From: Eggerthella lenta DSM 2243
Lineage (GTDB): Bacteria; Actinomycetota; Coriobacteriia; Coriobacteriales; Eggerthellaceae
Length of the DNA: 64,000 nt
Assembly (NCBI RefSeq): GCF_000024265.1
Contig: NC_013204.1
Location: 2,732,501-2,796,500, forward strand
Direction: 5' to 3'
A program made the translations under genes and the position numbers. Positions 1 through 64,000 of the stretch are shown one piece after another. How positions within the stretch are numbered: position 1 is the first letter of the stretch; every line of letters begins with the position of its first letter. Under the pieces are notes generated by a model. That model saw nothing but the letters and a program-made list of their open reading frames with translations, was not told the DNA's origin and searched no databases.

Positions 1-888
1 ACCCTGTTCTACTTCCTGTCCGATTTCGGCAACGCGGACGCCGCGGGAAAGCGCATCGAGCGCCTGCTCGCCGAGCCCGAGCTTCCCGAGCCGCCCGCGG
101 AGGCGCCGGCCGCGCCACACGGGCACGGCATCGCGTTCGACGACGTGAGCTTCTCCTACGGCGGCGACGAACGCGCGCTGGAACACGTGAGCCTGACCAT
201 CCCCGAGGGAGGCCTCACGGCGCTCGTGGGACCCTCGGGTTCGGGCAAGTCGACGGTGGCGAAGCTGGCCGCGCGCTTTTGGGACCCGCAGGCGGGGACG
301 GTGACGCTCGGCGGGGCGGACCTCGCGCGCAGGGCCGCCGACGACGTGCTGGCCGGCACGAGCGTGGTGTTCCAGGACGTGTACCTGTTCCACGACACCG
401 TGGCCGAGAACATCCGCATGGGCCGCGCCGACGCCACCGACGAGGACGTGCGCGAGGCGGCGCGCCTGGCCGCCTGCCTCGATTTCATCGAGGCGCTGCC
501 CGACGGCTTCGACACCGTGGTGGGCGAAGGCGGCTGCACGCTGTCGGGCGGCGAGAAACAGCGCATCTCCATCGCCCGCGCGCTGCTGAAGGACGCGCCG
601 GTCGTGCTCCTGGACGAGGCCACCAGCTCGCTCGATCCCGCCAACGAGGTGGCCGTCCAGCAGGCGATCGCCGAGCTGGTGAAGCGCAAGACCGTGATGG
701 CCATCGCGCACCGCCTGCAATCCGTGCGCGATGCCGACAACATCGTGGTGCTCGACAGCGGCCGCGTGGAAAGCCAGGGAACCCACGACGAGCTGCTCGC
801 ACGCAGCCCCCTGTACGCCGCCCTCTGGGCGGAGCAGCAACGGGCCAACGGCTGGAAGATCAAGCCCGAGGCAAGCCCGCGACCCTAG
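1..888 (+). CDS. ABC transporter ATP-binding/permease protein, C-terminal part
   Basis: The reading frame is open from base 1, so the N-terminus lies outside the window; 295 residues are visible. They are the end of a membrane domain linker followed by a complete ABC nucleotide-binding domain. Walker A GPSGSGKST is at about 229-255, the signature LSGGEKQRIS near 541-570, Walker B VVLLDEATSSLD near 601-636, and the H-loop AHRL near 709. The layout, with a helical segment before the ATPase, fits an exporter-type half-transporter with fused membrane and ATPase domains. Substrate cannot be told; the iron uptake gene next door is convergent and is not evidence of a joint role. Confidence 0.9.
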   Translation, partial: TLFYFLSDFGNADAAGKRIERLLAEPELPEPPAEAPAAPHGHGIAFDDVSFSYGGDERALEHVSLTIPEGGLTALVGPSGSGKSTVAKLAARFWDPQAGTVTLGGADLARRAADDVLAGTSVVFQDVYLFHDTVAENIRMGRADATDEDVREAARLAACLDFIEALPDGFDTVVGEGGCTLSGGEKQRISIARALLKDAPVVLLDEATSSLDPANEVAVQQAIAELVKRKTVMAIAHRLQSVRDADNIVVLDSGRVESQGTHDELLARSPLYAALWAEQQRANGWKIKPEASPRP

Positions 889-915
889 GCCCCCGCCGCC
901 GCGCCGCGCGCGAAA

Positions 916-942
916 GGCTCCACCGGCGCCCCCGGTGGAGCC
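916..942. terminator. Bidirectional terminator-like hairpin
   Basis: Perfect 11-bp stem (GGCTCCACCGG and its complement) with a 5-base loop, lying between the convergent ends of the ABC transporter gene and feoAB. There is no strong T-run on either side, so termination strength is uncertain. Confidence 0.6.
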
Positions 943-950
943 GACCCGGC

Positions 951-3497
951 CTACCGCGCCCGCGCGTCGGCCTCCTCCTCGACCTCGACCGCGCCCGCTT
1001 GCGTGCAGCCGTCGCAACCGTCGCATGACGCGCCGCAGCCCAGCACGGCGCCCGGCGCGCGCCGCTTGCGCGCCAGGCGCCGCGCCGCGAGCACCGCCAG
1101 CACGGCGACGGCCGCGCCCAACGCGAGCGTCAGCACCCCCGCCGGGCCCTCCTCCAGCGACAATCCCACGCCGCGCACCGCGAACGCCGCAACCCACGCC
1201 ACGCCCAGCTGCCCGAACGCCATCCCGAGCGCCCATCGGCCGCCCAGCTCGCGCTTCACCGACGCGATGGCCGCGATGCAGGGCGTGTACAGCAGGCAGA
1301 ACACCAGCAGGCCGAGCGCCGCGAGCGGCGTGATGGCCGCCACGAGCGTGGCCGTGCTGCCGAACAGCACCGACAGCGTGGACACGACGCTCTCCTTCGC
1401 CATGACGCCCGTGACGAGCGCCGTCGAGATGCGCCAGTCGTCGAAGCCGAGCGGCGCGAACACCGGCGCGATCCAGCCGGCCACCACGGCCAGCATGCTG
1501 TCCTGCGAGTCCGCCACCACGTTCAGCCCGAAGTCGAACGTCTGCAAGAACCAGATGACGATCGTGGCCAGGAAGATGATGGTGAACGCGCGCTCGAGGA
1601 AGTCCTTCGCCTTCTCCCACAGCATCTGCGCCACGTTGCGCGCGCTGGGCATGCGGTAGTTCGGCAGCTCCATGACGAACGGCACCGCCTCGCCCGAGAA
1701 CATCGACGAGCGCATGAGCAGCGCCACGAGCACGCCCACCGCGATGCCGCCGAAGTACAGGCCCACCATCACCGCCGCCCCGTTCGCCGGGAAGAACGCC
1801 GCCGTGAAGAACGCGTAGATGGGCAGCTTGGCCGAGCAGCTCATGAACGGCGTCAGCAGGATGGTCATCTTGCGGTCGCGCTCGGACGGCAGCGTGCGGC
1901 TGGCCATGACCGCCGGCACCGTGCAGCCGAAGCCCACGAGCATGGGCACGATGCTGCGCCCCGACAGCCCGATGCGCCGCAGCAGCTTGTCCATGACGAA
2001 CGCCACGCGCGCCATGTAGCCGGAATCCTCCAGCAGCGACAGGAAGAAGAACAGCGTGACGATGGTAGGCAGGAAGCTCAGCACGCTGCCCACACCGTTG
2101 AACACGCCGTCGATGATGAGCGATTGCAGCACCTCGTTCACGTGCGCCGCCGCAAGCCCCGACGCCACCACGTCGGTGAGCGCCGTGATCCCGCCGTCGA
2201 GCAGCTCGGACAGCCACGCCCCCACCACGTTGAACGTGAGCCAGAACACGAGCGCCATGATGGCGACGAACGCGGGGATGGCCGTGAAGGGGCCGGTCAG
2301 CAGCTTGTCGATGCGCGTGCTGCGCGCGTGCTCGCGACTCTCGGTCGGCTTCACCACCGTTTGCTCGCACACGCGGCCGATGAAGCTGAACCGCATGTCG
2401 GCGATGGCCGCCGCGCGGTCGAGGCCGCGTTCGGCCTCCATCTGGCAGATGATGTGCTCGAGCGCGTCCTTCTCGTTCTGGTCGAGGTCGAGCCGATCGA
2501 GCACCAGCTGGTCGCCTTCGGCCAGCTTGCTCGCGGCGAACCGCGGCGGGATGCCCGCGCGCTCGGCATGGTCCTCGATGAGCGCCATGATGCTGTGCAG
2601 GCAGCGATGGACGGCCCCGTCGTGCTCGTCGGGCGCGCAGAAGTCCTGGCGCACGGGCGGCTCCTGGAACCGCGCCACATGCAGGGCGTGGTCCACCAGC
2701 TCGGCCGTGCCCTCGTTCTTGGACGCCGAGATGGGGATGACGGGGATGCCCAGCAGCTTCTCCATCTCGTTCACGTGGATGGTGCCGCCGTTGCCCTCCA
2801 CCTCGTCCATCATGTTGAGGGCCAGCACCATGGGCATGCCCAGCTCCATGAGCTGCATCGTCAGGTACAGGTTGCGCTCGACGTTCGTGGCGTCCACGAT
2901 GTTGACGATGCCGCGCGGGCGCTCGTCCAGCAGGAAACGGCGCGTGACCACCTCCTCGCTCGAGTACGGCGACATGGAGTAGATGCCCGGCAGGTCGGTG
3001 ACGAGCGCCTCGGGATGGCCCTTGATGCAGCCGTCCTTGCGATCCACCGTCACGCCGGGAAAGTTGCCCACGTGCTGGTTCGAGCCGGTCAGCTGGTTGA
3101 ACAGCGTGGTCTTGCCGCAGTTCTGGTTGCCCACGAGCGCGAAGGTGAGCGGCGTGCCCTCCGGCAGCGGGTTCTCGCCCGCCCGGTCGTGGAACTTGCC
3201 GCCCTCGCCCAGGCCCGGATGCGGGACGGGCTTGCCCGACGCGCGGCTCTCCCGCACGTCGGCGCCGTCGCGCACGTCGTCGATCTCGATGTTGCGCGCG
3301 TCGTCGCGCCGCAACGTCAGCTCGTAGCTGTGGATGCGCACCTCGATCGGGTCGCCCATGGGCGCATGCTTCACCATGGTCACGTCGACCAGCGGGATGA
3401 TGCCCATGTCCAGAAAATGCTGTCGAAGCGACCCCTCGCCGCCCACCGCGGCCACGGTTGCGGTTTTCCCGATAGGAAGATCGTTCAGAGTTGTCAA
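951..3497 (-). CDS. feoB: Ferrous iron transporter, FeoA-FeoB fusion
   Basis: An 848-residue membrane GTPase that imports Fe(II). Residues 1 to about 75 are a FeoA (SH3-like) domain, normally a separate protein. The FeoB G domain follows: G1 GNQNCGKT at 123-130, G3 DLPG at 168-171, G4 NMMD at 228-231. The helical regulatory domain and a polytopic membrane region with two gate repeats follow, including the Cys-containing FGCTVPAVMASRTL. The C-terminus carries a cysteine cluster, CGASCDGCDGC, then an acidic tail. Start is TTG at 3497, chosen for the GAGGAGA ribosome binding site eight bases upstream. A promoter with iron boxes lies about 400 bp upstream (3902-3947), so iron-dependent repression is likely. 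Confidence 0.95.
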   Translation of the reverse strand: MTTLNDLPIGKTATVAAVGGEGSLRQHFLDMGIIPLVDVTMVKHAPMGDPIEVRIHSYELTLRRDDARNIEIDDVRDGADVRESRASGKPVPHPGLGEGGKFHDRAGENPLPEGTPLTFALVGNQNCGKTTLFNQLTGSNQHVGNFPGVTVDRKDGCIKGHPEALVTDLPGIYSMSPYSSEEVVTRRFLLDERPRGIVNIVDATNVERNLYLTMQLMELGMPMVLALNMMDEVEGNGGTIHVNEMEKLLGIPVIPISASKNEGTAELVDHALHVARFQEPPVRQDFCAPDEHDGAVHRCLHSIMALIEDHAERAGIPPRFAASKLAEGDQLVLDRLDLDQNEKDALEHIICQMEAERGLDRAAAIADMRFSFIGRVCEQTVVKPTESREHARSTRIDKLLTGPFTAIPAFVAIMALVFWLTFNVVGAWLSELLDGGITALTDVVASGLAAAHVNEVLQSLIIDGVFNGVGSVLSFLPTIVTLFFFLSLLEDSGYMARVAFVMDKLLRRIGLSGRSIVPMLVGFGCTVPAVMASRTLPSERDRKMTILLTPFMSCSAKLPIYAFFTAAFFPANGAAVMVGLYFGGIAVGVLVALLMRSSMFSGEAVPFVMELPNYRMPSARNVAQMLWEKAKDFLERAFTIIFLATIVIWFLQTFDFGLNVVADSQDSMLAVVAGWIAPVFAPLGFDDWRISTALVTGVMAKESVVSTLSVLFGSTATLVAAITPLAALGLLVFCLLYTPCIAAIASVKRELGGRWALGMAFGQLGVAWVAAFAVRGVGLSLEEGPAGVLTLALGAAVAVLAVLAARRLARKRRAPGAVLGCGASCDGCDGCTQAGAVEVEEEADARAR

Positions 3498-3679
3498 CGC
3501 GTGTCTCCTCGCGTCGGCGGGACGACCCCCTCGTCCTGCCGGCTTGCTCGTCTTTTGTCCGCACCCATGGTACCGCGAAACCCCGCGCGAAGCACGGGAA
3601 AGTTGCCCATGGCGAACGCGGGCGCGCGCCGGCCGCGGCGCAACGCGAGACGCCCGCGTCGTGCGCAGGCGCAGCCGAA

Positions 3680-3695
3680 TGTTTCACGTGAAACA
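3680..3695. other. parS: parS centromere-like site
   Basis: The 16-mer TGTTTCACGTGAAACA is the textbook ParB-binding parS consensus and sits at the centre of a perfect 24-bp palindrome (3676-3699). parS sites nucleate ParB spreading for chromosome segregation and usually cluster near the replication origin. No parA, parB, dnaA or rnpA lies in this window. It lies in the leader between the candidate feoAB promoter and the feoAB start. Confidence 0.9.
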
Positions 3696-3730
3696 TTCGT
3701 TCGTATGAGGGGTGCGGGACAAAAGGAAAA

Positions 3731-3757
3731 GCGGAGGGAAAGGGGGGTTCCCTCCGC
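3731..3757 (-). terminator. Terminator/attenuator hairpin in the feoAB leader
   Basis: Perfect 10-bp stem (3731-3740 with 3748-3757) and 7-base loop. On the minus strand it is followed by TTTTCCTTTT (3730-3721), as in an intrinsic terminator. It lies downstream of the minus promoter at 3902-3930 and upstream of the feoAB start, so it either ends a small RNA or attenuates feoAB. Confidence 0.65.
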
Positions 3758-3895
3758 TTGCAAGCGCGACGGATAGCCAGACGAGAGGAGCTTCCGCCGC
3801 CGGGTCAGCAGACTGTTTCGAAGGCTTCGCGAGAATCGAACCGCTGTGGCATCGCCACCCGAGTTTCAGTTCCTTCGATCGCTTCGCTTTCGATG
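3758..3895 (-). ncRNA. Structured leader or small RNA upstream of feoAB, class unknown
   Basis: This segment lies between the inferred start of transcription (about 3895) and the terminator hairpin at 3757. On the minus strand it can form a closing helix CGAAGG/CCTTCG around a GTGGC-GAT-GCCAC hairpin and a GC-rich stem, with CGGGT and ACCCG segments able to pair at distance. It contains GGTTCGATTC, which resembles a tRNA T-loop, but the flanking bases do not form a T-stem. I do not recognise a known riboswitch class in it. It may be an attenuator leader of feoAB or a separate small RNA. Confidence 0.35.
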
Positions 3896-3901
3896 AAAGT
3901 T

Positions 3902-3930
3902 ATATTAGGCTAACAACTCATCGTGCGCAA
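3902..3930 (-). promoter_or_regulatory. Promoter, probably of feoAB
   Basis: On the minus strand TTGCGC (3925-3930), a 17-bp spacer and TAATAT (3902-3907) form a good sigma70-type promoter. No other clear promoter was seen between it and feoAB, which starts about 400 bp downstream. Confidence 0.6.
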
Positions 3931-3947
3931 TATAAGTTAACCTAGGC
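3905..3947. promoter_or_regulatory. Two DtxR/IdeR-like iron boxes
   Basis: TTAGGCTAAC at 3905-3914 equals the central ten bases of the actinobacterial DtxR/IdeR box and overlaps the -10 element. AGTTAACCTAGGC at 3935-3947 is a weaker match just upstream of the -35. Position over the promoter of an Fe(II) transporter fits repression by an iron-loaded DtxR-family protein. That regulator gene is not in the window. Confidence 0.6.
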
Positions 3948-3995
3948 ATACAATTTCTTCACAATCGCCGGGAAGGGGCCCTCCCCCTACGACAA

Positions 3996-4023
3996 GGGCC
4001 CGCGTCCTTGCGGACGCGGGCCC
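3996..4023 (-). terminator. Terminator hairpin after the VOC gene
   Basis: Perfect 12-bp GC-rich stem with loop TTGC, about 80 bp downstream of the stop codon at 4103. Only a weak T-rich stretch follows on the minus strand. Confidence 0.6.
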
Positions 4024-4102
4024 CCGGTCGCACCGGCGCCGTCGAACACGGCGGAGCCGGCGCGACGTGCGGCGTGCGGCGCAGCCGCGCGCGTGCGAGC
4101 GC

Positions 4103-4477
4103 CTACTCGGACCAGTCGTGGATGACGGCCTCGATGTTGTTGCCCTCGGGATCGTACACGAACGCGGCGTAGTAACCCGGATGGTAGTCGCGCGGGCCGG
4201 GTGCGCCGTTGTCCGTGCCGCCGGCGGCCAGCGCCGCCTCGTAGAACGCGGCCACCGCGGCGGCATCGGCCGCGCGCAGCGCGAGGTGCGTCGGGACGGC
4301 CTCGGCGCCCTCGGGCAGCGGGGCCACCCACACGTCGCCGGGCTCGCCCTCCACCAGCAGCTGCATGCCGCCGGGGTATTCGATGCCCTTCACGTACCCC
4401 AGCGGGGCAAGCGCGGCCTCGTAGAACGCCTTGGCCTGCTCGACGTCCTTCACCTTGATGCTCACATGGTCGATCAT
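4103..4477 (-). CDS. VOC (glyoxalase/bleomycin-resistance fold) family protein
   Basis: A 124-residue single-domain protein of the vicinal oxygen chelate superfamily. The opening MIDHVSIKVKDVEQAKAFYEAAL and the closing FVYDPEGNNIEAVIHD are the typical start and end of the paired beta-alpha-beta-beta-beta units. His4 and the late Glu (NNIEAV) are the usual metal-ligand positions. Members range from glyoxalase I to dioxygenases and resistance proteins, so substrate cannot be assigned. Start has an AAAGGAG site nine bases upstream. It ends before the hairpin at 3996-4023 and appears monocistronic. Confidence 0.85.
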   Translation of the reverse strand: MIDHVSIKVKDVEQAKAFYEAALAPLGYVKGIEYPGGMQLLVEGEPGDVWVAPLPEGAEAVPTHLALRAADAAAVAAFYEAALAAGGTDNGAPGPRDYHPGYYAAFVYDPEGNNIEAVIHDWSE

Positions 4478-4492
4478 TGCGTGCTCCTTTCG

Positions 4493-5899
4493 TCAGCCGT
4501 TCTGCGTGCTCAACTCTTCGAGATTACCTTCCAACGGCAGCGGGCCGTCCATCTCCTCGTCTTCCGCGTCGCTCGCGCCGGCCACGTCCTCGTGCCCGGG
4601 GAGGATCATGTTCAACACGATGCCCACGATCGATCCCACGGCCAGGCCCGACAGCGAGATGGTGATCTCGCCCACCGGCACCACGATGGCGCCGGCCGTG
4701 CTGTACGCGATGCCCAGCGACAGCACGAGGATGAGCGCCGTGATCAGCACGTTGCGGCTCTTCATGAAGTCGACGTGGTTCTCCACGAGGTTGCGGATGC
4801 CCACCGCCGAGATCATGCCGTACAGCACGAGCGACACGCCGCCGATGACGCAGGCCGGCATGGCCGCGATGACGGCAGCGAACTTCGGGCAGAACGAGAA
4901 CGCGATGGCGAACAGCGCCGCCAGGCGGATGACGCGCGGGTCGAACACCTTCGTCAGCGCCAGCACGCCCGTGTTCTCGCCGTACGTCGTGTTCGCCGGC
5001 GCGCCGAACAGCGACGCGAGGATGGTGGCCAGGCCATCGCCCAGCAGCGTGCGATGCAGGCCGGGCTCGGCGATGTAGTTGCGGTTGCAGGTGGAGCTGA
5101 TGGCCGACACGTCGCCGATGTGCTCGATCATCGTGGCGAACGCCAGCGGCATGATGGTGATGATGGCCGTGATGGCCAGACCCGCGTCGAACTGCGCACC
5201 GAAGATGGAGAACACCGTATCGTTCCAGGTGAACGGCATGCCGATCCACGCCGCCTCAGCAACGCCCGTGAAGTCCACGACGCCCGCGGCGGACGCCACG
5301 ACGTACGACCCCACCACGCCCAACAGGATGGGGATGATCTTGATCATGCCCTTGCCCCAGATGTTCGCGATGACGATGATGGCGATGGCCACGAGCGCGA
5401 TGGGCCAGTTCGTCGACGCGTTCGTGATGGCCGAGCTGGCCAGGATGAGGCCGATGGAGATCACGATGGGGCCGGTGACCACGGGCGGGAAGAAGCGCAT
5501 GACGCGCGTGGGCCCGAACACCTTGAACAGCGCCGACAGCACGAGGTACAGCAGACCCGCGCACGCCACGCCCAGGCAGGCGTACGGCAGCAGGTCGGCC
5601 TCGCCGTTCGGCGCGATGGCCGCGTAGCCCGCGATGAACGCGAACGACGAGCCGAGGAACGCGGGCACCTTGCCCTTCGAGATGAAGTGGAACAGCAGCG
5701 TGCCCACGCCCGCGAACAGCAGCGTCGCGGAAACGGACAGGCCGGTCAGCGTCGGCACCAGGATGGTGGCGCCGAACATGGCGAACATGTGCTGCAGCCC
5801 GAACACCGCCATCTTCGGCTTGCCGAGCTTCCGTGCGTCGTAGATTGCCTCGGGACTGTCTTGAGCCCCCATCGTCGGCGTCGCTTTGCCCTCGCTCAC
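4493..5899 (-). CDS. NCS2-family uracil/xanthine permease
   Basis: About 468 residues, of the length and hydrophobic pattern of nucleobase:cation symporters (UraA/PyrP and xanthine permeases). The segment KMAVFGLQHMFAMFGATILVPTLTG is the family N-terminus, and the conserved acidic residues of helices 8 and 10 fall in the AFATMIEHIGD and NTTYGENTGVLALT regions. About 12-14 membrane segments are visible, with an acidic tail (DAEDEEMDGPLP). The reading frame stays open to 6145, but I chose GTG at 5899 because AAGGGG lies just upstream and residues before it look non-coding; ATG at 5872 is the alternative. A uracil preference is likely but not proven. Confidence 0.88.
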   Translation of the reverse strand: MSEGKATPTMGAQDSPEAIYDARKLGKPKMAVFGLQHMFAMFGATILVPTLTGLSVSATLLFAGVGTLLFHFISKGKVPAFLGSSFAFIAGYAAIAPNGEADLLPYACLGVACAGLLYLVLSALFKVFGPTRVMRFFPPVVTGPIVISIGLILASSAITNASTNWPIALVAIAIIVIANIWGKGMIKIIPILLGVVGSYVVASAAGVVDFTGVAEAAWIGMPFTWNDTVFSIFGAQFDAGLAITAIITIMPLAFATMIEHIGDVSAISSTCNRNYIAEPGLHRTLLGDGLATILASLFGAPANTTYGENTGVLALTKVFDPRVIRLAALFAIAFSFCPKFAAVIAAMPACVIGGVSLVLYGMISAVGIRNLVENHVDFMKSRNVLITALILVLSLGIAYSTAGAIVVPVGEITISLSGLAVGSIVGIVLNMILPGHEDVAGASDAEDEEMDGPLPLEGNLEELSTQNG

Positions 5900-6002
5900 G
5901 TGGTACCCCTTGTCTGTCGAGCCTTCGCCTACCGGCCGCCCGACCCAGGAGCACCCGGGCTGACCAGTAGTATTTTGCCACAACATGGGGCGCCGTGCAG
6001 CA

Positions 6003-8003
6003 TCAATGCCGACGGGGCGCCTTACTTTTTCCGCGACGGCCGTCGGAAGCGCCAGCGCCCGAGCGCCCGCCCTGGGGCTTCGTCGGGGACGAGGGCCGGG
6101 GCTTCGCACCAGCTTGGGGCTTCGCACCGGTTTTCGGCTTCGCACCGGCCCGGGGCTTCGCGCCAGCCTCGCCCTTGCCCTTGTCCCTGCCGCCGCCCTG
6201 CCCCTGGGGTCGCAGCAGGCACGTCGGCCCGAACCCCACCAGGTCCATGCGTCCGGCGCGGCGCAGCGCCTCCAGCACGAGCTCGCGGTTCTTCGGATCG
6301 CGGTACTGGATGAGCGCGCGCTGCAGCGCCTTCTCGTGCGGGCTCTTCGGCACGTACACCGGCTGCATGGTGCGCGGGTCCACGCCGGTGAAGTACATGG
6401 CCGTGGACATCGTGGAGGGCGTGGGATAGAAGTCCTGCACCTGCTCGGGCATGTAGCCGAGGTCGCGGCAGTACTCCGCCAGCTCGATGGCCTCGTCGAG
6501 CGTGGAGCCGGGATGCGACGACATGAGGTACGGCACGAGGTACTGCTTCTTGTCCAGCTGCTCGTTGACGCGCGTGAAGCGCTCGGAGAAGCGCTGGTAC
6601 ACGAGGTTGCGCGGCTTGCCCATCACCGACAGCACCGCGTCCGACACGTGCTCGGGCGCCACCCGCAGCTGGCCGCTCACGTGGTAGGCGCACAGCTCGC
6701 GGAGGAACGCGTCGCCGTGCTCCTCGTCGGCCAGCGCGAAGTCGAACCGGATGCCCGAGCGCACGAACACCTTCTTCACGCCCGGCAGCTTGCGCAGGCG
6801 GCGCAGCAGGCCCAGGTAGTCGCCGTGGTCGGCGTTCAGCTGCTTGCAGGGCTCGGGATACAGGCAGCGTTTGTTCGGACACGCGCCCGCTTTCAGCTGC
6901 TTGGCGCACGCCGGGGCGCGGAAGTTCGCCGTCGGGCCGCCCACATCGTGGATGTAGCCCTTGAAGTCCGGCTCCTCGATGATGGCCTGAGCCTCCTCCA
7001 CGAGCGAGTCGTGGCTGCGCACCTGCACGATGCGCCCCTGGTGGAACGTGAGCGCGCAGAACGAGCACTCGCCGAAGCAGCCGCGGTTGCTGGTCAGGCT
7101 GAACTTCACCTCGCTGATGGCCGGCACGCCCCCGGCCTGCTCGTACATCGGGTGGTACGTGCGCGCGTACGGCAGCCGGTACACGGCGTCCATCTCGCTT
7201 TCCGTGAGCGGCGCGGCCGGCGGGTTCTGCACGACGAACTCGTGGTCGGAATAGGGTTCCACGAGGCGCTTGCCGGTGAACGGGTCGCTGTTTCGGTACT
7301 GCACGGCGAAGCTGCGCGCGTAGTCCAGCTTGTCGGCCTGCAGGGCGGGAAACGACGGCAGCGTCTCGGCGTCGTACACATGCTCGAGCGAGGAGGCGCG
7401 GAACACCGTGCCGTCGATGAACGTGAGGTCCTCGATGGCGAGGCCCGCGTTCAGCGCGTCGGCGATCTCGATGACGGAGTGCTCGCCCATGCCGTACGAC
7501 ACGAGGTCGGCGCCGGAGTCCAGCAGGATGGAGCGCTTGAGCTTGTCCGACCAGTAGTCGTAGTGCGCGAGCCGCCGCAAGCTGGCCTCGATGCCGCCGA
7601 GGATGAGAGGGGTCTTCTTGTACGTGCGCCTGATCAGGTTGCCGTACACCACGGCCGCGTGGTTCGGGCGCTTGCCCGCCTCGCCGCCCGGAGAGTACGC
7701 ATCGCTGCGGCGGCGCTTCTTCGCCACCGTGTAATGGTTCACCATCGAGTCCATGTTGCCGCTCGACACGAAGAACCCCAGCCGCGGCTCGCCGAACACG
7801 GCGATGCTTTGGGGGTCGTTCCAATCGGGCTGGGCGATGACGCCCACCTTGTAGCCGTTCGCCTCCAGCAGCCGGGTGATGATGGCCATGCCGAACGAGG
7901 GATGGTCGACGTACGCGTCTCCCGACACGAACGCAAAATCGACCCGATCCCAGCCGCGCTCCAGCATCTCCTCGCGCGTCACCGGCAGAAACGCCGTTTC
8001 CAT
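6003..8003 (-). CDS. YgiQ-family radical SAM protein
   Basis: About 666 residues, matching UPF0313/YgiQ: an N-terminal B12-binding-like domain (FLPVTREEMLERGWDRVDFA, then GDAYVDHPSFG), a radical SAM core with CFGECSFC (CxxxCxxC) for the 4Fe-4S cluster, and the family-specific DFYPTPSTMSTAMYFTG and later segments. The biochemical role of YgiQ is not established. The start at 8003 has GGAGG seven bases upstream; the earlier ATG at 8018 has no ribosome binding site. The last 60 or so residues are a basic, low-complexity tail with four GAKPxx repeats, not part of the usual family core. Confidence 0.9.
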   Translation of the reverse strand: METAFLPVTREEMLERGWDRVDFAFVSGDAYVDHPSFGMAIITRLLEANGYKVGVIAQPDWNDPQSIAVFGEPRLGFFVSSGNMDSMVNHYTVAKKRRRSDAYSPGGEAGKRPNHAAVVYGNLIRRTYKKTPLILGGIEASLRRLAHYDYWSDKLKRSILLDSGADLVSYGMGEHSVIEIADALNAGLAIEDLTFIDGTVFRASSLEHVYDAETLPSFPALQADKLDYARSFAVQYRNSDPFTGKRLVEPYSDHEFVVQNPPAAPLTESEMDAVYRLPYARTYHPMYEQAGGVPAISEVKFSLTSNRGCFGECSFCALTFHQGRIVQVRSHDSLVEEAQAIIEEPDFKGYIHDVGGPTANFRAPACAKQLKAGACPNKRCLYPEPCKQLNADHGDYLGLLRRLRKLPGVKKVFVRSGIRFDFALADEEHGDAFLRELCAYHVSGQLRVAPEHVSDAVLSVMGKPRNLVYQRFSERFTRVNEQLDKKQYLVPYLMSSHPGSTLDEAIELAEYCRDLGYMPEQVQDFYPTPSTMSTAMYFTGVDPRTMQPVYVPKSPHEKALQRALIQYRDPKNRELVLEALRRAGRMDLVGFGPTCLLRPQGQGGGRDKGKGEAGAKPRAGAKPKTGAKPQAGAKPRPSSPTKPQGGRSGAGASDGRRGKSKAPRRH
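6094..6165. repeat. 18-bp tandem repeat coding GAKPxx
   Basis: Four consecutive 18-bp units inside the 3' end of the YgiQ-like gene encode GAKPRA, GAKPKT, GAKPQA and GAKPRP. The result is a flexible, Lys/Pro-rich tail. Copy number may vary between strains. Confidence 0.8.
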
Positions 8004-8052
8004 GGCCCATCCTCCCATCTTGTTTGCGCTTCGAGTCTACCCTATACGCAAA

Positions 8053-8083
8053 GAACCACCGAGGCACAATGCCCCGGTGGTTC
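8053..8083 (-). terminator. Intrinsic terminator after the DUF4013 gene
   Basis: Nine-bp arms GAACCACCG/CGGTGGTTC, extended by a few inner pairs, with TTT following on the minus strand. It lies between the stop at 8106 and the YgiQ-like gene. Confidence 0.65.
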
Positions 8084-8105
8084 AAAATCGCACAACAACG
8101 AAAGG

Positions 8106-9038
8106 CTAGCCCTGCGCGGGCGGCTGCCCGGTGGGCGGCACGTGCGGCGGCTGCTGCACGGGCGGATAGCCCGCCGCGCCGGCAAGCTCGAAGGGCATGG
8201 GGTCGTCCTGGCCGCGCCATGCGGGCACGTCGAACTGGCGCGTCCAATAGCCCAGCGCGCGCACGATCATCATCTCGACGAACACGTACATGCCCGTGCT
8301 CAGGATGCCGCACAGCACCGCGAACACGAGGATGATGCCGCCCGTGGCGAACACGATGGCCCAGACGGCGGCGCCGGGATGCGACGACTGGATGTTCAGG
8401 TTGCCGCCCGTCATCGCGAAGCCGATGAACAGCCCGATGAGCACGAGGACGAATATGAGGATGGACACGACGATGCCGATGACGACGGCCAGCACGATGG
8501 CCATGCCGAGGATGCGCAGCAGGCCGCTGAAATCGTGGCGGATCATGGCCCAGACCTTGCCGAACTGGAAGCCGGCGCCCAGACGGCCGTACACGCTCAT
8601 GCGCATGGAGCCCACCCACGAGAACAGCGTCGCGAAGAACGAAGCTGCGATGATGAGCAGGGAGAATATCATCGTGGACAGACCGACGAACATGAACAGG
8701 CCGCCGTGCCCCCGTCCCGACCAGGCGGTGCCCATGCCGGTGATGGCACCCCACACCGCTTCGAGGATCCACGGCGCCAGCATGCACACGAAGCCGATGA
8801 CCATCGCGAAGAAGCCGCGGCTGTACAGCTTGCCGTCCTCGTTGCCGAAGATGCGCTTCGGCAGGGGTCCGTGCACGTTCCAGGCGATGTCGCGCGCCCA
8901 CCCGTACAGGTAGCCCAGCACGACGAGCCAGCCGAAGATGGGAATGAGGCTGAGCAGCGACAACAGCACGAGCTTGCCGAACCAGCCCGGGGAGTTCTTG
9001 ATATCCTGCCAAGCGGCGTTGAAGTAACCGGTTTGCAT
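8106..9038 (-). CDS. DUF4013-type integral membrane protein
   Basis: About 310 residues with six or more membrane helices and the DUF4013-like opening YFNAAWQDIKNSPGWFGKLVLLSLLSLIPIFGWLVVLGYLYGWARDIAW. The tail is cytosolic-looking and Gly/Pro/Gln-rich (YPPVQQPPHVPPTGQPPAQG). The family is common in actinobacteria and archaea and has no established function. I took ATG at 9038 as the start because AGAAGG stands seven bases before it; an upstream ATG at 9068 lacks a site. The gene is transcribed alone, with a terminator at 8053-8083. Confidence 0.8.
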   Translation of the reverse strand: MQTGYFNAAWQDIKNSPGWFGKLVLLSLLSLIPIFGWLVVLGYLYGWARDIAWNVHGPLPKRIFGNEDGKLYSRGFFAMVIGFVCMLAPWILEAVWGAITGMGTAWSGRGHGGLFMFVGLSTMIFSLLIIAASFFATLFSWVGSMRMSVYGRLGAGFQFGKVWAMIRHDFSGLLRILGMAIVLAVVIGIVVSILIFVLVLIGLFIGFAMTGGNLNIQSSHPGAAVWAIVFATGGIILVFAVLCGILSTGMYVFVEMMIVRALGYWTRQFDVPAWRGQDDPMPFELAGAAGYPPVQQPPHVPPTGQPPAQG

Positions 9039-9204
9039 AGTGACCTTCTTTTCCTTAGCGTTTGGCACCCACTATAAGCGCGCACCCCCGCCAGCGTCCG
9101 TTTCGTTGCCATTCCGTCAGTAAGGTGAAGCGCCTGCCGCAGCGGCGCGGAGCACCGTCCGGGGCCAGGGCGTTTCCGCGCCAAAGCTCGGGCACCCAGA
9201 CAGC

Positions 9205-9233
9205 GAGCGACCCCCAGAATCTGGGGGTCGCTC
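9205..9233 (-). terminator. Terminator of rplJL
   Basis: Perfect 12-bp stem (9205-9216 with 9222-9233) around a 5-base loop, 44 bp downstream of the rplL stop codon. Confidence 0.75.
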
Positions 9234-9276
9234 AGCGTCAGGCACGTTCGACGGTCGTCAGACCAGCGAACGGAAG

Positions 9277-9654
9277 TTACTTGATGGTGACGGCAGCGCC
9301 GGCTTCCTCGAGCTTGGCCTTGATCTCCTCGGCCTTCTCCTTGTTCACGCCCTCCTGGATCGGCTTCGGGGCGCCCTCGACCAGCTCCTTGGCCTCCTTC
9401 AGGCCCAGGCTCGTGATCTCACGGACAACCTTGATGACGGCGATCTTGTTGTCGCCGAAGCCCTCGAGCACGACGTCGAACTCGGTCTTCTCCTCGGCGG
9501 CAGCGCCACCCTCGGCAGGAGCGGCGGCGGCCACGGCCACGGGGGCGGCGGCGGAAACGCCAAAGGTCTCCTCGATGTCCTTCACCAGTTCGGACGCCTC
9601 GAGCAGGGACATCTCCTTGAGGGCCTCAATGATCTCTTCGCGAGTAACAGCCAT
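9277..9654 (-). CDS. rplL: 50S ribosomal protein L7/L12
   Basis: A 125-residue acidic stalk protein. The N-terminal dimerisation segment ([29 protein letters not shown]) is followed by an Ala/Gly-rich hinge (about 40-60) and the C-terminal domain with EKTEFDVVL and the conserved [24 protein letters not shown] that contacts elongation factors. Start ATG at 9654 has AAAGGA upstream. It lies 90 bp downstream of rplJ, the standard L10-L12 gene order, and ends before the hairpin at 9205-9233. Confidence 0.98.
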
Positions 9655-9744
9655 GTTAGTTCCTTTCAAAGTGGTCGGATCTCATCCGACCGGTACGTTT
9701 CAGCTTTCGGTTAGGCAGCGCTCATCACGCTGCCAGCGCTGCGT

Positions 9745-10266
9745 TTAAGCAGCTTCTTTCTGGTCGGCCACAGCCTTCGTGACCTGAGCAAGACCGCTCG
9801 GCACGCCGTTGAGGGCAACAGCGAGGCCGCGAGCGACACCGGAAATGGCGCCGGCGATCTGAGCCAGGAGCTCTTCGCGAGACGGGAGAGAAGCGATGGC
9901 CTCCACCTGTGCGGCGGACACCTGCGCGCCTTCCATCAAGCCACCCTTGATCTCCAGGTTCTTGTTGGTCTTGGCGAACGTCTTCACGGCCTTGGCAGCC
10001 GCAGCCACATCGTCGCCGGCGAACACGAACGCGCTCGGACCCGCAAGCATGTCGTCGAGCGTGGGCAGGTTCGACTCCTCCAGGGCGATGTGCATGAGCG
10101 TGTTCTTGTACACCTTCAAGCTCGCACCGGATTCGCGGATCGCCGTACGCAGCGCCTGGATGTCCTTCACCGTCAGACCGCAGTAGTCGACCACCCACAC
10201 GGCGGAAACGCCGTCCAGGTCGCCTTTGATCTTCGTGAGCATCTCTTGATTCTTTGCGTTGGGCAT
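9745..10266 (-). CDS. rplJ: 50S ribosomal protein L10
   Basis: 173 residues that anchor L7/L12 dimers to the large subunit. The family start NAKNQEMLTKIKGDLDGVSAVWVVDYCGLTVKDIQALR is clear, and the C-terminal helix that binds L7/L12 ends in AVADQKEAA. Start ATG at 10266 has a strong GGAGGTG site; frame upstream of it is leader. The gene is preceded by an L10 leader, a terminator and a good promoter (10339-10508), so expression is probably autoregulated by L10(L12)4. Confidence 0.97.
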   Translation of the reverse strand: MPNAKNQEMLTKIKGDLDGVSAVWVVDYCGLTVKDIQALRTAIRESGASLKVYKNTLMHIALEESNLPTLDDMLAGPSAFVFAGDDVAAAAKAVKTFAKTNKNLEIKGGLMEGAQVSAAQVEAIASLPSREELLAQIAGAISGVARGLAVALNGVPSGLAQVTKAVADQKEAA

Positions 10267-10338
10267 GTAGTACACCTCCTTCTTCTCAAACTCGGGTTCC
10301 GCCCCTCGCGGGTGGGAATCGTCGCTTGAAAACAAGAA

Positions 10339-10374
10339 ACGACCCCCCGCCGTCTCGTGACAGCAGGGGGTCGT
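10339..10374 (-). terminator. Attenuator hairpin in the rplJ leader
   Basis: Stem of 16 bases per arm with about two mismatches, followed on the minus strand by TTCTTGTTTT. It lies between the L10-binding leader and the rplJ ribosome binding site, where an L10-controlled terminator is expected. Confidence 0.75.
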
Positions 10375-10383
10375 CAAAGCGCG

Positions 10384-10462
10384 AAACTTATCAGAACCAC
10401 CTCGGCGGGCCGCATTCCTGCGATTAAACCTCATCGGTACCAGCTGTCTTGGGCAGCGGAAC
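10384..10462 (-). promoter_or_regulatory. Ribosomal protein L10 leader
   Basis: On the minus strand the leader contains CCCAAGACAGCTGGTACC and, about 45 bases on, CCGAGGTGGTTCTGATAAG. The AGACAG-GGT and CCGAGGT boxes are hallmarks of the L10 leader that binds the L10-L12 complex. It is placed directly before the terminator and rplJ. Confidence 0.75.
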
Positions 10463-10480
10463 AAACTAAACAACTCGCTT

Positions 10481-10508
10481 ATTCTACCCTACCCAAAACG
10501 AATGTCAA
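10481..10508 (-). promoter_or_regulatory. Promoter of rplJL
   Basis: TTGACA (10503-10508) and TAGAAT (10481-10486) on the minus strand with a 16-bp spacer; transcription would start near 10474, just ahead of the L10 leader. Confidence 0.75.
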
Positions 10509-10546
10509 GCGTTTTCCACGCGCCACGCCAACACCGTGACGCCGTC

Positions 10547-12472
10547 CTACGCCGCGTCTCCCTTGGCGTCGGCCGTCGCGTCGGCTTCCTTCGCGGTTTG
10601 CTCGGCAGCCTTCTCGCTCGTACCCGCCTTCGAGCTATCGAGGATCTCCTCGACGGGGTTCGTCGGCTCGGCTTCCACGTACGTGAACGAGATGGTGTCG
10701 CCTTCCTTGTACCCGACGATCTCGATGAGGCCGGGCAGCGCGAAGTCGTAGATGCCCTCGCCCTCGTCAAGCGTCACGTAGAAGTGCGAGTTGCCCTCCA
10801 TCACCGCCTGGGCGATGGTGGAGATGGTGCCCTGCATCTCAAGCGATCCGGTGTCGACGCCCTCCTCGGTCAGCACGCCGTTCGTGGCGAGCAGCGCCTG
10901 GTAGGCCTTCTGGCACTCGGCCACCGTGTTGCCCACGGCCACGTTCTGGTAGCGCTGGATGTCGAGCATGGCGAACTGCTTCACGAGGCCCGCGTCGTCC
11001 TTGAGCGCCATGAAGTACGTCGGCTGCCCCGACACGTTGATCAGCAGCGGGAACGTTGCCTGGTAGCGCAGGTTCTGCACCTGGCCCTCGGCCGACTGCA
11101 TGGCCGAATCCTCGGTCGCGCCCGACACCGAGTAGAAGTGCGACTCGGCCGTGCGCTGGTTGATCAGCACGAAGCCCACGATGGAGTTGTCCGCCGTGGC
11201 CGAGGTGACGCCCGTGTACACCCACACGTCGTCGTCCTTGGCGATGTAGTTGTACCCCAAGTTGCCGTCGGTTCCCGGCGTGGTCTGCACGACGTTGCGC
11301 TGGCCCAGCACCGAGTTCAGCCAACCGTCCTTGTACTTGCCCGACCAGTTGTACTGCTCCAGCAGCAGGTCGGTGGGATAGGCGTGATCCACCCACTGCG
11401 GCACGTCTTCGATGGCCAGGTCCTGCGTCTCGCCCGTGGTGGCGTCCACCATGACCACGCGGCTGATGGTGGTGCCTCCGAACAGGCCGATGGTACGCGA
11501 CTGCACCGGGCAGATCCACCACGGGTGGCCGTCGTCGTCGATCTCGAACGACTTCTGGTCGAACATGTAGAACGGGTAGCTCAGCTGCACGTGGCGGTCG
11601 ATGTTGCGCGCGAGCGGCTCAGACTCCGAGTAGTAGATGGGGCTGTCGTCGAGCCGCACGATCTCGGCGTCCTGCGTCGTCATGTTCACGAGCGCATACG
11701 CCGGGATGCCGCCGTCGCGGTTCGTGAACCACTTGAACAGGTCGGCGTACGCAAGCGGGCTCACGCGCACCGGGGCGTTCTGGTAGTTGATCTGGCTGTA
11801 CAGCGGCGAGATCTCGAACTGGCTGACGAAGTCGGGGATGGAGCCCATCTCGCGGTTGCCCAGCAGGATGGCCGAGCTGCGGTCGATGACCGGGATCTCG
11901 GAGTAGTTGACTTCCTTGATGTCGTCGGCGAACGTCTCCGTCTCCGTCTGCAGCACGTTGGCGTACTTCGCCGCGTTGCCCGGGAAGATCGACAGCGACG
12001 CCACGGCGCCGATCACGCCGATCACGGCCACGAGCACCGGCAGGTACGATGCCCACTTGAACGCCTTGGCCTTGCCCGCGTTCGACTCCACCTTGCTCGT
12101 GCCGTTCTTGTAGCTGTACGACCGGCTCCAGAACAGCAGGAACAGCGGCAGCAGGATGAACACGGCCACGAACATCCACGTATCGGTCGAGTGGATGTTG
12201 ATGGGCGGATGGAACCACCAGTAGGCCCCGAGGCCGACGAGGATGATGACGATGGCGGCCACGATGAGGGCGCGTTTGCCCCACGAGGCCATGCGGTCGG
12301 CGAACGGGATCTCCACGTTCACGTGCGGAGGCTGAGCGCCGCCGCCCCCGCCTCCGGCGCGTCCTGCCCCGCCCGACGGCGCTTCATGGTCGGCATCGAA
12401 CCGACCGTCCACGTTTACCCCTGATTGTTTGAGCGCTTCGATCAGCGCATCGAATCCGGATGTCTGTTTCAC
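10547..12472 (-). CDS. Large membrane-anchored protein of unknown function
   Basis: 641 residues. A cytosolic start with a Gly-rich linker (GGAGRAGGGGGG) is followed by three membrane helices: ALIVAAIVIILVGLGAYWWF, then MFVAVFILLPLFLLFW, then YLPVLVAVIGVIGAVASL. The next 450 or so residues are hydrophilic and probably extracytoplasmic, rich in Tyr/Asp. The C-terminus is an Ala/Lys/Glu-rich tail. I do not recognise a catalytic motif. I chose GTG at 12472 because GAAGGG lies five bases before it; TTG at 12487 is possible. The gene stands alone between the rplJ promoter and the acnA terminator, so context gives no functional clue. Confidence 0.8.
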   Translation of the reverse strand: MKQTSGFDALIEALKQSGVNVDGRFDADHEAPSGGAGRAGGGGGGAQPPHVNVEIPFADRMASWGKRALIVAAIVIILVGLGAYWWFHPPINIHSTDTWMFVAVFILLPLFLLFWSRSYSYKNGTSKVESNAGKAKAFKWASYLPVLVAVIGVIGAVASLSIFPGNAAKYANVLQTETETFADDIKEVNYSEIPVIDRSSAILLGNREMGSIPDFVSQFEISPLYSQINYQNAPVRVSPLAYADLFKWFTNRDGGIPAYALVNMTTQDAEIVRLDDSPIYYSESEPLARNIDRHVQLSYPFYMFDQKSFEIDDDGHPWWICPVQSRTIGLFGGTTISRVVMVDATTGETQDLAIEDVPQWVDHAYPTDLLLEQYNWSGKYKDGWLNSVLGQRNVVQTTPGTDGNLGYNYIAKDDDVWVYTGVTSATADNSIVGFVLINQRTAESHFYSVSGATEDSAMQSAEGQVQNLRYQATFPLLINVSGQPTYFMALKDDAGLVKQFAMLDIQRYQNVAVGNTVAECQKAYQALLATNGVLTEEGVDTGSLEMQGTISTIAQAVMEGNSHFYVTLDEGEGIYDFALPGLIEIVGYKEGDTISFTYVEAEPTNPVEEILDSSKAGTSEKAAEQTAKEADATADAKGDAA

Positions 12473-12523
12473 GGCATCCCTTCCCAAGCGTACCGATAGT
12501 TAAAGTATCCAGTATACGACAAA

Positions 12524-12552
12524 GCGCCCGACCGCTCTTCGCAATCGGGCGC
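12524..12552 (-). terminator. Terminator after acnA
   Basis: Eight-bp arms GCGCCCGA/TCGGGCGC with a 13-base loop and TTT following on the minus strand, 17 bp past the acnA stop codon. Confidence 0.65.
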
Positions 12553-12568
12553 CGACGTTACCTCTTCT

Positions 12569-15232
<2,664 letters not shown>

Positions 15233-15254
15233 AGGTTCTCCTTACTCCAACGTT

Positions 15255-16340
15255 TTAGAATGCCGCGATCAGGGCATCGGTGAATTCCGTGCAGCTTGCC
15301 GCCGGCTTGGACGAGCCGGTGGCCTTGCGAATGTCGGCGGTCAGGTGCGCGCCCTCCGCGTACACGGCGCGCACCGCGCGGCGGATGCGCTCGGCCGCCT
15401 CCGCTTCGCCCAGATGGTCGAGCATCATGGCCGCCGACAGTATCTGGGCGGTGGGGTTGGCCTTGTCTTGCCCCGCGATGTCGGGCGCCGAGCCGTGCAC
15501 CGCTTCGAACACAGCGTACTCGTCGCCGATGTTCGCGCCCGGCGCGATGCCGAGGCCTCCCACGAGACCTGCGGCCAGGTCGCTGGCGATATCTCCGTAG
15601 AGGTTCGGGAACACGACCACGTCGAACTGCGCAGGATCCATAACCATGTTCATGCAGAACGCGTCGACGATGCGCTCTTCGAACGCCGCATCTTCGGCGC
15701 GCTCTGCGGCAACCTCGCGCGCCGCGCGCAAAAACAAGCCGTCGGTATGCTTCATGATGTTCGCCTTGTGCACGGCGGTCACCTTGCGGCGTCCGTGCCT
15801 GCGCGCGTAGTCGAACGCGAAACGCACGATCCGTTCGGACGCCGCCTTCGAGATCGGCTTGACGGAGATGCCGGAATCGGGACGGATAGCGCCCGCGCCC
15901 TCTTCCTCGCACAGCGCGATCAGCTTGCGGGCGCCCTCGGAGCCCTCTTCGAACTCGACGCCCGCGTACAGGTCTTCGGAGTTCTCGCGCACGATGACGA
16001 TATCCACGCCGTCGTAGCGGCCGCCCGCCCCCGGAATGGACAGGACGGGGCGCAGGCACGCGTACAGACCGAGTTCCCGGCGCAACGCCACGTTCACGCT
16101 GCGGAATCCCGTGCCCACCGGCGTGGCGACGGGTCCCTTGATGGCCACCTTGTTCCGCTTGACCGCTTCGATGGTAGAAGCAGGCAGCGGCGTGCCGTGC
16201 TCCTCCACGAGATGCGCCCCCGCCTCGGCCACATCCCAAACGATATCGGCGCCGCTGGCCTCCACCACCCGTTGCATGGCGGCCGACGTCTCCGGGCCGA
16301 TGCCGTCACCGGGTACGAGGGCCACGGTATGCGATGCCAT
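15255..16340 (-). CDS. icd: Isocitrate dehydrogenase, probably NAD-dependent
   Basis: 361 residues of the isocitrate/isopropylmalate dehydrogenase family. VPGDGIGPE opens the protein; NSEDLYAG is the substrate loop, NLYGDIASDLAAGLVGGLG the metal-binding Asp region, and EAVHGSAPDIAGQDKANP the cofactor loop. The Asp-Ile after HGSAP is the pattern of NAD-using enzymes rather than NADP-using ones. NSEDxYAG and the neighbouring acnA favour isocitrate over isopropylmalate. Start has GGAGAG upstream. It is the first gene of the icd-acnA pair. Confidence 0.9.
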   Translation of the reverse strand: MASHTVALVPGDGIGPETSAAMQRVVEASGADIVWDVAEAGAHLVEEHGTPLPASTIEAVKRNKVAIKGPVATPVGTGFRSVNVALRRELGLYACLRPVLSIPGAGGRYDGVDIVIVRENSEDLYAGVEFEEGSEGARKLIALCEEEGAGAIRPDSGISVKPISKAASERIVRFAFDYARRHGRRKVTAVHKANIMKHTDGLFLRAAREVAAERAEDAAFEERIVDAFCMNMVMDPAQFDVVVFPNLYGDIASDLAAGLVGGLGIAPGANIGDEYAVFEAVHGSAPDIAGQDKANPTAQILSAAMMLDHLGEAEAAERIRRAVRAVYAEGAHLTADIRKATGSSKPAASCTEFTDALIAAF

Positions 16341-16406
16341 GTTCTCTCCTTCTGCAATTGTTCGAACGATGCCCCTTTGCGCCGCCTTCTGGGCCGACGC
16401 GACGAA

Positions 16407-16425
16407 ACGAGCCCGGAAGGCTCGT
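16407..16425 (-). terminator. Short terminator-like hairpin
   Basis: Seven-bp stem ACGAGCC/GGCTCGT with a 5-base loop, 15 bp downstream of the HEAT-like gene stop; no T-run, so weak. Confidence 0.35.
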
Positions 16426-16439
16426 CGGAATGCCGTGCG

Positions 16440-17045
16440 CTAGTTCTGCACGTTGTCGATGATTTGCTGCGCACGGCGCTTGAGCGGCCCTTTGCCGTTG
16501 GAGGCGTCGAAGGCCATGCGCGCGCCCAGCTCTTTCTTCACGGAAGGTGCCAGCTTGCCCGCCGAGAAGTCGATAACCGACACCAGCATATCCTGGAACT
16601 CCAGGTCGCCATGGTAGCACTGGATAGCCTCGTCGATGAGAGGCCACACACGCTCAGAACGGTTCTCCGTCGTAGCGCCCAGCTTGCAGAGGAACCGCAT
16701 GGCCGCCAAACGCACCGGCCCGCTCTCCTCGTCGAACAACGCGGTTTCGGCTCCGGGAACCGCTTTGTCGCACGTGCGGGAATCGTGGTCGACCATCGTG
16801 GTGAGGATATCGAGGCACTCCCAGCGCGTCTGGGCTTCGGGGCGATTCAGCGCGTCGATGACGGCAGCGCCGAACGGGATCATCAAATCGGGATGATCCT
16901 TGGCAAAGAAGGAGAGCGCCGCTGCTGCGTTCTGGCGCTCGCGCCTCGACGGACCCGACAGCGCACCCACCAGCTGCTTGAACTTGCGTTCGTTTCCGAA
17001 TGCCTCTTCGGCGATGTTCCTGGCTCCCTGTGTCTTTTCGCTCAC
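16440..17045 (-). CDS. HEAT-like helical repeat protein
   Basis: 201 residues, all helical by composition, with spaced segments such as RRERQNAAAALSFFAKDHPDLMIPFGAAVIDAL, EAQTRWECLDILTTMV and GPVRLAAMRFLCKLG that look like two or three HEAT/ARM repeats. No catalytic motif, signal peptide or membrane helix. Such proteins are usually scaffolds; a partner cannot be named. Start is GTG at 17045 with GGAG six to nine bases upstream. It precedes icd-acnA on the same strand but a hairpin (16407-16425) lies between them. Confidence 0.7.
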   Translation of the reverse strand: MSEKTQGARNIAEEAFGNERKFKQLVGALSGPSRRERQNAAAALSFFAKDHPDLMIPFGAAVIDALNRPEAQTRWECLDILTTMVDHDSRTCDKAVPGAETALFDEESGPVRLAAMRFLCKLGATTENRSERVWPLIDEAIQCYHGDLEFQDMLVSVIDFSAGKLAPSVKKELGARMAFDASNGKGPLKRRAQQIIDNVQN

Positions 17046-17218
17046 CGCTCGCTCCTCGTCCTCATGTGGGAAAATGTATAGTATTCTCCCTTTCCATTAT
17101 ACCCTCGGCCACCAAGCGCCCCCGCAGCAAGCGCAGAATTAACATGAGCGAAACCGATAGGCGGCAGCCGAAAACCCGGCAATACGACTGAGCGGACGCA
17201 AGCGTGGTCGAATGCGAA

Positions 17219-17244
17219 AGCGGCAGCCCGAAAGGGCCGCCGCT
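17219..17244 (-). terminator. Terminator after the lipoprotein gene
   Basis: Imperfect stem AGCGGC-A-GCCC / GGGC-CGCCGCT with a GAAA loop, 27 bp past the stop codon. Confidence 0.5.
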
Positions 17245-17270
17245 CAAAGCAGTGTGCGTGTCAGTCGAGA

Positions 17271-17777
17271 TTATTCCGGCAGCTCGCTGGCCTTGTTGTC
17301 GCCCGACTGGAGCTTGCCGATGCCCTCGTCGTACTTCGACTTGATATCCTGGATGCGCTGATCGTACGTGGAATAGTCGAAGGGTTGTTCCTCGGTGGCG
17401 CTGTCGATTTCCGTATACAGGTCGATATAGGAGTTCAGCGCGTCCTTGAGATCGGCCGTGCCGTCGACGTACTCCTTCTGGATATCCTTGAGGGCGTCGG
17501 GGACGTTGAGGTTGTTCAGGTCGTCGATAGCCTTGAACGCGTTGTCGGCCTGCGTGCGCATGCCCACCACGTCGCCGCGCGATACCGCATCGGTAAAGCT
17601 CTCCAGACGGCTCTTCAGGTCGTCCATAGTTTGGTTGACCTGAGTCATGTACTGACGGTTCTCGGATTGCTGTTGCGCGGTCGCCGTATCCTGCTGCGCA
17701 CATCCGCCCAGAGCCGCCACCATCAAGACGCCTGCGAACATGGCGACCAGCACCTTGGCGAATCTCGTATGTTTCAT
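17271..17777 (-). CDS. Predicted lipoprotein of unknown function
   Basis: 168 residues. The N-terminus MKHTRFAKVLVAMFAGVLMVAALGGC is a lipoprotein signal with lipobox LGGC, so the mature protein is acylated at Cys26 and held at the outer face of the membrane. The rest is helical, acidic and Gln/Asp-rich, with regularly spaced hydrophobic residues over about 30-160 that suggest a helical bundle. I do not recognise the family. Start ATG at 17777 is preferred because it opens the signal peptide; an in-frame ATG at 17798 would add seven residues. It lies after the penicillin-binding protein gene, 111 bp away. Confidence 0.75.
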   Translation of the reverse strand: MKHTRFAKVLVAMFAGVLMVAALGGCAQQDTATAQQQSENRQYMTQVNQTMDDLKSRLESFTDAVSRGDVVGMRTQADNAFKAIDDLNNLNVPDALKDIQKEYVDGTADLKDALNSYIDLYTEIDSATEEQPFDYSTYDQRIQDIKSKYDEGIGKLQSGDNKASELPE

Positions 17778-17888
17778 GTCGTACCTGCTCTCTTGCATCG
17801 AATCATCGTTGAACTATCGTAGCGGTTCGCCCGCCGTCGCGCCGGGGATGCGACGCGTTCGTATCGGAACGGTTTCCGGGTCCGCAAC

Positions 17889-20141
17889 CTAGCTTGCCGG
17901 CTTGTCCGTCGTGCCTCCGGGGTCGGGCGTCGGCGTGGGAGTGGGCGTCGGATCGGGATCCGGCTTCGGCGTCGGATCGGGGGTTGGAGTAGGAGTCGGA
18001 TCGGGCGTGGGCGTCGGCGTGGGAGTGGGCGTCGGCGTCGGCGTCGGCGCAGGATCGTCCTTGCCCTTGTCGGCGTCCTTGTCCTCGGCGTCCTTCTTCT
18101 TCTCGTCATCCTTCTCGTCGTCGGTGTTCGACGAGCTAGCGAACCCTCCCACATGGTAGGTCGGATCGGAGAAGTTCTTGTACGTGGGATCGGCCGCCTG
18201 CGGGAACTGCTCGGTCGGCTGGCCGTCGAGCACCGCGCTCATGAAGCGGCTGAAGACGTCGTCCGCGCCCGTGCTGGTAGGAATGGTCACCTGGTTGCTG
18301 GGATCGCCGAACCAAATGGCGGTGGCCAGCTGCGGCGTGATGCCGCAGAACGTGATGTCCTTGTAGCTTTCGCTCGTACCCGTCTTCGCGGCGACCACCT
18401 GGCCGTTCGGCAGAGCGGCCTTCTGTCCGGTGCCCTCGGAGGTGTTCACCACGCTCTTCATGACCTCGGTGGCCGCGTGGGCGACTTCAGGCGATATGAC
18501 CTGTTCGCGATGCGTCTTCGAAAGCGAGGTGTCGGGCGTAGTGTTGTCGACGATCACCTCGCCCTTCGAGTTGGTGATGGTGAGGACGGGCGTTGGATCA
18601 ATGCGCACGCCGCCGTTCGCAATGACAGCGTAGGCGCTGGCCATGTCGAGCATCGTGACGTTCGACTGGCCCAGCGTGAGCGACGGGTTCGCGCTGAGCG
18701 CGGAGGTGATGCCCATGTCCTTGGCGACCTTGATCACCTTGTCGATGCCCACGGCCATCTCAAGGCGAACGAAGCCCGTGTTGGACGACACGGCGAACGC
18801 GCGCTGAATGGAACGGGTGCCGTAGTTGTAGTTGTTGATGTTCTCCAGCGGAGGGATGGTGGAGCCGTACTCGGTATTGGGAATAGTGGCCGGCGACGAG
18901 CAGTCCACCATCGTCTGCGGGCTGATGCCCGCTTCGAGCGCTGCGATGAGCGTGAACACCTTGAACGAGGAGCCGGACGGACGGCCCGGATTGGGAACGC
19001 CGCGCTCGCCCGTGGCCAGGTTCAGCTTCTGAGTAGCCCACTCGTCGTCCTCGCCGCCCACCATGGCCTTGATGTAGCCCGTTTCGGGCTCGATGGCCAC
19101 AAGCGCGCCGTAGATCGCCGGATCGAGACTCTCCCGCTTCTCCTTGATGGCGGCCTCAGCGGCCTCCTGGGAGTCGACGTCCAGCGTGGTCTGGATGGTC
19201 AGGCCGCCTTTGAACAGCTCATCGTCGGAATAACGATAGTCGCCGTCGGGATCCATGAGCAGGTCGCGCACGTAGCTGCTGAAGTAAGGATACTTCTCCA
19301 GGCCATCCACCGTGGTCTCGGTCGTGTTGAGCACGATGCCCTCCGCCTGGGCAGCATCGTGCTCTTCCTGGGTGATGTAGCCGTTCGTCAGCATGCGATC
19401 CAGCACGAGGTTGCGACGCGCGAGGCAGTTGTCCTCATGGTCGATGGGATTGTTGTACGTCGGCGACTGCGGAATGCCGATGAGCGCGGCCGCTTCGGCC
19501 AGCGTAAGCTCGCTTGCATGCTTCGAGAAGTAGCGCTGCGACGCGGCTTCGATGCCGTAGGCGCCGGAACCGTAGTTGATGGTATTGAGGTACATGAGCA
19601 GGATCTCGTCTTTGGAGTACTGTTCCTCCAACTTGACGGAGAGATACATCTCGCGCACCTTGCGCTTGAACGAGATATCGTTCATCTCGTCGGCCAGGAT
19701 AGTGTTGCGCACGAGCTGCTGCGTGATGGTGGACGCGCCCTCCTTGCCGGAACCGGTGAGGTTCACGTACACCGCGCGCGCGATGCCCGCGAGGTCGAAA
19801 CCGCCGTGTTCGTAGAAGCGCTCGTCCTCGGTAGCCACGGTGCCCTCGCGCACGTACTCGCTGATCTGGTCGAGCTCGACGGGGTCGCGGTACTCGACCT
19901 GGAAGCGGGCGAGCTCCGTACCGTCCGACGCCAGCATGATCGACGGCAGCGACGAGTTGAGCTGGCCGGCATCGGACACGTCGTAGTCCTCAAGGTCGCC
20001 GATCCACGACGAACCGAGGGCGTAGACGCCTGAGAAGCCGGCGACGATCACGGCCAAAAAGACCGTGAACACCGCAAGGAAGCCGATGGAAGGATGCTTT
20101 TTCTTGATCCCCGGCCTATTCTTTATAGAACGTGAAGCCAC
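17889..20141 (-). CDS. Class A penicillin-binding protein (transglycosylase/transpeptidase)
   Basis: 750 residues of a bifunctional PBP1A-like enzyme that polymerises and crosslinks peptidoglycan. A short cytosolic start and one membrane helix (about 19-44) precede the GT51 domain, with catalytic Glu105 in [12 protein letters not shown] and [10 protein letters not shown]. The transpeptidase domain has GSSFKVF (Ser-x-x-Lys, about residue 390), SSNTGF and AAKTGTSE. The last 100 residues hold a charged Asp/Lys/Glu stretch and then a long Pro-Thr/Pro-Asp repeat tail, probably spanning the wall. Start GTG at 20141 has GGAGGTG upstream. Confidence 0.95.
17905..18062. repeat. Low-complexity tandem repeat coding a Pro/Thr/Asp tail
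   Basis: Hexamer-like units related to GGCGTC and GGAGTG, imperfectly repeated, encode PTPTPTP and PDPTPTP runs at the end of the class A PBP. Such tracts are prone to length change by slippage. Confidence 0.8.
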
Positions 20142-20423
20142 GTGTCACCTCCAAAAAAACTCCGCCCATTGTAACATCGGGGCACAGGCCCCCATGAATC
20201 AACACAAGTTCGTTGGAAAAAGGTCACACGGGAAAACGCCCGGTCGGGAGCTCAAAACGTGGTTGATGCAAGCAGGGTGCAGCGCTTTTTTCTCGGGCGC
20301 GGGAGCCCGCTTGCGGTCCGTTGCGCGTGTGCCGCGCCGATTCGAGACGCTCGCAGCGTGCGATCGGCGCGGCGAAGGACGCTCGGACCTCAGGCGGTGC
20401 CCCCGCGCCAAAAGGCGCTGCGC
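20142..20423. other. Intergenic region between argH and the PBP gene
   Basis: 282 bp with no convincing gene. A weak hairpin CGGGC/GCCCG lies near 20294-20309, without a T-run in the argH direction. The PBP ribosome binding site is at its left edge. I see nothing else that I can support. Confidence 0.4.
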
Positions 20424-21818
20424 TTATCCCGCAAGCACCGCCTCGTCGGCCGCAAGGGCGTCTTTCGCAAGCGCCAGCTGCGCGCGCACGGCCGCGTGCC
20501 CGGTGCCGCCCTCGGTGGTGCGGGCCGCCACGATGCTCTCCAGATCGAGCGAGGCCGTGATGTCCTCCTCGAACAGGTCGCTTTCGGCTTTGAAGTCGGC
20601 CAGCGTCAAGTCGTCCAAGTCGCAGCCGCGCTGCTCGCATACCAGCACGAGGTGCCCCACCACCTCGTGGGCGCGCCTGAACGGCATCCCCTTCTTAGCC
20701 AGGTAGTCGGCCACGTCGGTGGCCGCCAGGTAGCCCTTCTTCGCCTGCGCCGTCATGGCCTCGGGCACCACGCGCATCGTCTCGATCATGCCGGCCGCGC
20801 ACACGAGGCAATCCTCCAGCGTCTTGGCCGCGTCGATGGCACCTTCCTTGTCCTCTTGCAAATCCTTGTTGTAAGCCAGCGGCAGCGCTTTCATGGTGAT
20901 CAGCAGCGCCACGAGGTCGCCTACCACGCGGCCCGTCTTGCCGCGGATAAGTTCGGCGAAATCGGGGTTCTTCTTCTGCGGCATGATGGACGATCCCGTG
21001 GAGAACGCGTCGGACAGCTCGATGAACCCGAACTCCGAGCTGGACCACAGCACGATCTCCTCGCACAGGCGCGACAGATGCATGCACGACACGCTGCACG
21101 CGTACGACAGGTCCAGCAGGAAGTCGCGGTCGGACACGGCGTCCAGCGAGTTCGGGATCACCCGCGAGAAGCCCAGCTCGGCCGCCGTCATCTGCCGATC
21201 GAGCGGGTACGTGGTGCCCGCGAGCGCCGCCGAACCCAGCGGGCTCGCGTCGGCAGCCGTGCGCGCGGCCGCCAGGCGCTCGAAGTCGCGCGCGAGCATC
21301 CACACGTAGGCCAGCATATGGTGCGAGAACAGCACCGGCTGGGCGTGCTGCATGTGCGTGTAGCCGGGCAGGACGACGTCGAAGTGCGCCTCGGCCTGCC
21401 GGACGAGCGCCTGGCGCAGCGCCACGTTCGCCGCCATGAGGTCCTCGCAGCGCTGCTTGGCGAACAGGCGCGTGTCGGTGGCCACCTGGTCGTTGCGACT
21501 GCGGCCGGTGTGCAGGCGCGCTCCCGCGTCGCCGATGTCGGCGATGAGCGCGCGCTCCACCGACATGTGGATGTCCTCGTCGTTGATGTCGAACGCGAAG
21601 TCGCCCGCCTCGATGCGCGCCTTCACGCGGTCGAGCCCCTCGACGATGGCCTCCGCATCGGCGGGCTCGATGACGCCCGCCGACGCCAGCATGCGCGCGT
21701 GCGCCTGCGACCCGGCTATGTCCTGCGCATACAGCGCCTTGTCAACCGGCAGCGATGCGCCGAAGCGTTGGGTGAACTCGCTCACGTTCTCGGTGAATCT
21801 GCCCGACCACAAAGCCAT
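20424..21818 (-). CDS. argH: Argininosuccinate lyase
   Basis: 464 residues, standard length. It splits argininosuccinate into arginine and fumarate, the last step of arginine synthesis. The family signature GSSIMPQKKNPD (with the catalytic Ser of the mobile loop) is near 20965-21005; the start MALWSGRFTENVSEFTQRFGASLPVDKALYAQDIAGSQAHARML is typical. Start ATG has GGGGGA upstream. It lies 10 bp downstream of argG, so translation is likely coupled in an argGH operon. Confidence 0.98.
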   Translation of the reverse strand: MALWSGRFTENVSEFTQRFGASLPVDKALYAQDIAGSQAHARMLASAGVIEPADAEAIVEGLDRVKARIEAGDFAFDINDEDIHMSVERALIADIGDAGARLHTGRSRNDQVATDTRLFAKQRCEDLMAANVALRQALVRQAEAHFDVVLPGYTHMQHAQPVLFSHHMLAYVWMLARDFERLAAARTAADASPLGSAALAGTTYPLDRQMTAAELGFSRVIPNSLDAVSDRDFLLDLSYACSVSCMHLSRLCEEIVLWSSSEFGFIELSDAFSTGSSIMPQKKNPDFAELIRGKTGRVVGDLVALLITMKALPLAYNKDLQEDKEGAIDAAKTLEDCLVCAAGMIETMRVVPEAMTAQAKKGYLAATDVADYLAKKGMPFRRAHEVVGHLVLVCEQRGCDLDDLTLADFKAESDLFEEDITASLDLESIVAARTTEGGTGHAAVRAQLALAKDALAADEAVLAG

Positions 21819-21828
21819 AGCATCCCCC

Positions 21829-23223
21829 TTAAGCCTTCTCGGCAGCGCCCTGCAGGGCCGCTTCCGCTTCTTCGACGACCGCCGCGTTCTCAGCCTCGGC
21901 CACCTGCTTCCACACCGGCGTCACGTCCTCGTACGCACCCTTCGTCAACGGGCCGACCTTCTTCTGCGCGTCGAACAGCTCGGCCGGTGCGCCCTCCTGC
22001 CGACGGTTCGAGGCCCACGTCTTGGCCGACAGCGTCTGCAGCTGGATGAAGCCCTTGGCCGCCGCGTGGTCGAACGAGTCGTCCTTGTCGTAGGTGGCCA
22101 GCGCGTAATCGTACAGCGAGTAGGCGCTCTTGCGGCCCACCACGGTGCAGGATCCCTTGTAGAACTTGAGCTTCACGGTGCCGGCCACGCAGCGCTGCGT
22201 GGAGGCGAGGAACGCGTCGACGGCTTCCTTGAGCGGCGAGAACCACTGGCCGTTGTACACGCACTTCGCCCACTCCTGCTCCATGCCCAGCTTGAAGTGC
22301 AGCACCTCGCGCTCCAGCACCAGGTCTTCCAGCGCCTTGTGAGCCTGAATGAGCGACAGCGCGCCCGGCACCTCGTAGCACTCGCGGCTCTTCACGCCCA
22401 CCAGCCGGTTCTCGATCATGTCGATGCGGCCGTAGCCGTGCTTGCCGGCGATCTCGTTCAGCGCGTAGATGATACCGAGGAAGCTCTTCTGGCTCCCGTC
22501 GATGGCGTACGGCAGACCGCGCGCGAACTCGAGCTCCACGTACTGCGGCTCGTCGGGAGCTTCGGTGGGATCGACCGTCATCGTGTAGATGTCCGTCGGC
22601 GGCTCCATCCAGGGATCCTCCAGGACGCCGCACTCGATGGCCCGGCCCCACAGGTTATCGTCGATGGAGTACGGCGACTTCTTCGTGGTGGGAACCTCGA
22701 TGCCGTGCGCCTGAGCCCATTCCATCTCCTCGGAGCGGGTGTGCAGATCCCATTCGCGCACCGGGGCGATAATCTCGATGTCCGGATCAAGCATGAGGAT
22801 GCTCGCCTCGAAGCGCACCTGGTCGTTGCCCTTGCCCGTGCAGCCGTGCGCGATGTACTTCGCGCCGAACTTGTGCGCCGCGTCCACAAGGTGCTTGGAG
22901 ATCAGCGGCCGGGACAGCGCGGACACGAGCGGGTACTTGTTCTCGTACAGGGCGTTGGCGGCCAGCGCCTTGGACAGGAAGTCCTGGGCGAACACGTCGC
23001 GCATGTCCACGACCAGGCATTCCACGGCGCCGGTTTTCAACGCCTTCTGCTTGATCTTCTCAAGGCCCTCATGCTCCTGTCCCACGTCGCCGACCACGGC
23101 GATAACGTCGAGGTTCTTCTCCTCCTGGAGCCACTTGATGCACACGGACGTATCCAGTCCGCCGGAATACGCCAGTACCGCTTTGTCCTTCTGCTGGGTT
23201 TGCTGAGTCTGCTGCTGAGCCAT
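21829..23223 (-). CDS. argG: Argininosuccinate synthase
   Basis: 464 residues. It joins citrulline and aspartate with ATP. The ATP-pyrophosphatase loop LAYSGGLDTSVCIKWL is near the N-terminus, and the central domain shows KGNDQVRFE and the citrulline-binding Ser/Glu segments. Start ATG at 23223 has AAGGA about eight bases upstream; the frame is open further upstream but reads as non-coding leader. A short Gln-rich N-terminus (MAQQQTQQTQQKDK) precedes the fold. First gene of argGH, 265 bp after argR. Confidence 0.98.
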   Translation of the reverse strand: MAQQQTQQTQQKDKAVLAYSGGLDTSVCIKWLQEEKNLDVIAVVGDVGQEHEGLEKIKQKALKTGAVECLVVDMRDVFAQDFLSKALAANALYENKYPLVSALSRPLISKHLVDAAHKFGAKYIAHGCTGKGNDQVRFEASILMLDPDIEIIAPVREWDLHTRSEEMEWAQAHGIEVPTTKKSPYSIDDNLWGRAIECGVLEDPWMEPPTDIYTMTVDPTEAPDEPQYVELEFARGLPYAIDGSQKSFLGIIYALNEIAGKHGYGRIDMIENRLVGVKSRECYEVPGALSLIQAHKALEDLVLEREVLHFKLGMEQEWAKCVYNGQWFSPLKEAVDAFLASTQRCVAGTVKLKFYKGSCTVVGRKSAYSLYDYALATYDKDDSFDHAAAKGFIQLQTLSAKTWASNRRQEGAPAELFDAQKKVGPLTKGAYEDVTPVWKQVAEAENAAVVEEAEAALQGAAEKA

Positions 23224-23488
23224 GGTAGGGTCCTTCCCCCGTGTTCGGTTGTCGTCGGGATGCCCGGTCATGGTGCGGCTGCGAAGGCGCCTCCCCCAGC
23301 GCTCGCCGGACGGTAGGGGTATGCGCGCGCCCATCGCGGTTCTCACCGCGCAAGGCTGTCGTCGTGCGCACCACGGCTTTTCGTGGTGACAGGCATCAGA
23401 GCCGGGCGGCTCGGACGCTGTTGCTTGTACTAAGCGTGGGGATGAGTGCAGGGAGAAAAGCGTCCCCGCCAAGAAATATAGTCGACGA
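23224..23488 (-). promoter_or_regulatory. argG leader region with hairpin
   Basis: 265 bp between argR and argG. On the minus strand it holds a 7-bp hairpin CACCACG/CGTGGTG (23369-23388), then GGTGAGAACCGCG about 30 bases on, which resembles but does not match the T-box core. No promoter stood out. It may be an untranslated leader controlling argGH, or simply a spacer. Confidence 0.35.
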
Positions 23489-23917
23489 CTAGCGTCGTCG
23501 CAGTCGGTCGATGGCGCGCTCGACTTCGACGGCAGCCTCAGGGCTCTCCGCCGCGATCATGATCGTGTTGTCGCCGGCCACCGTGCCGAGTGCTCCGCGC
23601 AGGCTGGCCTTGTCGAGCGCAGCAGAGACGCCGGCTGCTCCGCCGGAGAACGTCTTCACTACGACCATGTTGCCTGCCACGTGCACCTCTTCAACCAATT
23701 CGGATACCATGCGCTGGAGCCGCATTTCCTCAGGGAGAACGTAATAGCCCTCACGAGACTTCACCAGGCCCATATCCATGATGTCGCGGGAGATCGTGGC
23801 TTGAGTGCATTCGTAGCCAGCGGCCTGCAGCTGATTGGCGAGATCGCGCTGCGTCTTGACATTATGTTCGCGAATGATGTCGCGAATGATGTCGTGCCGT
23901 TGTTGACGTTTTCTCAT
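23489..23917 (-). CDS. argR: Arginine repressor ArgR
   Basis: 142 residues. The N-terminal winged helix-turn-helix (RQQRHDIIRDIIREHNVKTQRDLANQLQAAGYECTQATISRDIMDMGLVK) carries the SR recognition motif; the C-terminal oligomerisation and arginine-binding domain has GTVAGDNTIMIAA with the Asp that binds arginine. As a hexamer with arginine it would repress the arg genes that flank it. It lies between argD and argG on the same strand, with candidate operator sequences upstream at 23988-24030. Confidence 0.96.
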   Translation of the reverse strand: MRKRQQRHDIIRDIIREHNVKTQRDLANQLQAAGYECTQATISRDIMDMGLVKSREGYYVLPEEMRLQRMVSELVEEVHVAGNMVVVKTFSGGAAGVSAALDKASLRGALGTVAGDNTIMIAAESPEAAVEVERAIDRLRRR

Positions 23918-23987
23918 GCCCTCGATACTCTCTGTTCCCGTTCAAGAACGATCACATACGGTTCCGATCACAAGTACCTTCGCGGGG

Positions 23988-24030
23988 TATGCAGAATTGC
24001 GCAAGACCCGACGAAAATATGCATTAAATA
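23988..24030. promoter_or_regulatory. Candidate ARG boxes upstream of argR
   Basis: TATGCAGAATTGCGCA (23988-24003) and TATGCATTAAATA (24018-24030) are AT-rich TGCA-type imperfect repeats in a GC-rich genome, 70-110 bp before argR, as expected for autoregulation. The local ArgR consensus is unknown, so this is a suggestion. Confidence 0.35.
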
Positions 24031-24131
24031 GTACCCTATCCGTGAGCGTTCCGACCCCAGAATTTCAAAAAGTGCAGAAAGATTTTCGACGAACGTCCTT
24101 GCAGTCGTTATCCTAAACGAGCGCAGCGGCC

Positions 24132-24269
24132 CTGTCATCCTGAGCAAGTCGAAGGATCCGCAAGGTGCCAACCGTGAGACTTCCTGCTGTCGCCGCTCGG
24201 GATCCTTCGACTCCGCGCTTCGCGCCTCGCTCAGGATGACAGTCTATGGCGCCTCGCTCAGGATGACAG
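24132..24269. repeat. Intergenic inverted-repeat element
   Basis: CTGTCATCCTGAGC...GAAGGATCC at 24132-24159 is answered by the complementary GGATCCTTCGA...GCTCAGGATGACAG at 24200-24242; another partial copy, GCCTCGCTCAGGATGACAG, lies at 24251-24269. A related fragment recurs at 33709-33738. It resembles short dispersed intergenic repeats with a folding core. It sits between argR and argD and could act as terminator. Confidence 0.75.
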
Positions 24270-24277
24270 CTGCCCTT

Positions 24278-25549
24278 TCAGGACAACAGCGCCGCAAGCT
24301 TCTGCACCAGCACGTCCACGTCCTCCTTCGAACACACCAGCGGAGGCAGGAAGCGCAGCGTGCGCGGGCCGGTGAAGTTGAGCAGGAGGCCCTCGTCCAG
24401 GCCGGCCAGCACCACGTCGGGGGCGCTCACGCCCTCGGCGAGGTCGCAGGCCACCATGAGCCCTAGGCCGCGCACCTCTTCCACTTGCGGCAGCGCCGCC
24501 AGCTTCTCGCGCAGGTACGCGCCCGTGCGCTCGGCGTTGCCGGCGGCGTCCTCGGCCGCCAGCGCCCGCACGGTGGCCTCGGCCGCCGCGACGGCCAGGC
24601 AGCTGCCCCCGAAGGTGGAGCCGTGGTCGCCCGGATCGAACGACGCCGCCACCTGGGCGCGCGCAGCGCACATGCCCATGGGGAAGCCCGAGGCGATGCC
24701 CTTGGCAATGGTCACCACGTCAGGCGCGATGCCGAAGTGCTGGAACCCGAAGGGATACGTGCCGCAGCGGTACATGCCGCATTGGATCTCGTCGCACATG
24801 AACAGCGCGCCGCGCTCGGCGGTAAGGCGACGCACCGCGGCCAGGAACTCGGGCTCGCACGGATGCACGCCGCTCTCGCCCTGCACGCACTCCACCATGA
24901 CGGCGCAGATGCCGTCGCCCTGGGAGGCGAACAGCGACTCGAGCGCCTTGATATCGTTGATGGGCGTGCGGACGAAGCCGTCGGGCAGGGGCTGGAACGC
25001 CTCCTGCTTGGCGGGCTGCGCCGTGGCGGCCAGCGTGGCCAGCGTGCGGCCGTGGAAGCTGGCGTCGAGCGTGACGATGAGGCGCGGCGCGGCGGCTGCG
25101 GCGGCGCGCACTCCGTCCTCGTCGGCGCCGGCGGCCTCGGCCGCAGCCATCGCGCGCTTCTTGGCGTGCAGTCGCGCCAGCTTGAAGGCGCATTCGTTCG
25201 CCTCGGCACCCGAGTTCGCGAAGAAGCTCTGCCACGGCTCGCGCTCGGCCTCGTCGACGCACTCGTTCAGCAAGTCGGATACGAGGTGCGCCACCTCGCC
25301 GCGATGCTCGATGTAGTAGTAGTTGCTCACATGGACCAGCGTGCTCGCCTGCTCCTCGATAGCCGACACGAGCGCCGGATGGCAGTGGCCCAGGCTCACG
25401 GCGCCCACGCCCGACACGAAGTCGAGGTACGTGCGGCCTTCCGCATCCTCCACCCGCATGCCGCGCCCGCGCACGAGCTCCACCGGCTTGCGGGCGTACG
25501 TGCCCATCACGTATGCGGATTCAAGCTGCTGTTCCTCGATAAAGCCCAT
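24278..25549 (-). CDS. argD: Acetylornithine aminotransferase
   Basis: 423 residues of the class III PLP aminotransferases. It converts N-acetylglutamate semialdehyde to N-acetylornithine. FVSGVGAVSLGHCHPALVSAIEEQ, FFANSGAEANECAFKLAR (phosphate-binding), FMCDEIQCGMYRCG (Asp of the cofactor ring) and the Schiff-base Lys in VVTIAKGIASGFPMG are all present. Start ATG at 25549 has GAAGGA upstream. It follows argB by 21 bp in argCJBD. Confidence 0.97.
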   Translation of the reverse strand: MGFIEEQQLESAYVMGTYARKPVELVRGRGMRVEDAEGRTYLDFVSGVGAVSLGHCHPALVSAIEEQASTLVHVSNYYYIEHRGEVAHLVSDLLNECVDEAEREPWQSFFANSGAEANECAFKLARLHAKKRAMAAAEAAGADEDGVRAAAAAAPRLIVTLDASFHGRTLATLAATAQPAKQEAFQPLPDGFVRTPINDIKALESLFASQGDGICAVMVECVQGESGVHPCEPEFLAAVRRLTAERGALFMCDEIQCGMYRCGTYPFGFQHFGIAPDVVTIAKGIASGFPMGMCAARAQVAASFDPGDHGSTFGGSCLAVAAAEATVRALAAEDAAGNAERTGAYLREKLAALPQVEEVRGLGLMVACDLAEGVSAPDVVLAGLDEGLLLNFTGPRTLRFLPPLVCSKEDVDVLVQKLAALLS

Positions 25550-25570
25550 GGTCGTCCTTCTTTCGCTCGC

Positions 25571-26557
25571 TTAGAAAATCTTGTTGTTCGGCGTCGCGCT
25601 GGCAGCATGCTGGCGATTCTCCAGCAACTTGGAGGCGAAGTTGCCCAAAGGATGGGTGTCGAACGTGCACGACTCCTCCGTGGAGTGCATCGTGGTGCCC
25701 ACGCCGGTGCTGGTCAGAAGCTCCAGCAGCAGCGAGTGCGGGGTGATGCCGTTGATGATGTGCGCGCGGAACACGCCCGAATCCAGCGCGTGGATGCACG
25801 ACTTCAGCTTCGGGATCATGCCGGTAGACACGATGTTGTTCTCCACCATGTACTGCGCCTCGAACAGCGTGAGGTTCGAGATGAGCGAGTCCTTGTTCTC
25901 GAAGTTCTCGTACAGGCCGTCCACGTCGGTGAGGAACACCACCTTGTGCGCGCCGATGGCGGCCGCGATGTGGCCCGCCACCATGTCGGCGTTCACGTTG
26001 TAGAAGCCGCCGTCCTCGCCCAGCGCCACCGAAGCCACGACGGGGATGTAGTCGCCGGCAACGAGGTCGTCCAGAAGCGGGCTGTTGATGCGCGTGATGC
26101 GGCCCACGCGTCCCAGCTCCGGGCTGGCCTGTTCGGCCACGATGACGCCCGCGTCGGCGCCGCTGACGCCCACGGCGAAGTTGCCGTGCTCGTTGAGAGC
26201 CTCCACCAGCTCCTGGTTCACTTTGCCCATCAGCACGGTGCGCACGAGGTCCATGGCCTCGGGCGTGGTGACGCGCTGACCGTCCTTGAACTCCACGGGA
26301 AGCTGCAGGAAATCCATGGCCTCGGTGATGGCCTTGCCGCCGCCATGCACGATGACGGGATTCACGCCGACGATCTTCAGCAGCACGATGTCGTTCATCA
26401 CGTCGGCGCGCAGCTGCTCGTCCACCATGGCCGAGCCGCCGTACTTGATGACGACGGTCTTGCCGGTGATGTTCTTGATCCAGGGAAGCGCTTCGACCAG
26501 CACCTCCGCCGCTTTGTTCGCTACGCCCTTCGGGCGGGTGTCCTTCGCGTACTTCAT
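25571..26557 (-). CDS. argB: Acetylglutamate kinase
   Basis: 328 residues. It phosphorylates N-acetylglutamate. Amino-acid kinase motifs VVIKYGGSAM, PVIVHGGGKAITEAM and VGVSGADAGVIVA are clear, with VFLTDVDGLYENFENKDSLISNLT near the ATP site. The start at 26557 overlaps the argJ stop in an ATGA. A C-terminal extension of some 25 residues (FASKLLENRQHAASATPNNKIF) passes the usual end of the kinase. Arginine-sensitive forms carry an N-terminal helix, and the segment PKGVANKAAEVLVEALPWIKNI looks like one, so feedback inhibition is plausible. Confidence 0.97.
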   Translation of the reverse strand: MKYAKDTRPKGVANKAAEVLVEALPWIKNITGKTVVIKYGGSAMVDEQLRADVMNDIVLLKIVGVNPVIVHGGGKAITEAMDFLQLPVEFKDGQRVTTPEAMDLVRTVLMGKVNQELVEALNEHGNFAVGVSGADAGVIVAEQASPELGRVGRITRINSPLLDDLVAGDYIPVVASVALGEDGGFYNVNADMVAGHIAAAIGAHKVVFLTDVDGLYENFENKDSLISNLTLFEAQYMVENNIVSTGMIPKLKSCIHALDSGVFRAHIINGITPHSLLLELLTSTGVGTTMHSTEESCTFDTHPLGNFASKLLENRQHAASATPNNKIF

Positions 26558-27831
26558 GAGCGATAGTCTCCGTTGATCGTGATGTACTCGTGTGTGAAAT
26601 CGCATGTCCAAACCGTGGTCCTCGCCTCGCCTGCGCCGAGGTCGACGTCGATGACGATCTCGGGCTGCTCGAAACGGCGCAGCGCCTCGTCCTCGTCGAA
26701 CGCTTGCGCAAGCCCGCCGCGGCACACCGGCAGGCCCATGATGTCGATGGACGCATCCTCCTGGCGGAAGACCGCGCCCGACTTGCCGATGGCCGCCGCG
26801 ATGCGGCCCCAGTTCGCGTCGCGGCCGCAGACGGCCGTCTTCACGAGCGGCGAGTTCGCCACGGTGCGCGCGGCCAGGTCGGCGTCGGTGTCGTTGGCAG
26901 CACCGGTCACATGCACGGTGACCAGGCGCGTGGCCCCTTCCCCGTCAGCCGCCATCATGCGGGCCAGCGTCTCGCACACCTCGACGAGCGCCGCCTGGAA
27001 GCGGGCGAAGGCCGGGCCGTCCGGATCGAACGCGCTTGCGCCCGCAGGTGCTGCGGCGCCGCTGGCGAAGAGGAAGCAGGAATCGTTCGTCGACGTGTCG
27101 GAATCCACCGTCACCTTGTTGAAGCTGCGATTCACGGCGTGCACGAGCGCCCTGTGCAAGGCGGGCGCGGACACCGGCGCGTCGGTGGTGAGGACGGCGA
27201 TCATCGTGGCCATGTTCGGCATGATCATGCCCGAGCCCTTCGACATGCCGCCCACCGTGAACGTGCAGCCGTCGTAGCCGATTCCGTCGCCCGAGAACGT
27301 GACGGCGGCCTCCTTCGGACGCGTGTCGGTGGTCATGATGGCGCGCGCCGCATCCGCGCCGCCGCCGGCAGACAGCAGCGACGCCGCCGCAGGCAGGCCG
27401 ATCCCGAACGGCGCCAGGGGCAGCTGCACGCCGATGACGCCCGTGGACGCCACCAGCACCTCGGATGCGGGGCAGCCCACGGCATCGCCCGCGATGCGCG
27501 CCGTCTCGCGCGCGGCCTCCAAGCCGGGCTCGCCCGTTGCCGCGTTCGCATTGCCCGAGTTCACCACCACGGCGCGCGCCGTGCCGTAGGCGGGCTCGCC
27601 CGGCTGGTCGGCGCCCAGCTGCGCGCGCGATACGATGACCGGCGCCGAGCAGAACACGTTCTTGGTGAACACGGCCGCGCACGCGCAGGGTTCGTCGGCG
27701 ACCACGAGCGCGAGGTCGAGGCGCTCGGGATCCTTACGGAAGCCCGCGTGCACGCCGGACGCGCGGAACCCGCGCGCCGCCGTCACGCCGCCTTGGGCGG
27801 GATGCGTTGCAGCGATCGGTTGGTCGGTCAT
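26554..27831 (-). CDS. argJ: Bifunctional ornithine acetyltransferase/N-acetylglutamate synthase
   Basis: 425 residues. It recycles the acetyl group from acetylornithine to glutamate, and may also use acetyl-CoA. The precursor cleaves itself before the Thr of MIMPNMATMIAV; this Thr becomes the nucleophile. The final CDFTHEYITINGDYRS is the usual C-terminus. Presence of argJ means that no argE is needed. It overlaps argB by four bases and follows argC by 54 bp. Confidence 0.97.
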   Translation of the reverse strand: MTDQPIAATHPAQGGVTAARGFRASGVHAGFRKDPERLDLALVVADEPCACAAVFTKNVFCSAPVIVSRAQLGADQPGEPAYGTARAVVVNSGNANAATGEPGLEAARETARIAGDAVGCPASEVLVASTGVIGVQLPLAPFGIGLPAAASLLSAGGGADAARAIMTTDTRPKEAAVTFSGDGIGYDGCTFTVGGMSKGSGMIMPNMATMIAVLTTDAPVSAPALHRALVHAVNRSFNKVTVDSDTSTNDSCFLFASGAAAPAGASAFDPDGPAFARFQAALVEVCETLARMMAADGEGATRLVTVHVTGAANDTDADLAARTVANSPLVKTAVCGRDANWGRIAAAIGKSGAVFRQEDASIDIMGLPVCRGGLAQAFDEDEALRRFEQPEIVIDVDLGAGEARTTVWTCDFTHEYITINGDYRS

Positions 27832-27885
27832 AGCGGCTTCTTTCTGTTGCGGCTTGCGGCTAGTGCGTGGCGCGCGCGGTTCGCG

Positions 27886-28950
27886 TCACACGGGAACGGA
27901 GATCGGTTCGAGCCCGCGGGTCTGGGGCAAGCCCAGCACCGCGTTCGCGCACTGCACGGCCTGGCTGGCCGCGCCCTTGCCCAGGTTGTCGATGGCGCCC
28001 ACGGCCACCAGCATGCGCGCCGCCTGGTTGACAGCGAGCCCCACGTGCGCGTAGTTCGTGCCCGCCACCGAGGAGGTCTTCGGCATGGCGCCGGCGTCCA
28101 GCACGTGGACGAAGGGGTCGTCGGCGTAGAAGTTCCGGTACAGCTCCACGATCTCGCCCGCGTCGGCGGGCGCGTCGGGCGCGAGCGGCAGGTTCACGGT
28201 GGACAGCAGACCGCGATTGAGCGGCGCGAGATGCGGCGTGAACACGAGGCGGCCTTCCAAGCCCAGGATCTGCTCGATCTCGGGCGTGTGGCGGTGCGTG
28301 GCCACGCCGTACGCTTCGAGGTTCTCGTCGGCGAAGCAGAAATGAGTGCGCGCCGAGGCCTTCTTGCCCGCGCCCGTGACGCCGGAGATGGCGTCGACCA
28401 CCACGACGGCGTCGGGCCGCACGAGCCCGGCGCGGACGGCGGGTGCCGCCGCGAGCGACGTGGCCGTGGGATAGCAGCCCGCGCAGGCCACGAGCACGCC
28501 CTCGCCCGCCGCATGGGCGGCCGCGACGCGCGCGAGATCGTCGGGGAATAGCTCGGGCAGGCCGAAGGCGGCGCGTTGCAGCAGGTCGGTCGCCGTGTGA
28601 GGCGTGGCGTACCAGCGCTCGTAGACGGCGGGGTCCTTCAGCCGGAAGTCGGCCGACAGGTCGACCACCGTCACGCCGCGCGCGACGAGTTGCGGCGCCA
28701 TCTTGAGCGCCGCGGTGTGCGGCACGGCCAGGAACACGAGGTCGCACGCGTCGAGCGCTGGGTCGTCGTGCGTGGCGAAGGCGAGATCGGTGGCACCGGT
28801 GAAGCCGGGGTATTCCGCGGCCACGGGCGTGCCCGCCAACTCGTTGGACGTGACCACGCGCAGATCGAGGTCGGGATGACGCAACGCGAGCCTGGTCAAC
28901 TCGATGCCGGCGAAGCCGGCCGCTCCAACGATGCCTGTCGTGATCGCCAT
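27886..28950 (-). CDS. argC: N-acetyl-gamma-glutamyl-phosphate reductase
   Basis: 354 residues. It reduces acetylglutamyl phosphate to the semialdehyde with NADPH. The Rossmann start TTGIVGAAGFAGIELTRLALRHPDLDL and the catalytic Cys in VACAGCYPTATSLA are present, with DAISGVTGAGKKAS following. I chose ATG at 28950, with AAGGGG seven bases upstream; the frame continues beyond but the promoter and operator lie there. It is the first gene of argCJBD, behind a sigma70-like promoter with a palindrome downstream. Confidence 0.97.
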   Translation of the reverse strand: MAITTGIVGAAGFAGIELTRLALRHPDLDLRVVTSNELAGTPVAAEYPGFTGATDLAFATHDDPALDACDLVFLAVPHTAALKMAPQLVARGVTVVDLSADFRLKDPAVYERWYATPHTATDLLQRAAFGLPELFPDDLARVAAAHAAGEGVLVACAGCYPTATSLAAAPAVRAGLVRPDAVVVVDAISGVTGAGKKASARTHFCFADENLEAYGVATHRHTPEIEQILGLEGRLVFTPHLAPLNRGLLSTVNLPLAPDAPADAGEIVELYRNFYADDPFVHVLDAGAMPKTSSVAGTNYAHVGLAVNQAARMLVAVGAIDNLGKGAASQAVQCANAVLGLPQTRGLEPISVPV

Positions 28951-29017
28951 GTCGATCCCCTTCGTACCCGTCGTCCGATGCGCGGACGCGACGCTCAAGC
29001 CGTTGCGTCGCCTGTAA

Positions 29018-29035
29018 TTTGTGCGCATGCACAAA
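29018..29035. promoter_or_regulatory. Candidate ArgR operator of argCJBD
   Basis: TTTGTGC-GCAT-GCACAAA is a perfect inverted repeat of 7-bp arms, AT-rich at the ends, about 20-40 bases downstream of the predicted start of argC transcription. This is where ArgR operators often lie, but binding is inferred. Confidence 0.5.
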
Positions 29036-29062
29036 ATTGAGGCGTTTCGAATGCTGTTGTCC

Positions 29063-29091
29063 ATCCTATGAAAGAACGGCGCGTTTGACAA
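29063..29091 (-). promoter_or_regulatory. Promoter of argCJBD
   Basis: TTGTCA (29086-29091), 17-bp spacer and TAGGAT (29063-29068) on the minus strand, about 110 bp upstream of the argC start codon. Confidence 0.65.
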
Positions 29092-29124
29092 GATTCGGGC
29101 GCAAATTGACGGCTCCCCCATACA

Positions 29125-29182
29125 CATTATCGGCCGAAAAACACGGATTTATGCGCAAAACCGTGTTTTTCGGCCGATAATG
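29125..29182. repeat. Palindromic element, copy 1
   Basis: Perfect 22-bp arms (29125-29146 and 29161-29182) with a 14-base loop. The arms contain CGGCCGAAAAACACGG and its complement. It is nearly the same as the element at 29868-29929; the two differ by paired substitutions in both arms. It lies between argC and the toxin gene and may also terminate transcription. Confidence 0.85.
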
Positions 29183-29221
29183 CGGCGGACGAGCTCGAGG
29201 CGCGGAAACGGCAACCGTGCC

Positions 29222-29545
29222 TCACGGAAGCATTTTCGTCAAATCGCGCGCGCCGTACAGGAACCGGCGTACCTCCATCACGTCGTCGAGCACGACGTAG
29301 AACACCATGTAGTTCCCCACCTCGAACCAGTAGTACGGAAGAGGTCTGGGCTTCGCCGTCTTGTACGTCGTCGCAAGCGTGGGATTTCGGGAATGAGCCA
29401 AGATGCCCGCTTCGGTTGCGTCGATCAAGCGCTCGGCAGCTTCCGGAGCCTTGAGCACATCGGCAATATAGGAGACGGCCTCGTTGAGGTCGTCCCAGAA
29501 AAGAGGTAGGTACTCAAGTCTATAGCGCCGCGGCTTCTCGTCCAT
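29222..29545 (-). CDS. RelE/ParE-superfamily toxin
   Basis: 107 residues, basic. RYRLEYLPLFWDDLNEAVSYIADVLKAPEAAERLIDATEAGILAHSRNP and the closing YYWFEVGNYMVFYVVLDDVMEVRRFLYGARDL follow the RelE/ParE fold, with the Tyr/Arg-rich last strands. The target (ribosome-bound mRNA or DNA gyrase) cannot be told. It overlaps the antitoxin gene by 26 bases, and its GAAGGG ribosome binding site lies inside that gene, so translation is coupled. Start ATG at 29545; sequence upstream in this frame is the antitoxin gene. Confidence 0.88.
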   Translation of the reverse strand: MDEKPRRYRLEYLPLFWDDLNEAVSYIADVLKAPEAAERLIDATEAGILAHSRNPTLATTYKTAKPRPLPYYWFEVGNYMVFYVVLDDVMEVRRFLYGARDLTKMLP

Positions 29546-29795
29546 TGCGAAGCCCTTCCCGAATGGAACCGAACACTTCTTCATGCGTGTAGCGCAGAGA
29601 CGTCGTCGCAGCTTGCCGATCGGCCGCATCGAGAGCGAACTCGACACCGCCGTTGATATGCTCGAATTGCTCTACGCTCATGACCACCATCGAGCCGTAC
29701 CCGTTCTTCGTCAGGAAAACGGGACCGCCCTCGATGACATCCCGCTCGACGTCCGCGTAGCGGTTTCTAAGATCCGATATCGGCCTGATGTTCAT
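29520..29795 (-). CDS. Phd/YefM-family antitoxin
   Basis: 91 residues. The opening MNIRPISDLRNRYADVERDVIEGGPVFLTKNGYGSMVVMSVEQFEH is the Phd/YefM DNA-binding fold; the last half is the toxin-binding helix region. Start ATG at 29795 has a strong GGAGG. First gene of the pair, behind a promoter overlapped by an inverted repeat (29807-29839), which fits autorepression by the toxin-antitoxin complex. Confidence 0.9.
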   Translation of the reverse strand: MNIRPISDLRNRYADVERDVIEGGPVFLTKNGYGSMVVMSVEQFEHINGGVEFALDAADRQAATTSLRYTHEEVFGSIREGLRNGREAAAL

Positions 29796-29806
29796 AGGCA
29801 CCTCCT

Positions 29807-29839
29807 TCATGATAAAATTTTATCGTAATTATATCATGA
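29807..29839 (-). promoter_or_regulatory. Promoter and operator of the toxin-antitoxin pair
   Basis: TATAAT (29828-29833, minus strand) lies inside an inverted repeat TCATGATA/TATCATGA (29807-29814 and 29832-29839). The -35 would be TTCGCG 17 bp upstream. The block is far more AT-rich than its surroundings. Confidence 0.65.
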
Positions 29840-29867
29840 TCGCGTCTTGGCGCGAACCAACCGCTTA

Positions 29868-29929
29868 TGCATTGTCGCCCGAAAAACACGCTTGGAGGCC
29901 GTTTTCCGTGTTTTTCGGGCGACAATGCA
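29868..29929. repeat. Palindromic element, copy 2
   Basis: Perfect 23-bp arms (29868-29890 and 29907-29929) with a 16-base loop; arms contain GTCGCCCGAAAAACACG. Compared with the copy at 29125-29182, bases differ in compensating pairs, so the stem is conserved. The two copies bracket the toxin-antitoxin genes. Confidence 0.85.
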
Positions 29930-29978
29930 GCGGGCACGCGACGCGTCCATGTCCGAACGCGCCTCGAGGCGCGCCTCT

Positions 29979-31889
<1,911 letters not shown>

Positions 31890-31909
31890 GCTCGGCGACC
31901 AAAGCGGTA

Positions 31910-31938
31910 TTGTATACAAAGTAACGCACGATTGCATA
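31910..31938 (+). promoter_or_regulatory. Promoter of gshA
   Basis: TTGTAT (31910-31915), 17-bp spacer, TGCATA (31933-31938), about 28 bp before the gshA start codon. On the other strand the overlapping TATACAAT may be the -10 of the divergent capD-like gene. Confidence 0.45.
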
Positions 31939-31966
31939 GGACACGCGAAGTTCAGGAGCTTGCTAC

Positions 31967-33250
31967 ATGAATAAAACAGCCGCAACCGGGCAGGAGCAGC
32001 CCGCACGCGAAAGCAACATCAACGCCATCGTCAGCTACTTCGAAAGCGGCATCAAAGCCTTCGGCGGCCCGGGCGAGCTGGGCATCGAGCTAGAGCAGAT
32101 CATCGTGCACGACGACCTGAGCCCCGTCTCGTACAGCGGCGAGCACGGCGTGGCGTGGGTGCTGCGCCAGCTCGCGGCCGACTACCCGCGCACCACCACC
32201 GACGAGCACGGCGACCTCTTGGGCGTCGCCCGCCCAAGCGAGGCGGTCACCATCGAGCCCGCGGCGCAGATCGAGCTGTCCGCCGGCCCCTTCGCCGATC
32301 TCGCGACCGCGCGAGACACGTTCGAAGGGTTCGCGCAGCGCCTTTCCGACGTGCTGGAGCCCGCGGGAGAGAAGGCGCTGGCGATCGGCTACCATCCCTC
32401 CGCCACGGCGCGCTCGCTGGAGCTCATCCCGAAGCGCCGTTACCAGTTCATGGACCTCTATCTGGGCGAACGCGACATCTACGGCCCCTGCATGATGCGC
32501 GGCAGCGCCTCGACGCAGGTGTCCATCGACTACACCAGCACGGCCGACTGCCTGCGCAAGCTGCGGCTGGCGTTCGCGCTGGTGCCGATGCTCTCGCTTA
32601 TGTGCGACAACGCACCCGTGTTCGAAGGCAAGCCGCGCGAGCATCAGCTGGTGCGCACGGACATCTGGCAGCATGTGGACAACGATCGATGCGGCCTCGT
32701 GCCCGACGTGCTGGATCCCTCGTTCGACCTGCGCCGTTACGCTGAGTACATCCTGGACACCGTGGCCATCCTCATCCCCTGCCAGCAGCAGCGGTGGTGC
32801 TACTCCGACCGCACGTTCGGCGATATCTACGCCGCGCGCACGATGACGCGCGCCGAGGTGGAGCACGCGGTGTCCATGTTCTTCACCGACGTGCGCCTCA
32901 AGACCTACATCGAGATCCGCCCCGCCGACGCCATGCCCATCCCCTACGTCATCGCCTACGCGGCGCTGATCAAGGGGCTGTTCTACGCGCCGACGAGCCT
33001 CGACGCGATGGACGGGCTGTTCGCCGACGTGCGGCGCGACGACTACCTGGCGGCGCAGGACGCGCTCATGGAGCGCGGCTACGAAGCCGAGGTATACGGA
33101 CGACCCGTCGCCGAGCTGTGCGACCGCATCGTGAAGATCGCGCGCGACGGCCTTGCCGACGAGGAGCAGGGCTTCCTGGAGCCGCTCGCCGACCTCGTCG
33201 CGCGCCGCGTGACGCTGGCCGACCTCGCGGAACGGAGCGAACGGGCGTGA
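31967..33250 (+). CDS. gshA: Glutamate-cysteine ligase family protein
   Basis: 427 residues of the GCS2 (plant/actinobacterial) type of gamma-glutamylcysteine ligases. ELGIELEQIIVHDDLSPVSY carries the metal-binding acidic residues; QIELSAGPFADLATA and MRGSASTQVSIDY (substrate-site) and YIEIRPADAMP follow. It would make gamma-glutamylcysteine from glutamate and cysteine; no gshB or egt genes are near, so whether the product is glutathione, ergothioneine precursor or gamma-Glu-Cys itself is open. Ribosome binding site CAGGAG. Its stop overlaps the next start (GTGA). Confidence 0.88.
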   Translation: MNKTAATGQEQPARESNINAIVSYFESGIKAFGGPGELGIELEQIIVHDDLSPVSYSGEHGVAWVLRQLAADYPRTTTDEHGDLLGVARPSEAVTIEPAAQIELSAGPFADLATARDTFEGFAQRLSDVLEPAGEKALAIGYHPSATARSLELIPKRRYQFMDLYLGERDIYGPCMMRGSASTQVSIDYTSTADCLRKLRLAFALVPMLSLMCDNAPVFEGKPREHQLVRTDIWQHVDNDRCGLVPDVLDPSFDLRRYAEYILDTVAILIPCQQQRWCYSDRTFGDIYAARTMTRAEVEHAVSMFFTDVRLKTYIEIRPADAMPIPYVIAYAALIKGLFYAPTSLDAMDGLFADVRRDDYLAAQDALMERGYEAEVYGRPVAELCDRIVKIARDGLADEEQGFLEPLADLVARRVTLADLAERSERA

Positions 33251-33681
33251 GCAACGAGGATCGCATGGTGAAGGTGGCCTACCGCGGCTACTTCGACGAC
33301 GGCGCCACCTTCATCGATCAGACGAGGCAGCCCATCGAGTTCCCCTGCGCAGACGGGTGGATGCCGCCCGCGTTCGTCGACGCGGTGCGCGACATGGCCG
33401 TGGGCGAAACGAAGCGCGTCCGCGTAGGAGCCGACGAGGCGTACGAGAAGCGCACCGAAGAGCGCGTCATCGAAGTGGAGCGCGCGAAGATCCCCGCCAA
33501 TATCAAGCTCGCCGTGGGCGATGTGATGAGCCTCGAACGGCCGGACGGGCAGACGTATCCGGCACGACTCGTGGAGCTGGACGAGGAGCGCGCCGTGTTC
33601 GACCTCAACCACGACGCCATCGCCAAGGCGCTGAACTTCGAGATCACGCTGCTCGACGTGCGCGATCTCCCGAAACGGTAG
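33247..33681 (+). CDS. FKBP-type peptidyl-prolyl isomerase, SlyD-like (first of two)
   Basis: 144 residues starting at GTG overlapping the gshA stop (GTGA). VKVAYRGYFDDGATFIDQT and the closing FDLNHDAIAKALNFEITLLDV are the FKBP and SlyD patterns, with an inserted flap domain between. Several active-site positions differ from the second copy at 33887, and the usual GSxFD is replaced by GATFI, so isomerase activity may be reduced. No His-rich tail. Translational coupling to gshA suggests that it serves that enzyme or a common redox or folding stress response. Confidence 0.82.
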   Translation: MSNEDRMVKVAYRGYFDDGATFIDQTRQPIEFPCADGWMPPAFVDAVRDMAVGETKRVRVGADEAYEKRTEERVIEVERAKIPANIKLAVGDVMSLERPDGQTYPARLVELDEERAVFDLNHDAIAKALNFEITLLDVRDLPKR

Positions 33682-33708
33682 CACCGCGGGAGACTGGAGC
33701 TGGGGCGA

Positions 33709-33738
33709 GTTGTCATCCTGAGCGCAGCGGCGAAGGGA
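33709..33738. repeat. Fragment of the GTCATCCTGAGC intergenic repeat
   Basis: GTTGTCATCCTGAGCGCAGC with GCGAAGGGA after it resembles the left arm of the element at 24132-24159. It lies between the two FKBP genes. Confidence 0.5.
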
Positions 33739-33886
33739 GCAGGGGCCTCGCAACCTCCTTCCAGGAAGGCAGGAGGCTCGGTTACGGACTTGTGGCGACT
33801 TGGAGCAAGTTTCGCGCCGCGAACGGGAAAGCTCGAACGGCTCGGGTAGACTGATGGGCATTGCATTCTCTCGAAAGGAGCTCTTG

Positions 33887-34315
33887 ATGAGCAACGAAGG
33901 CAAGAAGGTCAAGGTCCACTACACGGGCACCCTCGACGACGGCTCGAAGTTCGACTCCTCCGTCGATCGCGGCGAGCCCATCGAGTTCACCTGCATGGCC
34001 GGCCAGATGATCCCCGGGTTCGACTCCGCCGTGAAGGACATGGCGCAGGGCGACACGAAGAACGTGCACATCCCCGCCGCCGAGGCGTACGGCGAGCGCG
34101 ACGAGGCCATGGTGCAGCAAGTTCCGGTCGATCAGATCCCGAACGGCGACCAGCTTCCCGTGGGCCAGACCGTGTACATGATGGGTCCGGGCGGCCAGCC
34201 CTTCCCCGTGTTCGTGCGCTCCATAGAAGACGGCATCGCCACCTTCGACATGAACCACGAGCTGGCGGGCAAGGACCTCAACTTCGAGATCACGCTTGTC
34301 GAGGTTGCCGACTAG
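33887..34315 (+). CDS. FKBP-type peptidyl-prolyl isomerase, SlyD-like (second)
   Basis: 142 residues. VKVHYTGTLDDGSKFDSSVDRGEPIEFTCMAGQMIPGFDSAVKDMAQGDTKNVHIPAAEAYGERDEAMVQQVP is the complete FKBP core (YTG, GSKFDSS, GxMIPGFD), followed by the insert-in-flap chaperone domain and FDMNHELAGKDLNFEI. No metal-binding His tail. ATG at 33887 has AAAGGAG seven bases upstream. It is 205 bp after the first copy and ends before a strong terminator. Confidence 0.93.
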   Translation: MSNEGKKVKVHYTGTLDDGSKFDSSVDRGEPIEFTCMAGQMIPGFDSAVKDMAQGDTKNVHIPAAEAYGERDEAMVQQVPVDQIPNGDQLPVGQTVYMMGPGGQPFPVFVRSIEDGIATFDMNHELAGKDLNFEITLVEVAD

Positions 34316-34340
34316 CACGTCGACGGCATCAGCTTCGTTC

Positions 34341-34370
34341 GGGAACAGGCGCCTGCGGGCGCCTGTTCCC
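34341..34370 (+). terminator. Terminator after the second FKBP gene
   Basis: Perfect 13-bp stem (34341-34353 with 34358-34370), loop TGCG, 25 bp past the stop codon. Also downstream of the convergent gene at 34425, so possibly bidirectional. Confidence 0.75.
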
Positions 34371-34424
34371 GTTCTCGCCCCGTTATCCTCCTCTCCGACG
34401 ATCGCTTCAACGAGCCCCTGCCGC

Positions 34425-35234
34425 TCAGGCCTTGCCCAGACGGCGCGCCACGTCGAGCAGCAGCAGCCAAAGGGCTTTGCGGCTGTCGTCGTTGAGCTGC
34501 GCGACTCGCACGATCATGCTATCGCGGTAGTCGAGCTCGAAGCGGTCGGGTTCCACGAGCCCGAACCCCTCCGCCTGCCGGCGCCGCTCGTCGGACACGG
34601 TGCGCGGAGGCTCCGAGGGACGCTCGCCGGGCACGTCCTTCCCCACCAGACGGCGCGCCTTCTCCTCTGCACGGCGCGCGCAGACGCGCTCGTACTCGAA
34701 CCCGAAGTACGTCATCTCCCAGAACGCTGCCGCCAGCACGAGGTAGCGCTCGCGGCAGCACCGAGAACCGCCCAGCCACACGCGGCTCGCAAGCGTCCGC
34801 TCCCACGGATCGAGCGTGTAGGGACGCGGCTGCGGCCCCTCGGCTTCTCCGGGCGGCGCGGCGTCGGAGCGCTGGACGGCCCTGCGCGCGAGCGGCACGT
34901 CGTCGAGCGAAAGCAGCGCCGCTGACACGTGGCGCTCGATCAAGCCGCTGCGCGCGTGCAGCACGAACGACTCATGCGGCAGCAGCAGGCTGCCCCGCGC
35001 GCCCTTCTTGTCGAGCGGCAGACCCCGCATCGTGGCCAACGTGGCTGCCAGCCGCTTCTCGGCCGCCCGCTTGCGCTTCGCCGGAAGCGCATCCCAATCG
35101 CCGGCCAGAACCGCATGCTCTTCGACGATAGCGCGGACGAGCAGCCGCTCGTCGCAGCAGCGCAGCAGGGCCTGCAGCGAAGGAACCTGCTTGATGGAAA
35201 GCGCCTCGCGTTCCCAGGCGCTACCATCCGACAT
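34425..35234 (-). CDS. Hypothetical protein, 269 residues
   Basis: I do not recognise the family. The protein is soluble, rich in Arg and Glu, with no signal or membrane helix. Notable stretches are RERYLVLAAAFWEMTYFGFEYERVCARRAEEKARRLV near the middle and a final DYRDSMIVRVAQLNDDSRKALWLLLLDVARRLGKA. ATG at 35234 overlaps the end of the preceding gene by 14 bases and has GAGG upstream, so the two are translationally coupled. Codon use matches the chromosome. Confidence 0.7.
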   Translation of the reverse strand: MSDGSAWEREALSIKQVPSLQALLRCCDERLLVRAIVEEHAVLAGDWDALPAKRKRAAEKRLAATLATMRGLPLDKKGARGSLLLPHESFVLHARSGLIERHVSAALLSLDDVPLARRAVQRSDAAPPGEAEGPQPRPYTLDPWERTLASRVWLGGSRCCRERYLVLAAAFWEMTYFGFEYERVCARRAEEKARRLVGKDVPGERPSEPPRTVSDERRRQAEGFGLVEPDRFELDYRDSMIVRVAQLNDDSRKALWLLLLDVARRLGKA

Positions 35235-35466
35235 GACCGACCTCTTCCAGAAGCGCGAATGCTTCGGCGCACGGCATGACCGCGGCGCATCGCAACGGGC
35301 GCGCGAGCATGCTTTCCGCTTCAACCTCCTCGTCGAACAGGGGAAACTCGGCCGGAACCTCCTCTCCCGGCCAATCAGACGCGAGGATGCGGCACAAAGG
35401 CAGCGCCTCGACGAGCACGAGCGTTTCAGGGTAGGAGCACGACGTTTGATTTCCGAATGCAGGCAT
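35221..35466 (-). CDS. Small acidic hypothetical protein, 81 residues
   Basis: Sequence begins MPAFGNQTSCSYPETLVLVEALPLCRIL and is acidic over about 35-55 (PGEEVPAEFPLFDEEVEAE). No known domain seen. Ribosome binding site GAGGTG eight bases before ATG. It is first of a two-gene unit with the 269-residue protein and overlaps it by 14 bases. Size, acidity and coupling would fit a partner or inhibitor of the larger protein, but nothing else supports this. Confidence 0.65.
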   Translation of the reverse strand: MPAFGNQTSCSYPETLVLVEALPLCRILASDWPGEEVPAEFPLFDEEVEAESMLARPLRCAAVMPCAEAFALLEEVGHVGW

Positions 35467-35623
35467 AGTACGACACCTCGTTTACCGTGTTCCAGGTCGT
35501 GGGAGGATGCTCGATCCTGCAAGCGTGGTACGGATCGCGTGGAACACCGCGGTCATCAATGGGCTGCCCGTCCTTCGGGAGGCGTCGGGTTCAGCGCTTG
35601 CACTGGTTCTTTCGTTCGAGAAC

Positions 35624-35632
35624 AGTATAGCA
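35624..35632 (-). promoter_or_regulatory. Extended -10 promoter of the 35466/35234 gene pair
   Basis: TGCTATACT on the minus strand is an extended -10; no good -35 is seen. It lies in an AT-rich patch 158 bp upstream of the start codon. Confidence 0.4.
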
Positions 35633-35658
35633 TATGATACGAACATTTGTTTGTTAAA

Positions 35659-37272
35659 TTATTCAAATAATCCCAGCAGATCGGACAGCTCGTCGCGCGA
35701 ATGGATGTCGAGCTTGCGGTAGATATGGCGGATGTGCGTTTTGGCCGTGCCGTTCGCAATGAACAGCTCGCGCTCGATGGATCCCACGGTCTTGCGCTGC
35801 GCCAGCAACAGCAGCACCTCTTCCTCGCGCGGCGACAGGCCGTACGAACGCGCCAGCTCCTGGCATCGGTTCGCCAGCTCTTGCTTCTTGACGATGGCCC
35901 GGTCGCCCGCCGCGCCATCCTCGCCCAGAAACGACACGCCCCAGCGGCTGGACAGCTCCTTTTCCGAGAAGAGGATCATCGTGGCTGCCACCACGAGGAT
36001 GACCACGAGCCCGCTGACAACGGCATCCGATCCGGCCAGTCCGAACGACGGCGCGCCCAACAGCTGCTCGGTCTGGCGTCCGAACAGGGTAAACAACGCA
36101 CGCACGCCGCGCTCGATGCCGAACAGCCACACGGCCGACATCCCGTAGCGATAGCACAGGTTCGCCATGATGAGCATGATGAGGATGGAGAACGCGGTGT
36201 AGGACGCACTCGTGCAGAAATCGGACGCGGCCTGCCCCAGGACGCCCACGTTCGGCAAGATGAGGAAAGCCGCCACCATGAGCGGCAGCGCGATGCGGTA
36301 GATCACGCCGAAGTCGAATTTGCCGCCGCGCGCTATGACGCCGACGAACACGATAGCGGCCACCGCCAGCGTGCCGAACGCCGAATGCGGGCCGAACGTC
36401 GACTGGTACATCGACGATTCCTTCAGCCCGTACGCGAACGCGTAGATGGCCATGAGCAACACGATCTTCCAAGGGAACGAGAACTTCGACGGCTTGGCGC
36501 GCGGAAGCTCGCCGGAGGGCAACGAGCGGAACCCCGCCGCGCAGGCGGCAAGCGACACGACGGGCAGCACGAGCACGACGGCGCCGAGCCACGGTAACAG
36601 CAAGCCCCTGCACAAATAAATGAGGAGCGCCGCCACGATCATGGACGCCGAATAGTACAGCGCGACGCGAAACGGATTGAGACAGCCGTACAGTTCCGAC
36701 CACAGCAGAATGACGAGCGCGATGCCAAACCCGCCCAGCAGCACCGCCGGCACGGCAAGCGCATCCGCCGACCTCGGTATCCAGATGGACGCGAACATGC
36801 ACAGCGTGGACACCGTAAGCGCAACGCCGGACACGGCGTACAACGAGCGCTTTCCGAACAGCGGGCCGATACGCTTGGCAAGGGCGGCGCACAAAAACAT
36901 CGTGGCTATCATCACGAGATCGAACGCGTCGTGGCCCGCGACAGCAGCTGCGGGGAACTCGACGAACGAGCCCACGAACACGATCTCGATCCACGCACGG
37001 TACACGCCCAGCCCGAGGAAGAACAGCGGGATGGACGGCAGCCACGGCAGCAATGGACCCGGCGCCCGTGCGCCCGCAACGGTGCCGTCCTCACACGCGG
37101 GCGCGTCGGCCTCCCGCACGCCGACCGCTTCGTCGTCCGCGAAGCGAAGCTCCGCGCTCTCTCGGGGTCGATCGAACTCCCCGGATCCCTTCGTTTCGCC
37201 GTTTTCCATAGCATCGAACCGACGCGCTGCCCTCGTCGGCACCCCCTCCCCAGTGTTTCGATGGTTCACCAT
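35659..37272 (-). CDS. LuxR-family regulator with polytopic membrane N-terminus
   Basis: 537 residues. About 12 membrane helices (roughly 70-430) resemble a transporter-like sensor; the C-terminal 70 residues are a LuxR/NarL HTH: LSPREEEVLLLLAQRKTVGSIERELFIANGTAKTHIRHIYRKLDIHSRDEL. Such proteins are greatly expanded in Eggerthellaceae and commonly lie divergent from Tat flavoprotein reductases, as here (37504). It probably senses a small molecule at the membrane and activates its neighbour. The start at 37272 has no clear ribosome binding site; the charged first 65 residues leave room for a later start. Confidence 0.9.
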   Translation of the reverse strand: MVNHRNTGEGVPTRAARRFDAMENGETKGSGEFDRPRESAELRFADDEAVGVREADAPACEDGTVAGARAPGPLLPWLPSIPLFFLGLGVYRAWIEIVFVGSFVEFPAAAVAGHDAFDLVMIATMFLCAALAKRIGPLFGKRSLYAVSGVALTVSTLCMFASIWIPRSADALAVPAVLLGGFGIALVILLWSELYGCLNPFRVALYYSASMIVAALLIYLCRGLLLPWLGAVVLVLPVVSLAACAAGFRSLPSGELPRAKPSKFSFPWKIVLLMAIYAFAYGLKESSMYQSTFGPHSAFGTLAVAAIVFVGVIARGGKFDFGVIYRIALPLMVAAFLILPNVGVLGQAASDFCTSASYTAFSILIMLIMANLCYRYGMSAVWLFGIERGVRALFTLFGRQTEQLLGAPSFGLAGSDAVVSGLVVILVVAATMILFSEKELSSRWGVSFLGEDGAAGDRAIVKKQELANRCQELARSYGLSPREEEVLLLLAQRKTVGSIERELFIANGTAKTHIRHIYRKLDIHSRDELSDLLGLFE

Positions 37273-37503
37273 TCTAGCGAAACTATCGCCCTATGCCCAG
37301 GGAGCTCCGCACCTCGACCAGAGCCTCGATCCCTCATACTGCCTGCTCAACGATGGGATGATAGGCAAGGATGATGAAAATAATCCCCGTTTCCCGGCAC
37401 GTGGACGAACGACAGGCGCGCGCCGCGGGGCTATGGTGCATCTCGAGGGATTCGCCCGAAAAAACCGGGCGAACGCGAAGGATCGACACGCTAGGAGGGC
37501 ATC
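37273..37503. promoter_or_regulatory. Divergent control region of luxR-like and flavoprotein genes
   Basis: 231 bp. A hairpin TTCGCCCG/CGGGCGAA with an A-rich loop lies at 37451-37473, just before the AGGAGG ribosome binding site of the flavoprotein. An AT-richer patch (37345-37390) may hold the promoters, but I could not place them. Confidence 0.4.
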
Positions 37504-39159
37504 ATGCACGAGCATAACAATGGAATCAGCAGGCGCGATCTGTTCAAATTTGGAGGCATCGCAGCAGCGGGCGTCGTGGGCGCCGGGGCGCTGGCGTCAT
37601 GCGCGCCGCAAGGGACGGGCTCCGCAGGCTCGGCCAGCACGACAAGCACGACCGACGAGACCACCACGGCTGCCGGGCACCTGCGCACCGGCATGCCCAG
37701 CTTCCTGACCGCGCCCGAGGCCATCACCGATGTCAAGGAGACAAAGGACTACGACGTGGTGGTCATCGGCGCCGGCGCATCGGGCGTGCCGGCCGCGCTG
37801 TCGGCCTTCGAGGCGGGCGCGAAGGTGGCGCTGCTTCAGAAGGAATCGCAGGCCATCGCGCAGGGCAACTCGGGCAGCGGCATCGACCTGGCCACCAGCA
37901 ACCCGGCCGACATTGCCAACCTCGTATCGCAGCTGATCGCCGACAGCCAGCACCGTCCGAATCGCGAACTGGTAGAGCTGTGGGCGCAGAACTCCGGCGA
38001 GGCTGTGAAGTGGGTCATCGAGAAATCGCTCGAAGGCGGCGCACAGGTGATCGACCAGGGCAATCAACAGCATATGCCCCTCATCAACAAGAAGGGGTAC
38101 GACATCAATTTCGTCACCTCGTTCTTCGGCCCCAAGCCCTACAACACCGGCGACGGCATGCGCGCGCTGGCCGCCACGGCCGAGAAGGAAGGCGTCGAGA
38201 TCTTCTACTCCACCCCCGCCGAGCAGCTGGTCACGGGCGACGGCGGCAAAGTGACCGGCGTCATCGCGAAGGGCAAGGACGGACATGTGCAGTTCAACGC
38301 CTCGAAGGGCGTGATCGTGGCGTGCGGCGACTACCAGAACGACGAGGAGATGCTGCATTACTACCAGCCCGACATGACGAACTTCGAGCCCAAGCAGACG
38401 AACAAGACCGGCGACGGCCACAAGATGGTGGTGTGGGCAGGCGGCAAGATCGAGGACCTGGCGCACACGAAGATGCTGCACGACTTCGACGCGGGCCCGG
38501 CCTCCATGTGCGACATGCCGTTCCTGGCCGTGAAGATGGACGGAACGCGCTTCGTGAACGAGACCGTGGAGATGTCGCTTCTGAACTGCTACCTGCGCTC
38601 GAAGGAGGATTCGGGGCACTACTGCCAGGTGTTCGACAGCAACTACATGGAAGCGGCGGCCGAGTGGCCCGGCAAGCTGGTGGACCCCGAGGGCCTCAAG
38701 GTGTACATGCCCGAGGAGGACGTGGAGCGCGAGGGCGTGTTCGAGGGGCAGATCAACACGTTCAAGGCCGACACGCTTGAGGAGCTGGCCGACAAGCTGG
38801 AAATCGCCGATAAGGCCGCGTTCGTCGCCAGCGTGAAGCGCTACAACGAGTTGGCGGCAGCCGGCAAGGACGAGGACTTCGGCAAGCCGGCGAACTACCT
38901 GGTTCCCGTGGACACCCCGCCCTTCTACGGCATCCATCGCCACGTGCGCATGAGCGCCATCTGCTCGGGCGTGGACGTGAATGCGAAGCACGAGTGCCTC
39001 ACGCCCGAAGGCGAGGTCATCGAGAACCTGTACGCCATCGGCAACTGTTCGGGCCACTTCTACGGCGGCATCGACTACCCGCTGACCGTGTTCGGCCTGT
39101 CGCTGGGCCGCTGCTACACCGAAGGATACGTCATCGGCCGCATGGTGGCCGAGAAGTAG
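37504..39159 (+). CDS. Tat-exported FAD-binding fumarate-reductase-like oxidoreductase
   Basis: 551 residues. A twin-arginine signal (SRRDLFKFGG, then a hydrophobic stretch) ends in ALASC, so the enzyme may be a Tat-exported lipoprotein. The FAD dinucleotide fold starts at VVVIGAGASGVPAALSAFEAGAKVALLQKE; MDGTRFVNE matches the GxRFxxE active-site motif of flavocytochrome fumarate reductases. The C-terminus (NLYAIGNCSGHFYGGIDYPLTVFGLSLGRCYTEGYVIG) is a diverged version of the family FAD-closing motif. There is no heme domain, so electrons must come from a separate partner. Substrate unknown. Ribosome binding site GGAGGG. Confidence 0.92.
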   Translation: MHEHNNGISRRDLFKFGGIAAAGVVGAGALASCAPQGTGSAGSASTTSTTDETTTAAGHLRTGMPSFLTAPEAITDVKETKDYDVVVIGAGASGVPAALSAFEAGAKVALLQKESQAIAQGNSGSGIDLATSNPADIANLVSQLIADSQHRPNRELVELWAQNSGEAVKWVIEKSLEGGAQVIDQGNQQHMPLINKKGYDINFVTSFFGPKPYNTGDGMRALAATAEKEGVEIFYSTPAEQLVTGDGGKVTGVIAKGKDGHVQFNASKGVIVACGDYQNDEEMLHYYQPDMTNFEPKQTNKTGDGHKMVVWAGGKIEDLAHTKMLHDFDAGPASMCDMPFLAVKMDGTRFVNETVEMSLLNCYLRSKEDSGHYCQVFDSNYMEAAAEWPGKLVDPEGLKVYMPEEDVEREGVFEGQINTFKADTLEELADKLEIADKAAFVASVKRYNELAAAGKDEDFGKPANYLVPVDTPPFYGIHRHVRMSAICSGVDVNAKHECLTPEGEVIENLYAIGNCSGHFYGGIDYPLTVFGLSLGRCYTEGYVIGRMVAEK

Positions 39160-39166
39160 CAGGTCG

Positions 39167-39202
39167 CGCGGGAGAGCCGACCCCCTCCCCGGCTCTCCCG
39201 CG
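39167..39202 (+). terminator. Terminator after the flavoprotein gene
   Basis: Perfect 13-bp arms (39167-39179 with 39190-39202), 10-base loop, immediately after the stop codon. Confidence 0.75.
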
Positions 39203-39278
39203 AACGGCTTCGATGGTCGCGCCTATATCAAAGCCTTCGTGATACCATAAGCTAAAGCTCAGCAGAGGAAGGGGCCTT

Positions 39279-40883
39279 ATGGAAGAACAGACCAAGTATG
39301 ACGAGATTAGAGTGAAGCTGGGGTCTCGCCTACGCAAAACCGGTCGCCACCCCTTTCTGTTCGTAGGCTCAGGCATTCCTATGAGGTATGCAGAGCTCCC
39401 CAATTGGGAATCCCTCTTACGAGGGATATGCGCGAGAATATCCGACAATCCATTCGCACTCGAGAGATACGACAACGAGGTGTCCGGCACAGGGAAATTT
39501 GAACGATACCCGGCAATCGCTACACTGATGGAGAAAGACTTCAATCGCACTGCTCTCGCCGATCCATCGTTCGAAGGGTTCAGGAATGAGCATTTCGACC
39601 AGCTGAAGGCCGGGACTTCCGCTTTCAAGCTTTTCATCGCCCGCTATCTCGACACATACGAACCGACTCTTTTGCACGAAGAACTCTCTGTCCTTCGTGC
39701 AGCATCGAATAAGATCTCAGGAGTGATCACCACCAACTACGACCGCTTCATCGAAGGATTGTTCCCCGGCTTCAAAACCTACGCAGGCCAAAGCGAGCTG
39801 CTCCTCTCAGATATATACGAAGTGGGGGAGATATACAAAATCCACGGGTCGGTTGACAATCCCGACAGCATCGTCATCACCTCATCGGACTACGATTCGT
39901 TCAACACGAGAAAAGCCTACCTGGTCGCCAAAATTCTTACTGTTTTCGTCGAATACCCCATTGTGTTCATGGGCTACTCCATGAACGACAAAAACATTCT
40001 CAACATCCTAGAATCACTCGCCGAATGCCTTGGGCCTGAAGGGCTTGGCAAACTGCGCGACCGAATGATTTTCGTGCAGCACGGCAGCGACGTCGGTATC
40101 ACATATACCCGTCAATCGTTCGGATCCGAAGCTTCCATCGAAATGACAACGATCACTTCCGACGATTTCACCCCTATTTACCAAGCAATCGCGAAATCGG
40201 AAACGCTTTATCCGCCTAGGCTTATGAGGACGCTGAAAAAGAAGATATTTCAAATGGATCTGTCAACACATGGCACCGTAACCACTCGAGGCTTCGACGG
40301 AATCTCATCTTTGCCCGAAGATGCCAAGATAATCATCGGAATCGGAGCGGATACCACATCCAAAGGGAGCCCCGTCAAGGCTAACGACATCTATCTGGAT
40401 GCCGTGTTCGACAATATGAACCTCAATCCGAGGCTGGTGGTCGAGCAATATCTGCCCGATTTGCTCAAGCACAATACCGGTGGTTTGCCAATTTTCAAAT
40501 ACTTGGAGGTGTACGAAGGGGAGCTTTACGACAAAGTTTCCGAATTCGCGAAAAACCATACCGCCATCGATTCGTATTTAAACAGTGCCTATCGCAGCCA
40601 AAAGAAAAGCTTCCGTAAACAACTCGATGTAAAAACAGTCAGTGCGATAATCGAAATGGAACGCACAAGCGAGAACAAGCCCGACAGCCTCTACAGAAAG
40701 CTCTGCTTTCTCGAAATCGAAGAATACGATATCGACAGCTTGGAGACGCTGCTCAAGACGGACATAGGGAACAACCCTCGCATTTTCAACGATTGTCCGG
40801 AAATAAAGAGGCTGATCAGGATTTACGATTTCCTTAAACACGGAAGCGCCCCGGACACCGTCACCACTAGTGCGAACACCTAG
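39279..40883 (+). CDS. SIR2-domain protein, candidate anti-phage NADase
   Basis: 534 residues. The N-terminal half is a SIR2-like NAD-binding domain: PFLFVGSGIPMRYAELPNWESLL, SGVITTNYDRFIEG, EIYKIHGSVDNPDS (the catalytic His) and YPIVFMGYSMNDKNIL. The C-terminal half (about 300-534) matches nothing I recognise. Stand-alone SIR2 proteins of this build often act in abortive infection by depleting NAD. Lower GC and different codon use than the neighbours, plus its position as a lone gene between two core genes, point to transfer. Ribosome binding site GAGGAAGG. The stop codon lies inside the first copy of a 26-bp direct repeat. Confidence 0.85.
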   Translation: MEEQTKYDEIRVKLGSRLRKTGRHPFLFVGSGIPMRYAELPNWESLLRGICARISDNPFALERYDNEVSGTGKFERYPAIATLMEKDFNRTALADPSFEGFRNEHFDQLKAGTSAFKLFIARYLDTYEPTLLHEELSVLRAASNKISGVITTNYDRFIEGLFPGFKTYAGQSELLLSDIYEVGEIYKIHGSVDNPDSIVITSSDYDSFNTRKAYLVAKILTVFVEYPIVFMGYSMNDKNILNILESLAECLGPEGLGKLRDRMIFVQHGSDVGITYTRQSFGSEASIEMTTITSDDFTPIYQAIAKSETLYPPRLMRTLKKKIFQMDLSTHGTVTTRGFDGISSLPEDAKIIIGIGADTTSKGSPVKANDIYLDAVFDNMNLNPRLVVEQYLPDLLKHNTGGLPIFKYLEVYEGELYDKVSEFAKNHTAIDSYLNSAYRSQKKSFRKQLDVKTVSAIIEMERTSENKPDSLYRKLCFLEIEEYDIDSLETLLKTDIGNNPRIFNDCPEIKRLIRIYDFLKHGSAPDTVTTSANT

Positions 40884-40943
40884 ATCGAGTGTCGGGACGC
40901 TTTCCCCGAAGCCACCTTCACCACTAGTGCGAACACCTAGATC
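40861..40943. repeat. 26-bp exact direct repeat at the end of the SIR2 gene
   Basis: The 26-bp block beginning TCACCACTAGTGCGAACACC occurs at 40861-40886 and 40918-40943, with 31 bp between. The first copy carries the SIR2 stop codon. It may be a duplication from insertion or an attachment-like site. Confidence 0.9.
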
Positions 40944-41066
40944 CGGTGGTCCTTTTACAGCAGTTAGTATACCATGGTGTCCCGGGCGCCTTCAAAAAAC
41001 ACAAGTCTTTTTACCTGAACGAAACGTTGCATGCGCCTCGAGGAACGACAACCGAGCTGTTGTCCT

Positions 41067-41951
<885 letters not shown>

Positions 41952-42196
41952 ACGCGTATCCTTTCGTTTTGCCGGCTATTGTACCGCTTGTTAGACATCG
42001 CGAACATCGGAAAGAGAAGGAAGATCGGGAGATCGCATCCCACTCTGCCCGTCCCGCCCGCTCCGTTCGCCAGCAAATCCCGCGCCATACCCCTGGAGGA
42101 CATTCGTAATTATGACCAAAACACCTATGGACAAAATGGGGAGTTTTCTCTAGATTCTGAAGACCGTCGCACCGCCCCGCTAAGCGCATCGTCCGC

Positions 42197-42922
42197 CTAC
42201 TTCGCCGCTCCTCCCGCACCCCCGTCGCGCTGGCGCTTGAAGCGATGGTATGCGAGCGCGCCGATCACCACGGCCGCGGCGGTGACGCTGAACACGATGG
42301 CGGTCGCCCGCCAATCGCCTGCGGCGGCGAACGACGATCCCAGCGTGATGGCCAGCACCGACGGCAACCGACCGGCCGTGGTGACGACTGCAAGATGCAC
42401 GGGATGCATGCCGGCGAACGCGGCGAGGTAGGCCATGAGATCCTTCGGCAGGCCGGGGATGAAGAACGCCGCGAGAATAGCGAAGTCGAACCTCTGCGCC
42501 CCGCGCAAGCGGGCCAGCCACTCGCGACCCTTTCTCGTGAGGACGAGCTCGAGCACGCGATCGCCGCCGAAGCGCACTACCGCGATGATAGCGAAGCAAC
42601 CGACCACGCTGGCGGCAAGGTACACGAACGCGCCCTCCCAGAACCCGAACGCGTAGCCCGCGGCAAGCTCCAGCGGCTCGCTGGGAACGATCACCGTCAC
42701 CTCTTGCAGAACGACCAGCAGGCCGAACACCACGGGCGCAAGCGGCCCCAAGCGCTCCACCTGCTGCTGCACGCGATGTCCGTCGGTCAGGAAAGCCAGC
42801 GCGTCGCGGCCGAACAGCAGCGCCAACACCCCGACGATGCCGGCGAACGCAAGCAGCGCCGCCGCCACAGCCATGCGCCGCTTGCGCAACTCCCTATCCT
42901 GCGTGCCCACCGATTTCGCCAT
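42197..42922 (-). CDS. TVP38/TMEM64 (DedA-like) membrane protein
   Basis: 241 residues with about six hydrophobic segments. PSEPLELAAGYAFGFWEGAFVYLAASVVGCFAIIAVVRFGGDRVLE and FIPGLPKDLMAYLAAFAGMHPVHLAVVTTAGRLPSVLAITLG are the conserved VTT-domain halves. Family members act in membrane lipid distribution or transport; the bacterial role is not fixed. Start has AAAGGGG upstream. It appears monocistronic; the 245 bp downstream before map hold no clear feature. Confidence 0.88.
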   Translation of the reverse strand: MAKSVGTQDRELRKRRMAVAAALLAFAGIVGVLALLFGRDALAFLTDGHRVQQQVERLGPLAPVVFGLLVVLQEVTVIVPSEPLELAAGYAFGFWEGAFVYLAASVVGCFAIIAVVRFGGDRVLELVLTRKGREWLARLRGAQRFDFAILAAFFIPGLPKDLMAYLAAFAGMHPVHLAVVTTAGRLPSVLAITLGSSFAAAGDWRATAIVFSVTAAAVVIGALAYHRFKRQRDGGAGGAAK

Positions 42923-43050
42923 GCCGCCCCTTTCGCCGTCCGCATAATTGTCGTACGGCGGCGCCGCACGCAGGTGTGCGTCCGTTGACGAACCGGTAAC
43001 GGGATTGCGCTATACTGGGGAAACGGAACCGACGAGGAAAGGACGCCCCC

Positions 43051-43179
43051 ATGCGCCAATCCAACCGAACGTCCCTTCTGACGACTAGCCTCGCCTTCGC
43101 GTTCGCGCTCGGTATAGCATCGTTTTCCGGATGCAGCGGGAGCGATCTCCCCGTCGAGCCTGAAACGCACGAACCCTGA
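43051..43179 (+). CDS. Small predicted lipoprotein, 42 residues
   Basis: ATG at 43051 with AGGAAAGGA seven to ten bases upstream, stop at 43177. The peptide MRQSNRTSLLTTSLAFAF... has a basic start, a hydrophobic stretch ALGIASFSGC with the lipobox FSGC, then a 20-residue polar mature part (SGSDLPVEPETHEP). A TATACT element lies 35 bp upstream. It may be a small surface lipoprotein or the remnant of a longer one; no longer frame follows. Confidence 0.55.
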   Translation: MRQSNRTSLLTTSLAFAFALGIASFSGCSGSDLPVEPETHEP

Positions 43180-43221
43180 TCGAAGCGCTTGCAATCATGG
43201 GGATGTAAGGCAGATACCGCG

Positions 43222-43572
43222 CTAGTCTTCGAGCAACCGCAGGCACAATTCCCGCAGGGCGGGAATGCTTGTTATAGCTGTTTCCCAAACAATCGCAGGC
43301 TTCAATTTTGCATAACCATGGGCGATTCGATTGCGCATGCCATATGCCTGAACCCACATATCCGAAGGATAGAGTTCCTGCAAAGCATCGAGGTATCCGC
43401 CTCCGCCGATCAGTTCCCCGATCTGAAATATCGGCATCAGCAAAAGATCGAGATGGTCGTCGTTCAGGCACACGCTTTCTCTGGACATCGAGTAGCGCGC
43501 GATTCGGTCGGATACGATATCGCAAAGCGGCACCATCAGTTCGATGCATTCGATCGCTTCAGGATTTCTCAT
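43222..43572 (-). CDS. HepT-like HEPN-domain toxin
   Basis: 116 residues. MRNPEAIECIELMVPLCDIVSDRIARYSM opens a four-helix HEPN fold; GMRNRIAHGYAK contains the R-x4-H-x-Y motif of HepT ribonucleases. Residues around it (YPSDMWVQAYGMRNRIAHGY) fit the family. It overlaps the nucleotidyltransferase gene upstream by 14 bases. In known pairs the MntA partner AMPylates the Tyr of this motif and blocks the toxin. Confidence 0.88.
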   Translation of the reverse strand: MRNPEAIECIELMVPLCDIVSDRIARYSMSRESVCLNDDHLDLLLMPIFQIGELIGGGGYLDALQELYPSDMWVQAYGMRNRIAHGYAKLKPAIVWETAITSIPALRELCLRLLED

Positions 43573-43861
43573 AGATGAGCTTTCTGTCTCGCTCGTAGCG
43601 CTCGCGCGCACGCGGGTAAAACGAATCGTCCCCGCACACCACGTCGACCGGCACCCCCAACGCCTCTTCAAGATGGCTGCCGAAGCCTCCAAGGGAAAAG
43701 AGCGTGAACCCGTCGTCAGGCTCAATGCACAGATCCACATCAGATGCCGCATCCGCATCGCCGCGCGCGTGCGAACCGAACAGGTACGCTTTCACAACTC
43801 CGTAACCAGGAGCAATAGAGCGCACAGCCGAAGCGATGGTATGTTGGTCGAGCACTTTCAT
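43559..43861 (-). CDS. MntA-like minimal nucleotidyltransferase antitoxin
   Basis: 100 residues. YLFGSHARGDADAASDVDLCIEPDDG contains the GS-x10-D-x-D motif of the MNT family. Known MntA enzymes transfer AMP to HepT. ATG at 43861 is the likely start; no strong ribosome binding site. It precedes and overlaps the HEPN gene, the normal order. Confidence 0.88.
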   Translation of the reverse strand: MKVLDQHTIASAVRSIAPGYGVVKAYLFGSHARGDADAASDVDLCIEPDDGFTLFSLGGFGSHLEEALGVPVDVVCGDDSFYPRARERYERDRKLIYEKS

Positions 43862-43907
43862 GGCATTAGTATACCACCGCCATCGACATGCCGACCACCC
43901 GCCGGCC

Positions 43908-43943
43908 CCCTGCGTCCCCGTCGTTGCTGGACGGGACGCAGGG
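43908..43943. terminator. Hairpin upstream of mntA-hepT
   Basis: Arms of 15 and 14 bases (CCCTGCGTCCCCGTC and its near-complement) with one bulged C. It lies between pheT and the mntA start and could stop read-through from pheT. Confidence 0.5.
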
Positions 43944-43960
43944 ACAGCACGGGCGAGCCT

Positions 43961-43985
43961 GCGCTCGGGATGGCAACCCGAGCGC
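43961..43985 (-). terminator. Terminator after pheT
   Basis: Perfect 9-bp stem GCGCTCGGG/CCCGAGCGC, 7-base loop, 23 bp past the pheT stop codon. Confidence 0.6.
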
Positions 43986-44007
43986 CAGCCGCGCCTGGAG
44001 GGCGGAC

Positions 44008-46446
44008 CTACCCGCGGACTTCGGCGCCGGTGGCGCTGGACACCTTCTTGACCAGGCGCTCGTGAGCCTTGTCGACCTCCTCGCTGGTGAGCGTGCGGTC
44101 GGCGGCGCGGTACGTGAGCGCGTAGGCCATGGACTTCTTGCCCGCGCCCACGCGCGCCTCGTCGCGGTACACGTCGAACAGGCGCACGTCCTCCAAGAGC
44201 TTGCCGCCCGCCGAGGTCATGCACTGCACGAGGCGCTCGTGGGTGACGCCCTCGTCCACGACGAACGCCACGTCCATGGACACGGCCGGGAACGTGGGCA
44301 CGTCCACGTAGTCGCGTGCGGGGCGCGCCGACTTCGCGAGAGCGTCCACGTCAAGCTCGAACGCCACGACGGGCGCCGTCGCGTCGAAGGCGTCCACGGC
44401 CAGCGGGTGCAGCTCGCCCACCCAGCCCAGCTCGGTGCCGCCCGACAGCACCGCGGCCGCGCGGCCCGGCTGCAAATGCGGGGCCTCGTCGGCCGAGAGC
44501 GCCTTGAAGCGCAGCTTCGGCAGCGCCAGCTCGCGCGCGAGGTTCTCAATCGCGCCCTTGCCGTCGAAGAAGTCGAACGCGGCCGGAGCGCTGTTCCAAC
44601 CGGCATCGCCCATGGCGCCCGCCATGACGCCGGCCAGACGGCGGCGCTCCTTCGGCTGGCTCTTGCCCTCGTGCGCGAAGAACACGGCGCCCATCTCGTA
44701 AAGCTGCACGTTCTTCACGCCGCGGCTCTGGTTGTAGGCGACGCTGCGCATGAGGCCGGGAACGATGCTCTGGCGCATGACGGACTGGTCGGCGTTCAGC
44801 GGGTTGATGAGCTCCACCGGACGCCCCAGCCCCTCGTGGCTCATGCGCAGGCGGTCGAGGTCGCCCGGCTCGGCGAACGAGTAGGTCATCGTCTCGTTGA
44901 GGCCGCTCGCACACATGGTGCGATGGATGATGTCGGACACGTGCTCCAGCTGCGAGCGCGTGCCGTAACGGCCGCGGCCGCCCGGCAGCGTGGCCGGGAT
45001 GCGGTCCATGCCCCAGAGGCGCACCACTTCCTCGTACAGGTCGATCTCGCGCTCCAGGTCCGGGCGGAACGTCGGTGCCGTCACGGACAGCACGTCGGCG
45101 TCGTCGGCATCGGACACCTCGCAACCCAGGCGGCTGAGGATGTCGACGACCTCCTCGCGCGGGATCTCGGCGCCCATCATCGCGCAGAAGCGCGGCACGC
45201 GGAACTCCAGGTCGATAGGATCGGTCTTCTCCAGCCACACGTCCACCATGCCGGGGCACACCGAGCCGCCCGACACCTCGGCGATGAGCGCGGCGGCCAT
45301 GTCGGCGTTGAGGGCCACCGGGTTGTCGTCCACCCCGCGCTCGTAGCGCATGGACGACTCGCTGATCAGGCCCAGGTTGCGGCTCGTGCGGCTGGTGTGC
45401 GCGCGATCGAACGCGGCGGCCTCCAGCAGCACCGTGGTGGTAGCCTCGGTGACCTCGGTCTCGAGGCCGCCCATGACGCCGGCCAACGCCACGGCGCGCT
45501 CGGGCGTGGCGATGACGGTCATGTCGGGCACGAGCTGGCGGTCTTCGCCGTCGAGCGTGGTGAACCGCTCGCCCTCGGCCGCCGGGCGCACCACGATGTG
45601 CGCCTTGCCGTCCGCGCCTGCCAGCTTGTCGAAGTCGAACGCGTGCAGCGGCTGGCCCAGCAGGAACAGGATGTAGTTCGTCACGTCCACGATGTTGTTG
45701 ATGGAGCGGGCGCCCGCGGCGGCCACGCGCTCGGCCAGCCAGTCGGGGCTCGGGCCCACCTGCACGCCCTTGATGACGCGCGCCGTGTAGCGGCAGCAGC
45801 GGGACGCGTCGGCGATTTCCACGCTCACCTGGTCGGACGCAGGGGTCGCGTCGGCGTCCTCCACGAGGTCGATCTGCGGGCGCTTCACGTCGGTGCGGTA
45901 CATCGCGCCCACCTCGCGCGCCATGCCCGCCATGCTGAGGCAGTCGGGGCGGTTCGGCGTGACCTCGAGGTCGAGCACCGTGTCGGACAGCTTGAGGTAG
46001 TCGGCGATGGGCATGCCCACCGGCGCGTCCTCGGGCAGGATCCAGATGCCCTCGTGGTTGCTGCCCATACCCAGCTCGCGCTGCGAGCAGCACATGCCGC
46101 AGCTAGTGATGCCGCGCAGCTTGGACTTCTTGATCTTGAAGTCGCCGGGCAGCACCGCGCCGATGGTGGCCACCGGCACCTTGATCCCCTGCGCGATGTT
46201 CGGCGCGCCGCACACGATCTGCACCGGCTCGCCCGCGCCCACGTCCACGGTGACCACGTGCATGTGGTCGCTGTCGGGATGCTGCTCGCACGTCTCCACG
46301 TAGCCCACGACCACGCCGTCGAACGCGTCGCCCGTCTTCTCGACCGCCTCCACGCCCGTGCCCGTCAAATCAAGCCGGTCGCAGAACGCCTTCACGTCCG
46401 AAGGCACGTCCACATACTCAGACAACCATTTCAAAGAAACCTTCAT
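44008..46446 (-). CDS. pheT: Phenylalanyl-tRNA synthetase beta subunit
   Basis: 812 residues. An N-terminal tRNA-binding OB domain (KIKKSKLRGITSCGMCCSQ), B3/4 editing, B5 and catalytic-like core, and a C-terminal FDX-ACB anticodon domain (FPAVSMDVAFVVDEGVTHERLVQCM). Start ATG at 46446 fits MKVSLKWLSEYVDVPSDVKAF; upstream in-frame residues are non-coding. It follows pheS after a 190-bp gap that contains a 16-bp inverted repeat, wider than usual for pheST. Confidence 0.97.
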   Translation of the reverse strand: MKVSLKWLSEYVDVPSDVKAFCDRLDLTGTGVEAVEKTGDAFDGVVVGYVETCEQHPDSDHMHVVTVDVGAGEPVQIVCGAPNIAQGIKVPVATIGAVLPGDFKIKKSKLRGITSCGMCCSQRELGMGSNHEGIWILPEDAPVGMPIADYLKLSDTVLDLEVTPNRPDCLSMAGMAREVGAMYRTDVKRPQIDLVEDADATPASDQVSVEIADASRCCRYTARVIKGVQVGPSPDWLAERVAAAGARSINNIVDVTNYILFLLGQPLHAFDFDKLAGADGKAHIVVRPAAEGERFTTLDGEDRQLVPDMTVIATPERAVALAGVMGGLETEVTEATTTVLLEAAAFDRAHTSRTSRNLGLISESSMRYERGVDDNPVALNADMAAALIAEVSGGSVCPGMVDVWLEKTDPIDLEFRVPRFCAMMGAEIPREEVVDILSRLGCEVSDADDADVLSVTAPTFRPDLEREIDLYEEVVRLWGMDRIPATLPGGRGRYGTRSQLEHVSDIIHRTMCASGLNETMTYSFAEPGDLDRLRMSHEGLGRPVELINPLNADQSVMRQSIVPGLMRSVAYNQSRGVKNVQLYEMGAVFFAHEGKSQPKERRRLAGVMAGAMGDAGWNSAPAAFDFFDGKGAIENLARELALPKLRFKALSADEAPHLQPGRAAAVLSGGTELGWVGELHPLAVDAFDATAPVVAFELDVDALAKSARPARDYVDVPTFPAVSMDVAFVVDEGVTHERLVQCMTSAGGKLLEDVRLFDVYRDEARVGAGKKSMAYALTYRAADRTLTSEEVDKAHERLVKKVSSATGAEVRG

Positions 46447-46545
46447 CAGCTCTTCCTCTTTCCACCAAGCCCCCGTCTGACTGAATACCGCAACTCGGAT
46501 CCGAGCTAGCCAGCAGACGCAGCGCAACAACGTCAACAGTGCGAA

Positions 46546-46626
46546 GGGACGCTTGGCGAGGTCCACCAAGCGAGTTTCGCAGCGCAGCGAGGACTGTCTG
46601 AGCGACTGGGCCTCGCCAAGCGTCCC
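46546..46626. repeat. 16-bp inverted repeat between pheS and pheT
   Basis: GGGACGCTTGGCGAGG (46546-46561) and its exact complement (46611-46626) enclose 49 bp. The left copy is followed by TCCACCAAGCGAG and the right ends ten bases before the pheS stop. It could be an inserted element or an RNA structure adjusting pheT expression. Confidence 0.8.
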
Positions 46627-46636
46627 GCCAGAAACC

Positions 46637-47698
46637 CTAGAACTGCCGCAAGAAGCGCATGTCGCCTTCGACCAGCATGCGCAGGTCGGGCACGTTGTAC
46701 TTCAGGCAGGCGATGCGCTCCACCCCCATGCCGAACGCGAAGCCGGAATACTTCTCCGGATCGATGCCCGACATGGAAAGCACGTTCGGGTCCACCATGC
46801 CGCAGCCGAGGATCTCCAGCCAGCCGGTGCCCTTGCAGAAGCGGCAGCCCTCGCCGTGGCAGATGCCGCAGCTCACGTCCACCTCGGCCGACGGCTCCGT
46901 GAACGGGAAGTAGTGGGCGCGGAACCGCGTCTTGCGCTCTTCGCCGAACATCTGCTTGCACAGGTAGTCGAGCGTGCCCTTGAGGTCGCCGAACGTGATG
47001 CCCTCGTCCACCACGAGGCCCTCGATCTGCGTGAACTGGGGCAGGTGGGACGGGTCGGCCACGTCGCGGCGGTACACCTTGCCGGGCGCGATCACGTAGA
47101 TGGGCAGCTCGTTGTCCTCCATCGCGTGCACCTGCACGCCGGAGGTCTGGGTGCGCAGCAGCACGTCGGACTCGCCGCGCACGGCCGCCTGCGCGCCGGA
47201 AAGGTCGCGCACATAGAACGTGTCGGCCAGGCTGCGGCTGGGGTGGTCGGCCGGGGCGTTCAACGCCTCGAAGTTGTAGTAGTCGGTCTCCACCTCGGGG
47301 CCCGTGGCCACCGTGTAGCCCAGGCCGAGGAAGATCTCGGAAATCTCGTCGGTGATGCGGTTGATGAGGTGGCGCGTGCCCACCTGCTGCGAGCGACCCG
47401 GCAGCGTCACGTCCACGGCGGCCGCGTCGATGGCGGCGGCCAGCTCGGATGCGGCCAGCTCCTCCTTGCGCGCGGCCAGCGCGCCTTCGACGGCGGCGCG
47501 CACCTCGTTCGCCGTCTTGCCCACGGCGGCGCGCTCCTCCTTCGCGATCTGCCCCATCTGGCGCAGGTACCCGGTCAGCGTGCCCGCCTTGCCCAGCACG
47601 CCGATGCGCACCTGCTCGAGCGCCGCGGTGTCGGCCGCCTGCGCGATCTGCGCGATGGTCTGCTCGCGCAGCGCCTCCAGTTCCTCCACGATTGCCAT
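46637..47698 (-). CDS. pheS: Phenylalanyl-tRNA synthetase alpha subunit
   Basis: 353 residues. An N-terminal coiled coil (MAIVEELEALREQTIAQIAQAADT to about 85) binds tRNA; the class II core shows motif 2 (KVYRRDVADPSHLPQFTQIEGL) and motif 3 (FGFAMGVERI-type: FAFGMGVERIACLKY). The cysteine-rich insertion CGICHGEGCRFCKGTGWLEILGCG is common in this group and may bind zinc. ATG at 47698 has AAAGGGA upstream. A T-box leader precedes it. Confidence 0.97.
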   Translation of the reverse strand: MAIVEELEALREQTIAQIAQAADTAALEQVRIGVLGKAGTLTGYLRQMGQIAKEERAAVGKTANEVRAAVEGALAARKEELAASELAAAIDAAAVDVTLPGRSQQVGTRHLINRITDEISEIFLGLGYTVATGPEVETDYYNFEALNAPADHPSRSLADTFYVRDLSGAQAAVRGESDVLLRTQTSGVQVHAMEDNELPIYVIAPGKVYRRDVADPSHLPQFTQIEGLVVDEGITFGDLKGTLDYLCKQMFGEERKTRFRAHYFPFTEPSAEVDVSCGICHGEGCRFCKGTGWLEILGCGMVDPNVLSMSGIDPEKYSGFAFGMGVERIACLKYNVPDLRMLVEGDMRFLRQF

Positions 47699-47756
47699 TC
47701 TGCCGTCCCTTTCCGTCTCTCGCCCCGCGCCGCCCGCCCGGCGGCGCATATGAAAA

Positions 47757-48075
47757 AGAGCCTTCTCTCGTCCTTGCTCCTGAGGGCATGCGCCCAAAGT
47801 CCAAGGACGAGAGAAGGCTCTCGCGGTACCACCTCGGTTGACGGCCGCGCCTGCGCGCGCCGCCCGCTCGTTCGCTCTGTGACGGGAGCTCCCGGCGCAT
47901 CCTACTTAGCGTCTCGCGGGGCGGCGACCAGGGTCGCGCCTCTGCGTCCGCGTTCAAACGCGCTGCTCGGAAGGGAATCGTCGCGCTTGCTGCCCGGGAG
48001 CTTTCAGCCGGTGGCACCCGTCTCTGCCGGCAGCCGCGTTGCGCGGCGCTGTCTTCGTCATCGCATGTAACGATG
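47757..48075 (-). promoter_or_regulatory. T-box leader of pheST
   Basis: On the minus strand the core AGGTGGTACCGCGA lies at 47834-47821, directly before a 19-bp perfect terminator stem (47757-47775 with 47803-47821) followed by TTTTTC. Upstream are GACGAAGACAG and an AGAGAC-GGTGCC stem, typical of stem I. Uncharged tRNA-Phe would switch transcription into pheST on. A TTC in CCCTTCCGAG near 47972 could be the specifier codon. Confidence 0.9.
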
Positions 48076-48134
48076 CAGTTTAGCACATGAGCGCACGCCG
48101 TGCGGGAAATTTCACAAGGACGCGTCGCGGCGTT

Positions 48135-49310
48135 CTACAGGAAGCGGTAGTTGACCGTGCGCAGACCCCAGTCGAGGCACGACGAGAAGCCGAAGGCCTT
48201 CCATACGCCGGGCTGCAGGTCGAGAGATCGGCTGCCCCCGCCCATGCCACCGCAATCGTTTACGGTGGCCAGCACGGTTTGCCCGTTGTAGGAGATCTCG
48301 ACGGTGCGGCCGAAATACGAGCGGAAGTTCGGCCATGACATCGGGATGGCCACGCCCATGGAGTTGTCGTCGCACACCGACCCGTTCGCCGTGGTGCCGG
48401 GGTTCGGCGTGTACGGATCGGTGGAACCGCCGTACGCGGACGCGATGCCGGTCGACCAGCTGATGCCGGGATCAGGAGCGGGACTTGGCGCCGGATCGGG
48501 ATCGGGCGAGGGCTCGGGAGCCGGCGCCGGAGGGTTCGGATCGGGGTTCGGCTGGACCGGGGTGTTGGAATCGACCACGTCCTCGCGGCCGATGGTATCC
48601 GCATTCTCGTCGATGACCGGCCCGGTGGCGCCATCGGCAGCCGCCAGCTCCTCGGCCTTCTGCCTGAGCGCTTCCAAACGCGCGGCCTGGTCGCTTTGGG
48701 CGTTCGACAGCTTGGAGCTCGCCTGGGACAGCACGGTTTCGGCTTCCGCGCGCTTCGCTTCCAGCTCTTCGAGCTTCTTCTCCTGCTCGTCTTTCTGGAA
48801 GTTCAGGTCGTCGATGAGCTTCTCGTACTTCGCCGAGCGCTCTTTTTGTGCCTCCACCTCGTCGGCGTGGAACTGCATGATCGAATCGAGATAGGTGAGA
48901 TTGCGTATAAGGTCGCTGAAGCTTCGCGCCTCCAGCACCATGGTCACGAGCGACTGCGACGCTCCCCCGTTGAGGTACTCGTGCACCGCCGTCTTGCCGA
49001 GAGCCGCGCGGCCTTCGATGACCGCCTGCTGGGCATCCATGGCCTGGGCCGATATCTCGTCGACGCGCGCTTGCAGCTCCTCGACGTCCTGCTTGAGGGC
49101 GTCGTAGTCGCCCGCGATGCTTTCCATATGCGCCTCGGCGTCGTCGAGCGTGGCCTGCGCATCGTCGACGGCCCTCTGCGCCTCTTCCGCTTCGTCTGCC
49201 CAGGCGCGCGAGAAGACCCCGCCGCCGAAAACGGTTCCGCCCGAACACAGAGCAAGCGCCAGAACTCCCGCGAGCATCGCGTTCGGTACGCTCCAGCGTG
49301 CGGATCTCAT
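48135..49310 (-). CDS. Secreted coiled-coil protein with RlpA-like double-psi barrel
   Basis: 391 residues. A signal peptide (about 1-37, ending SRAWADEA) is followed by a long coiled coil (about 40-235, as in PcsB-type cell-wall proteins), a Pro/Asp/Asn-rich linker (NPDPNPPAPAPEPSPDP) and a C-terminal domain with ASAYGGSTD, NSMGVAIP and VLATVNDCGGMGGG that fits RlpA/3D-type peptidoglycan-acting barrels. It probably acts in wall remodelling. Its ATG overlaps the stop of the upstream serine hydrolase gene (ATGA), so the two work together. Confidence 0.85.
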   Translation of the reverse strand: MRSARWSVPNAMLAGVLALALCSGGTVFGGGVFSRAWADEAEEAQRAVDDAQATLDDAEAHMESIAGDYDALKQDVEELQARVDEISAQAMDAQQAVIEGRAALGKTAVHEYLNGGASQSLVTMVLEARSFSDLIRNLTYLDSIMQFHADEVEAQKERSAKYEKLIDDLNFQKDEQEKKLEELEAKRAEAETVLSQASSKLSNAQSDQAARLEALRQKAEELAAADGATGPVIDENADTIGREDVVDSNTPVQPNPDPNPPAPAPEPSPDPDPAPSPAPDPGISWSTGIASAYGGSTDPYTPNPGTTANGSVCDDNSMGVAIPMSWPNFRSYFGRTVEISYNGQTVLATVNDCGGMGGGSRSLDLQPGVWKAFGFSSCLDWGLRTVNYRFL

Positions 49311-50452
49311 GCTACGCCTCCTTCGAACAGCAGGCGATCGTGCGCCGCCCCCAACGCGGACGCAAGATCGACGATCAGGTGCTCGTTGTCGGTGAAGTAT
49401 TCGTCATCGTAATCAGCATCAGACATGATGGCGATTACGTAAACATCAGTATCGGTGACCACGAGGCCAGCATCGTTGAGCGCGCCCATGTCGTACCAGG
49501 GCGTATCGATCTCGTAGCCGGGCTTCGACAAAACACGACGGCCCTCGCCCAGTGCCGTGCGCAGAAACGACAGTTCAGTCTGCTGCAGCACGTCGGCGAG
49601 CCACGGCGCGTTGCCCTGGCCCTCGGCCACGTATGCGCCGACGTTCAGCCACATCTTCGCCAAGTCGCGCGGCGTGTAATAGGGATACCATTCGCCCTGC
49701 CAAGCGGCGGCGTCCACGTCGGCCGCAGCGCACCAAGCCTGGAAATCGTTCTGATCGAAGCGTTCGCGCAACAGCCCGTAACCGGTGTTGTCGGAATGCA
49801 CGATGGTGTTGGCCATGACGGTTTGCAGGTCGTAGCGATCTATATCGTCCGACGACATGATTCCGGTACCGTCGAGGATGACGTCTTCGACCACCTCTTC
49901 ATCAAGAGAGGCTCGGCCGCCGTCCACCATATCCTGCGACGCGAAAGCCACGAACGGTGCCTTGACCGTGCTGGCAGAGAAGAACCATTGATCGGCGTTG
50001 TACCCCACACCCTCGTGCGTGGTCAGGTCGTACATGACAAAGCCCACCTCGTAACCCGCATCGTGGTATGCCGCGATGGCGCCTTCCACATCGGAGATCT
50101 CGTCGGAGGACAGGGTGCGCGCGATGCCGGTCACCGAATTGAACAGGTTCACGTCTTCGGTGCCCGATGCGGCGTCGAGCGCTGTGCGCGCATCTTCGGC
50201 GACGGCGCGCGGGTCGACGACATCCCCGGATTGCGCTTGCGAGGCCGCAGCCTGTCCCGTCTGCGCAGTCGCTTCGGGGAGCGCGGCAACCACCTCGTCG
50301 GCCACGGCGACGGGATCCTCGGGTCGCACGGCGCTCGCAGCCATCGCGCACGCGCCGATGGCCAACACCGCCACGGCACCCACGATCACGCCCGCCACGA
50401 GGGCCGGCCGATGCTTCAACCGATGCTTGATCGTTTTGAGAATCCTTGCCAC
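49307..50452 (-). CDS. Membrane-anchored serine beta-lactamase-like hydrolase
   Basis: 381 residues. One N-terminal membrane helix (PALVAGVIVGAVAVLAIGACAMA) is followed by a linker and a class A beta-lactamase-like fold: SASTVK holds Ser-x-x-Lys, HSDN the second motif, and SKPGYE replaces KTG. It could be a DD-peptidase or other acyl-hydrolase; the changed third motif speaks against a true beta-lactamase. GTG at 50452 has AAAGG five bases upstream. First gene of a coupled pair with the RlpA-like protein. Confidence 0.82.
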   Translation of the reverse strand: MARILKTIKHRLKHRPALVAGVIVGAVAVLAIGACAMAASAVRPEDPVAVADEVVAALPEATAQTGQAAASQAQSGDVVDPRAVAEDARTALDAASGTEDVNLFNSVTGIARTLSSDEISDVEGAIAAYHDAGYEVGFVMYDLTTHEGVGYNADQWFFSASTVKAPFVAFASQDMVDGGRASLDEEVVEDVILDGTGIMSSDDIDRYDLQTVMANTIVHSDNTGYGLLRERFDQNDFQAWCAAADVDAAAWQGEWYPYYTPRDLAKMWLNVGAYVAEGQGNAPWLADVLQQTELSFLRTALGEGRRVLSKPGYEIDTPWYDMGALNDAGLVVTDTDVYVIAIMSDADYDDEYFTDNEHLIVDLASALGAAHDRLLFEGGVA

Positions 50453-50609
50453 AACAGCCTTTCCGACGATTTCGCCTCGCCGCTTCGCGCTTCCGGGTCG
50501 TTCCGTCTGTGCAGTATTCCCTAACGAACAGGAGTATACAAGTACGCAACGGCCAAACAACATAGGAGCGCCACGGGGTCGTGCTAGTCGGAAGAGGCGC
50601 ACGAAAGAG

Positions 50610-51170
50610 CTATTCGCCCAAGCGCATGTCAAGCTGCCTGCGGCGGCTTTGCGCGGATTTGAAAGCAACCCAAAACCCGAGCAGGAAAAGCGGTATCCCC
50701 GCCACGAGCGCGAACACGCTGCCGAACGCCACTGCTGGCCACATGATCTCCCCCGCGCCCAGCACTTGAAATTCCGCCAACACGCGCAGACCCGTCGTCA
50801 ACACGTCCACGGCGACGGCGAAGGCGATCGAAGCGATCGCATAGTAGCCGATGGGGAACTGCTCGGCTTCGGCGAACCGGTTGTCGTCCCCGAACCCCTT
50901 GCGAACGAGAAGCACCATGCCGACGATCATCGTCAGCGCGAACCATCCGTACAGGAACAAGTCCGCCGACGTGAATTCCATACGCCCCGCGCCGTTCGCC
51001 AGCACGTCGCGCATGCACATCGCCTGTTTGAGCGACCAATCGTAGTACAAATACACGAGCACGCCGAACGAGAGCATGACGAAGCCGAGCTTGTACACGC
51101 GGTTGCTTTCCGCCTCTACGCGCTCGTCGACCGACCCGCGGTGCTCCCTCCATCGCTCAATGATCTTCAT
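50610..51170 (-). CDS. Four-helix membrane protein paired with an XRE regulator
   Basis: 186 residues. Four membrane segments are visible: LGFVMLSFGVLVYLYYDW, DLFLYGWFALTMIVGMVLLV, IGYYAIASIAFAVAVDVLTTGL, and AVAFGSVFALVAGIPLFLLGFWVAF. The family is probably one of the DUF membrane proteins that travel with short Cro/CI-like regulators. ATG at 51170 overlaps the regulator stop (ATGA) with AAGGGAG upstream. Function unknown. Confidence 0.75.
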   Translation of the reverse strand: MKIIERWREHRGSVDERVEAESNRVYKLGFVMLSFGVLVYLYYDWSLKQAMCMRDVLANGAGRMEFTSADLFLYGWFALTMIVGMVLLVRKGFGDDNRFAEAEQFPIGYYAIASIAFAVAVDVLTTGLRVLAEFQVLGAGEIMWPAVAFGSVFALVAGIPLFLLGFWVAFKSAQSRRRQLDMRLGE

Positions 51171-51469
51171 GTCGCACTCCCTTCTTCCCAAAAAAGGTCG
51201 TCGAGGGTGCATCCCAGCGTTTTACAGATGGCGATGCACAGTTTGAGCGTGGGATTGTAGCCGCCGGCTTCGATGAGGCCGATGGTCTGGCGGGTGGCAC
51301 CAACCGCCGCGGCCAGGTCGGCCTGAGACAGATCGGCGGCCACGCGGGCGGCCTTCATGCGCAGGTTCTTCCCCGTTTCGGCGGGGGCGGTCGACGACGC
51401 GCCCGCGACCGGCGCAACGCCGGCCCTACGTCCGATGCCGCCGGAAGCCGCCCACGATACAGCGCTCAT
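51167..51469 (-). CDS. Short XRE-family regulator
   Basis: About 100 residues, of which the last 65 are a compact HTH: ARVAADLSQADLAAAVGATRQTIGLIEAGGYNPTLKLCIAICKTLGCTLDDLFWEE, matching the small Cro/CI family that ends with DLF. The first 35 residues are low-complexity. ATG at 51469 has AAAGGGA upstream; ATG at 51511 is also in frame, and the typical family start would be nearer 51360. Coupled to the membrane protein gene by ATGA overlap, so it probably controls the pair. Confidence 0.8.
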   Translation of the reverse strand: MSAVSWAASGGIGRRAGVAPVAGASSTAPAETGKNLRMKAARVAADLSQADLAAAVGATRQTIGLIEAGGYNPTLKLCIAICKTLGCTLDDLFWEEGSAT

Positions 51470-51627
51470 CCTGATCGTTTCCCTTTCGCGAATCCACTCG
51501 TTCTTTTCCATAACTATACGATCTATCTAACATAATGTCAAATATATATTGCATTTCGCGAAAGAGGGGTAGCAAGGAGATCCACCGGGAACCCAATCAT
51601 GGCCGTTCGACAGCACGGATGAAACCT

Positions 51628-51778
51628 CTATGCTGCAAAATCGAGTTTTTGGCAGTCGACCCCCCCCCTTGCAACGATGGTTTCGTCACCGCGAGAAAAA
51701 CGTGATCTGGGGTTTTGTCCGAACCTTTTTCGATGGAGAGCGCCCAGCGTGCCAAAACCTCGATTTTGCAGCATATAG
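51628..51778. mobile_element. MITE-like element with terminal inverted repeats
   Basis: A 151-bp segment whose ends are inverted repeats of about 27 bp sharing TGCTGCAAAATCGAG and GGCA, with a few differences. The interior is non-coding and includes nine C residues in a row (51660-51668). Ends, size and lack of genes fit a MITE or a fold-back repeat. Confidence 0.65.
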
Positions 51779-51985
51779 ATGAGCGAAATCGTGCCAGCGG
51801 GGCCAACAGGCGAACAGGGCGCAGCCATCCTTCTCCGAAGCACGCTCGACGCAGGTTCGATCGGAAGCCTCGAACGCGCCAAACGAGGGCGCGGACGCCG
51901 GTTGCATGCTCGTGGTAGTATGGGGACGCGGTTCTGCCCAGACCGTGCGCACCGCCTTCCCTTCCGGCACGAAAGGATCGAACCG

Positions 51986-52627
51986 ATGGACTTCTCCCCT
52001 TGTGCGACCAGCGCGAACGTACGGATCGCGGCGCGCGGCGACGCGGAAGCCATGCGCGCGGTGTACGCGCCGTACGTCGAGACGCCTGTCACCTTCGACA
52101 CCGTCGCGCCCTCGCGCGCCGAATTCGCCGCGCGCATGGCCGACGCGATGGCCGCCTATCCGTGCCTCGTCCTCGAGCAGGACGGGCGCGTCGTCGGGTT
52201 CGCGTACGCACACGCCCAAGCCAGCCGGGCGGCCTATCGGTGGAATGCGGAGCTCTCGGTGTACCTCGAACAAGGCGCGACCGGGGGCGGCCGGGGGCGC
52301 ACGCTGTACGACGCGCTGCTGAAACTGCTGCGCGCGCAGGGTGTGAAAAGCGCATACGGCCTGGTAACCGTGCCGAACGAGGCAAGCGAGCGTCTGCACG
52401 CCGGCTGCGGGTTCCAGCGTTGCTGGGTGCAATCGCACGCCGGCTGGAAGGCGGGTTCGTGGCACGACGTGACCTGGTACGTGAAAGAGCTCGCCCCCTT
52501 CGACGACGACCCGGCGGATCCCGTTCCTTTCAGCGAACTGGCTCGCACGCGCCCCGACTTCGTGCAGCAGGTGCTTGACGAAGCGAACGCCGCGCTGGAA
52601 GCCAACGTCCCGACCGACTGCGCATAA
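51986..52627 (+). CDS. GNAT acetyltransferase, phosphinothricin-acetyltransferase-like
   Basis: 213 residues. RIAARGDAEAMRAVYAPYVETPVTFDTVAPSRAEFAARM is the start of the Pat/YncA subgroup, ELSVYLEQGATGGGRGRTLYDALLKLL carries the acetyl-CoA Q/RxxGxG/A-type loop (here GATGGGRG) and GFQRCWVQSHAGWKAGSWHDVTWYVKEL is family-typical. The substrate may be an amino-acid analogue. A tail of about 40 residues follows the fold. ATG at 51986 has AAAGGA nine bases upstream; sequence upstream in frame reads as non-coding. Next gene starts 11 bp after. Confidence 0.88.
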   Translation: MDFSPCATSANVRIAARGDAEAMRAVYAPYVETPVTFDTVAPSRAEFAARMADAMAAYPCLVLEQDGRVVGFAYAHAQASRAAYRWNAELSVYLEQGATGGGRGRTLYDALLKLLRAQGVKSAYGLVTVPNEASERLHAGCGFQRCWVQSHAGWKAGSWHDVTWYVKELAPFDDDPADPVPFSELARTRPDFVQQVLDEANAALEANVPTDCA

Positions 52628-52637
52628 GGACGAAGCC

Positions 52638-53579
52638 ATGCAGCCTCAACGTCTGTTCGAAATCGTCTACCTGCTGATGGATCGCGGCACCGCCACCACG
52701 GGCGAGCTGGCGCGCAAGCTGGAGGTGTCCGAGCGCACCGTGCGCCGCGACATCGACGCGCTGTCGGCCGCGGGCGTGCCGGTGTACATGACGCGCGGCA
52801 AAGGCGGCGGCGTGCACCTCATGGACGGCTACGTGCTGGACCGCTCGGTGCTGAGCGAGCGAGAGCAGGACGACATCATGGCCGCGCTCTCCGCGCTCAA
52901 CCGCACCGGGGCCAGCGACGATGCGAGCGACGAGACGGCCGTGCGCCTCGGCCGCCTATTCCAGCGCGAGAACGTGAACTGGCTGGACATGGATTTCTCG
53001 TTCTGGGGCGCGCCGCCGAACTACCGCGCCGCGTTCGACACCATCCGCGACGCCGCCATCGGGCGGCACCCGCTGTCGTTCGCCTACTTCGACGCCGAGG
53101 GCAACCGCACCGAGCGCACCGTGGAACCCGCCCAGCTTATGTTCAAGGAATCGTCGTGGTACCTGCGCGCATGGTGCCGCGAGCGGGATGCATGGCGCAT
53201 GTTCAAGCTGTTCCGCATCGACTGGGAAACGTTGGATGTGCTGCCGGAAACGTTCGAAGCGCGCGAGCTGCCTGCACTTGATGAAGGCGGGCACATGAAA
53301 GGCGACGACGTGCTGGTGATGCGCTTCGCCGCGCAGGCCGAGTCGCGCGTCCGCGAGGAGTTCGCGCCCGAGACGATCGTGCGCGAGGCCGACGGCAGCT
53401 GGCTCGTGACCCTTACCTGCGACATCACCGAACGCACGCGCTACTATCTGCTGTCGTTCGGCCCTCTGCTGGAAGTGCTCGAGCCGCCCGACGTCCGCGC
53501 CTGGCTGTTCAAGCACGCCGAAGCCATGGCGCGCGCTTACGCTTCCGACGGCCAGTCGGCCAGCAGCGCCCCCAGGTAG
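52638..53579 (+). CDS. HTH/WYL-domain transcriptional regulator
   Basis: 313 residues. The N-terminal winged HTH (RLFEIVYLLMDRGTATTGELARKLEVSERTVRRDIDALSAAGVPVYMTRGKGGGVHLM) is of the DeoR-like type, followed by a WYL ligand-binding domain (PAQLMFKESSWYLRAWCRERDAWRMFKLFRI) and the WCX extension. It lies 11 bp after the GNAT gene and probably shares its operon. Its 3' end overlaps the convergent TorD-like gene by 43 bases. Confidence 0.93.
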   Translation: MQPQRLFEIVYLLMDRGTATTGELARKLEVSERTVRRDIDALSAAGVPVYMTRGKGGGVHLMDGYVLDRSVLSEREQDDIMAALSALNRTGASDDASDETAVRLGRLFQRENVNWLDMDFSFWGAPPNYRAAFDTIRDAAIGRHPLSFAYFDAEGNRTERTVEPAQLMFKESSWYLRAWCRERDAWRMFKLFRIDWETLDVLPETFEARELPALDEGGHMKGDDVLVMRFAAQAESRVREEFAPETIVREADGSWLVTLTCDITERTRYYLLSFGPLLEVLEPPDVRAWLFKHAEAMARAYASDGQSASSAPR

Positions 53580-54247
53580 GCCGCCGCCGCGCGGTAGAAG
53601 GGATGGCGCGCCTCGGCGGCCAGGCGCTCGGCGAAGGCTGGCATCCAGGCTTGGGCGTGTCCGGAGAGGAAGGTCTCGTAGGCGGCGGCCGGGCTCCCTC
53701 CGGGGAGGCCGGCGCCGTCCGGGGCGCCCTCGGAAGCCGGGGCTCCGGCCGCGCGCAGGGCCAGGCGCTCGAGGAGCTCGCACTCGGTCGCGACGTGGTC
53801 GAGGGGCTCGTTGGTGCCCTCGGGGCGGCCGAGGCCGCAGGAGCGCATGAAGCGCTCGACCTCCATGGAGCGGGGGTTCACGAACAAAAGCGGCTGCACC
53901 CCGTCGGCCTCCGCGGCCCACACGCCCTCGTAGGGCGGGCAGGCTGGCTCGGGCGCGCCGACGAACAGGCGCGTGGCCTCGGGTCGCAGGGCGCGCAGGA
54001 GCGCGTCGGCGCCCGCGGCGGCCTCGGCGCCGGCCGCGCGGGCGGCGGGAGGGCCTGCGGGATCGCCCGCCGCCGCGGGGACCTCCGCGGGCAGGCCCAG
54101 CGCGGCCAGGATCTCCCGCGCCGCCTCGTCCCACTCGCCGCCCGCCGCGGCTCCGGCCAGCTCCGCGCCCGGGTAGCGCAGGCTCAGCGCCGCGAGCTCC
54201 CAGGCGGCGGCGCGGGCTTGCCAGAGCTCTTCAACAGTCATCGTCAT
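53537..54247 (-). CDS. TorD/DmsD-family molybdoenzyme chaperone
   Basis: 236 residues, rich in Ala. ELWQARAAAWELAALSLRYPGAEL opens the all-helical fold; RLFVGAPEPACPPYEGVWA and FMRSCGLGRPEGTNEPLDHVATECELLERLA are the conserved TorD segments (the family E-P-x-D-H motif). It would bind the Tat signal of the molybdoenzyme during cofactor insertion. Last gene of the operon; ATG at 54247 overlaps the radical SAM stop (ATGA). It overlaps the convergent WYL gene by 43 bases. Confidence 0.9.
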   Translation of the reverse strand: MTMTVEELWQARAAAWELAALSLRYPGAELAGAAAGGEWDEAAREILAALGLPAEVPAAAGDPAGPPAARAAGAEAAAGADALLRALRPEATRLFVGAPEPACPPYEGVWAAEADGVQPLLFVNPRSMEVERFMRSCGLGRPEGTNEPLDHVATECELLERLALRAAGAPASEGAPDGAGLPGGSPAAAYETFLSGHAQAWMPAFAERLAAEARHPFYRAAAAYLGALLADWPSEA

Positions 54248-55551
54248 TCGCCTTTCACAGGTTCCAGTTTCAGCTCGCGGACGATGAAGCCATCCGCGGT
54301 TTCTTCCAGCACGTTGATCGATCGACACAATACGACGGGCAGCGCTTGCACGATAGGGATGTGACGCGGATGGAAAGCCAGGCTAAGGCCTTCGTCCTCA
54401 AGCGAGAACGCGCCGACGCCGCACGCCTCCAGCGCGTGCCGCGCCAAGGAGACGTCGCCGTCGAACACTTTCACCGTTTTCAGGAAGAAATCGTGCGGAT
54501 CGCGCTCGTACACTCCCGCATCGACGGAGCAAGCGCCGTTTTGAACGCAAATCTGATCGCGGTGCTTGTTCTCGAGCGAGCAGTAATGCACGCCAAGGGA
54601 CAACCCCTCGTCGAGCGCGTACTCCAACAACTCCAAGCACAGGAGCTCGCTGCCCGCCAGCGGCAGACCGCCTGCGTAGCCGTAGTCGTACAGCACGGGA
54701 AACGGCGGGTTCTTCACCGAAAAGCCGCGGCGCTCGAACTCGTCCCAAGCTCCCATGGGGTAGCAGAACTCAAGAAGGTTGATGCCGAACGCGCCGACTT
54801 GATCAAGACGATCCAGCAGACGACGCATCGCCTCGCCCGTGCCCGGTATCACGGGCATCTCCATCATCACCTGCGGGATGAAGCGCTTCGCACGGGCAAG
54901 CACGTCGACGGCATCATCGATGATCTCATCGGCGCGATCGACGTCGAAAACGTCCAGCTTGATGCTCATGCGCAGCTCGTCGAGCCCGGCGTCGCGCAAG
55001 CGATCGAGCAGCGGTTCGTCAAGGAAATCGCCGGCGGTGTACAACCTGATATGGGCACGCGGAAAGCGCTGGCGAACGTAAGCGCAGAACATCACGGACT
55101 CGTCGGCATGAAGCAAAGGCTCGCCCCCCGTCAGCCCCACATGGGTGACCTCGCCGCCGCACGCATCGGCGAACGCATCGACCTCGTCGCGCCACGCATC
55201 GTTCACGCGCAGACGATCGGCATAGTCGGCCTGGTTGGCGTTGAAGCAGAAATAACAAGATCGATTGCATGCGAGCGACAGGAAGAACGTCTTGCTCCCC
55301 CGTCCTCCCGTGCAGGCCACGCACGCCGACGACAGGTTGCCGCAGACGACGCCTGCATCGCCGTTGCGGAACTGCGCGCCCTTCTCCCGCAGCCGATCCT
55401 TCGCCGCGCGGGCCGCATCCGCATCCGCATCGCGCGGCGCGATGCGGATGCCCCAATCGACAAGCCGAGCAAGATAATCGGCTTCGATGGCGGCATATTC
55501 GTCAAGCCACGCGCGCAGCGTGGGCCTCGCCTCAAACAGATCGGCGCTCAT
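54244..55551 (-). CDS. Radical SAM protein in a molybdoenzyme operon
   Basis: 435 residues. The core cluster motif CNRSCYFC (CxxxCxxC) follows a Cys-bearing lead-in (CGNLSSACVACTGG), so a second iron-sulfur site is possible; further Cys are at HYCSLENKHRDQICVQNGAC. GLTGGEPLLH is the GGEP SAM-binding motif. I do not know this subfamily. Start ATG at 55551 has GGAGG eight bases upstream, and the gene overlaps its neighbours on both sides, so it belongs to the operon. It may mature the enzyme or the cytochromes. Confidence 0.85.
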   Translation of the reverse strand: MSADLFEARPTLRAWLDEYAAIEADYLARLVDWGIRIAPRDADADAARAAKDRLREKGAQFRNGDAGVVCGNLSSACVACTGGRGSKTFFLSLACNRSCYFCFNANQADYADRLRVNDAWRDEVDAFADACGGEVTHVGLTGGEPLLHADESVMFCAYVRQRFPRAHIRLYTAGDFLDEPLLDRLRDAGLDELRMSIKLDVFDVDRADEIIDDAVDVLARAKRFIPQVMMEMPVIPGTGEAMRRLLDRLDQVGAFGINLLEFCYPMGAWDEFERRGFSVKNPPFPVLYDYGYAGGLPLAGSELLCLELLEYALDEGLSLGVHYCSLENKHRDQICVQNGACSVDAGVYERDPHDFFLKTVKVFDGDVSLARHALEACGVGAFSLEDEGLSLAFHPRHIPIVQALPVVLCRSINVLEETADGFIVRELKLEPVKGE

Positions 55552-56017
55552 CGTCGAAACCTCCGTCGTCATGCGCGGCGGCCTTTGCAACGCCGCGCCG
55601 TTTCAGCAGATTGTACAGCGAACCCGCATGCACGGCCATATGCACGAGAAGAAGCGCGAACAGCGCCTTCGCCGCCGCGGCATGCAGAGGCGACCACGTA
55701 TAATACCCCTCGGCATACAGGCCGAACGCCTGCAGCACCGCGCCCGACATGCCCAATCCCGACACGAAGACGGTCGAGAGCGCCACGAGCAACGCGGCAT
55801 CGAGCGCCAAACGCCCGCAGCTCCGCAGACGCGCCCCGCGGGCGCATCGCGGAAGGGCGCGCGCGACCCGATCGACATGCTGCGCGCAATGGACGAAAAC
55901 GGGCGCCAGCAAGGCCAAACCAAACCATTCGTGCGCAGGCACGCCCGTCAACGAGGGAAGCGCTGCAAGCGCATAAGCCAGAAACGCCGAGAAATCAACA
56001 ACGAGCATCCGCTTCAC
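55532..56017 (-). CDS. DUF4405-like cytochrome b-type membrane protein
   Basis: 161 residues with four membrane helices. His residues pair across helices (PVFVHCAQHVDR; PLHAAAAKALFALLLVHMAVHAGS), consistent with heme b ligation as in the DUF4405/cytochrome b561-like group. Start is GTG at 56017 with GGGGAA upstream; ATG at 56008 is possible. It overlaps the radical SAM gene by 20 bases. Probable role: electron transfer between quinone and the small cytochrome. Confidence 0.72.
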   Translation of the reverse strand: MKRMLVVDFSAFLAYALAALPSLTGVPAHEWFGLALLAPVFVHCAQHVDRVARALPRCARGARLRSCGRLALDAALLVALSTVFVSGLGMSGAVLQAFGLYAEGYYTWSPLHAAAAKALFALLLVHMAVHAGSLYNLLKRRGVAKAAAHDDGGFDDERRSV

Positions 56018-56033
56018 CAGGTCACTTCCCCTC

Positions 56034-56390
56034 TTAAAGCTTTCGCACGATCAGAACAAGCAGCCCGACGAGTGCGACCGGCGCCAAGATCCAGAGGTTC
56101 AAGCTGGCATCGGACGCGCGGTGATAGCGCGTCGCCAGCGTGTCCCACGCATGGCACTCGACGCTGGCGCAGCCCGCCTCGGGACAGGCCATCTCGTGCA
56201 CGCCATCCGGCTCGGGCACATCGCCGAAACCATGGCACGACCCCGACGCGCACCCGACGACCGGGCAAGGCGAGTGGGGCTCGATAGGCCGGGGAAGCCC
56301 CACCGCCGGACTCGCAGCCGCAACAGCCCCGAACACGACGACCCCCGCGAAAAAGAACGTCGCCAAGGTGATGATCGCTTTCCTCAGCAT
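56034..56390 (-). CDS. Small membrane-anchored protein with two CX4CH motifs
   Basis: 118 residues. An N-terminal signal or anchor (AIITLATFFFAGVVVFGAVA) and a C-terminal membrane helix (LWILAPVALVGLLVLIV) enclose about 60 residues with CPVVGCASGSCHGF and CPEAGCASVECHAW. Each has C-x4-C-x4-C-H. CX4CH is a rare but accepted heme c attachment motif, known from tetraheme cytochrome c3. It may carry two hemes, or metal bound by the extra Cys. Start ATG at 56390 is tentative. Operon position supports electron transfer. Confidence 0.65.
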   Translation of the reverse strand: MLRKAIITLATFFFAGVVVFGAVAAASPAVGLPRPIEPHSPCPVVGCASGSCHGFGDVPEPDGVHEMACPEAGCASVECHAWDTLATRYHRASDASLNLWILAPVALVGLLVLIVRKL

Positions 56391-56416
56391 CTCGTTCGCC
56401 ACCCCTCCATGTCGCA

Positions 56417-56450
56417 CGGCGGGGCGCCCGATGGTTCGGGCGCCCCGCCG
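56417..56450 (-). terminator. Hairpin between the NrfD and CX4CH genes
   Basis: Perfect 14-bp stem (56417-56430 with 56437-56450), 6-base loop. No T-run follows on the minus strand, so it probably stabilises or partly attenuates the message, setting the ratio of the catalytic genes to those downstream. Confidence 0.55.
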
Positions 56451-56465
56451 AAAAACGGATCGTAT

Positions 56466-57692
56466 CTAGTGCGAACGCTCGGTCGGCTTCAACGGGAGAA
56501 ACTTGAGGCCCAGCAGCAGCATGAGCGCGCCCAGCCCGAAAACGCCCAGCACGACGCCGAATTCGAGCATCGACGGAAAGTACACCATCGATCCGCCTGC
56601 GCTCTGCAGAGCCGCACCCGCATCCGTAAGAGCCGGACCGGACACGACGGCGGGCATATCGAGGTTCGGGATCTGGAAACCGCCCACCAGCAGCTGCACG
56701 CGCTTGCAGAAGATGCCCACGATGGCCAGCACCGCCGCAATCACGATAAGCGGGTTCGTGCGCAGCTTCGGCACGAAGGCGATGACCGCAGTGACGGCGC
56801 ACCCTACGACTTCGATCCAGAAGAAAGGAGCGAGCGGACCCGTGGTCAGCATGGCGACGACCTCCGCCCCCGATCCGGCCGGGAAGCCCTCGGTCAGCAA
56901 GTCGCAACCGAAGAAGTACAAATCCACCATCACGAACACCCCGAGGAGCTTAAGCATCTTGACGACATGCTCCTGCGCAAGCTCCAGGTAACCAGCCTTG
57001 CGCAGCGCGATGACCACGACGAGCACGAGCGCCACGCCGCACACCAGAGCCGACGACACGAACCAGGGGCCCAGAAGCGCGGTATGCCACATCTCGCGAC
57101 CCTGCTGCAAACCGAAGATCCAAGCGGTGACCGAGTGAACGAGCACGGCGCACACCAGAGCGATGGCGGACACCACGCGCAAAGCAGCGGCAGAGCCCTT
57201 GCCGCCCTCGAAGCGCAGCATAGCCCACAAATACACGACGGACAGGATCAGGTACGTGCCCAGCACGATGATGTCCCACATCAAAGGCGAGCCGAGATTG
57301 GAGTACACGAACAGCTCCCAAAGGCGCAGCGGCTGGCCGAGGTCGATCACGACGAAGCCGATCGCCAGCACCGTGCAGCAGATGGAGGTCCACACGGCGA
57401 TCTTCGACACGCCGCCGAAACCCTCCATGCCGAACACGCGCGGAGCGCTCGAGACGATAAGGCCGCCGGCGGACAGACCGACGAGGAACATGAACATCGT
57501 GATGTAAAGCCCCCACGAGTCCAGATTGCGCATGTTGGTGTTCACCATGCCGCTGGTCAGCTGAAATGCCCACAAAGCCAAACCGCCGACGGTGAGAATG
57601 GCCGCCACCACGATGGCGACAGCAACCCCTTTGCCGCCGAATCCGGCAGCGGAAACCTTGGCGGACTTCTCCGCCGATACGTTCTCAGACAT
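56466..57692 (-). CDS. NrfD/PsrC-type membrane subunit
   Basis: 408 residues with about ten membrane helices, as in the quinone-reactive anchors of DMSO-reductase-type complexes. LDSWGLYITMFMFLVGLSAGGLIVSSAPRVFG and LGQPLRLWELFVYSNLGSPLMWDIIVLGTYLI are NrfD hallmarks. ATG at 57692 has AAGGGG seven bases upstream. It lies 11 bp after the iron-sulfur subunit gene and completes the three-subunit oxidoreductase. Confidence 0.93.
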   Translation of the reverse strand: MSENVSAEKSAKVSAAGFGGKGVAVAIVVAAILTVGGLALWAFQLTSGMVNTNMRNLDSWGLYITMFMFLVGLSAGGLIVSSAPRVFGMEGFGGVSKIAVWTSICCTVLAIGFVVIDLGQPLRLWELFVYSNLGSPLMWDIIVLGTYLILSVVYLWAMLRFEGGKGSAAALRVVSAIALVCAVLVHSVTAWIFGLQQGREMWHTALLGPWFVSSALVCGVALVLVVVIALRKAGYLELAQEHVVKMLKLLGVFVMVDLYFFGCDLLTEGFPAGSGAEVVAMLTTGPLAPFFWIEVVGCAVTAVIAFVPKLRTNPLIVIAAVLAIVGIFCKRVQLLVGGFQIPNLDMPAVVSGPALTDAGAALQSAGGSMVYFPSMLEFGVVLGVFGLGALMLLLGLKFLPLKPTERSH

Positions 57693-57703
57693 GATCAATC
57701 CCC

Positions 57704-58327
57704 TTACACGAGGTAGTACACGGATGGCTTCGTGCCTTCGCTGGCCAGCAGCTGCTCGTAGGAGCGCTCTTTGACAAGCTTCGACACCTCCGAATCCGGA
57801 TCGTCGAAGTCACCGAAGTGACGGGCGCGAGCCGGGCACAACTCCATGCATGCCGGCACCTCCTCACGGGCAAGGCGCTGGTAGCAGAAGGTGCATTTCT
57901 CGACCACATGCTTCTGGTGCTTCGGGACGTCTGCATCGCCGACAGCATGGTCGACGGGGTACTTCGGCTCCTCCCAGTTGAACGAGCGTACGCCCGTGTA
58001 CGGGCAAGCCGCCATGCACATACGGCAGCCGATGCACTTGTCGTAGTCCTGACGCACGACGCCCGTCTCGGGATCTTTGTAGGTTGCCCCCACAGGGCAC
58101 ACCTTCGTGCAAGTCGGGTTCTCGCAATGCTGGCAGCCTACAGTGATATAGCGCATCGACACGTCAGGGAAGACGCCGGCCGGCGTGTCGATCTCGTCGC
58201 CGCCCTCCGTGAGGACCCGGGTCCACCAATTAGTCTCGGGAAGGTTGTTTGTTATCTTGCAGTTCACGGAGCAGGCGTTGCACCCCACGCATCGCTTCGT
58301 GTCGATGACCATGCCGTAGCGGGCCAT
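57704..58327 (-). CDS. 4Fe-4S ferredoxin-type electron transfer subunit
   Basis: 207 residues of the DmsB/PhsB type. Four cysteine groups are seen: CVGCNACSVNCKI, CQHCENPTCTKVCP, CIGCRMCMAACPY and CTFCYQRLAREEVPACMELCP, for four 4Fe-4S clusters. It carries electrons between the NrfD-type subunit and the molybdoenzyme. Its ATG overlaps the stop of the catalytic gene by one base (TAATG). Confidence 0.96.
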   Translation of the reverse strand: MARYGMVIDTKRCVGCNACSVNCKITNNLPETNWWTRVLTEGGDEIDTPAGVFPDVSMRYITVGCQHCENPTCTKVCPVGATYKDPETGVVRQDYDKCIGCRMCMAACPYTGVRSFNWEEPKYPVDHAVGDADVPKHQKHVVEKCTFCYQRLAREEVPACMELCPARARHFGDFDDPDSEVSKLVKERSYEQLLASEGTKPSVYYLV

Positions 58328-60792
58328 TACCTCACACCCCCTTCGTACTTCTCGACTTCGCAGAGGAAGTCGTAGAAGGCGCTGTTCGAGCAGAAATCGT
58401 TCATGTACACATTCGTCAGATCCTGCGTATGCCCCTCGACAAACTGGCTAGCCTGGAAACCGTGCGGAATGGAGACGACTCCCGGCTTGATGCCCTCGGT
58501 CACACGCGCCTTGAGCACGGCATAGCCGTGATCGTTGTAGACGCGCACGTAGTCGCCCTGCTGGATTCCGCGCTCGGCGGCATCGGTCGCGTTGACCTTC
58601 AGCAACGGCTCGGGCTCGAGCTCGCGCATGACCGGCGTGTACGCCAGCTGCGAATGCACGTGATACTTGCTGTGCTCGCTGCATCCGAACAGCGGATACT
58701 TGTCGCGCAGCGGATTCTCCTCGTATGCCTCGTTCGCGTGCTCGTAGTAAGGCAGACGCTCGCAATCGGCGATCTTCTGCCCGAAGTTGTTGCGCGGCGT
58801 GGGCTTCTCGAGGTAGTACTTCAAACGCTGCGCCTCGGCGCTGCCGAACTTCGGCACCATACGCGACTCGGTGTAAGAAGCATCGCGAACCAGCTTGCCC
58901 GTCTTGAGCTCGTCGAACGTGCAGCCCTGCTTGACGTTGGCCTCGGTATCGATGACTTCCTTCAAGAAATCATCGTCCGATTTCGGGTAGATGTCCATGC
59001 CCATCTTCGCGGTCACCAGACGCATGATCTCCAGATCGGTCTTGCATTCGTACAGAGGGTCGAGCACTTTCTGGGTGAACGTGGGATACGGCACCGAGCA
59101 CACCGGGTCGAAATCCTGCACCTCGAACGAATGGGGCACCGGCAAAAGGATATCGGCCCACTGCGCAGTGTCGGTCATGTTGACGTCTGCGCACACCACG
59201 AAGTCGATCTTCTTGACAGCGTCGATGAGGTCTTGACGGCCCGACTCGCAGGACAGCATGTTGCCGTTGCAGCACCACAGAACGCGAATCTCGAGATCCT
59301 GCCCCGCCCACTTTTTCTCCTCCATGACCTTCGGGAGGTACATGCCGCAGAAGCTGGCACCGGGAGTTCCCAACATGTAGGCTTTCACGTTGTAGCCCAC
59401 CATGCCCGTCGATGGGCTGCCGCAGATGGAAGCGCCCGGCTTGCCGGCGTTGCCGGTCAGAGCCGCGAGGAACGCGAGGTTCTTGAAGTTGTGATGGGAG
59501 TTCGCATGGTGTCCGAGTCCCTGGAACGTCATGACGTACACGGGGCCTTCGGTGGCATACACGCGGGCCAGTTCCTCGATCTGCTCCTTCGGGAGGTCGC
59601 AAATGTCCGCAGCCCTCTCGACGGTGTATTCGGAAATGCTCTCCTTGACAACTTGGTAGACCGGTTTCACGGCGAAACCCTGCACCTCGAACGATCCTTC
59701 GATGGCGGGCTTCTGCGCGGCATCGGCGGTCGCAGGTGCGCCGGCAGCCTCGTCCCACACCGCAACCGGATCGATCACGGTGGGCTTGCCCGTGCGCGGA
59801 TCGACCGGTCCCTCGGTGGCAGGCGTGCCCAGATCGCTCATGTGAAGGTACGTGCCGTCCTCCTTCACCAAGAACGGAGACACCGTGCTGCTTCGCATGA
59901 ATTCTTCGTCCATCAAGCCGTTCTCGATAATATGATTGGCCATGGCCAGCATGAGCGCGCCGTCGGTGCCCGGCCGGACGGGAACGTAGACGTCGGAGTG
60001 CATGGCCGACGCGGTGAACTGCGGGTCGATGGTGATGAGCTTTGCGCCCTTCTCGCGCGCATCGCACACGAACTGCCACGCATGCACGTACGCTTCCGCC
60101 GGATTGCCGCCCCACGAGATAATGGTCTTGGCGTTGGCGGCATCCACGAAGTCGTTGCCCGAAATCCCCAGCAGCGTCGACTGCTCATGCTGCTGCGCCG
60201 TATCGGCACCGGCTCCCAGTACCGAGCCCCCGACGGCCGTGATGAAGCGACCGTAGGCAACGGACATGTAGCCTGCCATCGCACCGTTCAGAACGCCGTA
60301 CGAACCATACGAGGACCAAACGGCAACCGACGTGCCACCGTAATCTTTGATAGCCGCGCCCATCTTCTCCGCGATGGTGCTAACAGCCTCGTCCCAGCTG
60401 ATGCGCTCCCACTCGCCCGCTCCGCGCTCCCCGACGCGCTTCATGGGGTACTTGAGCCGGTCGGTATCGTACACGCGCTGCGGCTGGCTGAACCCCTTCA
60501 CGCAGAAGCGCTTGCGGACGGCATCCTCGCCGGGCATATCCATGGGACGGGCTTTGACCACCTTGCCCTCGCGCACCGTCACCTCCAAGGGGCAGCGGCT
60601 ACCGCAGTTGCCGCGGCATGCGCTCCTGAACGTCTGCTCGCCATCGGCGGATGAACTTCCCTCCGCATTCGCCGGCATCGGCGCCAGCGCAGCGCCCGTG
60701 CCTGCGACAGCCGCGACGGCCGTGACGGCACCCGTCGTCTTCAGGAAGCCTCTACGCGTGAGTCCGCCGAGCGGGCTCTTCGTCTCAGACAT
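58327..60792 (-). CDS. Tat-exported molybdopterin oxidoreductase, catalytic subunit
   Basis: 821 residues of the DMSO-reductase family. The Tat signal is TRRGFLKTTGAVTAVAAVAG. The first cluster motif CRGNCGSRCPLEV...RFCVKG binds a 4Fe-4S as in DmsA. The molybdopterin domains follow, with DPQFTASAMHSDVYVPVRPGTDGALMLAMANHII, and the dinucleotide-binding end (KARVTEGIKPGVVSIPHGF). The Mo-ligand residue is not certain from sequence; the SSYGSYG segment is a candidate region. It reduces or oxidises an unknown extracytoplasmic compound. Start ATG at 60792 has GGAGGAGG. Confidence 0.94.
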   Translation of the reverse strand: MSETKSPLGGLTRRGFLKTTGAVTAVAAVAGTGAALAPMPANAEGSSSADGEQTFRSACRGNCGSRCPLEVTVREGKVVKARPMDMPGEDAVRKRFCVKGFSQPQRVYDTDRLKYPMKRVGERGAGEWERISWDEAVSTIAEKMGAAIKDYGGTSVAVWSSYGSYGVLNGAMAGYMSVAYGRFITAVGGSVLGAGADTAQQHEQSTLLGISGNDFVDAANAKTIISWGGNPAEAYVHAWQFVCDAREKGAKLITIDPQFTASAMHSDVYVPVRPGTDGALMLAMANHIIENGLMDEEFMRSSTVSPFLVKEDGTYLHMSDLGTPATEGPVDPRTGKPTVIDPVAVWDEAAGAPATADAAQKPAIEGSFEVQGFAVKPVYQVVKESISEYTVERAADICDLPKEQIEELARVYATEGPVYVMTFQGLGHHANSHHNFKNLAFLAALTGNAGKPGASICGSPSTGMVGYNVKAYMLGTPGASFCGMYLPKVMEEKKWAGQDLEIRVLWCCNGNMLSCESGRQDLIDAVKKIDFVVCADVNMTDTAQWADILLPVPHSFEVQDFDPVCSVPYPTFTQKVLDPLYECKTDLEIMRLVTAKMGMDIYPKSDDDFLKEVIDTEANVKQGCTFDELKTGKLVRDASYTESRMVPKFGSAEAQRLKYYLEKPTPRNNFGQKIADCERLPYYEHANEAYEENPLRDKYPLFGCSEHSKYHVHSQLAYTPVMRELEPEPLLKVNATDAAERGIQQGDYVRVYNDHGYAVLKARVTEGIKPGVVSIPHGFQASQFVEGHTQDLTNVYMNDFCSNSAFYDFLCEVEKYEGGVR

Positions 60793-61249
60793 GTCTCCTC
60801 CTCCATTCATGTTGCAGAATGCCTGGGGATCATCGTAAGAAGGTGAGTGTTCCGCGTACGGGTATCCCCCTCCGGCTGCATGGGTGCGCGTGCGCTCCAA
60901 TACAGGTTCCGATATTCCCCCTCATATCAGAATCGGCCGATTCCTTCTTGTCATAGTCTGCCATATGTCACTATGATTATCAATAATAATGTATGACAGG
61001 ATATGACAGGAAGTTATACTATTTTGAGGATATAGAGGTTGAACTGGGAGTATAAAGGGTTATCATGGAGGTTATGGCATGAGAGCCGACTGCGGCATTC
61101 GGCCGCAGCCTAGCTCATATAGTAGCCAAAATCGGCGCGTTTCGCACCTTTGGCTCGCATGTTGGCCGCTGCCGAAGAGGCCACTGGCCTGAAGCCCTTC
61201 AACCAAGGAGCTCCTTTGCGCACTTAGGAGACGCCGCTCGAAGCCCGCG
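60793..61249. promoter_or_regulatory. Intergenic region upstream of the molybdoenzyme operon
   Basis: 457 bp. The left part is GC-rich leader, the middle (60940-61080) an AT-rich promoter area with TATGACA half-sites, the right part holds small inverted repeats: CTGCGG/CCGCAG at 61088-61106 and AAGGAGCTCCTT near 61205. A short in-frame run on the minus strand (61072-61287) has no coding character. No gene supported. Confidence 0.5.
60949..61008. promoter_or_regulatory. TATGACA operator repeats upstream of the molybdoenzyme operon
   Basis: TGTCATA at 60949-60955, TATGTCA at 60964-60970, and two TATGACA copies at 60992-60998 and 61002-61008 spaced exactly ten bases. The same half-site forms a palindrome at 63758-63774. 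Likely binding sites for a dimeric regulator of this and the NrfD-like gene. Confidence 0.55.
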
Positions 61250-62254
61250 CTACTCCCCCGCTGCGGGCCTTCCCGCGGTCGCCGCACCCCCGGCTTCAGG
61301 CGCGAAGCCCTCGCTGAAGGCGCTGGGGATGACCAGCGTGCCGCCCGACTGCTCGACGCTTTCGTAGGCCAGATGCATCGTGCGCAGCTTCATGGCGTCC
61401 TGATCGCCGGCGTACACTTCGGAGGCATCTTTCAGCATCTCGGAGATGTCCTTCTCGGCCTCGGCCAGCACCATGCGGGCGTTCTTCTTGCGCTCGGCCA
61501 CGGCCTCCATGGCCATGGCCTCCTGCAGCTCTTTCGGCACGACGATGTCGCGCACCTCCACGTCGATGATGTCGATGCCCCAGGGGCTGAGCTTCTCCTC
61601 GATGGCGTCTTTCAGCTCGGCGTCCAGCTGGTCGCGTCGCATAGCCACCTCGGCCACGGTGGCGCGCCCGATGGCCTTGCGCATGGCCGTCTGGGCCACC
61701 CAGGCCACGGCGGCCGAGTAGTCCTCCACCTCCACGCACGCCTTCTTGGCGCTAAACACCATCCAGAACAGCACGGCATCCACGTTGATGGGCACGAGAT
61801 CGCTCGTGAGCGTCTCCTCGGCGCCGAAGTACGTGGTTGCCACGCGCTGATCGATGCGCAACGTGTAGAACTCGATGATGGGCCAGGTGAACACGAGGCC
61901 GGGGCCCGCCACGCGGTTGAACTTGCCGAAGCGCAGCACCACCGCCTTCTCCCACTCCAACACGATGTGCACCGACGAGGATGCCAGCCACCCGACGATG
62001 GCCGCACTTACGAGGGCGACGAGGCCGATCTCCGCGAACGCCGCCTGCGCCGCCGCCAGCACGATGCCGAACGCCAGCACGAACACCACCACGGCGAACA
62101 CGACGGCTCCGTTGCGCGAGGCGCGGCTGCGGTTGGTCACCGAGCGGATGCCGTCGGGGGCGCCGCGGCCGTCGGAATACGCGGGCATGGCGCCCGTCGA
62201 GAACCCCGTCGGCCCGACGCCCGCTTCCGCGCCTGCTCGCTTGTCGCGTTTCAT
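61250..62254 (-). CDS. Slipin / SPFH (band 7) membrane protein
   Basis: 334 residues. Two adjacent hydrophobic stretches (AVVFAVVVFVLAFGIVLAAA and IGLVALVSAAIVGWLASSS) precede an SPFH domain: VVLRFGKFNRVAGPGLVFTWPIIEFYTLRIDQRV and DVEVRDIVVPKELQEAMAMEAVAERKKNARMVLAEAEKDISEM, the typical slipin core. These proteins organise membrane microdomains and often control proteolysis by a partner; no NfeD gene is adjacent. GGGAG stands before ATG. It follows the GntR-type gene by 33 bp. Confidence 0.92.
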   Translation of the reverse strand: MKRDKRAGAEAGVGPTGFSTGAMPAYSDGRGAPDGIRSVTNRSRASRNGAVVFAVVVFVLAFGIVLAAAQAAFAEIGLVALVSAAIVGWLASSSVHIVLEWEKAVVLRFGKFNRVAGPGLVFTWPIIEFYTLRIDQRVATTYFGAEETLTSDLVPINVDAVLFWMVFSAKKACVEVEDYSAAVAWVAQTAMRKAIGRATVAEVAMRRDQLDAELKDAIEEKLSPWGIDIIDVEVRDIVVPKELQEAMAMEAVAERKKNARMVLAEAEKDISEMLKDASEVYAGDQDAMKLRTMHLAYESVEQSGGTLVIPSAFSEGFAPEAGGAATAGRPAAGE

Positions 62255-62287
62255 CGTTCGATCTCCCTTCGCGTTCGGGCGCGGCCT

Positions 62288-62683
62288 TTAGCCTGCGTCC
62301 CGCTTGGTTTTCGCTTCGTTCAAGCTGAGCGCGAACTGCTGCTCGATGTCCTCCAGCGACATGCCCAGCTCGAAGCAGCGCTTGAGGTACTCGCTCGTGA
62401 CGATCTCGGCCGTGGACGAGATGCTGACGCCCGGCTTGTCGGACACATCGAGGACAAACGCGCCCTGGCGGCGTTTGGACTGGATGTAGCCGTCCTGCTC
62501 GAGGCTCATGTACACCTTGCTCACCGTGTTGTAGTTCACCTCGACGTCCGCGGCGAGGCCGCGCACGGTGGGCAGCTGGTCGCCCGGCTTGTAGTACCCC
62601 GAGGTGATGAGGTAGATGAACCGGTTCTTCAGCTGCAGCCAGATGGGGATGCTGCTCTTCTCGTTTATCTCGAATAGGGCCAC
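62288..62683 (-). CDS. GntR-family regulator (YtrA-like)
   Basis: 131 residues. IPIWLQLKNRFIYLITSGYYKPGDQLPTVRGLAADVEVNYNTVSKVYMSLEQDGYIQSKRRQGAFV is a GntR winged HTH, with a short helical tail as in the YtrA subgroup that regulates membrane proteins. Start is GTG at 62683, with a weak ribosome binding site. Only 13 bp from the NrfD-like gene upstream and 33 bp before the slipin, so the three may be one operon. Confidence 0.9.
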   Translation of the reverse strand: MALFEINEKSSIPIWLQLKNRFIYLITSGYYKPGDQLPTVRGLAADVEVNYNTVSKVYMSLEQDGYIQSKRRQGAFVLDVSDKPGVSISSTAEIVTSEYLKRCFELGMSLEDIEQQFALSLNEAKTKRDAG

Positions 62684-62696
62684 GTGTCCGTTCTTT

Positions 62697-63680
62697 CTAT
62701 TCCAATCGAAGTTCGAGCCCGGTCGGCTCGCCTTCGAACGTTTGCTCCGCCGCCGCGCCTTCCAGCGCGAGCTCGCGATGCGACCCCGCCTCGGCCAGGG
62801 CGGTGCGCATGCTGAACCCGCCCACCAGCACGAGCACGGTCGCCACGGCCAGCCCCGTTCGGCACGCCTCGGAGAAGGAGCCGCGCGCTGACAGCACGCC
62901 TTCCACCGCCAGCGGCACGACGAGCCCGCACAGCGCGAAGCCCACCCACCACCACAAAGCCAAGTCGCCCTCCGCAAGACGCTGGGCGGACGCGACCGCC
63001 CCCGGATGGTCGTCGGCGAGCGCGAACGCGACGAACAGCGCCGCGGCCGCGGCCTCCAGCACGACGATCAGGGCGTCGACGCGCGCGAGCATGCGGAAAA
63101 GCCATGCGGTGCCCGCGTCCGCCGGCGCGAAGTACGCCGCCAGCAGAAGCGCAGCCATGCCGCAGGAAAGCGACGACAGCAGGAACAGCACGGGCACAAG
63201 CGGAGAGCTCCACAAGGCCACCGCGCCCGTGTTCTGCAGCAGCAAACCGGTGTACAGCATGACCACGACGGCCACGACCGCAGCCGCGGCCTCGACGGCT
63301 CGGACCGCTCCGCGCGGCACGCTGGGCAGATAGGCGAACCGCACGGCCACCAGCAGCGCCGCGCATGCCGCCAGCCCCGCGAGCGCGTAGGTGCCCACCG
63401 TGAGAAACGAGAGCGAGGGCCGCAGCAAGAGCGAGGCGACGCGATCGATGCGCCCCAGGTCGAACAGCAAGAACAGCATGCCGAGCGCGAGCGCCGCGAA
63501 CCCGGCGAGCATGCCGACGGCCACCGTGCGCTCAAGCGGCGTCGCCTCCCCGATGCCGATGCGCGATGTATGCCCGAACGGGGCCTTCACCCACACGAGG
63601 TCGAGGATCGACGCAACCGCGATAGCGCCCGCGCCCGCGCCGCCGAGGAACAGATAGCCCACCGCCAAAACGCTGAACAT
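62697..63680 (-). CDS. NrfD-like membrane protein (second copy)
   Basis: 327 residues, about eight to nine membrane helices. MFSVLAVGYLFLGGAGAGAIAVASILDLVWV and MLFLLFDLGRIDRVASLLLRPSLSFLTVGTYAL follow the NrfD/PsrC pattern of a membrane quinol-interacting subunit, but no catalytic partner stands on the same strand in the window. ATG has GGAGGGGG. It lies behind the TATGACA palindrome at 63758-63774 and is divergent from the gene starting at 63945, which may belong to the same system. Confidence 0.83.
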   Translation of the reverse strand: MFSVLAVGYLFLGGAGAGAIAVASILDLVWVKAPFGHTSRIGIGEATPLERTVAVGMLAGFAALALGMLFLLFDLGRIDRVASLLLRPSLSFLTVGTYALAGLAACAALLVAVRFAYLPSVPRGAVRAVEAAAAVVAVVVMLYTGLLLQNTGAVALWSSPLVPVLFLLSSLSCGMAALLLAAYFAPADAGTAWLFRMLARVDALIVVLEAAAAALFVAFALADDHPGAVASAQRLAEGDLALWWWVGFALCGLVVPLAVEGVLSARGSFSEACRTGLAVATVLVLVGGFSMRTALAEAGSHRELALEGAAAEQTFEGEPTGLELRLE

Positions 63681-63757
63681 CGTCCCCCTCCTTCGCCTTC
63701 CGCGCGCCCGAGCGCTTTTGCGCTGGGGTCAGTATCGCACAAAACGGAAGCGTTTGA

Positions 63758-63774
63758 TATGACAACGTGTCATA
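63758..63774. promoter_or_regulatory. TATGACA-ACG-TGTCATA palindrome
   Basis: Two perfect inverted 7-bp half-sites with a 3-bp centre, in the space between the divergent NrfD-like gene (63680) and the gene beginning at 63945. Half-sites equal those at 60992-61008. Confidence 0.65.
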
Positions 63775-63944
63775 CGCGGGGCGGGTCGCGCCAGTCGGCG
63801 GCCGCCCTTCCCCGCTGCGTGCCGGGCGCATGGCGAAGCCCTGACAGGTTCCGCACAAAAAGCGGCCGCGCGCCGGGATTACGGACCTCCCCGGCCATAC
63901 TTGGCGAATCGACGGAATCATTCCCGCAAGAAAGGCGACGGCTC

Positions 63945-64000
63945 ATGGCGAAATGGATGGACCTGCGCCACACCTACAACCTCAAAGGCAAGCTGCTGTT
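63945..64000 (+). CDS. Start of an unidentified gene, cut by the window edge
   Basis: ATG at 63945 with AAAGG about eleven bases upstream, followed by an open frame MAKWMDLRHTYNLKGKLL. Too little to name. Divergent from the NrfD-like gene, so a catalytic or iron-sulfur partner is conceivable. Confidence 0.45.
   Translation, partial: MAKWMDLRHTYNLKGKLL

Follow-up and report, generated by a model that had tools for sequence, protein, structure and literature searches.

What does a molybdoenzyme operon of Eggerthella lenta DSM 2243 gain from three genes, inserted between its membrane anchor and its chaperone, that encode a small protein with CX4CH motifs, a cytochrome-b-like DUF4405 protein and a radical SAM protein? 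In the window analyzed here, a stretch of 64,000 nucleotides (NC_013204.1, positions 2,732,501 to 2,796,500), seven ORFs, all on the minus strand, span positions 53537-60792, as described in an earlier note on this DNA, and their arrangement, together with the Pfam assignments of six of them, bears out the operon described there. The note had suggested that the three inserted genes serve either an electron branch to a second acceptor or a maturation step. Our results show that they fall into two separable modules, the CX4CH-DUF4405 pair and the radical SAM gene, and that both suggestions suit, if applied to different genes: maturation to the radical SAM protein and electron transfer to the pair, albeit not as a branch to a second acceptor. 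With a probability of roughly 0.5, we thus read the operon as encoding a putative Tat-exported, membrane-bound molybdoenzyme with two add-ons, radical SAM-dependent maturation and a haem relay formed by the CX4CH and DUF4405 proteins.

The identities proposed earlier for the four core genes are borne out by Pfam matches above cut-off. The Tat-exported catalytic subunit MopB (58327..60792, 821 aa) is a member of the DMSO reductase family, with Molybdopterin, Molydop_binding and Molybdop_Fe4S4 domains (PF00384, 148.9 bits; PF01568, 74.0 bits; PF04879, 38.4 bits; all above cut-off) and a TAT_signal score of 21.3 bits against a cut-off of 22.7. All 53 aligned CX4CH-type MopBs have Asp in the column of the Mo ligand; this residue corresponds, by hand count, to Asp170 of 4ydd, which we take to be the Mo ligand of that protein. 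The alignment places MopB with the type II DMSO reductases, defined in extracts of PMC6650914 by Asp-ligated Mo; its scores lie below the curated NCBIfam cut-offs for DMSO_red_II_alp (335.5 vs 984.75) and dmsA_ynfE (348.5 vs 777.7). The 4Fe-4S electron-transfer subunit (57704..58327, 207 aa; Pfam Fer4_11 and others) is DsrO/NrfC-like, its best NCBIfam model being DsrO (180.6 bits, under the cut-off of 200), and the NrfD-family membrane anchor (56466..57692, 408 aa; PF03916, 155.6 bits) is DsrP-like, with DsrP as its best model (147.4 bits, under the cut-off of 350). The last gene encodes a TorD/NarJ-type chaperone (53537..54241, 234 aa) that belongs to the NarJ/TorD superfamily (Nitrate_red_del, PF02613, 80.1 bits vs a cut-off of 22.2) and scores below the NCBIfam equivalog cut-offs for TorD (36.3 vs 132) and DmsD (30.9 vs 162). 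Successive genes are separated by −1, 11, 63, 16, −20 and 2 bp when the CX4CH gene is taken to start at position 56402, in agreement with the small gaps and overlaps reported previously for all junctions except one containing a hairpin. We favor the ATG at 56390 as the CX4CH start, because the starts of its homologs agree with it and a GGAGGGG sequence lies upstream, in which case the third gap would be 75 bp; 56402 and 56417 are possible alternative starts.

The CX4CH protein (56034..56390) is small and exported-looking, with a C-terminal transmembrane stretch and, as noticed earlier, two C-x4-C-x4-C-H motifs (56232-56267 and 56151-56186). All six Cys and both His residues of these motifs are invariant in 14 homologs, so that each motif has an extra invariant Cys ahead of its CX4CH. 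Its neighbor (55532..56017, 161 aa) is indeed a DUF4405-like protein (PF14358, 38.3 bits vs a cut-off of 26.7) and contains two histidine pairs, H29/H43 and H112/H126, that are invariant in 14 sequences and correspond to those of a di-haem cytochrome b, the H-x13-H spacing of both pairs being typical of cytochrome b. As to the four-helix bundle of such a cytochrome, its predicted model is poor (pLDDT 71.4, pTM 0.52, built from 8 sequences) and gave no Foldseek match at E ≤ 0.001.

The earlier statement that enzymes of this type do not as a rule occur with the inserted genes fails for the Eggerthellaceae. Among the 61 CX4CH loci contained in the retrieved genome stretches (a wider listing comprises 88 rows, including fragments and two marginal cases), gene counts based on HMM matches place DUF4405 directly downstream of CX4CH in 59 cases, NrfD upstream in 60 and MopB upstream in 57, with the DUF4405 partner missing only at two contig ends. 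In the Eggerthellaceae loci surveyed, the CX4CH and DUF4405 genes hardly ever occur apart from MopB-FeS-NrfD, and their products therefore resemble integral subunits of the complex more than a side path to another acceptor. At one exceptional locus (L309), the pair lies beside NuoH-like and antiporter-like (complex-I-like) proteins, a cytochrome c3-like protein and a Tat flavoprotein, a setting in which a redox conduit might be placed.

From these features, we infer that the pair constitutes a haem c/haem b conduit and probably serves as a haem relay. All 14 homologs carry two copies of the CXnCH motif by which c-type cytochromes are recognized, and both are retained in L309. In favor of haem c, the genome contains two matches to Cytochrom_C_asm; against it, ResB was not found. 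A rather unlikely alternative is that the CX4CH protein is haem-free, with its two Cys-Cys-Cys-His clusters holding iron-sulfur or zinc or acting as a dithiol relay. The extra invariant Cys ahead of each CX4CH would fit such a role, as would the lack of an invariant third His in the 14 homologs, which also matched no known cytochrome c family in Pfam up to an E value of 1; the CX4CH protein itself has no Pfam match, and no credible PDB relative was detected. However, the protein appears to be exported and is always met with its cytochrome-b-like partner other than at the two contig ends, the pair in L309 lies near a cytochrome c3-like protein, and CX4CH is counted among the haem motifs in extracts of PMC10734462.

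The radical SAM protein (54244..55551, 435 aa) shows the hallmarks of its superfamily, with a CX3CX2C motif (C95, C99 and C102; 55246-55269), a PF04055 score of 61.4 bits (cut-off 29.5) and a partial TIM-barrel core. The extra cysteines to which the earlier note had drawn attention are conserved, C77, C80 and C324 being invariant in 54 sequences along with the three Cys of the motif. The protein reaches no named NCBIfam model, all 16 listed, including MoaA, HxsC, NirJ and PqqE, remaining below cut-off (best score, HxsC, 41.9 vs 267.9; MoaA, 38.7 vs 284.05). The core of its predicted model (pLDDT 94.2) is similar to viperin (Z 16.8) and NifB (Z 16.3) in a comparison that covered residues 42-339 and thus barely included the C-terminal part, and its nearest folds include those of nucleotide enzymes such as viperin and also of enzymes for cofactors and peptides. 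Beyond the core, the model matched no known fold among the 50 Foldseek rows listed (TM by query length ≤ 0.40).

The genomic associations of this gene point to molybdoenzymes. MopB is encoded within 5 kb in 63 of the 78 Eggerthellaceae loci with full flanks (34 of 112 loci were dropped for short flanks), compared with 13.5 expected from MopB density, for which the per-genome MopB numbers are first-look candidates, and a maximum of 33 in 200,000 simulation runs. Outside the Coriobacteriia, where many loci are MAG contigs and the Pseudomonadota are represented by one locus (L148), 26 of 32 loci have MopB or TorD no farther than 6 kb away, as do 19 of the 20 with full flanks. In Chloroflexota, the gene is found beside TorD, ferredoxin and Tat genes, and among 80 of 190 confirmed loci, a double ferredoxin is near in 20 and TatC in 14. 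In two species, Enteroscipio rubneri (714 aa) and another Eggerthellaceae genome (694 aa), the radical SAM protein and TorD form a single ORF. Consistent with these linkages, all 75 Coriobacteriia genomes with a radical SAM match at E ≤ 1e-30 have MopB, in a set in which 171 of 396 genomes lack it (Fisher value 7e-22, kinship not taken into account; at most about four radical SAM candidates scored per genome). Moreover, operon type tracks the radical SAM tree, with 48 changes vs 102.8 in shuffles. According to the earlier note, its reading would be refuted if the radical SAM and CX4CH genes occurred mostly in unrelated contexts. Both are mostly encoded with molybdoenzyme genes, apart from the pair in L309 and one radical SAM sub-clade (40 of 159 tree rows), most of whose members lack a MopB or TorD gene nearby (no such neighbor in 18 rows and linkage in 7, the other 15 lying at contig ends).

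Being separable from the CX4CH-DUF4405 pair and following MopB, TorD and Tat genes, the radical SAM gene suits a role in maturation, and we infer that its product is a maturase for TorD-bound molybdoenzymes prior to Tat export. Against this reading stand the sub-clade with few MopB or TorD neighbors and the absence of the gene from 40 of the 61 CX4CH loci and from a sister operon in the same genome. A single target residue in MopB was considered and rejected, since His711 and Ser161 distinguish CX4CH operons that have the radical SAM gene from those that lack it, yet do not hold across every type of partner. His711 is present in 20 of 20 MopBs from CX4CH operons with the gene vs 1 of 31 from those without it, and in none of the 13 Tat-cassette and 25 MopB-FeS-TorD-radical SAM partner MopBs. 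The former set includes seven operons with the radical SAM gene upstream of MopB, assigned by hand (five from neighborhoods, two from coordinates); L163 and L292 were excluded from the comparison, the tree omits two short MopBs (384 and 507 aa), and some operons were counted twice (57 MopBs, 55 distinct). Given the long branches of the FastTree phylogeny, shared descent may be another cause of this split.

A further possibility, albeit quite an improbable one, is that the radical SAM protein has no part in maturation and instead converts the substrate being respired, or some other small molecule from that pathway, its adjacency to TorD being an operon by-product. The nucleotide enzymes among its nearest folds, the sub-clade largely devoid of MopB neighbors and its presence in only 21 of the 61 CX4CH loci are compatible with this notion. 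By contrast, its partner MopBs are very diverse, including the Asp-ligand NrfD type and the DmsC type, and need not share a substrate, and the one-ORF fusions with TorD and the TorD, ferredoxin and Tat neighbors in Chloroflexota likewise speak against such a function. That the gene is a mere hitch-hiker in genomes so dense in molybdoenzyme genes (tens of MopB candidates per Eggerthellaceae genome) that any gene adjoins one is extremely improbable, because chance neighborhood is rejected by the MopB density test and the linkage recurs outside the Coriobacteriia and in the TorD fusions.

Maturation is thus supported by the association of the radical SAM gene with genes for MopB, TorD, Tat and ferredoxin, the fusions with TorD, the co-occurrence in genomes and the intact radical SAM core, and the relay by the invariant motifs and the near-obligatory pairing with MopB-FeS-NrfD. 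In the proposed mechanism, TorD would hold the unfinished catalytic subunit in the cytoplasm, where the radical SAM protein would act on TorD-bound MopB or its Mo-bisPGD cofactor; this radical reaction would be needed by this subset of enzymes and would precede Tat export of MopB. NrfD and the 4Fe-4S subunit may be the entry point for electrons from the quinol pool, and the two putative haem c sites of the CX4CH protein and the two putative haem b sites of the DUF4405 protein may form a second membrane relay on the same enzyme. In its most far-reaching form, to which we assign slightly less than even odds, the radical SAM reaction on the TorD-bound apoenzyme or Mo-bisPGD, fed by a dedicated double ferredoxin in some lineages and followed by Tat export, would be a hitherto undescribed maturation step that some enzymes of the DMSO reductase family in several bacterial phyla cannot do without, and many Eggerthellaceae complexes would additionally contain an integral haem c/haem b relay of an undescribed kind.

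That the radical SAM gene accompanies genes for molybdoenzymes and their chaperones across several phyla suggests that the making of these enzymes involves a step not yet described. Molybdenum-enzyme maturation is described, in extracts of PMC10609526, as chaperone-guided cofactor insertion, to which a chaperone-joined radical SAM partner would, if confirmed, add a chemical step. The difficulty of producing gut molybdoenzymes in standard hosts, noted for catechol dehydroxylases in excerpts of PMC11887054, could also be due in part to a missing maturase. The CX4CH-DUF4405 pair, in turn, would represent a new way of wiring an NrfD complex into the membrane.

The four core genes are also those of the 'nrfD-hybA-bisC' operons (MopB, Fe-S and PsrC-type NrfD proteins plus TorD or DmsD) surveyed in PMC4464133, as far as its available sections show, but the E. 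lenta operon adds the CX4CH-DUF4405 pair and the radical SAM gene; the word 'radical' is absent from the main text of this survey. A further likeness is to DsrMKJOP and QrcABCD, given the best scores of the Fe-S and NrfD subunits against DsrO and DsrP. A small, putatively c-type partner and a putatively b-type one are reminiscent of DsrJ and DsrM. However, the DsrO and DsrP scores fall under the curated cut-offs, the operon contains MopB, and Pfam revealed no DsrK-type or multihaem QrcA-type subunit among its seven genes. Among radical SAM maturases, NifB is one of the nearest folds, and the quinohemoprotein amine dehydrogenase locus encodes a radical SAM protein for an exported redox enzyme (PMC2147049, in part), whereas the E. 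lenta protein falls outside the named NCBIfam families and is linked to TorD and MopB. Similarly, the chaperone resembles NarJ, TorD and DmsD as a PF02613 protein in a MopB operon, but differs in that its counterparts in the two species mentioned are fused to the radical SAM protein. The term 'radical' was not found in the accessible sections of reviews on molybdoenzyme maturation and on chaperone operons, and none of the passages and listings examined from the open PubMed Central subset connects a radical SAM protein with TorD or MopB.

The gap between the NrfD and CX4CH genes harbors the GC-rich hairpin noted earlier (56417..56450, minus strand), whose 15-bp perfect stem has a folding energy of −41.9 kcal/mol (z −5.1), with none of 200 shuffles being equally stable. 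Of the 48 gaps between NrfD and CX4CH genes that measure 20-250 bp, 16 contain perfect stems of at least 9 bp, compared with 0.28 expected from order-1 shuffles. A function as an intrinsic terminator was rejected, as the hairpin is absent from terminator predictions and its sequence is not followed by a T-tract; it matched no known RNA element at an E value of 0.1 and is possibly an mRNA element that sets unequal expression.

The operon is preceded, at a distance of ~460 bp, by a triad of minus-strand genes (61250-63680) for an SPFH/Band_7 protein (61250..62254; PF01145), a GntR-type regulator (62288..62683) and a second NrfD-family protein, NrfD2 (62697..63680; PF03916, 88.4 bits). Just past the end of the window lies a sister operon that contains the CX4CH-DUF4405 pair and lacks the radical SAM gene. 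The TorD proteins of the two operons are 95% identical, and the SPFH protein, NrfD2 and the GntR-type regulator share 54%, 44% and 39% identity, respectively, with their counterparts at the sister operon, the last of which matches PF00392.

What is surprising in this locus is that its radical SAM family is associated with genes for TorD, MopB and the Tat system, a link of which we found no description in the open PubMed Central subset searched. The window covers positions 2732501-2796500 of a single 3,632,260-bp contig, and the operon (53537-60792, minus strand) encodes, in this order, a catalytic subunit bearing a Tat signal (MopB), a 4Fe-4S subunit of DsrO-like type (FeS), a DsrP-like NrfD anchor and, beyond a hairpin, the CX4CH protein, the cytochrome-b-like DUF4405 protein, the radical SAM protein and, last, a chaperone of the TorD type. 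The CX4CH-DUF4405 pair and the radical SAM gene form two separate modules. A sister operon directly past the window end (genome positions 2798549-2804502) has the order MopB-FeS-NrfD-CX4CH-DUF4405-TorD, without a radical SAM gene.

The window's genome contains a single member of the radical SAM family, its sole other match being weak and partial. Among 396 Coriobacteriia genomes, a match at E ≤1e-30 occurs in 75, all of which have MopB, a protein absent from 171 of the 396 (Fisher 7e-22 for co-occurrence, with kinship ignored). Within the window's family (111 genomes), the median number of MopB candidates per genome is 26.5 with the radical SAM protein (n=68) versus 8 without it (n=43). The association extends to gene neighborhoods: 112 Eggerthellaceae radical SAM loci were mapped, and among the 78 with a 5-kb flank at either end, MopB lies no more than 5 kb away in 63, compared with 13.5 expected from MopB density and a maximum of 33 in 200,000 simulations. 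A scan of 84,980 species, with one genome each, yielded at least 190 confirmed relatives, 80 of which were analysed. Among these 80, 32 lie outside the Coriobacteriia (Bacillota, Chloroflexota and one Enterobacterales genome), and MopB or TorD lies no more than 6 kb away in 26 of the 32 and in 19 of the 20 with full flanks, the sole miss among the latter being a Desulfosporosinus hippei locus (L114). Neighbors in the 80 loci also include a double ferredoxin of the 391-aa type (20), TatC (14) and an FmdE-like protein (11), nearly all from Chloroflexota, in which the genes typically run MopB-FeS-DmsC-TorD-ferredoxin-rSAM-TatC/TatA, although the arrangement varies. In the Chloroflexota locus L137, neither the 391-aa double ferredoxin (8778-9950) nor the FmdE-like protein with its zinc ribbon (17170-17778) reached an NCBIfam cut-off. 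The radical SAM and TorD sequences are joined, in that order, in single open reading frames of Enteroscipio rubneri (714 aa; L081, the same gene as L043) and another Eggerthellaceae genome (694 aa; L050).

Operon types cluster on a FastTree phylogeny of 159 radical SAM proteins, with 48 changes versus 102.8 in shuffles and none of 200 shuffles as low. MopB, TorD or a ferredoxin/Tat cassette lies near 113 of the 159; 22 have none of these within 4.5 kb, and 24 sit at contig ends. What speaks most strongly against an obligatory link to MopB or TorD is one 40-member clade that holds 18 of the 22 unlinked proteins, together with 15 at contig ends and 7 that are linked. Its members from genomes with a strong radical SAM match have MopB elsewhere in the genome, so that the protein could possibly act in trans.

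The column aligned by hand count to Asp170 of chain 4ydd, which we take to be the Mo ligand, is Asp in 53 of 53 CX4CH-type MopBs, which places these, by alignment, in type II. Among 102 MopBs adjoining the radical SAM gene, Asp is found in every NrfD-type group (14, 5 and 5) but in 1/25 MopB-FeS-TorD-rSAM and 0/13 Tat-cassette partners, most of which have a gap at this position. Judged by this column, the MopBs that the family accompanies belong to at least two classes, an observation that favors a target common to them, for example the cofactor or a TorD-bound state, over one side chain. We infer that the radical SAM protein is a maturase. Its predicted model (mean pLDDT 94.2, pTM 0.92) retrieved viperin-like enzymes, BlsE and lipoyl synthase as the best Foldseek matches in the PDB, with TM by query length at or below 0.40 among the best 50; a second comparison gave Z scores, over the core, of 16.8 for viperin and 16.3 for NifB. 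A second cluster could be bound by the three invariant cysteines that are not part of CX3CX2C.

The CX4CH-DUF4405 module has its own pattern of conservation. Across 14 CX4CH sequences, the double motif shows no variation at its six cysteines and two histidines, and DUF4405 has four invariant histidines in two H-x13-H pairs, a spacing that occurs in cytochrome b of bc1 complexes. We infer that the pair is a haem relay, in which haem would be bound and provide an electron path within this complex. The window's genome has two Cytochrom_C_asm matches; a search of it for ResB found none. DUF4405 matches are listed for most members of a cytochrome b561 cluster in PMC12727194. A profile built from the 14 CX4CH proteins matched 50 of the 396 Coriobacteriia genomes at E ≤0.001, two of them marginally. 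At the 61 loci within fetched stretches, NrfD (60), FeS (58) and MopB (57) lie upstream of CX4CH, DUF4405 follows in 59 and TorD is near in 33. The radical SAM gene falls within the scripted range in 14, and seven further loci, relabelled by hand, carry it upstream of MopB. Five of the six incomplete loci (L163, L271, L286, L299, L306) end at a contig end or fetched-stretch edge. The sixth, L309 from a distant Coriobacteriia family, retains the double motif and has the pair without MopB, adjoining NADHdh and Proton_antipo_M membrane proteins (NuoH-like and antiporter-like), a protein resembling cytochrome c3 and a Tat flavoprotein with a FAD_binding_2 domain; the whole set (2884-12945) possibly encodes an ion-pumping reductase complex.

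The boundary between NrfD and CX4CH carries a strong hairpin in the window (gap 56391-56465), with no T-tract and no Rfam match. Among 48 operons with gaps of 20-250 bp at this position, 16 have a perfect stem of at least 9 bp, compared with 0.28 expected from order-1 shuffles; the hairpins recur in the same place with long perfect stems and unrelated sequences, and may set unequal amounts of the operon's two halves.

Protein identity between the window and sister operons is 39% for MopB, 69% for FeS, 74% for NrfD, 74% for CX4CH and 47% for DUF4405, and 95% for TorD, whose genes (window 53537-54241; L270:6550-7248, in the sister-operon stretch) share 643 of 661 bases. Such near-identity beside 39-74% for the other paired proteins points to a probable, recent-looking gene conversion, which would leave almost one chaperone for two divergent MopBs. 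An NrfD2-GntR-SPFH triad (window 61250-63680) lies about 460 bp upstream of the window operon, and the sister operon is preceded by its own (L270:13077-15383) in a different gene order. These families turn up in many Eggerthellaceae loci: of 121 fetched loci, NrfD2 occurs in 41 (47 members), GntR in 37 (43 members) and SPFH in 26 (28 members). The AT-rich gap upstream of MopB contains two adjoining, near-identical 10-base repeats (60991-61010, minus strand), CCTGTCATAT and CCTGTCATAC, a possible regulator site.
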